Notes under the pieces: generated by a model
What the model saw: the letters and a program-made list of their open reading frames with translations, nothing else
Databases searched by the model: none
What the model was told of the DNA's origin: nothing
In this document: one piece after another, positions 1 to 35,232 of the stretch
Numbering within the stretch: position 1 is the first letter of the stretch
Layout of the letters: each line of letters begins with the position of its first letter
DNA from: Halanaerobiales bacterium
GTDB taxonomy: Bacteria; Bacillota; Halanaerobiia; Halanaerobiales; M55B127
Length of the DNA: 35,232 nt
Direction of reading: 5' to 3'
NCBI GenBank assembly: GCA_018334565.1
Contig: JAGXLU010000017.1
Location: 1-35,232, forward strand
Position numbers and translations under genes: made by a program

Positions 1-2
1 GA

Positions 3-473
3 GAGGGTCCGCTTTATAATAGTTATCAAGATCTCGTTAAAAGTCTAGGTCTAGATAAGAGTATCTTTTTTATACCATTTAAAGAAAATCCCTTTCCTTA
101 TCTAAATCGAGCTAAATTATATATAAGCAGTTCATTATATGAAGGTTTGGCCAATGCCGTATTAGAAGCAATGGCCTGTGGTCTGCCAATTATAACTTCT
201 AACTGTCCAGGTGGGATTAAGGAAATTTTAAAAACCAATTTTAAAAAGATTAATATAGAAGATGATTATAAATTTGCTGAATATGGTATCGTCACAGATG
301 GTTTTTATAACAAAAAAGATACAGATAGATCAGAAAAGAAACTGGCTAAAGCGGTCATCTCCCTTTTAGATGACAAAAATCTATACGACCATTATCAAAA
401 ACAGTCTAAACTTAGGATTAAAAATTTCTCAAAGCAAAATATTTTAAAGGACTGGATTAAAATAATTGGTTGA
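3..473 (+). CDS. GT4-type glycosyltransferase, C-terminal part (5' end outside window)
   Basis: The reading frame is open from the left edge, so only the C-terminal ~156 residues are visible and the true start lies upstream. The fragment carries the end of a GT-B fold: SSLYEGLANAVLEAMACG is the E-x7-E donor-nucleotide motif typical of GT4 retaining glycosyltransferases, followed by P-I-I-T-S and a final helix. It probably transfers a nucleotide-activated sugar during assembly of a surface polysaccharide. The next gene, another GT4 enzyme, begins 18 bp after the stop, so the two are likely cotranscribed. Donor and acceptor sugars cannot be told from sequence. Confidence 0.88.
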   Translation, partial: EGPLYNSYQDLVKSLGLDKSIFFIPFKENPFPYLNRAKLYISSSLYEGLANAVLEAMACGLPIITSNCPGGIKEILKTNFKKINIEDDYKFAEYGIVTDGFYNKKDTDRSEKKLAKAVISLLDDKNLYDHYQKQSKLRIKNFSKQNILKDWIKIIG

Positions 474-491
474 AATACGGAGCTAACTATA

Positions 492-1625
492 ATGAAAAAT
501 AATCGTACAAAACTTAAAAAAATTAAAATATGTTTCTTGATTAACTGCTTTAGCCTGGGGGGAGCACAAACTTTTTTATACAATCTCATTAAAAATTTGG
601 ATAAAAAGCACTTTACTGTTACTGTGATTTCTATTAAAAAAGAAGGCCCTCTTTATAAAAAATTTAAAAAAATGCCGATTACTGTTTATTCATTAAATGT
701 GAACAGCAAAATGGACCTCCTTTCAATATTTAGATTATATAAATTATTAAAAATAATAAGTCCTGATATTTTACATACCCATCTATTTTATGCTCATTTG
801 ATGGGCCGATTGGTTTCTATATGCTTTGAATTTAAAACTATCAATACAATTCATAATACACTTCATTATGGAAAGATAAAGAAATTTCTAATCAAGATAA
901 CTGATTTTTTAACTGATCTTAATATTGTTATATGTCATAAAATCAAAAACATTATGATAGATGAAAAAATCAGTCGGAATGATAAAATTATTGTTATCTC
1001 AAATGGGGTAGATTTAAAACAATTTCGAACCAAGTTATTAAAAAAAGAAAAAGAAAAACTAATGAAGAAACTAAATATCAAGCGATATGATAAAGTCTTA
1101 TTAACAGTAGGCCGGTTAGAGAAACCGAAAGGTTATCAAAATTTACTTAAATCGGTTGCCCTCTTAAAAAAACACTATAATAATTTTATTTTGTTAATTG
1201 CTGGTGAAGGTAAAGACCGTGAAATAATTGAAAAACAAATTGAAACACATAATATTAAAAACAATGTTAAACTCCTCGGTCAAAGAGATGATGTCGATCA
1301 ATTACTTAAAATTAGTGATCTCTTTGTGATGAGCTCGCTTTGGGAAGGGCTACCCATTGCTCTCCTAGAAGCAATGGCATCCGGTTCAGTTATAATCTCA
1401 ACAGCTGTTGGAGGCATAAGTGAAGTCATCAAAAATTACGATAATGGTATATTAATCCAACCCAACTCACCTAAGAAAATGGCGGAAACTTTTTTAGAAG
1501 TCTTTAAAAAAGATAGTCCAGAGTTAATAAAAATGGGTAAAAATGCTCAAAAAACAATAGAAAATTACTATCAATTAAAGGATAAAATTTTTGAATATGA
1601 AAAGATATATTTATCTTTAAGATAA
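492..1625 (+). CDS. GT4-family glycosyltransferase
   Basis: A 377-residue protein of normal length for a GT-B glycosyltransferase. The N-terminal domain starts with KICFLINCFSLGGAQ, the glycine-rich acceptor-domain loop. The C-terminal domain has LLTVGRLEKPKG, then LLIAGEGKDR, then the donor-site motif SSLWEGLPIALLEAMASG (E-x7-E). No signal peptide or membrane segment is seen, so it should act at the cytoplasmic face of the membrane. GGAG about nine bases upstream supports this ATG. It sits between another glycosyltransferase and a flippase, which places it in a capsule, exopolysaccharide or wall-glycan cluster. The sugar is unknown. Confidence 0.9.
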   Translation: MKNNRTKLKKIKICFLINCFSLGGAQTFLYNLIKNLDKKHFTVTVISIKKEGPLYKKFKKMPITVYSLNVNSKMDLLSIFRLYKLLKIISPDILHTHLFYAHLMGRLVSICFEFKTINTIHNTLHYGKIKKFLIKITDFLTDLNIVICHKIKNIMIDEKISRNDKIIVISNGVDLKQFRTKLLKKEKEKLMKKLNIKRYDKVLLTVGRLEKPKGYQNLLKSVALLKKHYNNFILLIAGEGKDREIIEKQIETHNIKNNVKLLGQRDDVDQLLKISDLFVMSSLWEGLPIALLEAMASGSVIISTAVGGISEVIKNYDNGILIQPNSPKKMAETFLEVFKKDSPELIKMGKNAQKTIENYYQLKDKIFEYEKIYLSLR

Positions 1626-1697
1626 TTTCAAATACTAATTTATTATGGTAGCTATAAGTTATATTAAATCCTTTCTGGTAAAAAAAGTGGTGGTGAA

Positions 1698-3188
1698 ATG
1701 ATAGATAGAGAGTTAAAAGACATCACAAAAAAATCAGCTTTTGTTTTTTTGGGGAGAATCTTCGGCTCAATTATGGGGTTTTTCTTCAGCCTGATTGCAG
1801 CCCGACTGATGGGGGCAGCTGTTTATGGTCAGATAGTATATGTAATGACAATTATTATTTTGCTGACTGTTATTACAAAACTGGGTTTATCGGAAGGCTT
1901 GGTTCAAAATATTTCAAAATTAACTACTGCCGGTAAATTAAAAAGAAGAAATAGTCTGATCAGTTTTTCAATACTCACGGTAGTTATTTCATCATCTTTT
2001 ATCGCAATTTTTATCTTTATTTTCAGTGATTTTATTGCCTTAAATATTTTAAATAAGAGTCAGCTTTCTAATCTGCTTAAAATAATGAGTCCTTTTTTGA
2101 TCATATTCTCCTTAGTTGAACTTTCTCCGGGTATTTATAGGGGTATAAAAGTTATAAGGCACCATGTAATAGGTAACAGCCTTATACTGACCTCCTTAAA
2201 ACTCATTTCCTTGATTATTACAGGTTATCTCGGTTATAGAATTAACGGTTTAATTTTCAGCTATTATATCTCATTTACATTTGCCTTAATTTATCTCTAT
2301 TATAAAATCTATAAACTAAATCTTTTAGGAACTATATCAAAAAAAGAAATAAGCTCATATAAAAATTTACTTATCTTTTCATATCCTCTTTTTATGTCCG
2401 GTTTGCTCCATTTTTTTATTGCCAGAATTGATATATTTATGATCGGATATTTTTTGAATTCTTCTGATGTAGGAATATATACGATCGCTTTAAAGGTGGG
2501 TACATTAATTAACTTTATGCTTTTTTCTTTTAACACAATCTTTGCTCCAAACATCGCCTCTTTATTTTATAATAACCAATTAGAAAAATTAAAGAGCTTA
2601 TACCAGGTTATCACCAAGTGGATATTTACTCTAAACATTTTCGTATTTGCATTAATTCTCTTATTAAGCAAAGAAATTATGACTGTGTTTGGATCTGAAT
2701 TTATTATTGGTTCAGCTGCTCTAATTTTGATCTCCATCGGCCAGTTATTCAATGCTGCAGTGGGAACTGCCGGTTCAGTTAACGTGATGACCGGTTATCC
2801 AAAATCAGAACTATATATCAGTATCATTGTATTTGTTTTAAATATCTCTCTGAATTATTATTTAATACCGCGTTATGGAATAAACGGAGCTGCTTTTGCT
2901 TCCCTAATTTCAGTCAGCGTTATGAACTTAGCCCGACTATCTATACTCTATCTCAGGCTAAAATTCCTCCCCTATACAAGGGGTTATTTGAACGTAATAT
3001 ATTCAGCCTTTGCTGCTTATCTTATCTGTTTTGTAATAAAGAAATATATCTCTCTCAATTATTTGATTATGATTATCACAGTTGGATTAATATTTTTATT
3101 GATCTTTACTACTTTAAATTATATTTTTGGATTAGAAGAGGCTGATAAAATGATATTTAAAGCAATTAAAAGAAAACTATTGGGTTAA
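1698..3188 (+). CDS. Wzx-like polysaccharide flippase (MOP superfamily)
   Basis: A 496-residue, very hydrophobic protein with about 12-14 predicted membrane helices, the usual size for Wzx/RfbX-type oligosaccharide flippases. The N-terminus (KKSAFVFLGRIFGSIMGFFF, then ARLMGAAVYGQIVYV) is characteristic of the polysaccharide-synthesis branch of the MOP superfamily. The C-terminal half has the usual GYPKSELY and RYGINGAAFASLIS segments. It would move a lipid-linked sugar repeat unit across the cytoplasmic membrane for the neighbouring glycosyltransferases. The ATG follows a GGTGGTG ribosome binding site. A peptidoglycan or teichoic precursor flippase is possible but less likely in this setting. 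Confidence 0.9.
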   Translation: MIDRELKDITKKSAFVFLGRIFGSIMGFFFSLIAARLMGAAVYGQIVYVMTIIILLTVITKLGLSEGLVQNISKLTTAGKLKRRNSLISFSILTVVISSSFIAIFIFIFSDFIALNILNKSQLSNLLKIMSPFLIIFSLVELSPGIYRGIKVIRHHVIGNSLILTSLKLISLIITGYLGYRINGLIFSYYISFTFALIYLYYKIYKLNLLGTISKKEISSYKNLLIFSYPLFMSGLLHFFIARIDIFMIGYFLNSSDVGIYTIALKVGTLINFMLFSFNTIFAPNIASLFYNNQLEKLKSLYQVITKWIFTLNIFVFALILLLSKEIMTVFGSEFIIGSAALILISIGQLFNAAVGTAGSVNVMTGYPKSELYISIIVFVLNISLNYYLIPRYGINGAAFASLISVSVMNLARLSILYLRLKFLPYTRGYLNVIYSAFAAYLICFVIKKYISLNYLIMIITVGLIFLLIFTTLNYIFGLEEADKMIFKAIKRKLLG

Positions 3189-3205
3189 TAAAAAGGAGAA
3201 AATCT

Positions 3206-4327
3206 ATGAAATTTAAAAATAATTGGCTCAATAAAAAATTAAATTATTTTAGATATCTTTTAAAGCCAAATCGTATTAATACTAACCTGGAAAAAAAAGA
3301 TCTTAAAGAAGCCACTCCTATAATACTACCAACAGAAGTAAAAAGATATTTCAAAAAATATAAAATAGCTTTGGTTAAAGATACAGATCCCAAACCTTAT
3401 TACACCAAATTTGAAAGATTTTTAAAAAATAATGATCTTGATTTTGAATATTATAATATATTCGATTCCACCTGGCAAAAAAAAGCTGATCAATTTGATA
3501 TTATTATCTGGAGACCAATGTCATATTACTGGGAAATTCAGTCAGCCAGAGAAAAAATATTTTTTTTAAATCATTTTTTAAATAAAATAACAATGCCTTC
3601 CTTACCAGAAATCATGCTTTATGAAAATAAAGCCATCCAGTATTATTTATTAAAAAATAAGGGTTACCCTCTGATTAATACCTTTAACTCGTATGATTAT
3701 GATGAATGCCTTAAATATATTGAAAGTTGCGATTATCCACTTGTTTCCAAAACAAAATTGAGTTCTGGTTCCAGTGATATTACTCTGCTGAAAAATAAAA
3801 GCGGGGCAAAAAGACTAATTAATAAGGTGTTTAAGACAGGCCAAAGCACATACTGGCCCTTTTTAAAACAGAAAAATTATATTATATTTCAAGATTATTT
3901 AAAAAATTATGGCTATGATCTCAGGATTATTGTCATAGATAGTCAACATATTTTCGGGTATTACCGACATCCAAAAAAAGGTGATTTCAGGGCATCCGGA
4001 TCAGGTATTATCATCAAACAAGTTTTACCTATCAAGGCCGTGGAAATAGCATTCCAATTATTCAAAGACCTTGATTTCAATATTATAGCTGTAGATTTCC
4101 TCAAAGCAAAAAAAGATGATAATTATTATATATCAGAGTTGTCCTTTTTTGTAGACGTGATAACCTGTATCCAGGCCGAAAAAGAAGATATAGCAGGCCG
4201 TTATATCTTTAATCAAAAAGAAGACCGCCTGGAATTCAAAGAGGGTAAGTTCTGGCTTCAGGAACTAATCTTAAATAACTTTTTTATAAATCATTATCAA
4301 AAAGACCAGGGTGAAAAGGATGAATAA
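3206..4327 (+). CDS. ATP-grasp domain protein in glycan cluster
   Basis: A 373-residue soluble protein. After a ~55-residue lead-in comes KIALVKDTDPKPYY, a pre-ATP-grasp domain, then LPEIMLYENKAIQYYLLKNKG, where RimK/ATP-grasp enzymes have their 'N-K' helix. YPLVSKTKLSSGSSDITLL fits the ATP-binding lysine and glycine-rich loop; DYLKNYGYDLRIIVI and IIAVDFL resemble the strands that carry the D-x-R and metal-binding residues. ATP-grasp enzymes of this type ligate a carboxylate to an amine through an acyl phosphate. In this cluster it may add an amino acid or similar group to a glycan, which is inference. AAGGAG precedes the ATG, and its end overlaps the next gene by 8 bp. Confidence 0.75.
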   Translation: MKFKNNWLNKKLNYFRYLLKPNRINTNLEKKDLKEATPIILPTEVKRYFKKYKIALVKDTDPKPYYTKFERFLKNNDLDFEYYNIFDSTWQKKADQFDIIIWRPMSYYWEIQSAREKIFFLNHFLNKITMPSLPEIMLYENKAIQYYLLKNKGYPLINTFNSYDYDECLKYIESCDYPLVSKTKLSSGSSDITLLKNKSGAKRLINKVFKTGQSTYWPFLKQKNYIIFQDYLKNYGYDLRIIVIDSQHIFGYYRHPKKGDFRASGSGIIIKQVLPIKAVEIAFQLFKDLDFNIIAVDFLKAKKDDNYYISELSFFVDVITCIQAEKEDIAGRYIFNQKEDRLEFKEGKFWLQELILNNFFINHYQKDQGEKDE

Positions 4328-5483
4328 AAAGATAAGAGTACTTCATATTATAACTCGGTTGGCCGGCGGTGGAGCAGATGAAAACACCATATATACAGTT
4401 CAAGAACTAAACAAAAAAAGATACAGGGTTGATCTGATGACAGGTATAGAAAACTTAGATATTATGATTGATAATCTTAAGTTAAATGAAGATTCAAAAC
4501 TGTATGTGATTGATAAGATGGTTAGAAATGTTTCGCCTTTAAAAGACATTTTAGCCCTTAATCAAATCTATAAAATTATCAAGATGAATAATTATGATAT
4601 AGTTCATACCCATATCGCAAAGGCAGGTGTATTGGGAAGAACTGCTGCTAAATTGGCCGCTGTGCCTCATATCATACACAGTTTACACGGTATCACTTTC
4701 CCTAAGACTATTCACCCTTTTAAAAGAATTTTTTACTTACTTGTTGAACGTTTTTGTGCCCTTTATACAGATTATTTTTTAGCTGTAGGAGATGATATAA
4801 AAGAAAAATACATCAAAGCTAAGGTAGGTAAACCCAATCAATACAGGGTTATATATAGTGGTATGGATCTGGATAAATTTATTAGAGCAGCTAATTATGA
4901 ACAGAAGATGATAAATAAAATAAAAGATGAATTCTCTATTGACCACGATAAATTGATAATCGGATGTGTTGCTGCCCTGGAGAAACGGAAAGGGCATCAA
5001 TATTTGTTTAAAGTATTTAAAAGACTTAAGGAAAAACATGATAATATAATGCTCTTAGTTGTGGGAAGAGGAGAAAGAAAAGAATATTTAAGTAATCTGG
5101 CCAACGAATTGGGCTTAACTAAAGATATAGTCTTTACCGGGTACAGAAATAATATAGAAAATATCTTTGCTGTTATTGATATAAAGGTACTCACTTCTTT
5201 TTGGGAAGGTTTACCCCGTGTTTTAATACAAGCCGCCGCAATGAAAATACCGATAGTCAGTTTTGCAGTAGAAGGGGTCAGTGAGATCGTTAAAGACGGT
5301 AAAAACGGTTATATTATAGATATCTATGATACAAAAGATTTTTATGAAAAATTATCAGCTTTGATCAAAGATCCAAACCTTCGAAAAATAATGGGTGAAA
5401 ATCAAGTTTTCGATATTAAAGAAAAATGGAGTTATCAACAGATGGTCAAAAAGATAGACCATTTTTACAGACAACTTCTTTGA
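4320..5483 (+). CDS. GT4-family glycosyltransferase
   Basis: A 387-residue GT-B glycosyltransferase. The N-terminus has VLHIITRLAGGGADENT, the acceptor-side glycine loop; the C-terminal half has GCVAALEKRKGHQYL, LLVVGRGERKEYL, GYRNNIENIF and the donor motif TSFWEGLPRVLIQAAAM, which keeps the first Glu of E-x7-E but has Gln-Ala where the second Glu is usual. An in-frame GTG lies 9 bp upstream, but AGGGTG is correctly spaced only for the ATG at 4320, so that start is used. It overlaps the preceding ATP-grasp gene by 8 bp, which implies translational coupling. It is the last gene of the glycan cluster. Confidence 0.9.
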   Translation: MNKKIRVLHIITRLAGGGADENTIYTVQELNKKRYRVDLMTGIENLDIMIDNLKLNEDSKLYVIDKMVRNVSPLKDILALNQIYKIIKMNNYDIVHTHIAKAGVLGRTAAKLAAVPHIIHSLHGITFPKTIHPFKRIFYLLVERFCALYTDYFLAVGDDIKEKYIKAKVGKPNQYRVIYSGMDLDKFIRAANYEQKMINKIKDEFSIDHDKLIIGCVAALEKRKGHQYLFKVFKRLKEKHDNIMLLVVGRGERKEYLSNLANELGLTKDIVFTGYRNNIENIFAVIDIKVLTSFWEGLPRVLIQAAAMKIPIVSFAVEGVSEIVKDGKNGYIIDIYDTKDFYEKLSALIKDPNLRKIMGENQVFDIKEKWSYQQMVKKIDHFYRQLL

Positions 5484-5565
5484 TAGATCATATGTATTTT
5501 TTATATAGAAAACAATTGTTTAATAAATATCTATTTTAAAATTAACATTTATATAATTTTATCGC

Positions 5566-5594
5566 TTGATTTTAAAAATATTTTTAGGTAAAAT
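5566..5594 (+). promoter_or_regulatory. Predicted sigma-A promoter for lysC-thrC
   Basis: TTGATT (5566-5571), 17-bp spacer, TAAAAT (5589-5594). It lies about 85 bp upstream of lysC in the 197-bp gap after the glycan cluster. The remaining leader shows no clear lysine-riboswitch or T-box features. Confidence 0.6.
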
Positions 5595-5680
5595 TAAGAA
5601 AATGATAAGAACTAAATTATGAATATGCAATGAGGATAATAACAACATAAATATATTAGCTGATGGAGTTGTTTTTTTAT

Positions 5681-6898
5681 ATGAGTTTAGTAGTACAAAA
5701 ATATGGCGGCACTTCACTTGCTACAGTTGAAAGAATAATAAATGTAGCAGAGCGGATTGTTAAAAAATATAACGAAGGTAATCAGCTGATAATCGTAGCA
5801 TCAGCCATGGGAGATACTACTAATCAGCTGGTAAAAAAAATGAATATGGTTTCAGATAATCCTACGCCAAGAGAGGCTGATATGCTCTTAACAACAGGTG
5901 AACAAATCTCAATTGCTCTTTTGACAATGGCCATTCAAAATTACGGTTGCCCGGCTATTTCTTTGACCGGTAGTCAAGCTTGTATCAAAACTGACGACAA
6001 ACATAATCGAGCAGTTATAAAAGATATAGATAATAAAAGGATTAAAAAAGAATTAAAAAAAGGCAAAATAGCCGTTATTGCAGGATTTCAGGGTATTAAC
6101 TCAAAAGAGGACTTCACAACTCTGGGAAGAGGGGGATCTGATACAACTACGATTGCTTTAATGGCTTCTCTAAAGGCAGATCGTTGTGAAATATATTCTG
6201 ATGTAGATGGTATCTATACAACAGATCCCAGAATACTGCCCAATGCAAAGAAACTTAATTTTATTTCCTATGATGAGATGCTGGAGCTGTCCAGTCTAGG
6301 AGCAGAAGTCTTACATCCACACGCTGTAGAACTAGCGAAACTATATAATTTAAAACTTTACATAGCTTCCAGTTTTAATAACAATAATGGTACAATTGTA
6401 AGAGGTGTTAAAAAAATGGAAAAAAAAAGAAATGTTACAGGGGTGGCCTGTGATTCTGACGTAATTAAGATAACAATCAAAAAAGTACCTGACAAACCAG
6501 GGATTGCTGGCAATATATTTACAAGACTGGCTGAACATAGAATCAATATTGATATGATTATCCAAAATCTTCAATATAATAATCTTAATGATATAAGTTT
6601 TACTATCCACAATAGTGACTTTAAAAAAGTTAAAGAGATCATTTATAATATTGCTAAAAATGTGGATTCCAGAGGGGTAGAAATAGATCAAGATGTGGCC
6701 AAAGTTTCAATTGTAGGGGCTGGTATGATCTCAACTCCTGGTATCGCAGCAGAAATGTTTCAAGCGATGGGAAAAGTTGATGTAAATATTCAAATGATAA
6801 CAAAATCCGAGATAAAGATATCCTGTTTGATCAAAGAAGATGGTGCAAAAAAAGCAGTTGAATCTATCCATAACCAGTTTAACTTAGGAGAATTATAA
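5681..6898 (+). CDS. lysC: Aspartate kinase (monofunctional, ACT-regulated)
   Basis: Catalyses L-aspartate + ATP to aspartyl-4-phosphate, the first step towards lysine, threonine and methionine. The start VVQKYGGTS is the family's K-[FY]-G-G-T-S signature. Further catalytic-domain motifs are LLTTGEQIS, GFQGI, TTLGRGGSDTTT and YSDVDGIYTTDPR. The C-terminal ~150 residues form two ACT domains (VPDKPGIAGNIFTRLAEH and VGAGMISTPGIAAEMFQAMG), so feedback control by an amino acid is expected. Its length of 405 residues is normal for the single-function enzyme. The frame extends six residues further upstream, but the ATG at 5681 matches the conserved N-terminus. Threonine synthase follows after 2 bp. 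No homoserine dehydrogenase or kinase is in the window. Confidence 0.96.
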   Translation: MSLVVQKYGGTSLATVERIINVAERIVKKYNEGNQLIIVASAMGDTTNQLVKKMNMVSDNPTPREADMLLTTGEQISIALLTMAIQNYGCPAISLTGSQACIKTDDKHNRAVIKDIDNKRIKKELKKGKIAVIAGFQGINSKEDFTTLGRGGSDTTTIALMASLKADRCEIYSDVDGIYTTDPRILPNAKKLNFISYDEMLELSSLGAEVLHPHAVELAKLYNLKLYIASSFNNNNGTIVRGVKKMEKKRNVTGVACDSDVIKITIKKVPDKPGIAGNIFTRLAEHRINIDMIIQNLQYNNLNDISFTIHNSDFKKVKEIIYNIAKNVDSRGVEIDQDVAKVSIVGAGMISTPGIAAEMFQAMGKVDVNIQMITKSEIKISCLIKEDGAKKAVESIHNQFNLGEL

Positions 6899-6900
6899 AT

Positions 6901-8394
6901 ATGAATTATATTAGCACAAGAGATAATCATTCACCGATTAGTGCAGCAGAAGCAATAAAATTGGGCATGGTACCTGAAGGTGGATTATTTGTTCCCTCTC
7001 ATATTCCAACCCTAAAAGAGGAAGATATTTTTGCTAAAAAAAATAATAGTTATCAGGATTTAGCTGTCTGGATTTTAAATTTATTTTTAAAAGATTTTAA
7101 ATCAAAAACAATAAAAGAGATAGTCAATCAGGCTTATTGTAAAAATAACTTTCCTTCTAAACAGATTACACCCTTAGTCAGGTTAAATAAGTATACATAT
7201 TTATTAATATTATGGAAGGGACCAACAGCTGCTTTTAAAGACCTCGCCTTACAGTTGCTCCCTTATCTATTAAAACAAGCTGTTTTAAAAACAGCTTTAA
7301 ATAAAGAAATAGTTATTCTTGTAGCCACCTCAGGTGATACCGGCAAAGCCGCTTTAGAAGGCTTTAAGGATGTTGAAGGTATAAGAATTATCGTATTTTT
7401 TCCAGACCAAGGGGTAAGTAAAATACAAAAGGATCAGATGCTGACCACTGGTGGCCAAAATACCTCAGTTGTAGCTATCCAGGGGAACTTTGATGACTGT
7501 CAAAGTGCTGTCAAAGAACTCTTCGCAGATCAGGACTTTAACAAATTATTGAAAATAAACGGCTATCAATTTTCATCTGCTAATTCTATTAACTGGGGAA
7601 GATTACTCCCCCAGATTGTATATTATTTTGCCGCTTATTTAAAACTGTTAAGAAATAATAATATTAAAAAAGGTGAAAATTTTAATATTGCTGTTCCTAC
7701 AGGAAATTTTGGTAATATTTTAGCCGCTTTTTATAGCTATAAAATGGGACTGCCTGTTAATAAGTTAATCTGTGCCTCTAATGAAAATAATGTTTTAACT
7801 GATTTTATAAAAACTGGAAGATACGATATAAAACGTGATTTTAAAAAAACGATAAGCCCCTCAATGGATATTTTAATATCCTCCAATCTGGAACGCTTTC
7901 TCTTTGAAATAACTGGTCATGATAGTACTAAAATAAAAAGATGGTATCACCAACTTGCGGATAAAAAAAGCTTTACAGTTGATCAAAAGACCCTTACTAA
8001 AATACAGAATTTATTTGTTGGTTACTACGCTAAAGAAAAAGAAGTCAAAAAAACTATTAAAAATACATATCACTATTATGACTACTTAATAGATCCTCAT
8101 ACAGGGGTTGGCCTTAGTTCATTAAATAAATACAGAAATAATAGCGGAGATTTAAATATAACTGTGCTTGCATCTACTGCAAATCCCTATAAATTCAGCA
8201 AGGCTGTTTTACATTCTATAAAAAAAGATTTGAATGAAAAAAATCAATACGAATTAATTGATAGGTTAAATGAACTAACAAAAATGAAAGTTCACCGTGG
8301 ATTAGCTGATTTAGAAACAAAAAAGATTCAACATAAAAAAAAGATTAATCTTAAAGATATTAAAGAGGAAATCAAAGATATTTTAAGTTTGTAA
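6901..8394 (+). CDS. thrC: Threonine synthase
   Basis: PLP enzyme converting O-phosphohomoserine and water to threonine and phosphate. The N-terminal STRDNHSPISAAEAIKLG and GLFVP motifs are the Thr_synth_N domain. GPTAAFKDLALQLL carries the PLP-binding lysine, and VATSGDTGKAALEGF is the phosphate-binding loop. SANSINWGRLLPQIVYYF and PTGNFGNILA are also typical. At 497 residues it belongs to the longer bacterial/fungal-type class. It starts 2 bp after lysC, so the two are translated from one message, a common arrangement for aspartate-family genes. No clear terminator follows. Confidence 0.95.
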   Translation: MNYISTRDNHSPISAAEAIKLGMVPEGGLFVPSHIPTLKEEDIFAKKNNSYQDLAVWILNLFLKDFKSKTIKEIVNQAYCKNNFPSKQITPLVRLNKYTYLLILWKGPTAAFKDLALQLLPYLLKQAVLKTALNKEIVILVATSGDTGKAALEGFKDVEGIRIIVFFPDQGVSKIQKDQMLTTGGQNTSVVAIQGNFDDCQSAVKELFADQDFNKLLKINGYQFSSANSINWGRLLPQIVYYFAAYLKLLRNNNIKKGENFNIAVPTGNFGNILAAFYSYKMGLPVNKLICASNENNVLTDFIKTGRYDIKRDFKKTISPSMDILISSNLERFLFEITGHDSTKIKRWYHQLADKKSFTVDQKTLTKIQNLFVGYYAKEKEVKKTIKNTYHYYDYLIDPHTGVGLSSLNKYRNNSGDLNITVLASTANPYKFSKAVLHSIKKDLNEKNQYELIDRLNELTKMKVHRGLADLETKKIQHKKKINLKDIKEEIKDILSL

Positions 8395-8589
8395 TGGACT
8401 AAAACATATAAATATCATTATTTAAAAACTGTATTATCCTTTATATAACTTGCGGTAATTTTAGATTTTTTTAATTATTAATCAAAAATTAATCCATCTT
8501 TGCAGTTTTTTAAAAATATTTTTTTATCAGCTAAATCTTAACTAGCCTGGCTGCAAACCATCCCTTAATTAAACTCTCTTATATATTTA

Positions 8590-8618
8590 TTGATATTATA
8601 GCTTTTTATATATATAAT
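8590..8618 (+). promoter_or_regulatory. Near-consensus sigma-A promoter for the TPR / PglY-PglZ unit
   Basis: TTGATA (8590-8595), 17-bp spacer, TATAAT (8613-8618), about 50 bp upstream of the TPR gene. It is one of the best promoter matches in the window and suggests constitutive expression independent of lysC-thrC. The rest of the 274-bp gap (8395-8668) is AT-rich; no RNA structure or ORF was recognised in it. Confidence 0.7.
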
Positions 8619-8668
8619 AATAACAAAGAAATTATACATTTAGTATTAATATAAATGGGGTTTTAAAA

Positions 8669-9667
8669 ATGGCTCAAAATCAATATATGCAGGTTAAAGA
8701 TATCTTAAGTAAAGCAATTGAACTTAAAAAAACCAATAAATACCAAGAGGCCAAAGCAGTCTTAAATGAGGCTTTAGTAAATAATCCAGGAAATATATAT
8801 GTTGAAGCCAGCCTGGCTGATACCTTATCAAGACTGGGAGAAACCGAAAAAGCTTTACAGCTAGCGGATAAAGTACTTGAAGCAAAACCTAACAATTCAC
8901 GTGCTCTAATAGTTAAAGGCAATATTAGTTTTGCCAAAAGGGAATATGAAAAAGCCCTTGAATTATTCGAACAAGCTCAGTTAAATAACAAGAGTGATTA
9001 TTTAACATCTCGCTTAATCAGGACCTATCTAAAACTTGAAAAATTTGAAGAAGCACGCAGCATCTGCTCAAAAAAATTAGAGCAGTCTCAAAAAAATCTT
9101 CCTTTTCAAAAATTAATGGCAGCTATTTATGAAAAAATGGGCGAAACCAACAAAGCAGCCCAATATTATGATAAATATCTGGATAAGAAACCGAAAGATG
9201 ACTTTGCCTATAAAGAAAAATTAAAATTGAAGATGAAAGATAAAGAACCTGCCAGAGCAGTCAAAGAACTAAAAGCCCTACTCAAAATTAAAAATAAATC
9301 CAATAATGTATTTTTACACCATCTTCTAGCAGAAAAATTAGAAGAAACACATAATGATGAAGAGGCTTTTTTACAATACAAAAAATCTTTAGAAATTGAA
9401 CCCGGCAATGATTTTGCGGTTAAACAGGCCGGTTTTTGTCTTTATAGAATGGGTGAATATGAAAGGGCCCTTGATTATTTAGAAGAAGCCTTCCGAGATG
9501 ACCCCTCTGATTACTATATTAAGACTACCTTAGTCAGTATCTATAAGAATACAGGCCTGATTGAAAAAGGTATTATATTTTTCAAAGATATTATAAAAAA
9601 TAATCAGGGTTATAATAAACTTTGGGGAACAATTAAAAAAATGAATAAATCATTGGGTGATGATTAA
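8669..9667 (+). CDS. TPR-repeat protein, partner of the PglY-PglZ fusion
   Basis: A 332-residue soluble protein built almost entirely of tetratricopeptide repeats. Examples are the helix pairs around KYQEAKAVLNEALVNNPGN, EKALQLADKVLEAKPNN, EYEKALELFEQAQLNN, EAFLQYKKSLEIEPGN and EYERALDYLEEAFRDDPSD, roughly eight repeats. There is no signal peptide, membrane segment or catalytic domain. TPR proteins act as scaffolds for protein-protein contacts, so it may organise or regulate the giant ATPase encoded next. GGGG eight bases upstream supports the ATG. Its stop at 9665-9667 is one base from the start of the giant gene, implying tight translational coupling. The fold is clear; the role is inferred from the neighbour. 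Confidence 0.9.
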   Translation: MAQNQYMQVKDILSKAIELKKTNKYQEAKAVLNEALVNNPGNIYVEASLADTLSRLGETEKALQLADKVLEAKPNNSRALIVKGNISFAKREYEKALELFEQAQLNNKSDYLTSRLIRTYLKLEKFEEARSICSKKLEQSQKNLPFQKLMAAIYEKMGETNKAAQYYDKYLDKKPKDDFAYKEKLKLKMKDKEPARAVKELKALLKIKNKSNNVFLHHLLAEKLEETHNDEEAFLQYKKSLEIEPGNDFAVKQAGFCLYRMGEYERALDYLEEAFRDDPSDYYIKTTLVSIYKNTGLIEKGIIFFKDIIKNNQGYNKLWGTIKKMNKSLGDD

Positions 9668-9668
9668 G

Positions 9669-12600
9669 ATGAGAATTAAAAATCTTGTTAATGTAAAAGA
9701 TGTACGAACCGTTGTTCAGATAGCAGATATTTTGGATCCTAAGTTAAGGGACTTCTTAACTGAAAGTTTTGTAATAACTGATGAGGTAGAAAAGATTCTG
9801 CTTTCATTTTTCAAAGACCTGACCGCTAATCATGGTAAAGGATACTTTATCGAGGGTAACTTTGGTTCTGGTAAATCTCATCTTTTAAGTGTAATCAGCC
9901 TATTGACCAGTTATAATAAATCCTGGGAGCATATTTTAAAACAAAAAAGTAATACCAACAGCCTTAAAAAACTCTCAGAAAAAATCATAGGTAAAAAATA
10001 CATAACTATCAACCTTTCCTTAGTTGAACACTCCAACAAGGAATATTTAGAGGATATTGTAATTGAAGAGCTTATCAACTTTATAAATGAAGATAATAGA
10101 CTGACTGATTTTGATTTTAAGGGAGAATCTGAATTTATAGAAAAGATTTCCACCATTATTATCAATGAACATGCCAATCGGCTCAAAAGTTTTTTAAGAG
10201 AAAACAAAATAACAAAGTCGGAACTCTTTCAACCCGGCCAGCTCTATTTAATAGAAAAATTACTTAATAGATTGAACCTACCATATAGGTTTAATTACAA
10301 CAGACAGCAGATCTTTGCTCAAATTTCTACTATCATAGATAACAACAAATATGATGGTCTAATTATCTTGATTGACGAGCTCTCTGAATTTCTGCGATCA
10401 AAACCGGATGGAAGACGATTTAATGAGGACATCAGGTTCATGCAGTTTTTAGGTGAATATGCCAAACGTAAGCCCTGTTGGGTTTTAGCCAGTCTACAGG
10501 AAGAAATAGAAAAAACCGGTGAAACCACTCCGGAGGCTTTTAATAAGATAAAAGATCGCTATCCAACCCGCTTTTATCTTACCGGCCAGCATATCAAAGA
10601 GTTGATAGACAAACGATTAATCGAATTAAAAGAAGATAAAAAAGCTTTTGTTGAAAAAATCTATCAAGATTATCAGGAATCTTTCCCCCATCTGCCTTTT
10701 CAAAAAAAAGAATTTATTAAACTGTACCCGGTTCATCCTCAGGCCATCGATCTATTAGACAATCTAAAACCGCTTTTTTCTCAGCACCGTGGTATAATAG
10801 ACTTTATCCACTACCAGTTAAAAGGAGACCCCGGTCGTTCAATAGAAGGCATGATGGACCTCTCTGCCGAAAATCTTTTAACAGCTGATAAAATATTCGA
10901 TCATTTTGTAGATAGGATCAGAGAAATGATGGAGACAAGTCCCTTTTATACCAAAGTATATAAGTATTACGAACAGGAAATAGGTTCATTATTAGAAGAG
11001 GGAGAGAAAAATACAGGTTTAAAAATAATCAAACTATTAATTTTATTTGCCATATCTCCCATAGATAAAAAATACAATGTCGAGGAAATTGCCAATATGC
11101 TCTTTTATAAGATTACAGACCTCGATCCTGCCATTAATTATGAATATATAGATGATATTTTAAACAGATTATATCAGCGGGGAGCCTATCTGATAAAAAA
11201 AGAGGCTAAACAAAAAAGATCGAATGTGTATTTTATTGACCTTAAAGCCGATGTAAACTTAATAATAAAACGGCGGACCGAATATATTAAGTCCAATCTT
11301 TTTAAAAATGATAATAGAATATTTACAAAATTGGGTAGACAGGTAAGAGAAAAATTCTTACCCCTAAATAACCTTTTTTCTAACAATAAACAACAGAGAA
11401 CTGTCAGCTGGCAAAATACTGATAGAAAAGGCTTTTTATATTTTTTGCCTATCAGGGATATTTCGATCGATAATATCAACCAAACTGCTCAACATTTGAC
11501 TCATGGAGAAAAAGATTTTATGCTTATAATGAGTTACGCCATGAACATAGAAGACGACAAAGAATACTTAAATAAAGTGCTCCTACCGGAACTAAACGAA
11601 GCAGAAAAGGCATCTTTTGTCTTTTGGATTCCTCAAAAAATAAAAGATAAAGAATTTTTAAAAGATGCTTTGGCCAGAATTATTTTGCTGGAGAAATATG
11701 AAAAAGATAGTTCCAAAACAGGAGAAAAAATTAAAACACAACTTACCAAACAGATTAAAGAAGAGAAGGACAGAATCAGTAAAATTTTTAGGGATGTATA
11801 TTTTAGAGGAGAAATTATCAATGGTTTCAAGGAAAAAGTAATTAATCTGGCTGATCTAGGTTTTCTACCTTTTCACAGATTGATTGATAAAATTGTTGCT
11901 GGACTTTTGGAAGACAAATTTCCTGACCATAAAAAAATCTCTCCTTACCAATCTATTTTATCCACAGCCCAACTAGAGGCTGTTTTAGAGGATTTTATCA
12001 GTGTGGGAGAAATTGAAAATCTTAAAAATATAGACGGTCAGGTCTTAAATGTAATTGATGCCTTTATGAAACCAATGGGTCTGATCAAAAAAAGGAAAAG
12101 TGGCATAAGGTTAAATATAAAACCACATAAAAATCCATTGATCAAGAAATTATTTGAGCTTGTTGAGGAAGACAAAACAGCTATTGATGATATTTATTAT
12201 AAGTTAAGAAAGGGCAGCTATGGTATGAGTAATAACCAGTTTAAGCTGCTTGTTTATTCACTACTTTATTCTGGTTATCTCAGTGCATATAGTGATCATA
12301 AAAAAATAAGTTTAAAAAATTTAAATGCCCGTAACTTTAAGAGAATAAAATACATTGGTTATGGCGAATTAATTGATGAAGATTTCCAAATGGTATTAAG
12401 TAGTTGTTCGTTGCTTCCACCTCGTTATCAAAAAAGGCATTTCACTCTTCCGCTGCAGCACAGCATCTGGCAGCATTTAATCGATAAGAAAAAAGAACTT
12501 AACCAAAGACTGAATAATATGAGGTATCAAGTTGAAAGATTAGAAAGTGATGATGATTTTACTGAATTTGATTTTGCTAATATGATAAATTATATAAACA

Positions 12601-15068
12601 AAGTAGAAAATTTGCTCTCAGAAATTATGGTCAGCTATTCTTCAGAAGAGGGTTTGGAGAGATTTGCGGCTAAATATAGGAATATGCCCAATATCGATTC
12701 ATATCTTGAAAAGTTTGAACAACTCGAATATTTTTTATCAAATAATTTGAACAAATACAAAAAGATACTGAACTACCTAAAACACCCCGAGTTTGATATG
12801 CCCTCAAATCAAAAATATAGCGATCTTTTAGAACTGAAAAAGAATCTAGTAAAAGCAATGAATGACCGAGCTGTTATCTATGATAAAAAATTCTTTGATG
12901 AACTTAATAATAAATTTATAGAATTCAAACAGAGATATATCGAAATATATATTGATGAACACGCCAAACAAAAAGGCAGTGACCATTTTAAAAGTATAAC
13001 GGAAATGCGTACAACAAGAAGTTACCAGGTTTTAAAATCACTGGCTGGTATTGAACTTATCTCTGTTAAAGATGACTTAGTTAAGATAGATCGACTAATA
13101 GCAAAGGCTCTAAGTAAAAGTTGCAGTATAAATCCACAAAGCAGATTACAGGATATACCGATCTGTGAATGCAAGTTTAAACTCGGTCATAAAATTGAAT
13201 TACCCTCTAAAAATAATCTCCAAAAAATTATCGACTCCGGTGTTCAACAGTATATTAACAGTCTAAAAGAGAAAGAACATAAGCAGAGATTAGAAAATTA
13301 TTTAGATAATATGGAGGCTGCTGGTAATAAGAGGTTTGCCCGACCTATTCGTAATCTACTCGCTGTGAAAATTAATAAGAATTTATATAAAAACTTAGAT
13401 AAAATATTAAACCAAAACGTTGTAAAAAGGATCAACTCCGTTTTGTCAGGCGATATCTCACTTATCGAAAGAAATCTGGATGAGCTATATGAAAATCTTA
13501 TCAATAGGAGCTTTTCGCCGACTCAAATTCGGCAGATCTTTAATGAGTGGTTGAAAGGCAGTACTGGACTCGGTCAAAAGACCTATATAAAGGTTAAAGG
13601 CAATTTCGGTCAAGGTTCACAACAAATGACAACAGCCCAGGATAATCTAATATTAATTGATTATATAAAACAAAATTATCCAGAGTTATTAAATTTAATT
13701 GAAAATACTGATTTCAACATTTTTATTAAACTTTTAGCTGTGGTTGTTTGGAAAAATATATATAAAATAGATAGTGGTTTAGAAAGTCTGATAACTAAAA
13801 TCATACCTGAAAACAGTACATTGATTATTGAAGAACTTCAAAGAAACCACAATTTAGAAGATTCTTTCACCGAAATGTTTGAAAGTCTATACACCAGTAA
13901 TCAAAATCAAGCCATCAAAAAGTTAATTACATCTAAGATTGATCAGATTGATCTTTCCAGTCGACTAATTGATCTAATTTCACCGGCCAATTTAGATGAA
14001 GTTATAGAAATTATAGAAATAGAAAAATTATCAACTAAAGTAATCAATAAAGTTTTAATCCAGTTTGTTAAAATGATAGAAAATATTCACCTTAATTATC
14101 AAACAAAAGAAACTCTTATTACACAAACTGAAGATATAAATAAAAAAATAGATGAAAGCCCACTCTCTAAATATAAAAAGGATGCCCTTAATTTGATATT
14201 AAACTACCTTTCTTTAGAAAAGAGTTTTGCTTATCTTGATTCTCAGGATAATTTTAATGATATAAAAGAGTGGAAGGAAGTCTATGTAAACCATTTAGCA
14301 AATCTGGAATTTAACTATTATAAAATTATCCAGCTTTCATCTCAGCTAGATATCACAGATATTATACCACAATCTATAAAGTATAAAAAAACAATTCAGA
14401 CTCTACACAACTACCAGAATCTTTTCAACAACTTCCACGACAGTCGAGATATAATGGGAGAAGACTATGAAAAATTTATGGGTAATAATCTTATATATCT
14501 ACTAAAAGATCGCTATCCTTACTTATTAAAAAAAATGAATACAAAAAAAGGCTACCTAATTCTTTTGGATGGTATGAGATGGGATATCTGGAAGTTGATC
14601 AAAAACGAGATAAACAAAAATCTGCCTCTACGCTTAATTGAAGAAGGTTCAATCTTTGCCCTTAGCCCTACTAATACAGAAACACAATTTGAAGCACTTA
14701 AAAAAGCCGGACAAAACATTAAACTTATCGACCAAAAAGAAGTAAGCGGCTCCTTACAGTCTCTATCTCAAAATAAAAAAACATCTAAAGAAATAATAAA
14801 ATTTTCATTTATCGATGATAAAGTGCACAGTTTCAAGGATAATTACATTGAGTTCTTAAAAGAAATAGTTTTTTTAAATCAAAACCGTTTACTGCCTTTT
14901 TTAGAAAAAATTACTTCCGGTTCAGCTATTTTACTTTTTTCAGACCACGGTTTTAAGATTAATCATGGGTTTAAAGAAGTTAATAAATATGAAGAACCTC
15001 GTTACTTACATGGAGGAGGCTCTTTCCATGAAATCATAGTACCATGGGCTTTTATGTATAAACCTTAA
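9669..15068 (+). CDS. PglY-like P-loop ATPase fused to a PglZ-type phosphatase-fold domain
   Basis: About 1,799 residues, very long for a bacterial protein. N-terminal ATPase: Walker A GNFGSGKSH at about residues 63-71; Walker B LIILIDELSEF with D236-E237; then PTRFYLTGQHIKELIDKRL (~300). This pattern is that of PglY/DUF6079-type ATPases. A likely winged-helix segment lies at ~470-530, followed by a long, mostly helical, lysine- and glutamate-rich middle (~650-1550). The C-terminal ~180 residues look like a PglZ domain of the alkaline phosphatase superfamily: LILLDGMRWD (D1634), SPTNT (candidate nucleophile T1668), LLFSDHGF (D1759, H1760) and YLHGGGSFHE followed by IIVPW (H1781). The metal-site residues therefore look complete. 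The ATG at 9669 is preferred over GTG 9657 and ATG 9660 because GGGTGA is correctly spaced. In BREX/Pgl systems PglY and PglZ are separate proteins; here they are one. No methyltransferase or other BREX gene is in the window. Phage defence is inferred, not shown. Confidence 0.8.
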   Translation: MRIKNLVNVKDVRTVVQIADILDPKLRDFLTESFVITDEVEKILLSFFKDLTANHGKGYFIEGNFGSGKSHLLSVISLLTSYNKSWEHILKQKSNTNSLKKLSEKIIGKKYITINLSLVEHSNKEYLEDIVIEELINFINEDNRLTDFDFKGESEFIEKISTIIINEHANRLKSFLRENKITKSELFQPGQLYLIEKLLNRLNLPYRFNYNRQQIFAQISTIIDNNKYDGLIILIDELSEFLRSKPDGRRFNEDIRFMQFLGEYAKRKPCWVLASLQEEIEKTGETTPEAFNKIKDRYPTRFYLTGQHIKELIDKRLIELKEDKKAFVEKIYQDYQESFPHLPFQKKEFIKLYPVHPQAIDLLDNLKPLFSQHRGIIDFIHYQLKGDPGRSIEGMMDLSAENLLTADKIFDHFVDRIREMMETSPFYTKVYKYYEQEIGSLLEEGEKNTGLKIIKLLILFAISPIDKKYNVEEIANMLFYKITDLDPAINYEYIDDILNRLYQRGAYLIKKEAKQKRSNVYFIDLKADVNLIIKRRTEYIKSNLFKNDNRIFTKLGRQVREKFLPLNNLFSNNKQQRTVSWQNTDRKGFLYFLPIRDISIDNINQTAQHLTHGEKDFMLIMSYAMNIEDDKEYLNKVLLPELNEAEKASFVFWIPQKIKDKEFLKDALARIILLEKYEKDSSKTGEKIKTQLTKQIKEEKDRISKIFRDVYFRGEIINGFKEKVINLADLGFLPFHRLIDKIVAGLLEDKFPDHKKISPYQSILSTAQLEAVLEDFISVGEIENLKNIDGQVLNVIDAFMKPMGLIKKRKSGIRLNIKPHKNPLIKKLFELVEEDKTAIDDIYYKLRKGSYGMSNNQFKLLVYSLLYSGYLSAYSDHKKISLKNLNARNFKRIKYIGYGELIDEDFQMVLSSCSLLPPRYQKRHFTLPLQHSIWQHLIDKKKELNQRLNNMRYQVERLESDDDFTEFDFANMINYINKVENLLSEIMVSYSSEEGLERFAAKYRNMPNIDSYLEKFEQLEYFLSNNLNKYKKILNYLKHPEFDMPSNQKYSDLLELKKNLVKAMNDRAVIYDKKFFDELNNKFIEFKQRYIEIYIDEHAKQKGSDHFKSITEMRTTRSYQVLKSLAGIELISVKDDLVKIDRLIAKALSKSCSINPQSRLQDIPICECKFKLGHKIELPSKNNLQKIIDSGVQQYINSLKEKEHKQRLENYLDNMEAAGNKRFARPIRNLLAVKINKNLYKNLDKILNQNVVKRINSVLSGDISLIERNLDELYENLINRSFSPTQIRQIFNEWLKGSTGLGQKTYIKVKGNFGQGSQQMTTAQDNLILIDYIKQNYPELLNLIENTDFNIFIKLLAVVVWKNIYKIDSGLESLITKIIPENSTLIIEELQRNHNLEDSFTEMFESLYTSNQNQAIKKLITSKIDQIDLSSRLIDLISPANLDEVIEIIEIEKLSTKVINKVLIQFVKMIENIHLNYQTKETLITQTEDINKKIDESPLSKYKKDALNLILNYLSLEKSFAYLDSQDNFNDIKEWKEVYVNHLANLEFNYYKIIQLSSQLDITDIIPQSIKYKKTIQTLHNYQNLFNNFHDSRDIMGEDYEKFMGNNLIYLLKDRYPYLLKKMNTKKGYLILLDGMRWDIWKLIKNEINKNLPLRLIEEGSIFALSPTNTETQFEALKKAGQNIKLIDQKEVSGSLQSLSQNKKTSKEIIKFSFIDDKVHSFKDNYIEFLKEIVFLNQNRLLPFLEKITSGSAILLFSDHGFKINHGFKEVNKYEEPRYLHGGGSFHEIIVPWAFMYKP

Positions 15069-15091
15069 TTAATTCGATGGGGAGTGAAAGT

Positions 15092-15421
15092 ATGGCTACT
15101 TTAAAAGAACATGAACAGGAACTGATCAAAAACTTAACTACTGATGGTTGGAGGGCTCGACCCCATCAAATCAAATGGCCAAAAGAACTGTACTGTGTCA
15201 AGGCAAAGAGAAGGGTATATGTTCTATTAAACAGGATTCATATTTATATACTTATCAAAAACTGTAATCATGAAGATCTAGAGAAAATAGTTGAGTTAAT
15301 CAAAGATAAATTTAGGACATACCATTCGATTTGGATTGTGGCTGACAGTTTTACAGAAAAAGTCCAGGAATTTGCCCATAATACACAGCTATTTGGGTTA
15401 ATTAAAATTGATGTAGATTAA
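15092..15421 (+). CDS. Small protein of unknown function in the PglY-PglZ unit
   Basis: 109 residues, soluble, not recognised. It has an N-terminal charged helix (LKEHEQELIKNL), then GWRARPHQIKWPKELYCVKAKRR, alternating strands (VYVLLNRIHIYILI) and a C-terminal SIWIVADSFTEKVQEFAHNT segment. The end faintly recalls the strand-helix close of Mrr-type restriction-endonuclease-like folds, but no PD-(D/E)xK site can be identified, so no nuclease role is claimed. The ATG at 15092 has GGGGAG seven bases upstream; the in-frame ATG at 15077 lacks one. It begins 23 bp after the giant gene and is probably cotranscribed, so it may be an accessory or effector subunit. Confidence 0.65.
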   Translation: MATLKEHEQELIKNLTTDGWRARPHQIKWPKELYCVKAKRRVYVLLNRIHIYILIKNCNHEDLEKIVELIKDKFRTYHSIWIVADSFTEKVQEFAHNTQLFGLIKIDVD

Positions 15422-15443
15422 ATAACTTAAGGAATGAGTATAT

Positions 15444-16091
15444 ATGTTATTAGAAAAGGAAAGACAACTTATAACTAAATACGGGAATAAGTTAATTGAA
15501 CTGGGCATAACCAGACAGACCGGTGGTAATTTAAGTATATTCAACCGAAATGAATCATTAATGGCAATTTCTCCATCGGCTATACCATACAGTAAGATAT
15601 CAGCTGAAAAAGTTGTTGTAATGGATTTAAATAAAAAGAAAATTGAGGGAGATAATAAGCCTTCCAGTGAATATGAACTGCATAGAATTATCTATGAAAA
15701 AAGAAAGGCAATTAATTCTGTTGTTCATACCCACCCTACTTATGCAACAACTATTGCCTGTCTTAAAGAAGAAATTCCGCCCATACATTATTTAATTGCA
15801 TTTGCCGGCCTTAAAGTACCCTGTGCTAGCTATGCCAGATTTGGTACGAAAAAATTAGCCAAAAATGTATATAAAGCTATGGGCAGTAAATATAATGCTG
15901 TTTTGCTCGCCAATCATGGATTAATATCAGTTGGAAAAGATATTAAACATGCCCTAACTATTTCAGAAATGGTTGAATTTTGTGCAGAACTTTATTATAG
16001 GGCTAAAGCAGTTGGAAAACCTGAAATATTAAGTAAAAAACAAATCAAAAGAGTGATTGAAAACTTACAGGATTATCAAAAAAAACAGTAA
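15444..16091 (+). CDS. fucA: Class II aldolase, L-fuculose-1-phosphate aldolase type
   Basis: A 215-residue zinc aldolase of the FucA/AraD family, which cleaves a ketose or deoxy-sugar 1-phosphate to dihydroxyacetone phosphate and an aldehyde. TGGNLS, ISPSAIPY, the catalytic Glu in PSSEYELH (E76), the HTHPTYAT zinc site (H95, H97) and the third ligand in LLANHG (H158) are all present and align with E. coli FucA numbering plus three. Members are also used to dispose of 5-deoxyribose and methylthioribose-derived phosphates, so fuculose phosphate need not be the substrate. AAGGAATGA precedes the ATG. The 22-bp gap from the preceding gene suggests cotranscription with the TPR/PglY-PglZ unit, although a functional link is not obvious. 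No fucose kinase or isomerase is nearby. Confidence 0.88.
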   Translation: MLLEKERQLITKYGNKLIELGITRQTGGNLSIFNRNESLMAISPSAIPYSKISAEKVVVMDLNKKKIEGDNKPSSEYELHRIIYEKRKAINSVVHTHPTYATTIACLKEEIPPIHYLIAFAGLKVPCASYARFGTKKLAKNVYKAMGSKYNAVLLANHGLISVGKDIKHALTISEMVEFCAELYYRAKAVGKPEILSKKQIKRVIENLQDYQKKQ

Positions 16092-16315
16092 TTAAATATT
16101 TAATCATTGTCTTTTTAAATTTATTATTTTAAAAATACACTTAATAATTATACCACAAAAACCTAGAAATATTTACTTTACAATCTGATTTTATACTTTA
16201 ATTTTTTAAAATTCCTTGTAAATATAATGGATGTTCTTTTAAATTAGAATAGTATCGACTAAAAATAAACTTTAAACACTTAAATATAGTTTTTGTAAGA
16301 GAGAGGAGCATTTTT

Positions 16316-17167
16316 ATGAAAGTACAGTACGAATGTATGCCCTGTATATTAAGACAGGCTATAGAAGCAGCCCAGATGGTTACTGATGATGAAAAAATAA
16401 TAGATCAAATCATTGAAGAATATGCCAAAAGAATACCTAAAATTAGAAACAATGTATCAACTCCTTTAGTTGTCAGCCAAATACAACAATCAATCAGAGA
16501 AAAAACAAACAACTCAGACCCCTATCAAAAATTTAAAGAAAAAAATATGCAGTTGGCCCAGAATATTTATAAAGATCTAGAAGAACTAATCCGAAGAGAT
16601 AAAAATCCCTTGAAAAAAGCTTTAATTATTTCTGCAACAGGTAATGTTATAGATGCAGGTATTAGTTTAAAGATAGAAGTAGAAGATAGTATCTTAAAAT
16701 CAATTAGGAAGGGGTTGACTGTTGATCATTATCAAAAGTTTGCAGACCGTTTAAAAAACTCTGATTCTTTACTCATAATAGGGGATAATACAGGAGAAGC
16801 AGTTTTAGATAAGCTGCTTTTAAAAGAGTTAAATCAATATGATATTAATATAACCTATGCAGTAAGAGACATACCTATTCTCAATGATGTCACCCTTAAA
16901 GAAGCAGAAGAGATCGGTCTATCACAATATGCTAATGTTATTTCAAGTGGTTGTAAAGCACCTGGTATGTTAATTGAACAAGCCAGTGATAATTTTATGA
17001 AATTATACAATAAAGCTGATATTGTTTTAAGTAAGGGTCAGGGCAACTTAGAAGGCTTATCAGAAGAAGATAGACCAATATTTTATCTCTTAAAAGCAAA
17101 GTGTGATCTGATCGCTGATTGGTTAGATGTAAAATTAAATGATCTTGTTTTTAAATTTGTAGAATAA
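16316..17167 (+). CDS. DUF89 / ARMT1-like metal-dependent phosphatase
   Basis: A 283-residue protein of the DUF89 (damage-control phosphatase) family. It begins with ECMPCILRQ, a C-x2-C motif typical of prokaryotic members, then ISATGNVIDAG (~106-116), IIGDNTGEAVLDKLLL with the metal-binding D157-N158, YAVRDIPILNDVT (~181-193), SGCKAPG and SKGQGNLEGL (K240). Characterised relatives are Mn- or Co-dependent phosphatases acting on phospho-metabolites such as sugar phosphates or damaged pantetheine phosphates; the substrate here is unknown. GAGAGGAG stands ahead of the ATG. The upstream 224-bp gap is AT-rich with only weak promoter-like sequences, for example TATAAT at 16223. Confidence 0.88.
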   Translation: MKVQYECMPCILRQAIEAAQMVTDDEKIIDQIIEEYAKRIPKIRNNVSTPLVVSQIQQSIREKTNNSDPYQKFKEKNMQLAQNIYKDLEELIRRDKNPLKKALIISATGNVIDAGISLKIEVEDSILKSIRKGLTVDHYQKFADRLKNSDSLLIIGDNTGEAVLDKLLLKELNQYDINITYAVRDIPILNDVTLKEAEEIGLSQYANVISSGCKAPGMLIEQASDNFMKLYNKADIVLSKGQGNLEGLSEEDRPIFYLLKAKCDLIADWLDVKLNDLVFKFVE

Positions 17168-17211
17168 ATATCCTATCTAAAACTAAAGATGAAGAAGGGT
17201 TGTATTATATA

Positions 17212-17610
17212 ATGGATAGAAAGAAAAAGGACTTTATTAGAGAATGGACCTATGAAGCTAATAATGATCTGGGCCTGGCTAACTTTGTAATTGATAATGG
17301 TGGTCAATACTATGATTTAGTCTGTTTCCACTGTCAGCAGGCGGCCGAAAAATTTCTTAAGGCTTATATAATCTATCTCAATCTTTATTACAAAAAATCC
17401 CATAATCTAAACTATCTTTTGAATGTAATAAAAAGAAAAAAAGAAATAAGCAAAACTCTTTATAAAAAAGCTGAATTATTAAATTCTTTTTCTGTTGATT
17501 CTCGATACCCTGATCACTGGCATGATCCGGATTTATTAAAAACTAAAGAATGTTTAAAAGCTGCTCGAGATTTTAAATCTTTCGTATATAAGGATCTTGA
17601 AAAACTTTAA
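17212..17610 (+). CDS. HEPN-domain protein
   Basis: 132 residues, nearly all one HEPN domain: EANNDLGLANFVID, then FHCQQAAEKFLKAYI (the classic helix-2 signature), KSHNLNYLL, and SRYPDHWH, which contains an R-x5-H arrangement like the HEPN RNase motif (R-x4-6-H). HEPN proteins are often the toxin of MNT-HEPN pairs or accessory RNases; here no nucleotidyltransferase gene adjoins. A frame extension to TTG 17200 is possible, but GAAGAAGGG would then touch the start codon, so ATG 17212 is used even though its spacing is long. Toxin activity is an inference. Many solitary HEPN proteins have unknown roles. Confidence 0.82.
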   Translation: MDRKKKDFIREWTYEANNDLGLANFVIDNGGQYYDLVCFHCQQAAEKFLKAYIIYLNLYYKKSHNLNYLLNVIKRKKEISKTLYKKAELLNSFSVDSRYPDHWHDPDLLKTKECLKAARDFKSFVYKDLEKL

Positions 17611-17644
17611 TACTGACCTTGTATTAAAGACAAAAAATCAGTCG

Positions 17645-17724
17645 TTGATATAAAAAACATTTTAGCTTATAATACAATTAAGGCTTCAATTATTTGATAA
17701 TTATTACTTTGTAAGCTGTATAAT
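17645..17724 (+). promoter_or_regulatory. Two candidate sigma-A promoters for DUF2953-gerW
   Basis: First: TTGATA (17645-17650), 17-bp spacer, TATAAT (17668-17673), essentially consensus. Second: TTGATA (17694-17699), 19-bp spacer, TATAAT (17719-17724), less ideal. Both lie upstream of the DUF2953 start at 17759. The sequence looks like a vegetative sigma-A signal; no obvious forespore-type promoter was noticed. Confidence 0.6.
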
Positions 17725-17758
17725 ATTGCTTTATTCTCCATTTAGAGGAGGAGTTTTA

Positions 17759-18406
17759 ATGTTCATCAACATTATCCTTATAGCCTTGTTTATCATATTT
17801 TTAATTATTTTATTTTTCCTCATAATTCCTTATAAATATAGTTATCAATTTGTTTATGACAATGGTTTATCTTATATAATTACTATAAAAACTTATCCTT
17901 TTGTTTATGTAAAAACAAAAAAGAATAACTTAATACAAAAATATATTAAAATATGCGGTTATCAGAAGACTTTAAAAAATAAAAAAGAAAAAAAACAAAT
18001 TGATGATGTAGTTGATGAACAAAAAGAAGAAAAAAAATTCGATTTTCCACTCAACATCATTACAAAAAATAATATCATACATATAATAATATTTGTCAAA
18101 GATATTATAAATTTGATTAGACCTGATAGTCTAAACATAAAAACAATAATCGGTTGTCAAGATCCTTACCATAATGGAATTTTAATTGCATACTATTACA
18201 GCTTTAAAAATGCCTACCCTAAATTACCAATAAATTTAAGTATTAACTGGAAACAAAAATATTTCCATTCAGAAGGAATAATATCTGGTTACATACTTCC
18301 TATACAAATTTTATTGAGGTTATTGACCTTTATCTTTTCTATTCGTACTTTAAAAGTTCTCTGGGAAGTTATAAAATATCAACTTCCATCTCTAAATCTT
18401 AAATAA
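17759..18406 (+). CDS. DUF2953 (YtfI-like) membrane-anchored protein
   Basis: 215 residues. The N-terminal ~25 residues (FINIILIALFIIFLIILFF) form a membrane anchor. A basic, strand-rich stretch (YQFVYDNGLSYIITIKTYPF, then YVKTKKNN), a charged linker rich in Lys/Glu (~80-110) and a domain with PDSLNIKTIIGCQDPYHNGI follow; the latter resembles the DUF2953 core, where a G-x2-DP-x3-G pattern recurs. It ends with a hydrophobic segment (IQILLRLLTFIFSI). In spore formers such as Bacillus the DUF2953 gene ytfI sits immediately before ytfJ/gerW, as here, which supports the assignment. AGAGGAGGAG upstream fixes the ATG at 17759. Its biochemical role is unknown. The stop codon lies inside a perfect hairpin. 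Confidence 0.78.
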   Translation: MFINIILIALFIIFLIILFFLIIPYKYSYQFVYDNGLSYIITIKTYPFVYVKTKKNNLIQKYIKICGYQKTLKNKKEKKQIDDVVDEQKEEKKFDFPLNIITKNNIIHIIIFVKDIINLIRPDSLNIKTIIGCQDPYHNGILIAYYYSFKNAYPKLPINLSINWKQKYFHSEGIISGYILPIQILLRLLTFIFSIRTLKVLWEVIKYQLPSLNLK

Positions 18407-18422
18407 GATTTAGAGATGGAAG
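18383..18422. repeat. Perfect 18-bp inverted repeat spanning the DUF2953 stop codon
   Basis: Arms 18383-18400 and 18405-18422 are perfectly complementary with a 4-nt AAAT loop; the TAA stop is at 18404-18406. No T-run follows on either strand, so it does not look like an ordinary intrinsic terminator. It may be an mRNA 3'-stabilising or attenuating hairpin between DUF2953 and gerW, or a leftover palindrome of an IS200/IS605-like element. Its inner arm (CTCTAAAT) recurs in the hairpin at 25856-25883. Confidence 0.85.
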
Positions 18423-18648
18423 GAATGTTTAATTATGGCAGTTGAATTATAATAAAAGATAGTGATGGAAATACATCAAATTCTAATGTTAAAAACATAG
18501 AACTTTTTAAATATAGTAAGGGTTAGTGTTTTGTTAGTTAGAGTTAAAACCATCTCAATTCATCCCCAAGCTAATCAGAGATTAGTAAAAATTTTTCTTG
18601 AGACATTTTAGATAAAAATAAATAATAACAAAAAGGAGTGTTTTAACT

Positions 18649-19035
18649 ATGGGGAAAGCAGAAAATATTCTGGATTCAATGTACAGTAAACTTGATGACT
18701 TTCTGAAAACTGAAACTGTTGTTGGTGAACCAATTGTAGTAGATGATATTAAATTGCTTCCGATCATCACAGCATCATTTGGCTTAGGTGGAGGGTTTGG
18801 TCAAGATGAAGATGATTCTTCTGAAGGTGCTGGTGGAGGGCTAGGTTGTAAGATAACTCCAGATGCTATCTTAGTAGTGAAAGACGGACAAGTAGAAATG
18901 GTTCCTATCAAGAAAAAAGGTTCTTTGGAAAAACTTTTTGAAAAGATGCCAACCTTGGTTGAAAAATTAAGTAAAATAAAAGAAGAGAAAAAAGCAGATC
19001 ATCCAAAAGAAAAAGAAGAAAAAGAATCTGAATAA
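18649..19035 (+). CDS. gerW: GerW (YtfJ) family sporulation protein
   Basis: A 128-residue member of the GerW/YtfJ family. Recognisable parts are the N-terminal amphipathic helix (ILDSMYSKLDDFLKTETVVG), the sequence EPIVVDDIKLLPIITASFGL, the glycine-rich GLGGGFGQ and GAGGGLGCKITPDAILVV, and EMVPIKKKG. The tail is very lysine/glutamate-rich. In Bacillus this protein localises to the inner spore membrane and supports germination; homologues also exist outside classical spore formers, so presence alone does not prove sporulation. AAAAAGGAGTG stands ahead of the ATG. The 242-bp space from DUF2953 holds the hairpin and nothing else recognised. Confidence 0.93.
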   Translation: MGKAENILDSMYSKLDDFLKTETVVGEPIVVDDIKLLPIITASFGLGGGFGQDEDDSSEGAGGGLGCKITPDAILVVKDGQVEMVPIKKKGSLEKLFEKMPTLVEKLSKIKEEKKADHPKEKEEKESE

Positions 19036-19101
19036 ATAACTTCCTAAATAAACAATGGCTATTTTATATTTGATATTTTATTCATTACTTTTCAAAATTT
19101 C

Positions 19102-19130
19102 TTGTAAAATATTTTAAGTTATGTTATACT
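19102..19130 (+). promoter_or_regulatory. Promoter for the tandem B12 riboswitch / cobO transcript
   Basis: TTGTAA (19102-19107), 17-bp spacer, TATACT (19125-19130) with a TG extended -10 element (TGTTATACT). It lies about 25 bp before the first aptamer, giving a transcript that starts close to the P1 stem. No convincing second promoter was found between the two aptamers. Confidence 0.6.
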
Positions 19131-19155
19131 AATTTAAAATTAAATATGATAAATT

Positions 19156-19306
19156 CAATTTTGGTTTCATGATGAATTAAAAAGGAAAACGGTGCAAATC
19201 CGTTGCTGTAGTCGCAGCTGTAAGCGGTATTTAAAAAGGTCTTCACTGCTTTTAGTGGGAAGGAGATCTTGTTGGAAATCGTAAGCCAGAAGACTTGCCA
19301 CAATTG
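19156..19306 (+). ncRNA. Cobalamin riboswitch aptamer, copy 1
   Basis: Contains the conserved cobalamin-aptamer blocks in order: AAAAAGGAAAACGGTGCAAA, then TCCGTTGCTG, TCGCAGCTGTAA, the TCACTG...TAGTGGGAAGG arm, and the B12-box-like AAGCCAGAAGACTTGCC. A P1 stem can be drawn between 19156-19164 and 19298-19306 (one mismatch). A following small hairpin (TTCTC/GAGAA, 19319-19335) is in the place of the regulatory P13 stem. Binding adenosyl- or hydroxocobalamin is expected to favour the terminator at 19394. Confidence 0.93.
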
Positions 19307-19393
19307 TTTACATCTTTATTCTCCGAACTAGAGAAAGCAGATGGGAGTATAGTATGAGTTTATATAATCATACAATTAAAATTCAAAACCATA

Positions 19394-19430
19394 AGCTGCC
19401 TTTCATTTCGGGAAGGCAGCTATTTTTATT
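19394..19430 (+). terminator. Intrinsic terminator of riboswitch copy 1
   Basis: An 11-bp GC-rich stem (AGCTGCCTTTC with GGAAGGCAGCT, one G-T pair), six-base loop, followed by ATTTTTATTT. It serves as the expression platform of the first aptamer. Confidence 0.88.
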
Positions 19431-19464
19431 TGCATATAATTATTAAAAACTAAATAAATAATTG

Positions 19465-19618
19465 ATAAAAGTTCTCTCTAGATGGGACATTAAAAAGGAA
19501 AACGGTGCAAATCCGTTGCTGTAGTCGCAGCTGTAAACGGTATTTTAAAAGATTTTCACTGCTTTTAGTGGGAAGAAGATCTTACTGGAAAACCGTAAGC
19601 CAGAAGACTTGCTTTTAT
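19465..19618 (+). ncRNA. Cobalamin riboswitch aptamer, copy 2
   Basis: A second complete aptamer directly downstream of the first one's terminator. It shares an unbroken 48-nt identical core with copy 1 (19177-19224 against 19490-19537). The TCACTGCTTTTAGTGGGAAG arm and the GTAAGCCAGAAGACTTGC box are also identical. A 7-bp P1 can be drawn between ATAAAAG (19465-19471) and CTTTTAT (19612-19618). The P1 stems and the sequences after the B12 box differ completely between copies, so the aptamer core is duplicated and the flanks have diverged. Confidence 0.93.
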
Positions 19619-19720
19619 TATTTACTTCACTTACTCCGACTCAGAGAACCGTGAGGTTAACCATTTTAAGTAATAATATAATTTGTTTTATAATAATATT
19701 ATATTAGATAATGGTTAATT

Positions 19721-19757
19721 GAGCTGTTCATAATCTAAGAACAGTTCTTTTTTTATT
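19721..19757 (+). terminator. Intrinsic terminator of riboswitch copy 2
   Basis: A 9-bp stem GAGCTGTTC/GAACAGTTC (one G-T pair), 9-nt loop, followed by a run of seven T. Upstream, GGTTAACCATT (around 19655) can pair with AATGGTTAA (19709-19717) just before it, a possible competing stem in the switch. It lies 63 bp before cobO. Confidence 0.85.
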
Positions 19758-19819
19758 TATGTAAAAAATATTTTGATTATTAGATCATATGATTTAATAA
19801 ATTTTAGGAGGTTTATTAT

Positions 19820-20332
19820 ATGAAAGGTATGGTTCAAGTATATACAGGTAATGGCAAGGGTAAGACGACTTCAGCTTTAGGACTTGCTATACGCGCGGTT
19901 GGAGCAGGTTTGAAGGTATTTATTGGACAGTTTGCCAAAGGAAGAAAATATAGCGAACTTAAAAGTCTAAAAAAAATTGGAAATATTAAAGTCCAACAAT
20001 ATGGGCAAAAATACTTTATCAAGAACAGTCCAAATGATAATGACATTAAATCAGCTAAAAAAGGTTTCAATAAAATCAAACAAATTTTAAAAAATGGTGA
20101 TTACGATCTTGTTATTCTTGACGAAGCGAATATAGCTACATTTTATGAATTATTTACAGTAGAAGAACTAATTAAAGCTATTCAAAATAGATCGAAAAAT
20201 GTTGAGGTAGTTATTACAGGTAGGATGGCAGACAGTAAATTAATTGAATTTGCAGATCTAGTTACCGAAATGAAAGAAATCAAGCATTATTACCAAAAGG
20301 GTATAATGGCCAGAACCGGTATAGAAAAATAA
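19820..20332 (+). CDS. cobO: Cob(I)yrinic acid a,c-diamide adenosyltransferase
   Basis: A 170-residue member of the CobA/CobO/BtuR family, which transfers the adenosyl group of ATP to the cobalt of reduced corrinoids to make the adenosylcobalamin form. The P-loop YTGNGKGKTTSALG (residues 8-21) is the family signature. GQFAKG, DYDLVILDEANIA and VEVVITGR are also diagnostic. Its size is normal, if slightly short. AGGAGG precedes the ATG. It is the only gene behind two cobalamin riboswitches, so expression should fall when cobalamin is plentiful. No other corrinoid gene lies in the window, so it may serve salvage of imported corrinoids. Confidence 0.95.
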   Translation: MKGMVQVYTGNGKGKTTSALGLAIRAVGAGLKVFIGQFAKGRKYSELKSLKKIGNIKVQQYGQKYFIKNSPNDNDIKSAKKGFNKIKQILKNGDYDLVILDEANIATFYELFTVEELIKAIQNRSKNVEVVITGRMADSKLIEFADLVTEMKEIKHYYQKGIMARTGIEK

Positions 20333-20391
20333 TAATAACCGAAGATTTATAAAATTAAAAATGTTTTTAAAACAAAATAAGTTACCCCGCG

Positions 20392-20417
20392 GTGGGAAGC
20401 CTAATTAGGCTTCCCAC
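20392..20417 (+). terminator. 26-bp perfect palindrome after cobO, likely terminator
   Basis: A perfectly palindromic sequence with outer arm GTGGGAAGCC and central TAATTA, 60 bp after the cobO stop. A T-rich but interrupted tract (ATTTTATTTT) follows six bases later, so it probably ends the cobO transcript, though the T-run is weak. Confidence 0.65.
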
Positions 20418-20674
20418 TCATAATTTTATTTTCTAAGATATTATGATATAATAAATTTAAGGAATTATATTTTAGTCAACCTTCCACTTTTTATTTAAAT
20501 ATGTTTGTACTATGATCTTTTCTTTTAAAAAGAAGTTAATATCTAACAATTCTTGCTTTATTACTCCTTATATTATTACATTCTTATAATCCTTTCTTAT
20601 ATAAAAAATATTGGTATTAATGTTAGCCGTTCAGGCTGCTTTAATATAAAAAACATATTCAGGGGGGATTAACT
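20418..20674 (+). other. AT-rich intergenic region upstream of the first nucleotidase
   Basis: Together with the cobO terminator this fills a 342-bp gap between genes. I see no ORF, tRNA or known riboswitch. A short hairpin AGCC-GTTC-AGGCT lies near 20625-20638, and TATAAT occurs at 20585 without a good -35. The ribosome binding site GGGGGG is at 20662-20667. Confidence 0.5.
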
Positions 20675-22549
20675 TTGTTAAAAAAGAGAAATCTATCTAT
20701 TTTTATGACACTGACACTTATTTTATTATTATCAGTTTCTTTTGTTGTAACAGCATCTGAAACACTGACAATAATTGCTACTTCAGACATGCATCAATAT
20801 GTAATGCCTTATGATTACATGACAGATAGTCTGAAAGAAGGTGTAGGCTTTGCTAAAACTTATACCAAAATACAGGAGGTCAAAGAAAATAGTAAAAATA
20901 CACTGCTATTTTCAAACGGTGATGTGATTCAGGGCAGCTTACTTGGATTATATGAGTATCAAATAAATCCACTTAAAGAAGGAGAAACTCAAACAATTAT
21001 CAAAGCCTATAATGAGGCAGGTTATCTGGCAGCTCCGCTGGGAAACCATGAATTGCAAGATTACAGTATGGACTTTTTTGAAAAAGCAAACCGGGGAGCA
21101 AATTTTCCATTTCTATCAGCAAATATTTTAATGGCTGAAAAGGAAAGTAACTTTTATGTAAAACCCTATGTAATACTAGACAAAATGATAAACGGAGAAA
21201 ACATCAAAGTCGGGGTAATTGGTTTTGTTCCACCACAGACTATGCTTTGGGGTAAAGACCACCTAGAGGGAAATGTCATTATAAAGGATATAATTCCACA
21301 GGCAAAACTATTAATACCAGAAGTAAGAGAAAAATCTGATATTGTAGTCGTATTAGGTCATACAGGTATCAGTGATGATCCTGTGGATTCTTATGATGCA
21401 AGAGAAAATGCAGGATATTATCTTGCCCAAATTGATGGGGTAGATGCCCTCGTCTTGGGTCATCAACATAGAACTTTCCCTGATGATTATGAAGATTTAG
21501 ACCATATAGATTCTGAAAATAGCACTCTTTTTGGAGTTCCTACTATAATGCCGGGAGCTTGGGGAAGATCTGTTGGTGTCATAGACATGGAATTAGAAAA
21601 AACAAATGGCAGTTGGGAAATAGTTGGTTTTAATGTCAGACATGAAAATATAACAGAAGATACAGAAATAAGCCCCATTATAGAAGAAATAGCTAAAGAA
21701 AATCACATGGCAACTATTGAATATGTGAGAACCCCTATTGGAAAAGCCGAAAGAGATATTGCTTCCTACTTATCAAGAGTAATGGATTCTTCTGTAACTC
21801 AAATCATTAATGAAGCCCAAATCTGGTGGGCTGAAAAGGTATTTAACTCAGGCGAATATTCTGATCTTCCCATATTATCAGCAGCAGCTCCTTTCCGAGC
21901 AGGTAGGGAAAGTGCTGATTATTTTACAGAGGTCTGGGAAGGAGATATTACAATTGGTGATGTTACAGATATATATATATACGATAATGAAATTAGAGTA
22001 ATGCACTTAAATGGAATACAAATCATTGATTGGTTAGAAAGAAGTGCGGAAAACTATAATAGAATTGATCCCACTTCCTCAGAAGAACAAGAACTTTTAA
22101 ACTCAGAATTCCCTGCTTTTAACTTTGATGTAATTGAAGGAATAAATTATCAAATAGATGTAACTAAATCAATTGGAAATAGGATTATTAGTGCTACTTA
22201 TGAAGGAGAACCACTCTCTAAAGATATGGAATTCCTAGTTGTGACAAATGACTATAGAGCAGGTGGAGGAGGCAATTTTCCACCTTGTGTTGAAGAAGAT
22301 CCTGTCTATGGGCCTAGTGGTGTAACCAACCGTGAACAAATTATTAATTATATTCAAGAACAGGGAAAAGTAAACCCTAATCCAAGTTATAACTGGAAAA
22401 TAATGCCGTTCAACCCTGCCGGTATGGTTACTTTCCGCTCACATCCAGAAGCCATGCAGTATATTGATAAATTTAATATAGGAGGCATAGAATTATTAAG
22501 AACTGATGAAAATGGTATGGGTGTCTATAAATTAGATGTAAGTAAATAA
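20675..22549 (+). CDS. Exported 5'-nucleotidase / 2',3'-cyclic phosphodiesterase family protein
   Basis: 624 residues. An N-terminal signal peptide (KKRNLSIFMTLTLILLLS, predicted cleavage near VTA-SE at 27) directs it outside. The calcineurin-like metallophosphatase domain has all expected motifs: D-x-H in ATSDMHQY (D38, H40), SNGDVIQG, LGNHELQDY, VVLGHTG and GHQH. The second half is the 5_nucleotid_C substrate-binding domain, including GGGGNFP near the end. Such enzymes release phosphate and nucleosides from extracellular nucleotides or cyclic 2',3'-nucleotides. The start codon is TTG with GGGGGG seven bases upstream. A strong terminator follows, so it is probably monocistronic. Confidence 0.9.
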   Translation: MLKKRNLSIFMTLTLILLLSVSFVVTASETLTIIATSDMHQYVMPYDYMTDSLKEGVGFAKTYTKIQEVKENSKNTLLFSNGDVIQGSLLGLYEYQINPLKEGETQTIIKAYNEAGYLAAPLGNHELQDYSMDFFEKANRGANFPFLSANILMAEKESNFYVKPYVILDKMINGENIKVGVIGFVPPQTMLWGKDHLEGNVIIKDIIPQAKLLIPEVREKSDIVVVLGHTGISDDPVDSYDARENAGYYLAQIDGVDALVLGHQHRTFPDDYEDLDHIDSENSTLFGVPTIMPGAWGRSVGVIDMELEKTNGSWEIVGFNVRHENITEDTEISPIIEEIAKENHMATIEYVRTPIGKAERDIASYLSRVMDSSVTQIINEAQIWWAEKVFNSGEYSDLPILSAAAPFRAGRESADYFTEVWEGDITIGDVTDIYIYDNEIRVMHLNGIQIIDWLERSAENYNRIDPTSSEEQELLNSEFPAFNFDVIEGINYQIDVTKSIGNRIISATYEGEPLSKDMEFLVVTNDYRAGGGGNFPPCVEEDPVYGPSGVTNREQIINYIQEQGKVNPNPSYNWKIMPFNPAGMVTFRSHPEAMQYIDKFNIGGIELLRTDENGMGVYKLDVSK

Positions 22550-22558
22550 TTTGATATA

Positions 22559-22589
22559 AGAGCAGGCGAATTATTTGCCTGCTCTTTTT
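22559..22589 (+). terminator. Intrinsic terminator after the 624-residue nucleotidase
   Basis: A perfect 9-bp stem AGAGCAGGC/GCCTGCTCT with a 9-nt loop and T5 directly after. Confidence 0.93.
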
Positions 22590-22607
22590 GATAAGAAGGT
22601 GCTTTTT

Positions 22608-22805
22608 ATGAAAGCTAAGGTAAATAATCAGGCTATAAAGATTTTTAAAAGAGCCCAGATCAAAGATCTTTTAAGAAGATATTCATATCAGAAATATAAG
22701 GAAGTAAAAAGAGGCTCAGCGATAATCAAAGATAGTAATAATAACAGAGTGTATTTGGATGGTGAAGTAAGTAATAATCAAAGATATTATATTGTAAATA
22801 TATAA
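22608..22805 (+). CDS. Small basic protein of unknown function
   Basis: 65 residues, rich in Lys/Arg and Asn, with no signal peptide or membrane segment. The first half looks helical (AIKIFKRAQIKDLLRRYSYQ), the second half like short strands (AIIKDSNNNRVYLDGEV, then RYYIVNI). AAGAAGGTG upstream fits the ATG at 22608; the frame's earlier TTG lies inside the terminator. I do not recognise a family. It stands between two nucleotidase genes and is separated from the next by 46 bp. It could be a real small gene, but coding evidence is limited to the ribosome binding site, length and plausible composition. Confidence 0.5.
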   Translation: MKAKVNNQAIKIFKRAQIKDLLRRYSYQKYKEVKRGSAIIKDSNNNRVYLDGEVSNNQRYYIVNI

Positions 22806-22851
22806 TACATAACATGCACATTATAGCATGTACATTACGGGAGGAAATTTT

Positions 22852-25011
22852 GTGAGTTTTTTAAGAAATAATAAATATATTATTATATTTTGTACTGTAA
22901 CTATAGTCATTTTATCTATAGTTATTTTTAATAATCGATTAGCTCACACCTCAAAAAATAAAAATGTTATGATCCTTTACAGTAATGATGAACATGGATC
23001 TATTGATAATTTCGCAAAAATAGCCTCACTAAAAGAAAAATATGAAAATGATGACCGATATGATGATGTAATCTTGGTCAGTTCTGGTGATGCATTTAGC
23101 GGCAATCCTGTTGTTGATCAATATATTATCAATAATAAAGACTTAAGGGGCAAACCTATCATAGATTTAATGAACAAGGCGGGTTATCAGTTATCTGTGT
23201 TGGGAAACCATGAATTCGACTACGGTCAAAAAAGACTAAATGAAAATATAGAATTTGCAAATTTCCCTTTACTGCTTGCTAATATAAAATTAGATGAAGA
23301 TAAAGCAATTTTAAAACAACCTCCTCCCTACAAAATAATTGAAACAAAGCAAGGTGTAAAATTAGCTTTTGTGGGGATTGTTCAGATTAACAATGATGGA
23401 TATCCCTCAACCCTTGTTAGCAATTTAGAGGGCCTAGATTTTTTAAGCCCTACAAAAACCGTCCAAAACTACCTCTATCTAAAAGACAAAAACGATGTTC
23501 TTATACTATTAAGCCATAATGGACACAGCTGGAACCTCAATTTAGCCCGTAATTTAAAGAATATAGATGTAATTATTGGAGGACATTCTCATACAGTAGT
23601 ACAAAAAGCTGCTCAGGTTGAAGACACCTTAGTTACACAGGCCGGCAGCAACCTAGATTATCTGGGTAAAATAATATTAACATTTGATCAAAATAATAAT
23701 TTAATAGACTCGATGGGAGAACTTATAGATCTTGATGAAATAAAATTTAAAAAGGATGAAATAGTCGATATTATCAACTCATATCAATTAGATTTAAAAG
23801 ATGTTTTAAATAGAGAGTTAAATCACCTTAATGAACCAATAATAGGAGTTAACAATATCGGTGCATTAATAACTGATGCCCTCCGCAACTCTTTAAAAAT
23901 AGAAGAGATGGGCTATGAAATCGATATTGCCTTACAAAATGTTGGGGGAATAAGAGCTGACAAGATTTATCCGGGGGCGATAACTGTCGGGGATGTTTAT
24001 GAAATAGAACCCTTTGGTAATAATGTGATTATTTATAAGATGACTGCTAAGCAGATTAGAAACATGCTAGCCATTAGTTATATAATAGGTAATTCAGTAG
24101 ATTTAATTCCTTCTGGGTTAAAATATGAAATTATAGTTGATTACAAAGGGAAATTAAAAAAGATAGTACTAAAAGATTTAGATAATAATGAAATAAATAA
24201 TAATAAACTTTATACCGTTGTTCTCAATCAATATGTGGCAAGTTCATATAAATTTACAGCTGAAAATGAAGGTGAAAACATACAGCTAAAAGTAAGTGAC
24301 TGTATCATTAATTATTTAGAAAATAGAATAAGCTCAAATGAACTAAAAAAAATATATACAAAAAATGATTTAAACCGAATAGACCTAAAGATAACCAAAG
24401 GGGGAACAGGTCAGAAAGTTGCCAAAACTAAAGTTGATATCTCTACAATCAAAAAAGCACATGCTTCGGTTGGCGCTGCTAATTTAATGGCAGATGCTTT
24501 AAGTTTCGTACTAGATGTTGATATTGGTGCATATCCAAGTAGTCAGCTTGCACCCAATATCGTTTATCCAAAAAATAGTCCTTTATACCAAAAGTCACTA
24601 GATTTAATATATTCCAGCTTTGCATATCATAATAATGTTACTATGGTAAATATAACAGGTAAAAACTTAGAAAAAATGTTATTAAAACAAGCCAAATATT
24701 ATAAAGAAGGACCTATTATGACCCACCTTTCATCTTCTGCAAGATACACTGTAGAAATAAAAGAAGATAAAATAAAAAATATTAAAATATATTTAAATAA
24801 TGAACGCCTCAAGGCAAATCAAAAATATAGTTTTGCTATCAATAGTTATGTATGGCAGTTTTATGCTGAGGCAGCTGATTATTTTGATATTACAGTCAGT
24901 CAAAAAACGGAAAAAGAAATTTTATTAGAATATCTAAAAGAAATAAAAATAATTGATAGCTCAATACTAGAAAAAAGAGTTGAAATAATTGAAAAAAATG
25001 AGACTAAATAA
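22852..25011 (+). CDS. Membrane-anchored 5'-nucleotidase-type phosphoesterase with two C-terminal domains
   Basis: 719 residues. The N-terminal hydrophobic segment (YIIIFCTVTIVILSIVIF) is an uncleaved-looking anchor or signal. The metallophosphatase domain keeps its motifs: YSNDEHGSI, SSGDAFSG, LGNHEFDYG, LLSHNGH and GGHSH. It is followed by a 5_nucleotid_C domain (NIGALITDALRNSL, NVGGIRADKIYPG, YEIEPFGNNV). A third region (~515-700) repeats the same layout in degenerate form: SVGAANLMADALSFVLDVDI, SFAYHNNVTMVNITGKNLEKML and SFAINSYVWQFYAEAADYF. GTG 22852 is chosen because GGGAGG lies seven bases upstream; the ATG at 22828 lacks a site. It probably scavenges phosphate or nucleosides at the cell surface. 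Confidence 0.87.
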   Translation: MSFLRNNKYIIIFCTVTIVILSIVIFNNRLAHTSKNKNVMILYSNDEHGSIDNFAKIASLKEKYENDDRYDDVILVSSGDAFSGNPVVDQYIINNKDLRGKPIIDLMNKAGYQLSVLGNHEFDYGQKRLNENIEFANFPLLLANIKLDEDKAILKQPPPYKIIETKQGVKLAFVGIVQINNDGYPSTLVSNLEGLDFLSPTKTVQNYLYLKDKNDVLILLSHNGHSWNLNLARNLKNIDVIIGGHSHTVVQKAAQVEDTLVTQAGSNLDYLGKIILTFDQNNNLIDSMGELIDLDEIKFKKDEIVDIINSYQLDLKDVLNRELNHLNEPIIGVNNIGALITDALRNSLKIEEMGYEIDIALQNVGGIRADKIYPGAITVGDVYEIEPFGNNVIIYKMTAKQIRNMLAISYIIGNSVDLIPSGLKYEIIVDYKGKLKKIVLKDLDNNEINNNKLYTVVLNQYVASSYKFTAENEGENIQLKVSDCIINYLENRISSNELKKIYTKNDLNRIDLKITKGGTGQKVAKTKVDISTIKKAHASVGAANLMADALSFVLDVDIGAYPSSQLAPNIVYPKNSPLYQKSLDLIYSSFAYHNNVTMVNITGKNLEKMLLKQAKYYKEGPIMTHLSSSARYTVEIKEDKIKNIKIYLNNERLKANQKYSFAINSYVWQFYAEAADYFDITVSQKTEKEILLEYLKEIKIIDSSILEKRVEIIEKNETK

Positions 25012-25113
25012 AAGTCTTTAAATTAAAACTTTTATATTATTTTATTAAAGATCTTTTAAATCAAATATAGATATCTAAATTATAATTTTTTCTTAAATTA
25101 GGAGGTTATTTGT

Positions 25114-25785
25114 ATGACTATTAAAACTAAAGAAATTATAGAGGAACTAAAGACAGTTCTTTCCAGTAAAACTATCGATGCTTTAGTACCGCCTCTTATA
25201 TTTGTAATCAGTAATATAATCTTCTCCCTTCAAATTGCAGCGATTTCTGCTGTGAGCATTGCAGTTATATTGGGTCTGGTACGTCTTTTATTAAAACAAA
25301 GTTTTAGCTATGCCCTGGGTGGCCTATTTTTAGTTGCACTGGCTTCCAGCCTGGCTTTTTTGACAAAAAGTGCAGTCAGTTATTTTATCCCGGCTATAAT
25401 CAGCAGCTCTTTATTATTGCTTGCCTCTCTGATCAGTATAATAATCAGGAAACCACTAGCTGCCTGGGCTAGTCACCTCACAAGGGGTTGGCCTTTAGAA
25501 TGGTTCTGGCGCAAAGATATTAAACCAGCCTATCGAGAGGTTACCTGGTTTTGGACATTTTTTTTATTAATGAGACTGATTTTACAGATTATCTTATTCC
25601 GTTTGGGTGAAAGCAGTCAGTTAACATGGGCTAATTTATTATTAGGCTGGCCTTTTACAATCTTAATTTTAATCTTTAGTTACATTTATGGAATCTGGCG
25701 CCTGCGTCAATTGAGTGGCCCTAGTGTAGAAGAATTCGAAAATGATGAACAGCCTCCCTGGTCTGGTCAAAAAAAGGGTTTTTGA
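25114..25785 (+). CDS. DUF3159-type integral membrane protein
   Basis: 223 residues with about six membrane helices. The N-terminus (TIDALVPPLIFVISNIIF) and the middle (IIRKPLAAWASHLTRGWPLE, then KPAYREVTWFWTFFLLMR) match what I know of DUF3159, where RKP and a W-x-R/AY motif precede two further helices and LLGWPFT. The C-terminal tail is polar (GPSVEEFENDEQPPW). DUF3159 is best known from actinobacteria, and its function is undetermined. AGGAGG stands ahead of the ATG. It is 100 bp from the preceding nucleotidase and may or may not be cotranscribed. Confidence 0.72.
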   Translation: MTIKTKEIIEELKTVLSSKTIDALVPPLIFVISNIIFSLQIAAISAVSIAVILGLVRLLLKQSFSYALGGLFLVALASSLAFLTKSAVSYFIPAIISSSLLLLASLISIIIRKPLAAWASHLTRGWPLEWFWRKDIKPAYREVTWFWTFFLLMRLILQIILFRLGESSQLTWANLLLGWPFTILILIFSYIYGIWRLRQLSGPSVEEFENDEQPPWSGQKKGF

Positions 25786-25855
25786 TATAAATTGCTAAAT
25801 TAAATATGAAAATATTTTTTGCTTTTTATTTATCAAAAGTTTTAAAAGAAAACTT

Positions 25856-25883
25856 CCTCTAAATTTTAATTTTGATTTAGAGG
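25856..25883. repeat. Left-end hairpin of the IS200/IS605 remnant
   Basis: CCTCTAAAT (25856-25864) pairs with ATTTAGAGG (25875-25883); two more G-T pairs extend the stem outward. Subterminal hairpins like this are bound by the Y1 transposase TnpA. Its core arm is shared with the larger hairpin at 18383-18422. Confidence 0.65.
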
Positions 25884-25894
25884 GGAGATAAATT

Positions 25895-26040
25895 TTAACG
25901 GTATTGATTTTCTATATACTCCTTAATAACCTCAATACTTGCACCTCCATTAGATACAATACAGTAGCTTCTAGACCAAACTGTATAATACAGTAAATTA
26001 TCAAATTTAAAATAATGAAGATGTAAAAGCAGTATATACA
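25895..26040 (-). pseudogene. IS200-type Y1 transposase (tnpA) C-terminal remnant
   Basis: The reverse strand encodes ...YYTVWSRSYCIVSNGG followed by ASIEVIKEYIENQ and a stop at 25895-25897. This is the standard C-terminal end of IS200/IS605 TnpA (the VWSRSYF...GG...VIKKYIENQ pattern, whose last helix carries the catalytic tyrosine region). Everything before about residue 90 of a normal ~140-residue TnpA is missing: the frame upstream (ILLLHLHYFKFDNLL) no longer matches the family. It is a dead fragment. Confidence 0.8.
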
Positions 26041-26049
26041 CAGTTAGAG

Positions 26050-26403
26050 AAACAATTTAAGTCTAATTGGCATTGCGATTTTCTACATTCACATAATAGA
26101 CATCACTGTCTTAAAATGTTAGTACGAAACTGGAAGGCGTTAATGTTGTTAGGCTTAATGAAGCCTATACTAGTGGATGTAGTGCTGTTGAATTATAAAA
26201 AAATTAATAAATCAAATCATAATAAATCTCGTAGAGTTCATAGAGGTTTGTTTAAAAATAAAAAGACCACCATTAATAGTGATATTAACGGTAGTCTTAA
26301 TATATTAAGAAAACATTTGAATGATAAATGTATTCCTGAACTCATTAAACAAGTTAGGGATAATAGGGTTGTGGATCCCCCAAAACGAATAAGTGTTGCC
26401 TAG
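26050..26403 (+). pseudogene. IS605-type TnpB remnant, frameshifted
   Basis: The C-terminal third of a TnpB/OrfB nuclease spread over two frames. One frame gives FLHSHNRHHCLKML (resembling the conserved F-V-Q-I-P-H-x-R segment). Another gives KLEGVNVVRLNEAYTSGCSAVEL to a stop near 26204. The first frame resumes with NKSRRVHRGLF, NSDINGSLNILRKHL (the last RuvC Asp, DINGSLN) and RVVDPPKRISVA to the stop. At least two frameshifts and loss of the N-terminal two thirds make it inactive. The 95-residue open frame from ATG 26116 is therefore not a genuine gene. Confidence 0.82.
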
Positions 26404-26585
26404 CCGAACAGGTGGAAACTTAATTACAAAACTTCGTTTAAATCTATCTAGTAATATATAGCCACTATGGTATATATGAAGTAATAGAAGCTCCTTTAAA
26501 AATCTTGTTTTTGATTTGGTGGGATAGGTTCACAATCTTAAATAAATTAACTGTTATTTTTAATTTTTTTTATTATATGCAGGTA

Positions 26586-26615
26586 TTGAGAGCTTTCTTA
26601 TCTAATTATTATAAT
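26586..26615 (+). promoter_or_regulatory. Candidate promoter for the ABC importer / AOR operon
   Basis: TTGAGA (26586-26591), 18-bp spacer, TATAAT (26610-26615), about 135 bp before the first permease gene and 50 bp after the IS605 remnant. No operator palindrome or catabolite-repression-type site was recognised, and no regulator gene adjoins. Confidence 0.5.
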
Positions 26616-26750
26616 ATAAGAAGCATTTTAAATATAATCTTTTTTATAAAATATTATTTGTCTTAATATATATAAAAACTCAATATTTTAATAACTTCCA
26701 AATACCGACTAAAAATTATTTATAATTTAAATATATTAGGAGGACTTTTA

Positions 26751-27665
26751 ATGAATAAAAAAGAAGTAAATATAAAAACCAAATTTGTTGAGAAATTGCG
26801 CAATGATAATATGGTTGCCTTTATTTTTTGTTTACCAGCTTTAATTCCGCTTATAGTCTTTTGGATAGGTCCTATGATTTTTGCCTTTTATCTCAGTCTA
26901 ACTGATTGGGATTTTATGTCTGCTTCCTATAATATTGTAGGGCTGAGAAATTACTTTTCTCTTTTACAAAGTCCTGCCTTTTATAGAACGCTTCGCAATA
27001 CCCTTTATTTTACTGTTGGTAGTGTTTTGCCTGCTGTTATAGGGGGTCTTTTATTAGCAATTATGTTAAATCGTAAAATACCTGGACGAAATGTACATAG
27101 AACTTTAATTTTTTCACCCTGGATTACTCCAATGGTGGCAATGGCAATTGTCTGGTCCTGGATGTTTAATCCTTCAAGAGGATTAGTTAACTACTTATTT
27201 ACCTTAATAAATTTACCCGCACTGCCCTGGGCTTCCAGTTCAACCTGGGCTATGCCGGTTGTTATTATAGTTAGTGTTTGGAGGACCTTAGGCTGGGCTA
27301 TGGTTTTTTATCTGGTCGCCTTAGAAGATATCCCTGAAGATATTTATGATGCAGCTGAGATTGACGGTGTTAATTTTTGGTCAAAATTACGCTACATAAC
27401 GATACCCCTCGTTTCACCTACAACCCTATTTTTATCTGTAGTTCTAACCGTCCAAGCCTTACGTGCTTTTGACCAGATAGATATAATTACACAGGGAGGT
27501 CCAGCCGGAGCAACAAGAACCTTACTTTATGAATATTACCAAACTGCCTTCCAACAGTTTAACGCAGGCAAAGCAGCTTCGATTGGTATAATTATATTAT
27601 TGATTGCCTCTGTTTTTGCCATAATACAGTTTTGGTTATCTAAAAAATATGTCCACTATCAGTAA
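26751..27665 (+). CDS. ABC sugar-type importer permease 1 (MalF/UgpA-like)
   Basis: 304 residues with six predicted membrane helices. The start (MVAFIFCLPALIPLIVFWIG) and LTDWDF, VGLRNYFSLL are hallmarks of carbohydrate-type (CUT1) ABC permeases. The EAA loop that contacts the ATPase is EDIYDAAEIDGVNFWSKLRY, then ITIPLVSP. It pairs with the next gene to form the membrane channel. AGGAGG precedes the ATG. No ATP-binding subunit occurs in the operon, so a shared MsmK/UgpC-type ATPase encoded elsewhere is likely. Confidence 0.94.
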   Translation: MNKKEVNIKTKFVEKLRNDNMVAFIFCLPALIPLIVFWIGPMIFAFYLSLTDWDFMSASYNIVGLRNYFSLLQSPAFYRTLRNTLYFTVGSVLPAVIGGLLLAIMLNRKIPGRNVHRTLIFSPWITPMVAMAIVWSWMFNPSRGLVNYLFTLINLPALPWASSSTWAMPVVIIVSVWRTLGWAMVFYLVALEDIPEDIYDAAEIDGVNFWSKLRYITIPLVSPTTLFLSVVLTVQALRAFDQIDIITQGGPAGATRTLLYEYYQTAFQQFNAGKAASIGIIILLIASVFAIIQFWLSKKYVHYQ

Positions 27666-27680
27666 AGGAGGCGAACACAT

Positions 27681-28541
27681 ATGAGCCCGAGTAATATTAA
27701 AACAATTTTTAGGAAATATAAAATAAGCAGAATTTTATGGCAGATTTTTATGGCCTTGGTGAGTCTCATCATGGTAACACCTTTTTTATGGATGTTTTTG
27801 AGTGCTTTAAAAACGCAAAAAGAAATTAAAGCTTTCCCCCCTAAATTATTTCCTGAAATAGCTCAATGGTCTAACTTTTTAGAAACCTGGGCTTCTGCTC
27901 CTTTTGATCGATATATATTCAATAGTTTTTTTACCGCTTCTTCTATAGTTATTTTACATATCATTACTACAGCGATGTTTGCTTATGCTATAACTCAGCT
28001 TAATTTTAAACTGCGCAAACCTTTATTTGCTTTAATTATGGCAACATATATGCTGCCGGTAGCAGTTACTTATGTACCCAGTTATATAATACTGGCCCGC
28101 TTGGGCTGGTTAGATAGTTATCAGGGTATTATTTTTTCAAATTCGGTTAGTGTTTTTGCTATATTTTTAGCCCGGCAGTCATTTTTGCAGGTACCTGAAG
28201 AAATGGTTGATGCTGCTCGGGTTGATGGTGCTGGCCACTGGCATATACTATGGAAAATCTTCTTCCCTTTAACCAAACCAATCTTTATTACCTTTGGCTT
28301 GATAAATTTTGTCCTTATGTACAACAATTATCTTTGGCCGTTGATGATCATCCGCAGTCGTGAAATGTATTTGATTACAATTGGTCTTAGACAGTTCTTT
28401 ATTGAACAAGGTGCTTATGGAGTTAATTGGCCCTTAATAATGGCAGCCAGTACTATTGTTGTCACCCCTTTATTGCTCTTATTTTTCATTGCTCAAAAGT
28501 GGTTTATTAGAGGCGTTGGTGACACCGGGATTAAGGGGTAA
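27681..28541 (+). CDS. ABC sugar-type importer permease 2 (MalG/UgpE-like)
   Basis: 286 residues, six predicted helices. LIMVTPFLWMFLSALKTQKE near the N-terminus, FNSFFTAS, the conserved LPVAVTYVPSYIILARLGWL and the EAA loop EEMVDAARVDGAGHWHILWK, then IFFPLTKP are typical of the second CUT1 permease. It starts 15 bp after permease 1 with AAAGGAGG well placed and is clearly cotranscribed. The substrate cannot be read from permease sequence; see the binding protein. Confidence 0.94.
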   Translation: MSPSNIKTIFRKYKISRILWQIFMALVSLIMVTPFLWMFLSALKTQKEIKAFPPKLFPEIAQWSNFLETWASAPFDRYIFNSFFTASSIVILHIITTAMFAYAITQLNFKLRKPLFALIMATYMLPVAVTYVPSYIILARLGWLDSYQGIIFSNSVSVFAIFLARQSFLQVPEEMVDAARVDGAGHWHILWKIFFPLTKPIFITFGLINFVLMYNNYLWPLMIIRSREMYLITIGLRQFFIEQGAYGVNWPLIMAASTIVVTPLLLLFFIAQKWFIRGVGDTGIKG

Positions 28542-28582
28542 ATGTCATTTATAAAAGGGTTAAATATAAAAGGAGGGAAAAA

Positions 28583-29905
28583 ATGAAAATTAAATTGTTG
28601 TCCGATTCTAATATTGTTGTGAGAACAGGCTTTGTCTTTGTATTGGCAATGTTTATGGTCTTTAGTTTTTGTCTGCAAGATGTTAATGCTGAAGAAGTCG
28701 AAATTGATTTTTACTATGGATTAGGTGGTTTTTTAGGTGAAATGGTAGAAGAATTTATCGCAGATTTTAATGCTGAACATCCTGATATAACGGTAAGGGG
28801 TATTACTTATGGAGACTACTCAGAAACCCTACAGGCTTTTCAAGCAGGTGTAGCAGCTAGTGATCCACCTGCAGCAACTATGCTTGAACCATCCCCAACA
28901 GTTGAATTTGCCAAAAGAGGTTTATTAGCTTCTCTGAATGATCATCTTGCCAATGACACTAATACAGACCCCGATGATTACATGCAGGCCTTTTTTAACT
29001 TAACTCAAATAGATGGAAATCAATACGCTTTACCATTATTTGGTACAACTCAGATCCTCTATTATAGGCATGATATCTTTGAAGAAGAAGGTGTTTCTCC
29101 TGACAAATTAAATACCTGGGAGGGTATGGAAGAAGCAGCCACTAAACTCACTAAATTTGATGAAGAAGGAAATGTTGAGCGCTACGGTTGGGAACCAATG
29201 TGGGGACGTTTTAATATGATGGATGCAGTATTTAGTCGTGGTGGCAAAATATTAAGTGATGATGGTACAGAAGTGCTTCTTGATACAGAGGTCTGGATCG
29301 ATACCTGGGAAAAATTCCGGGAATGGATCCACGAAGATGAAATTATGTCTATTCATCACAGTGGTGTAGGCTGGGAATACTGGTATAATACAATAGATGA
29401 CGTATTGGAAGGAAAAGCAGCTGGTTATACTGGCTCTAGTGGAGATCAGGGAGATCTAGATTTTGATATTGTTTCTGCTCACGTGCAACCAGGTTGGGAA
29501 GATCACGGTCCGACCAAAGCTGTGGGTGAAGCTCGTTATGGTGTGGTAGCCAAGGGTCTTTCTGAAATTGAAGAAGCAGCAGCCTATAAATTCCTTGCCT
29601 ATTTTTCAAGTCCAGCTAAGAGTGCCAGATGGCAAATGGAGACTGGTTATCTAGCTGTTCGTGAATCTGCTAAAGAAATGGAAGAATTTTCAGAGTTTCT
29701 CGAAAATAATCCACAAGCTATGGTTCCTTTAAAACAATTAGAAACTGCTTCATCAATATTTATAGACCCAACTGGAGGAGAAATATTACAGGCTCTTAAT
29801 GATGCAGCTGATCAAGTTCAAATTGAAAACATTTCTGCCAAAGAAGCCTTAGAACAAGCTGCAAAAAGAGCACAGCGTGCTCTTGATAATGAATTAGGTA
29901 ATTAA
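28583..29905 (+). CDS. ABC importer solute-binding protein (UgpB-like)
   Basis: 440 residues. The signal peptide runs to about residue 36 (hydrophobic core VFVLAMFMVFSF, cleavage near VNA-EE). The only cysteine there (FSFC) is not a good lipobox, so lipoprotein anchoring is uncertain. The mature start IDFYYGLGGFLGEMVEEFIADF and ITYGDYSETLQAFQAGVAA resemble UgpB, the glycerol-3-phosphate / glycerophosphodiester binder, more than maltose binders. ALPLFGTTQILYYRHDIFEE and GYTGSSGDQGDL are general features of the family 1 binding proteins. Substrate assignment is tentative. AGGAGG lies ahead of the ATG. A terminator-like hairpin follows, which could give more binding protein than downstream enzymes. 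Confidence 0.9.
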   Translation: MKIKLLSDSNIVVRTGFVFVLAMFMVFSFCLQDVNAEEVEIDFYYGLGGFLGEMVEEFIADFNAEHPDITVRGITYGDYSETLQAFQAGVAASDPPAATMLEPSPTVEFAKRGLLASLNDHLANDTNTDPDDYMQAFFNLTQIDGNQYALPLFGTTQILYYRHDIFEEEGVSPDKLNTWEGMEEAATKLTKFDEEGNVERYGWEPMWGRFNMMDAVFSRGGKILSDDGTEVLLDTEVWIDTWEKFREWIHEDEIMSIHHSGVGWEYWYNTIDDVLEGKAAGYTGSSGDQGDLDFDIVSAHVQPGWEDHGPTKAVGEARYGVVAKGLSEIEEAAAYKFLAYFSSPAKSARWQMETGYLAVRESAKEMEEFSEFLENNPQAMVPLKQLETASSIFIDPTGGEILQALNDAADQVQIENISAKEALEQAAKRAQRALDNELGN

Positions 29906-29911
29906 AAAGAT

Positions 29912-29946
29912 AAAAAGCCCTGTATTCTATTGGGTACGGGGCTTTT
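29912..29946 (+). terminator. Hairpin after the binding-protein gene, partial terminator
   Basis: A 9-bp stem AAAAAGCCC/GGGCTTTTT with an internal loop of 17 nt and a T-rich arm. It lies before the next gene of the same direction and probably only partly stops transcription, as is common after binding-protein genes. Confidence 0.75.
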
Positions 29947-29974
29947 TAAAAAATTATTCGGGGGGAGATATAAA

Positions 29975-31153
29975 TTGTTAGATATTTATAGTATTAAAAC
30001 TTTTGAAATACCAACTAAACTTATTAGCGGTGTAGATAGTATTAAAAAACTTGATGAAATCTTAAAAGATCTTGAAATTACAAAACCCTTAATTGTCACA
30101 GATAAAGGTATCAAAGAAGCCGGTCTTTTAGAAAAGTTGGAAAGACTACTTAAAGATAATGGTTATAAATATAGTGTTTATGATCAGGTGATTGTTAATC
30201 CAGACGTAGCTACAGTTGATAAAGGACTGGAGTTTTTTAATAGTTGTAATTGTGATGGTTTAATTGCCTTAGGTGGAGGAAGTTCTATTGACACTGCCAA
30301 GGGAATAGGGGTTATCAATAAACACGGTGGATCAATTTTAGAGTACGAGTTTGGCAAAAAACCATTGACTAAAAGGATTACACCTTTAGTAGCAATCCCC
30401 ACTACAGCAGGCACTGGAAGTGAGGGTACTATGTGGGCCGTTATTACAGACCATGAACGGGAAGTTAAATACAATGTAGGAGGACCTTTGATTGCTCCAC
30501 AAATTGCACTTGTTGATCCCAAACTACATATTTCGTTACCCGCTCATATCACTGCAGGAACTGGTATGGATGCACTCTGCCATGCTATAGAATGCTATAC
30601 ATCCCATTATGCTCAGCCTCTGACAGATTCTGTAGCTCTTTTAGCTATAGAATATTGTGCAAAATTTTTAAGGAGAGCTGTGGCTAATGGTGAAGATATA
30701 GAAGCCAGATATTATATGGCGCTGGCTGCAACCCTGGCTGGTTTTTCTTATGGAAGTGAGAGTGCAGGAGCAGTACATGCTATGACTCAAACTCTGGGTG
30801 GTATTAAGCCTGATGTTCCGCATGGAGCAGCTGTGGGTTCTTTACTGGCACCTGTTATGTTATATAACTGGATGGGTGAGCCAGAAAAATTTAAGCGGAT
30901 AGCAATAGCAATGGGTAAAAATGTAAGAGGTTTAACAACCCGGGAAGCAGCTTTAACAGCTGTAGATGCTGTTTTTGATCTGGCCGAAGATATAAATATT
31001 CCCTCCCTACAAAAATTAGGTGTTAAAGAGGAAGATATTGAAAAACTGGCTGTTGCTGCTGAAAATGATCCGCAAACAATTGGAAACCCGCGCGATATAG
31101 ATCGTGAAGGCTATGAAAAAATATACCGCTACACATATCAATTAGCTGAATAA
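29975..31153 (+). CDS. Iron-containing (group III) alcohol dehydrogenase
   Basis: A 392-residue NAD(P)-dependent alcohol dehydrogenase of the Fe-ADH superfamily. Visible motifs are LIALGGGSSIDTAKGIGV (nucleotide binding), PTTAGTGSEGT, and the metal-ligand segments LVDPKL, GMDALCHAIECYTSH, AGAVHAMTQTLGG and DVPHGAAVGSLLAPV, so the Asp and three His of the iron site are all present. It interconverts an alcohol or polyol and an aldehyde or ketone. The frame runs upstream through the terminator hairpin to a TTG at 29930, but GGGGGGAG seven bases before TTG 29975 decides the start. It stands next to a ferredoxin and an aldehyde oxidoreductase, so it may supply or consume their aldehyde. Confidence 0.93.
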   Translation: MLDIYSIKTFEIPTKLISGVDSIKKLDEILKDLEITKPLIVTDKGIKEAGLLEKLERLLKDNGYKYSVYDQVIVNPDVATVDKGLEFFNSCNCDGLIALGGGSSIDTAKGIGVINKHGGSILEYEFGKKPLTKRITPLVAIPTTAGTGSEGTMWAVITDHEREVKYNVGGPLIAPQIALVDPKLHISLPAHITAGTGMDALCHAIECYTSHYAQPLTDSVALLAIEYCAKFLRRAVANGEDIEARYYMALAATLAGFSYGSESAGAVHAMTQTLGGIKPDVPHGAAVGSLLAPVMLYNWMGEPEKFKRIAIAMGKNVRGLTTREAALTAVDAVFDLAEDINIPSLQKLGVKEEDIEKLAVAAENDPQTIGNPRDIDREGYEKIYRYTYQLAE

Positions 31154-31170
31154 AAAGCAGGTGAATTTAA

Positions 31171-31578
31171 ATGAAAAAAATTGTTGTCAATCCAGAACTA
31201 TGTACAGGCTGTGAGATGTGTGCTTTGATATGTTCATTTGTCAACACAGGGGGATTTAATCCTCACCGAGCCTGTTTATCAATAAATCATTTCCAAGATG
31301 GTGTGTTTAATTCTCCCGCCTTTTGTCAGCAGTGTGAAGATGCGGTATGTGTAAAGGTATGTCCCACAAGCGCTCTTGAAATTGATAAAGAAAAGGGTTA
31401 CGTAAGTTTAGATACAGAAAAATGTATAGGCTGTGGAGAATGTGAAGAAAACTGTCCTTTTGATATGATTACAATTGACCCTGATTCAAAGAAGGCCTTC
31501 AAGTGTCAGCTCTGTGATGGTCAGACATACTGTGTTGATTACTGTCCAGAAGATGCTCTGGGGGTGTATGAAAAGTGA
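31171..31578 (+). CDS. Polyferredoxin, HycB/AOR-partner type
   Basis: A 135-residue iron-sulfur protein with four cysteine clusters: CTGCEMCALIC (C11-C21), CQQCEDAVCVKVCP, CIGCGECEENCP and CQLCDGQTYCVDYCP. This is the four-cluster layout of electron-transfer subunits such as HycB and DmsB. It lies directly before an aldehyde ferredoxin oxidoreductase gene and overlaps it by four bases. It is therefore the probable electron acceptor or relay from the tungstopterin site to the cell's ferredoxin pool. It starts 17 bp after the alcohol dehydrogenase with AGCAGGTG ahead of the ATG. Confidence 0.92.
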   Translation: MKKIVVNPELCTGCEMCALICSFVNTGGFNPHRACLSINHFQDGVFNSPAFCQQCEDAVCVKVCPTSALEIDKEKGYVSLDTEKCIGCGECEENCPFDMITIDPDSKKAFKCQLCDGQTYCVDYCPEDALGVYEK

Positions 31579-33374
31579 AATATAATGCATATATGAAAAA
31601 AATGTTGATAATAAATCTAAATAAAAATAGCTATGAGATTGTAGAAACCCCTCTATCTTTAATTGAAGAATATATAGGAGGTAAGGGTTTTGGAGTTAAA
31701 CTCTATCAAGAGTATATTAAAGCAGATACTAAACCATTGAGTCCTGAAAATGTAGTTATGTTCATTAATGGGCCCTTAACCGGTACCCTTGCTCCTTCTT
31801 TTAGAAGTTGTCTTATTACCCGTTCGCCTTTAACGGGAACCTGGTTGGATTCATATTTTGGTGGTTATTTTGGTCAAGAAATCAAATATGCAGGTTACGA
31901 TGCTGTAATTATAAAGGGAAAAGCAACAGAACCTACCTATATCACAATCAACAATGATAACATAAATTTCCATAGCGCTGTTAATCTTAAAGGTAAAAAA
32001 GTATCTGAAACCTCAGAAATGATAAAAAGCAAACATGGCAGACAGTATAAAATAGCCTGTATAGGTCCTGCCGGTGAAAATTTAGTACGTTATGCACTCG
32101 TTTCATGTGAACATATGAGGCAGGCCGGAAGGGGTGGAGCAGGTGCGGTCTTGGGCTCTAAAAATCTAAAGGCTCTGGCAGTTCGAGGAACAAATCTTGT
32201 TAATGTCAATGATAAAAAGGGCTTTTTAGAGGCGGTTAAAAAAGCACATCAAGAGCTAAATGAATCACCTTCAATAAAATCCTTCAAAGAAGATGGCACA
32301 CCCGGTTCGATTCCTTATGCTCAGGATATTGGCATGTTACCCACAAAAAATTATAAATATGGACAATTTGAGAAATCGGAAAATTTAGAAAGTAAGGCTC
32401 AAATAAATAGTCTATGGATGCGTAATTTGGCCTGTAGTGGCTGCCCAATTGCTTGTGGTAAAATTGGTAGGGTTTTTAAAGGCGAATTTAAAGGTATTAT
32501 TTCTGATACAGTTGAATATGAAACTTTGGGTTTAATTGGAGCCAATCTAGGTTTATCAAATATTAATCATATAATTAAAATAGCCAATTTATGCGATGAA
32601 CTTGGTCTTGACACAATATCAACAGGGGGCAGTATTGGTTTTGTTTTTGAGGCTGCTAGTAAATCCAATTTAGATATTTTACAAAAAAAAGGACTTGAAT
32701 TTGGTAATGCAGAAACTGTTATAGAACTTGTTAAAAATATAGCGTCTCGTAAAGATGAACTTTCTAATATACTGGCTGAAGGTGTCAAAAGGGCCTCTAA
32801 ACATATACCAGGTAGTCAAGAATACTCTGTTCATATAAAGGGCCTTGAAACACCTGCTTGGTCTCCTCGGGGAGCGCCAGGTATGGGGTTGGCTTTAATG
32901 ACAGCCGATAGAGGTGGATGTCACCAGAGAGCTTTCCCCGTCTCTTATGAGATGGGAGATGATCTATGGCAAGGTGAACAGTTGAATAGGCTCGGAGTAG
33001 ACAAAAAGGCCGAACTAGTTATTTATCTACAAAATAAGTTGGCTGCTCTTGATACTCTTGTGAAATGTGACTTCGGTACTTATGGAATATCAGAAGAAAG
33101 CTACCGTATTATGCTCAATACAGCAACCGGCTTCAACTTACCATCTGATTATTGGCAAACCCTAGGAGCCAAAATCTGGGATGAAACAAGGCGAATTAAC
33201 CTTCAACATGGGTTTGAACGCAACGATGACTATCTACCTGAACGTTTTGTCAAAGAACCATTGCCAGACGGACCTGCTAGTGGCCATTATATTTCTCAAT
33301 CTGATATGGATCAGATGCTTGATGACTATTACAGGCTGCGAGGTTGGGATAAAGATGGCAGACTGAATAATTAA
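31575..33374 (+). CDS. Aldehyde ferredoxin oxidoreductase (tungstopterin enzyme)
   Basis: A 599-residue AOR-family enzyme that oxidises an aldehyde to a carboxylic acid with ferredoxin. The N-terminal GGKGFGVKLY, GPLTGTLAPSF, RSPLTGTWLDSYFGGYFGQE and GRGGAGAVLGSKNLKA are the pterin-binding blocks. The [4Fe-4S] ligands are C287-x2-C290-x3-C294 (CSGCPIACG) and C498 (KCDFGTYG), nearly the same positions as in Pyrococcus AOR. DTVEYET and LDTISTGGSIGF are also conserved. GTG 31575 is used because GGGGGTG is eight bases upstream and the start overlaps the ferredoxin stop (GTGA). Tungsten or molybdenum and the aldehyde itself cannot be determined here. Confidence 0.94.
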   Translation: MKYNAYMKKMLIINLNKNSYEIVETPLSLIEEYIGGKGFGVKLYQEYIKADTKPLSPENVVMFINGPLTGTLAPSFRSCLITRSPLTGTWLDSYFGGYFGQEIKYAGYDAVIIKGKATEPTYITINNDNINFHSAVNLKGKKVSETSEMIKSKHGRQYKIACIGPAGENLVRYALVSCEHMRQAGRGGAGAVLGSKNLKALAVRGTNLVNVNDKKGFLEAVKKAHQELNESPSIKSFKEDGTPGSIPYAQDIGMLPTKNYKYGQFEKSENLESKAQINSLWMRNLACSGCPIACGKIGRVFKGEFKGIISDTVEYETLGLIGANLGLSNINHIIKIANLCDELGLDTISTGGSIGFVFEAASKSNLDILQKKGLEFGNAETVIELVKNIASRKDELSNILAEGVKRASKHIPGSQEYSVHIKGLETPAWSPRGAPGMGLALMTADRGGCHQRAFPVSYEMGDDLWQGEQLNRLGVDKKAELVIYLQNKLAALDTLVKCDFGTYGISEESYRIMLNTATGFNLPSDYWQTLGAKIWDETRRINLQHGFERNDDYLPERFVKEPLPDGPASGHYISQSDMDQMLDDYYRLRGWDKDGRLNN

Positions 33375-33407
33375 ATATTAATGGGCTAAATTAATAGGGT
33401 GATAATT

Positions 33408-34883
33408 ATGAAGATAACTTATCAAGGTTCTACTCTAGCTAAAATATATGAAAAAACACATAAATTTGATCTTGAAGATAGCTATAATTATTTAAAATTA
33501 AAAACTGAACTTCAAGGCAAATGTTATATGATTATCTTACTCTATGATCCCACTGATAAATTAAGAATACAGTACCATTTTCAACCAGAGTATAGAGAAA
33601 TAATATTAAGTGATAATGATCAATATTTATCACCCGGGGTCTTGAACGGTCCTCTAATAAAAGGTAGATGGACTTTAAAAACCATTATTAATAGTACAAA
33701 AAATCATATAAATAAAGATAACAATTATAAAATTACCTTATACGCATCTAAAAATAAGTTAAATTTAAAAAATGATAATACCTTAAAATCACCAGTTAAA
33801 TGGGCTGATTATAATTGTAAACCACCCTTATCTTTAAACAAATACAAATGGGATAAAACTTACAACACAACTTCAAAATGGTATAAAGGTGATTTGCATG
33901 CTCATACTATCTGCTCTGATGGTATGTTAAAGCCAGACGAACAGTTACAGGTGGCTATAGAAAATGATCTAGATTTTTATTTTACTACAGATCACAACTT
34001 CTTACCACTCTGCTGGGAAAAGAGTAATATATTAGTAATACCGGGTGTTGAAGTAACCTTAGAGCATGGTCACTTCAATGCCTTTGCACTAAGTAATTTA
34101 ATTGACTTCAGCAACCAATATGGCTCTGAAAAATTAAGCTCAAATTTCATTAAACAAATAAATAATAAATCTGAATTTATTTCCATTAACCATGCCTTTT
34201 TTAAGAAGTGGGAGTGGAAATATGTCGATAGTAAAATTGAAGACTTTCAAACTATGGAGATTATTTGTGACCCCCAACATCCGGATGCAAAAATAGCTGC
34301 TCAAAAAGCCTTAAAGGCCTGGAAGACACTTTTAAATGATGGCCATCGAATATGGGCAGTGGGAGGCAGTGATACCCATCTAAGAAAAGATTATCAAAAA
34401 TATGGAAGACCCCCAACCCAAATTGGTGACCCTGCTACATTTGTTTTATCAAAATCTCTTTCTGCCCATCATATTATTGAAGGAATTAAAAATGGGAAAT
34501 CATATCAGGCCAGAGGATTTTCAATGAGACCTGAATTTATTATTGGAGAACAATATTTTAGCCCGGGTAGTGACCTTTCCTTTCTTTTCTCAAATAATAC
34601 TAAGCATAAAATAAAGTGCAATATTGAAATAAAAAGCACCAAATATCCCTTAAATTTACAGTTAATCCTAAATGGACGCCCAATCAATAACATTGTTGTT
34701 AAAAAATCAGGTAAATATGAATATAAACTCGAATTGAAGGGAAATAAATATGAATGGTTATCTGTAGAAATACGAGACAGTAATGGTCAATTAATCGGAC
34801 TTGTTAACCCCGTATTCAAAGGTAAAAAGAAAAATACTATTACTCATTGGTCTCAGTTAATTAAAAAAATGGAGGAAAGTTAG
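33408..34883 (+). CDS. PHP-domain metallohydrolase (CehA/McbA-type)
   Basis: 491 residues. An N-terminal ~155-residue beta-rich domain is followed by a PHP domain: KGDLHAHTICSDG (H-x-H), FYFTTDHNF (T-D-H), IPGVEVTLEHGHFNAF, SINHAFF and VGGSDTHL (D-x-H), a complete multi-metal site. A C-terminal strand-rich domain follows (LNLQLILNGRPINN). CehA/McbA-type proteins are hydrolases of phosphoesters or carbamate esters. As the last gene of an operon with a UgpB-like importer, hydrolysis of an imported phosphoester is plausible but unproven. The ATG at 33408 has AGGGTG properly spaced; the GTG nine bases upstream lies within that site. It begins 33 bp after AOR. Confidence 0.85.
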   Translation: MKITYQGSTLAKIYEKTHKFDLEDSYNYLKLKTELQGKCYMIILLYDPTDKLRIQYHFQPEYREIILSDNDQYLSPGVLNGPLIKGRWTLKTIINSTKNHINKDNNYKITLYASKNKLNLKNDNTLKSPVKWADYNCKPPLSLNKYKWDKTYNTTSKWYKGDLHAHTICSDGMLKPDEQLQVAIENDLDFYFTTDHNFLPLCWEKSNILVIPGVEVTLEHGHFNAFALSNLIDFSNQYGSEKLSSNFIKQINNKSEFISINHAFFKKWEWKYVDSKIEDFQTMEIICDPQHPDAKIAAQKALKAWKTLLNDGHRIWAVGGSDTHLRKDYQKYGRPPTQIGDPATFVLSKSLSAHHIIEGIKNGKSYQARGFSMRPEFIIGEQYFSPGSDLSFLFSNNTKHKIKCNIEIKSTKYPLNLQLILNGRPINNIVVKKSGKYEYKLELKGNKYEWLSVEIRDSNGQLIGLVNPVFKGKKKNTITHWSQLIKKMEES

Positions 34884-34897
34884 TCAGCTTCCTCCAT
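34869..34897 (-). terminator. Terminator-like hairpin at the end of the PHP gene, minus-strand polarity
   Basis: ATGGAGGAA (34869-34877) pairs perfectly with TTCCTCCAT (34889-34897), 11-nt loop. The A-run just before it (34863-34869) becomes a T-run on the - strand, so it is a canonical intrinsic terminator for transcripts coming from the right. On the + strand it may only act as a 3' hairpin. The PHP stop codon is in the loop. Confidence 0.7.
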
Positions 34898-35075
34898 CTA
34901 ATCAGAAACAAGATTAAAAAGACCTTGTTAAATTAAAAACTGCACCCAAGTCCTGAACAATTTACACCGGCTCTATCTCCCAAGTGGGTAATTCAAGAAT
35001 AGAGTCAGTTGAAGGGCAGATGACTAAAAAACCCTATCCAGACAATCGGGCTACAGGTTTCCCTGTATACTATCA
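34898..35075 (-). other. Gene-free tail of a tnpB remnant, possible IS605 end / omega-RNA relic
   Basis: No ORF is seen. Read on the - strand it directly follows the TnpB remnant and has several short inverted segments: ACAGG/CCTGT around 35053-35067, CTCTAT/ATAGAG at 34970-35004, ACCCAAG and CTTGGGT-like repeats. In intact IS605-type elements the region downstream of tnpB encodes the guide (omega) RNA and right end. That this was once such a region is inference. Confidence 0.35.
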
Positions 35076-35232
35076 TCAGATAGCTCTCTGGGCAATATTG
35101 AGACTGGCATTATAATCAGCATTTTTATCACAAACAAATTTATTTTGACTTCATCTATGACCTTTTTTACCACAGACAGCCCAAATTTGCGAGGTATTTT
35201 TAGGATTAACTTATTGATCGAAAATACCTTTT
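35076..35232 (-). pseudogene. TnpB (OrfB zinc-ribbon type) C-terminal remnant
   Basis: The reverse strand reads VNPKNTSQIWAVCGKKGHR, a TGA, SQNKFVCDKNADYNASLNIAQ, RAI and a stop at 35076-35078. This is the C-terminal zinc-ribbon and final RuvC Asp segment of TnpB. It has two in-frame stops (one just before VNPKN). The first zinc-ribbon Cys is replaced by Trp, and part of the second Cys pair is deleted (CDKNADYN instead of CxxCG...NADYN). It is non-functional and belongs to a different TnpB branch from the remnant at 26050-26403. It continues beyond the window. Confidence 0.82.

Follow-up and report, generated by a model that had tools for sequence, protein, structure and literature searches.

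BrxC (or PglY), an ATP-driven DNA-binding motor, and PglZ, a DNA-cutting enzyme, are normally separate proteins of BREX systems, which defend bacteria against phages. How BREX links its ATPase to PglZ, and why it takes such a large set of proteins for restriction, are open questions. BrxB bridges BrxC and PglZ via residues 1-98 of PglZ (PMC13326643). Besides this BrxB-binding N-terminal domain, BREX PglZ has a C-terminal Ig-like domain (PMC13326643 and the main text of PMC12839542). Mutations of T538 and H741 of PglZ abolish or reduce its nuclease activity (PMC12205998). The main text of a 2026 survey of BREX (PMC12839542) reports iSTAND-PglZ and DUF4007-PAPS reductase fusions, as well as new BR and BREX-Related Capture (BRC) systems. 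We found neither a BrxC-PglZ fusion nor a TPR partner in that main text, and searches of the literature (open-access PMC papers) gave no description of them.

Here we describe an operon that encodes both. The window that we analyzed is a stretch of 35,232 nucleotides from a Halanaerobiales bacterium, namely contig C5 of a draft genome of 2.16 Mb that is 97% complete. Positions are those of the window, and all features of the operon are on the + strand.

A BrxC/PglY-PglZ fusion protein

The ORF at 9669..15068 encodes 1,799 amino acids, with an ATG at 9669, a stop codon at 15066-15068, and no internal stop. A possible alternative GTG start at 9657, which is 12 nt upstream, would add 4 amino acids. 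A previous sequence-only reading described this ORF as a PglY-like ATPase fused to a PglZ-type domain, and the ORF and every motif that it quoted are where it placed them. The nearest relative of the protein is from a Halanaerobiales MAG (94% protein identity). For these two genes, dN/dS is 0.079 overall and 0.083 within the PglZ domain; three other pairs gave whole-gene values of 0.06-0.21. In three of these four pairs, constraint is weakest in the helical linker (see below). The fusion ORF is a real gene under purifying selection (dN/dS about 0.08), which acts on all of its parts.

The sequence-only reading proposed to survey how often the two parts are fused. Within the window's own phylum, we found full-length fusions (~1,620-1,900 amino acids) as continuous frames in 18 genomes from 12 genera. 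Because the same arrangement recurs this widely, and because the quoted motif residues are invariant in an alignment of 17 of these proteins, the architecture did not arise by chance.

Residues 1-1300 are BrxC/PglY, as had been proposed from the N-terminal motifs. Pfam's DUF6079 (PF19557) matches with E=4.6e-43 and 147.4 bits (the curated cut-off is 23), mainly over residues 223-1297 of the fusion and positions 165-1223 of the 1,238-position profile, and DUF6079 is BrxC according to the main text of recent work (PMC12839542). Also, PADLOC's BrxC/PglY models match the N-terminus with E=1.7e-34. The first part of this region (residues about 1-440; 9669..10988) is an ORC/Cdc6-type AAA+ ATPase domain, as delimited by the PADLOC BrxC match (residues 197-381), the Pfam match (from residue 223), and the predicted structure. 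In an AlphaFold2 model of residues 1-1190 (pLDDT 86, pTM 0.48), the best matches among solved structures were the AAA+ domains of BrxC (9zdx and 9zll; E from 4e-12 to 2e-9), followed by ORC/Cdc6 proteins. The rest of the BrxC/DUF6079 body (residues 441-1300; 10989..13568) is covered by the DUF6079 match to residue 1297 and by the same model (pLDDT 86), which predicts an alpha/beta region at about 570-720 and long helices at about 927-1148.

The Walker A motif GNFGSGKSH (residues 63-71; 9855..9881) is conserved: G63, G66, G68, K69, S70, and H71 are invariant in 17/17 fusions and in two DUF6079 homologs that lack PglZ. The Walker B residues D236-E237, within IDELSEF (10374..10379), are invariant in 17/17 fusions. 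We consider R297 (10557..10559) to be a candidate arginine finger because of its spacing: it lies 60 residues beyond the Walker B glutamate, and in BrxC from Acinetobacter, the ATP-contacting R330 lies 61 residues after E269 (PMC13326643). R297 is invariant in all 19 rows of our alignment (A7). Near the end of the BrxC part, a cysteine triad (C1152 and C1166-x-C1168; 13122..13172) is invariant in the 17 fusions and in the two DUF6079 homologs without PglZ. It is possibly a metal site, with three candidate ligands and no recognizable fourth.

The BrxC part is followed by an all-helical linker (residues about 1316-1624; 13614..14540), as assigned by DSSP from an AlphaFold2 model with pLDDT mostly above 85. 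The C-terminal domain after it (residues about 1625-1799; 14541..15065) is a PglZ domain, with the nucleotide-pyrophosphatase/alkaline-phosphatase fold. Searches with Pfam, PADLOC, and NCBIfam models and of PDB sequences miss it, so its identification required profile-profile and fold comparisons. Of the two profile searches that the sequence-only reading suggested, the one with DUF6079 gave a clear match, while Pfam's PglZ model (PF08665) scored 15.4 bits, below its cut-off of 25. The domain is a divergent branch of PglZ that lies outside of this model.

For the profile-profile comparison, we used hhalign to compare an alignment of 21 homologous C-termini with ten PglZ proteins that are encoded in other genomes of this class. 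(Several of the ten are from multi-gene BREX-like loci, L107-L112.) The match reached 97.3% (E=1.6e-11). By comparison, two other alkaline-phosphatase-fold proteins of the same genome gave E=0.011 and 0.23. In the reverse direction, the PglZ profile matches two members of the fusion family with E=4.4e-7 and 1e-5. We also compared an AlphaFold2 model of residues 1230-1799 (pLDDT 85, pTM 0.77) to solved structures with Foldseek. The best match was a BREX PglZ (9zn5_B; E=8.8e-10, probability 1.00), followed by structures of PorX (E from 6e-9, probability 1.00) and then by PglZ from the BREX system of Salmonella (9nv3; E 2.5e-4). Other members of the superfamily matched only at E >6e-3. Thus, the domain is PglZ in the wider sense, that is, a member of the PorX/BREX branch of the alkaline-phosphatase superfamily, and the model has the Asp/Thr/His site that the sequence-only reading expected.

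The putative catalytic residues of the PglZ domain are D1634, a metal ligand in LLDGMRWD (14568..14570), which aligns with D478 of a separate PglZ protein (L052); T1670, the catalytic threonine in SPTNT (14676..14678), which by motif is equivalent to T538 of E. fergusonii PglZ and T272 of PorX (the roles of these residues are described in PMC12205998); D1716 and H1720 of the DDKVH metal site (14814..14828); D1759-H1760 of the SDHG metal site (14943..14948), which align with D636-H637 of PglZ; and H1781, a metal ligand in LHGG (15009..15011), which by motif is equivalent to H741 of PglZ and H500 of PorX. All seven predicted metal or nucleophile positions, as well as the Walker motifs, are invariant across 17 full-length homologs (17/17). 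The predicted metal site is intact, as had been claimed from the motifs (D1716 and H1720 had been overlooked).

Because the PglZ domain comes directly after a helical stretch, and because the protein stops directly past the HGG...VPW motif, the fusion's PglZ appears to lack both the BrxB-binding N-terminal ~100 residues and the Ig-like C-terminal domain. This is judged from predicted secondary structure and domain lengths, not from a residue-by-residue superposition.

The TPR gene, gene neighborhood, and distribution

Immediately upstream of the fusion gene is a gene for a TPR-solenoid protein of 332 amino acids (8669..9667; Pfam TPR_19 with E=6e-29, and others). Between its stop codon and the fusion's ATG lies 1 nt. 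A homolog of this TPR protein lies directly upstream of the giant gene at 24/24 loci with enough upstream sequence (the window, L010, L024, L035-L042, L079-L088, L102, L103, and L105). The TPR gene of L036 runs off the end of its contig, and that of L102 was detected by a six-frame search; both are included in the count. L043-L047 and L104 are outside of it, as their contigs end too early or the locus has decayed. The two frames either overlap, by 38 nt at most, or have a gap of no more than 66 nt between them. Across 16 loci, the pairwise identities of the TPR proteins co-vary with those of the fusions (Mantel r=0.965; 0 of 5,000 permutations were as high), and the shared ancestry of the hosts contributes to this. 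The TPR gene and the fusion gene form a two-gene operon; the sequence-only reading had overlooked the first of them. From their adjacency and co-variation, we infer that the TPR protein may bind the fusion.

About 50 nt before the TPR gene is a sigma-70-like site, TTGATA-17-TATAAT (8590..8618), which matches the consensus at 11 of 12 positions. It scores the best of 41 promoter-like sites in 8300-15500, where shuffled sequences give 33 sites. By this consensus match, it is probably the promoter of the operon. No Rfam elements were found in 6000-19000 of the window.

Other than the TPR gene, the neighbors of the fusion differ from genus to genus. Among 68 flanking proteins from 16 loci, we found no enrichment of defense genes: the families are metabolic or housekeeping, no defense gene recurs, and PADLOC gave scattered matches, none of them in more than two members. 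In the window, the gene downstream of the fusion (15077-15421) encodes a 114-amino-acid protein with no significant match to any family, and a class II aldolase gene comes next. This small protein is found only in the genus's four genomes, and in L036, three genes intervene between it and the fusion. Further downstream are a HEPN-domain protein (17200-17610; E=6.9e-25) and two tandem 5'-nucleotidase-family proteins (20675-22549 and 22828-25011), each with a metallophosphatase and a 5_nucleotid_C domain. The HEPN gene and the downstream genes are kept together in L035, from another genome of the genus; we did not recognize a nucleotidyltransferase partner beside the HEPN gene.

We searched the host genome for other components of BREX. 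There was no match above the cut-off for BrxB (iSTAND, PF08747; best E 0.77), no match for BrxL (PF13337), no PglX methyltransferase (BREX_1_MTaseX), and no second PglZ above Pfam's cut-off. This genome-wide search covered BrxB, BrxL, BREX_1_MTaseX, and PglZ. The genes beside the operon had no match to DNA-modification families (PglX/BrxX methyltransferase or PAPS reductase). The approach does detect BREX where it is present, as multi-gene BREX-like loci (L107-L112) were found in genomes of the same class. Among the fusion-carrying genomes of this class, G047 alone has, in addition, a PglZ that is clearly above Pfam's cut-off. Many genomes have Pfam matches to PglZ in proteins of about 490-570 amino acids; these are most likely different proteins with the alkaline-phosphatase fold and were not counted as PglZ. 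For instance, L002 from the window's own genome reads as a phosphoglycerate mutase.

The C-terminal domain is present in 10/38 genomes of the order. With strong scores, it is present in 11/399 genomes drawn from the phylum and in 5/22, 4/13, and 1/26 genomes of three other classes. Overall, the fusions are scattered patchily: they occur in about ten of the phylum's families and in unrelated settings. When we scanned plasmids with the C-terminal domain, we found no hits, and a scan with the whole protein gave just two distant DUF6079 matches and no fusion. Fusions were also not found in phages or in two scans of viral contigs.

A tree of 35 DUF6079 proteins places the fusions in a single group (98/99 support), which stands apart from the DUF6079 proteins without PglZ and from the BrxC proteins of BREX type-1-like and type-3-like loci. 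(The types of these reference loci were assigned from gene content, and the deeper order of the tree is unsure due to long branches.) The gene tree mostly tracks the families of the hosts. Three members of the group are not intact. L103 is cut by the end of its contig. In L085 (5033-10548), the PglZ part is a separate ORF directly downstream, in another frame, by either a natural fission or a frameshift. L102 (2958-7951), which is nested within the clade of fusions, has the TPR gene and the BrxC part (1,380 amino acids), and no PglZ domain was found in its 99%-complete genome. The nuclease may have been lost, or L102 may use a different effector. Given L085 and L102, the coupling of the ATPase to PglZ is not strictly obligate, so "obligate partners," which is how the sequence-only reading put it, is too strong. 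Because of L102, the TPR-BrxC part may also have a separate function. A further copy, L046, has decayed, with several broken frames.

Possible roles of the operon

The most likely use of the operon, which we judge to be plausible and on balance probable, is as a modification-free BREX-related defense module against phages or other foreign DNA. Both halves of the fusion are from phage-defense families, its distribution is patchy, and one copy has decayed. On the other side, inheritance looks largely vertical, judging from the low dN/dS and from a gene tree in general agreement with the host families, and this is less typical of defense genes; the flanks are not enriched in defense genes; and no copy was found on plasmids, phages, or viral contigs. 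The sequence-only reading suggested either a minimal defense module or some new use of the two domains. That no other BREX genes were found favors this proposal, although it is not a one-gene module, since the TPR gene is a constant partner, and its defense aspect gains nothing from the flanking genes.

In the mechanism that we propose, the covalent fusion would take over from BrxB, which in BREX holds PglZ and BrxC together. Using ATP, the AAA+ part would load on DNA or oligomerize around it, and this engagement would bring the PglZ domain into position on nucleic acid. The sensor or the gate might be the TPR protein. Once triggered, the PglZ domain would cleave nucleic acid, either by nicking DNA or by cutting oligonucleotides, as do BREX PglZ and PorX. 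With no modification gene detected, the system would have to tell self from non-self by a trigger instead of methylation; the cue could be one that the TPR protein senses, or it could lie in DNA structure.

We also propose, tentatively, a more specific version, which has a reasonable chance of being correct but which we would not bet on: a two-gene, modification-free, BREX-like immune system, with the BrxC motor and the PglZ nuclease in one protein, and with a TPR sensor instead of methylation as the switch between self and non-self. Because motor and nuclease are one protein, the BrxB-mediated docking that is regulated in BREX would be hard-wired. If so, the BREX lineage would have no smaller system than this one, and restriction by BrxC and PglZ would work without DNA modification.

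The alternative that survives best, which we consider unlikely but worth keeping in mind, is that a BREX-derived protein was recruited to a cellular job other than defense, such as DNA maintenance, or signaling via cleavage of cyclic or linear oligonucleotides as by PorX, with the TPR protein as its regulator. This would account for the strong purifying selection, the gene tree that largely tracks host families, the metabolic and housekeeping neighbors with no defense enrichment, the lack of copies on the mobile elements that we scanned (plasmids, phages, and viral contigs), and the placement of PorX, which cleaves oligonucleotides, among the best structural matches. However, the fusion is absent from 28/38 genomes of the order, one copy (L046) has decayed, and the flanking genes are different in each genus, so the fusion is dispensable; also, both of its halves come from phage-defense families.

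A still less likely alternative, which overlaps with defense, is a toxin-like or abortive-infection variant. Here the TPR protein would restrain the fusion, and infection would free it to cleave DNA or oligonucleotides indiscriminately, so that the cell dies. We found no modification gene that would protect the cell's own DNA, BREX PglZ has no obvious site specificity (PMC12205998), and the two genes overlap or are closely spaced and co-vary, which would fit with such a pair. But the TPR protein could equally be a sensor or a scaffold, and toxicity of the fusion alone is a supposition.

It is quite improbable that the fusion is a remnant or accessory of a true BREX system and works with BREX proteins that are encoded elsewhere in the genome. 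Its homology to BrxC and PglZ would be expected in that case, but the host genome, which is 97% complete, yielded no BrxB, BrxL, PglX, or second PglZ, G047 is the only fusion-carrying genome of the class with a clear Pfam PglZ, and the gene is intact and constrained. Finally, an artefact of assembly or gene calling that joined two neighboring genes, as L085 with its separate ORFs might hint, is refuted by the recurrence of the same continuous frame in 18 genomes from 12 genera, in which residues are conserved on either side of the fusion point.

Whichever its role, a natural fusion without BrxB or a methyltransferase is a ready minimal construct for asking if sensing and cutting take no more than BrxC and PglZ, how the two are gated, and if modification is needed. 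The TPR protein is a new candidate partner of BREX-type machinery.

Comparison with BREX and other relatives

The most similar non-fused homologs that we found are DUF6079 proteins of 1,300-1,400 amino acids from loci without PglZ (L048, L049, L051, L113, and L114); those from L113 and L114 match the profile of the fusion family with E=1e-95 and 5e-88. Unlike the fusions, they lack a PglZ domain, and they are preceded not by a TPR gene but by unrelated genes of 245-266 amino acids and of about 300 or 642 amino acids. Four of these loci share a PglZ-less DUF6079 cluster (L113:8410-14038, L114:6190-11822, L049:3091-8978, and L051:7101-12720) with a constant order: a gene of ~300 amino acids, a gene of ~264 amino acids, and then the DUF6079 protein. 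The two smaller genes had no Pfam match where we scanned them. In L048 and L050, a 642-amino-acid protein takes the place of the ~300-amino-acid one, and the copy in L048 has an N6/N4-methylase segment.

PorX, the response regulator of PorXY, also has a helical region followed by a PglZ phosphodiesterase domain, and its chains are second only to BREX PglZ in structural similarity. But PorX has a receiver domain where the fusion has the AAA+/BrxC body, and it is part of a two-component system.

The BRC and Type-3 BR systems, as described in the main text of PMC12839542, resemble the fusion operon in that they combine a BREX-like ATPase with PglZ outside of canonical BREX, and the PglZ of Type-3 BR is a bare domain. 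In contrast, they have separate PglZ and STAND/iSTAND genes along with HerA/FtsK or MTase/helicase genes. By gene content and a Pfam scan of the neighbors, none of these (HerA/FtsK, STAND/iSTAND, or MTase/helicase) recurs at the fusion loci, which sets the operon apart from these systems.

Compared to BREX types 1-6, the operon shares a BrxC-type DUF6079 ATPase, with AAA+ and a C-terminal body, and a PglZ domain with the same metal-site motifs; both are predicted to be active. It differs in that one polypeptide does the work of BREX's two, in its constant TPR partner, in the apparent loss of both domains that flank PglZ in BREX, and in that no methyltransferase, BrxB, or BrxL was found with it. 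So the operon has two hallmarks of BREX, an ATPase of the BrxC/PglY family and a PglZ with an intact predicted metal site (as a domain, not as a separate gene), and it resembles the BrxC-PglZ core. It does not qualify as a BREX system, as our searches found no modification gene, BrxB, or BrxL. Rather, it looks like an undescribed, stripped-down relative of BREX.

Follow-up and report, generated by a model that had tools for sequence, protein, structure and literature searches.

Two cobalamin riboswitches in series in the leader of a cobO gene of a Halanaerobiales bacterium, and a relative with one

The leader of a cobO gene in a bacterium of the order Halanaerobiales carries two complete cobalamin riboswitch aptamers, each followed by an intrinsic terminator of its own. 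It is likely that they act as independent riboswitches of the adenosylcobalamin (AdoCbl) type placed in series, which would provide end-product feedback made tighter by repetition. A member of the same genus, here called G004, has the orthologous gene behind a single riboswitch, and comparison of the two leaders suggests how the second copy may have been added. The features lie in a 35,232-nt stretch of DNA, which was analysed whole and is referred to as the window. They are, in order:

19102..19130, + strand: predicted promoter 5′ of copy 1 (TTGTAA, 17 nt, TATACT, with TG before the -10 box; promoter scan)
19145..19316, + strand: cobalamin riboswitch aptamer copy 1, probably ancestral (RF00174, 94.5 bits, E = 1.7e-22; full-length alignment with the single leader of G004)
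19319..19335, + strand: presumed P13 hairpin of copy 1 (fold -2.4 kcal/mol)
19394..19421, + strand: intrinsic terminator 1, followed by a T-run (11 pairs; terminator scan)
19435..19440, + strand: TATAAT between the copies, a relic or active -10 box without a -35 box (likeness to the -10 region of copy 1)
19452..19630, + strand: cobalamin riboswitch aptamer copy 2, probably a duplicate (RF00174, 100.4 bits, E = 3.6e-24; 80% identical to copy 1)
19632..19648, + strand: presumed P13 hairpin of copy 2 (weak, fold -0.6 kcal/mol)
19721..19747, + strand: intrinsic terminator 2, followed by seven T (9 pairs; shuffle test; sequence unrelated to terminator 1)
19820..20332, + strand: cobO/cobA, corrinoid adenosyltransferase, 170 aa (PF02572, TIGR00708)

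Two Complete Aptamers and One Gene

A search of the whole window against Rfam 15 (cmscan) gave exactly two matches, both to RF00174, on the + strand and full length (model positions 1-189), which is what the initial annotation had expected of a covariance-model scan. Both copies score far above the gathering score of the family (31.5 bits). They are arranged head to tail with a gap of 135 nt, and the ORF list contains no frame of 90 aa or more between them. The longest exact matches common to the two are 48, 21 and 19 nt, in agreement with the identical core of 48 nt and two further identical blocks described at the outset. These blocks lie within two ungapped repeats, one of 103 nt with 93% and one of 39 nt with 82% identity; over the aligned columns of the aptamers, identity is 80%.

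The 51 consensus pairs were compared on the Rfam alignments. In both copies 36 of them are standard, with 26 unchanged, six changed on both sides and four on one side; seven are non-standard or gapped, identically in both copies, and each of the other eight is standard in at most one of the copies. The two-sided changes are located in the outer stem and the adjoining hairpin, where the copies diverge most, and the differences between the P1 stems, which had been noted at the outset, are paired changes. With G004 added to the comparison, 33 of 49 pairs are standard in all three aptamers, and two-sided changes between standard pairs are found at 10 of the 49. Since several of the paired positions that differ do so on both sides, the folds of both copies look maintained at the level of sequence.

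Cobalamin riboswitches form a kissing loop between L5 and L13. The hairpins that follow the two aptamers, at 19319..19335 and 19632..19648, are what we take to be P13, and the L5-L13 duplex, computed without a control, comes to -3.1 kcal/mol for copy 1, -6.3 for copy 2 and -4.2 for G004.

The one gene downstream is cobO, as first named: its product matches PF02572 (CobA_CobO_BtuR) with 215.1 bits (E = 9.8e-64, cut-off 25.7) and TIGR00708 (cobA) with 178.8 bits (cut-off 167.75). The assembly to which the window belongs is 2.16 Mb in 94 contigs and has three RF00174 matches, the third of which lies on contig C9 before a cobU-cobQ-cbiB-cobT-cobS gene string. A second cobO, on contig C76, has no riboswitch match within 1,000 nt upstream. 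Elsewhere in the window, positions 17200-17610 encode a HEPN-domain protein (PF05168) with a counterpart at the same place in G004, and positions 9657-15068 an 1803-aa protein with matches to DUF6079 (PF19557) and, in PADLOC, to BrxC/PglY-like proteins; by eye its end resembles PglZ-like proteins, so that it is possibly a BREX-like fusion. A 95-aa frame at 26116-26403 has no Pfam match and recalls, by eye, the end of a transposon-type protein.

Terminators and the Switching Region

That each aptamer has a terminator of its own was part of the original proposal and is borne out by folding. With flanks, terminator 1 folds at -18.7 kcal/mol (z -5.80) and terminator 2 at -11.5 kcal/mol (z -4.39), with 0 of 200 shuffles as good in either case; the hairpins themselves have -17.7 and -10.3 kcal/mol. 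The terminator scan accepts loops of up to 8 and therefore does not list terminator 2, whose loop is 9. The expression platforms differ between the copies, again as described earlier: when the two platforms are aligned with each other, 14 of 300 shuffles equal or exceed the best score. The platform of G004 aligns with that of copy 1 better than any of 300 shuffles, whereas its alignment with that of copy 2 is not convincing (11 of 300 as good).

Pairing of the 3′ arm of P13 with the 5′ arm of the terminator is no better than in shuffles for copy 1 (1009 of 2000) or copy 2 (1008 of 2000), and in G004 it is equalled in 216 of 2000. As the antiterminator pairing of the two copies is not above chance, the switching step rests on the behaviour of the family.

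A mobile insertion was considered as the source of terminator 2 and is unsupported, with one short match only elsewhere in the genome (query 33-58, 93%). Positions 19354-19446 hold a 30-codon ATG frame, with GGGAG in front, that overlaps terminator 1. It was set aside as a leader peptide: it runs through the terminator and, by eye, there is no ATG at that place in the G004 leader.

A Proposed Series of Two OFF Switches

AdoCbl is the ligand of this type of riboswitch, and the direction of control is OFF, as known from the behaviour of the family. We infer that the same ligand and direction hold here, and likewise co-transcription, the exchange of structures and a changed dose response. Both copies would be carried on one transcript from the promoter upstream of copy 1. 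The stricter off-switch suggested in the initial annotation is consistent with the arrangement, and the serial reading needs such a transcript. Each aptamer would bind AdoCbl, and in the bound state its own terminator would form, by an exchange between P13, antiterminator and terminator. RNA polymerase would thus have to escape two B12-controlled stops in a row before reaching cobO. As the cobO enzyme makes the ligand, the control would be end-product feedback, and the repetition may render it tighter and somewhat steeper, or “pseudo-cooperative”. In ideal arithmetic, two equal switches in series have a 10-90% range of 40-fold versus 81-fold for one, a midpoint at 0.41 of K, and the leak is squared.

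Origin of the Second Copy

No RF00174 pair was found on one contig in any of the four other genomes of the genus, and the only assembly to show the tandem is a fragmented one. The cobO of G004 is 74% identical to that of the window and has one riboswitch, 144 nt upstream. Gene order is the same in both genomes (HEPN protein, unnamed protein, YtfJ, leader, cobO), the neighbours in G004 having been named by their resemblance to the window's proteins. The start of a further cobO relative, 84% identical over 32 residues, was found at a contig end (L022 1-96, G001:C224), and that contig has no riboswitch match.

The G004 leader aligns with copy 1 from the TTGTAA of the promoter to the T-run of the terminator, with 249 identities in 344 columns and a score of 287, where the best of 100 shuffles reached 50; the promoter hexamers and their spacing are identical. 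The likeness of copy 2 to copy 1 is confined to a stretch that begins near the -10 box and ends with the P13 hairpin; the terminator of copy 2 is unrelated. Among the aptamers, the two copies are closest (80%), followed by copy 1 and G004 (72%) and by copy 2 and G004 (68%). Because G004 matches copy 1 from promoter to terminator and copy 2 matches over the shorter stretch only, copy 1 would represent the ancestral state of the leader, and its sensor was probably duplicated later to give copy 2. The initial annotation had proposed that the aptamer was duplicated and its switching part diverged, and G004 lends this support and gives it a direction, with copy 1 as the older and copy 2 as the addition. 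The riboswitch on C9 was rejected as the source of copy 2, being 48-49% identical to either copy. Four minus-strand loci (G001_C192, G004_C18, G002_C101 and G003_C46), which had been compared in the wrong orientation, were left out of these identities.

The identities suggest either that the duplication took place after the split from G004 or that the copies were kept alike by gene conversion. In the mechanism proposed here, the part from about the -10 box to P13 would have been duplicated after the split from this close relative and would have come to stand before a different terminator. A more specific version holds that the duplication is young, that the sensor was copied to a place 3′ of its terminator, where it was coupled to another one, and that the two copies therefore have different set-points; this we hold only tentatively.

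Alternative Readings

The TATAAT at 19435 may be a second promoter. The duplication would then have included the -10 box of copy 1, and copy 2 would have its own transcript start at about 19447; it would mainly control cobO, while copy 1 would give rise to a short terminated RNA or an extra, doubly controlled transcript. The motif stands approximately in the place of the copy 1 -10 box, 17 versus 20 nt before the Rfam match, and 16 of the 20 bases from TATAAT onwards match those from the copy 1 -10 box (0.0013 by mono-shuffle). However, a search for a -35 box at spacings of 15-20 found 0 to 3 of 6 bases (best 3/6), the nearby TG is one base off the place of an extended -10 box, and the consensus promoter scan lists nothing on the + strand in 19422-19451. 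The motif is also common, occurring in 11% of 31-nt stretches of 19001-19820, and 6.7% of shuffles place a TATAAT in the gap between the copies. Given the missing -35 box and this base rate, a relic is more likely than an active promoter, and transcription from two promoters is on the whole rather unlikely.

With different terminators and P1/P2 stems, the copies may instead respond to the same ligand at different half-points, so that the response would be graded, in two steps, and not steeper. The platforms are unrelated after P13, and the hairpin energies differ both for the terminators (-17.7 versus -10.3 kcal/mol) and for P13 (-2.4 versus -0.6), but of two serial OFF switches the more sensitive would be expected to dominate, which makes a two-step response doubtful. 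It is unlikely that the duplication is neutral, with one copy sufficing and the other persisting by chance until it decays: the absence of the tandem from G004 and its rarity in the order are consistent with this, yet both copies retain high full-length scores and two-sided pair changes. That one riboswitch was repeated by the assembly is highly improbable, since even in an assembly fragmented into 94 contigs such an error would have to reconcile copies that are 80% identical, share no run longer than 48 nt and end in different terminators. Two AdoCbl switches acting in series thus remain the preferred reading.

Occurrence of Cobalamin Riboswitch Doublets

Across the order, 36 of 38 genomes together contain 100 RF00174 matches, and no two of these on the same strand are closer than 3,112 nt except the window pair, with its gap of 135 nt. 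A riboswitch lies within 1,000 nt upstream of seven of the 36 cobO matches in these 38 genomes, single in six cases and double in the window. The arrangement had been called unusual for a single small gene. This applies to the doubling, which precedes cobO only here in the order, but not to riboswitch control as such, with six other cases among the 36 cobO matches.

Scanning all 80 named loci around cobO relatives, with up to 3 kb of upstream sequence covered and often less, revealed a same-strand upstream riboswitch in ten: four are single (L053, which appears to be the G004 locus, L067, L090 and L099) and six are double (L063, L071, L081, L082, L089 and L118, at about 170-930 in each). The six doublet loci are labelled Desulfobacterales, Desulfobacteraceae or Candidatus Desulfaltia and resemble the window in having two RF00174 matches 54-260 nt apart with cobO in the gene string. 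Unlike in the window, a gene for a TonB-dependent receptor stands between the pair and cobO in all six. The terminator scan of three of them (L081, L089, L118) lists a terminator-like hairpin behind the first aptamer but not behind the second, whereas the window has both; these may be mixed pairs, acting on transcription and translation.

In a survey of 398 genomes of the phylum, in which six candidates per genome were scored and at most six matches per genome listed, at least one further doublet was seen by eye among the matches listed (G112:C45; L161 545-1007). It consists of two RF00174 matches 85 nt apart with a terminator-like hairpin after each, like the window pair, but precedes a predicted transporter with DUF2162. 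Together with the six cobO-string loci, this makes seven doublets beyond that of the window.

Comparison with Known Tandem Riboswitches

Tandem riboswitches for the same ligand have been termed pseudo-cooperative in the accessible text of Sherlock et al. (2022, PMC9481103), which reports 26 AdoCbl doublets and excludes gaps above 300 nt or with an ORF. The view that tandems are uncommon for cobalamin was therefore right, though the arrangement has, by that text, already been described. The window pair has two complete aptamers of the same class, a gap of 135 nt (≤300) and no intervening ORF of 90 aa or more, with a platform for each aptamer in the form of two terminators (z -5.80 and -4.39). 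It thus resembles the AdoCbl doublets as that text presents them: two same-class aptamers with their own platforms, less than 300 nt apart, with no large ORF between and one gene downstream. The doublets are counted there, but the accessible text does not give their genes and taxa, and so does not tell whether the present locus overlaps with them.

Another point of comparison is the metE SAM-I/AdoCbl tandem (Sudarsan et al. 2006), following its description in PMC9481103 and PMC9600662. Like the arrangement proposed for the window, it combines two OFF switches in series within a leader; it reads two ligands, as a NOR gate, whereas the window pair would read one ligand twice.

The window pair is thus of a kind already known, and what it adds is a visible single-copy relative. 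Steeper control is the usual explanation for tandem riboswitches with a common ligand, but it is not often that one can see how a single copy became two. The leaders of G004 and the window have the same gene, upstream promoter and first terminator, without or with a second sensor. Their direct comparison therefore makes the question of what a second copy adds testable with two natural leaders.
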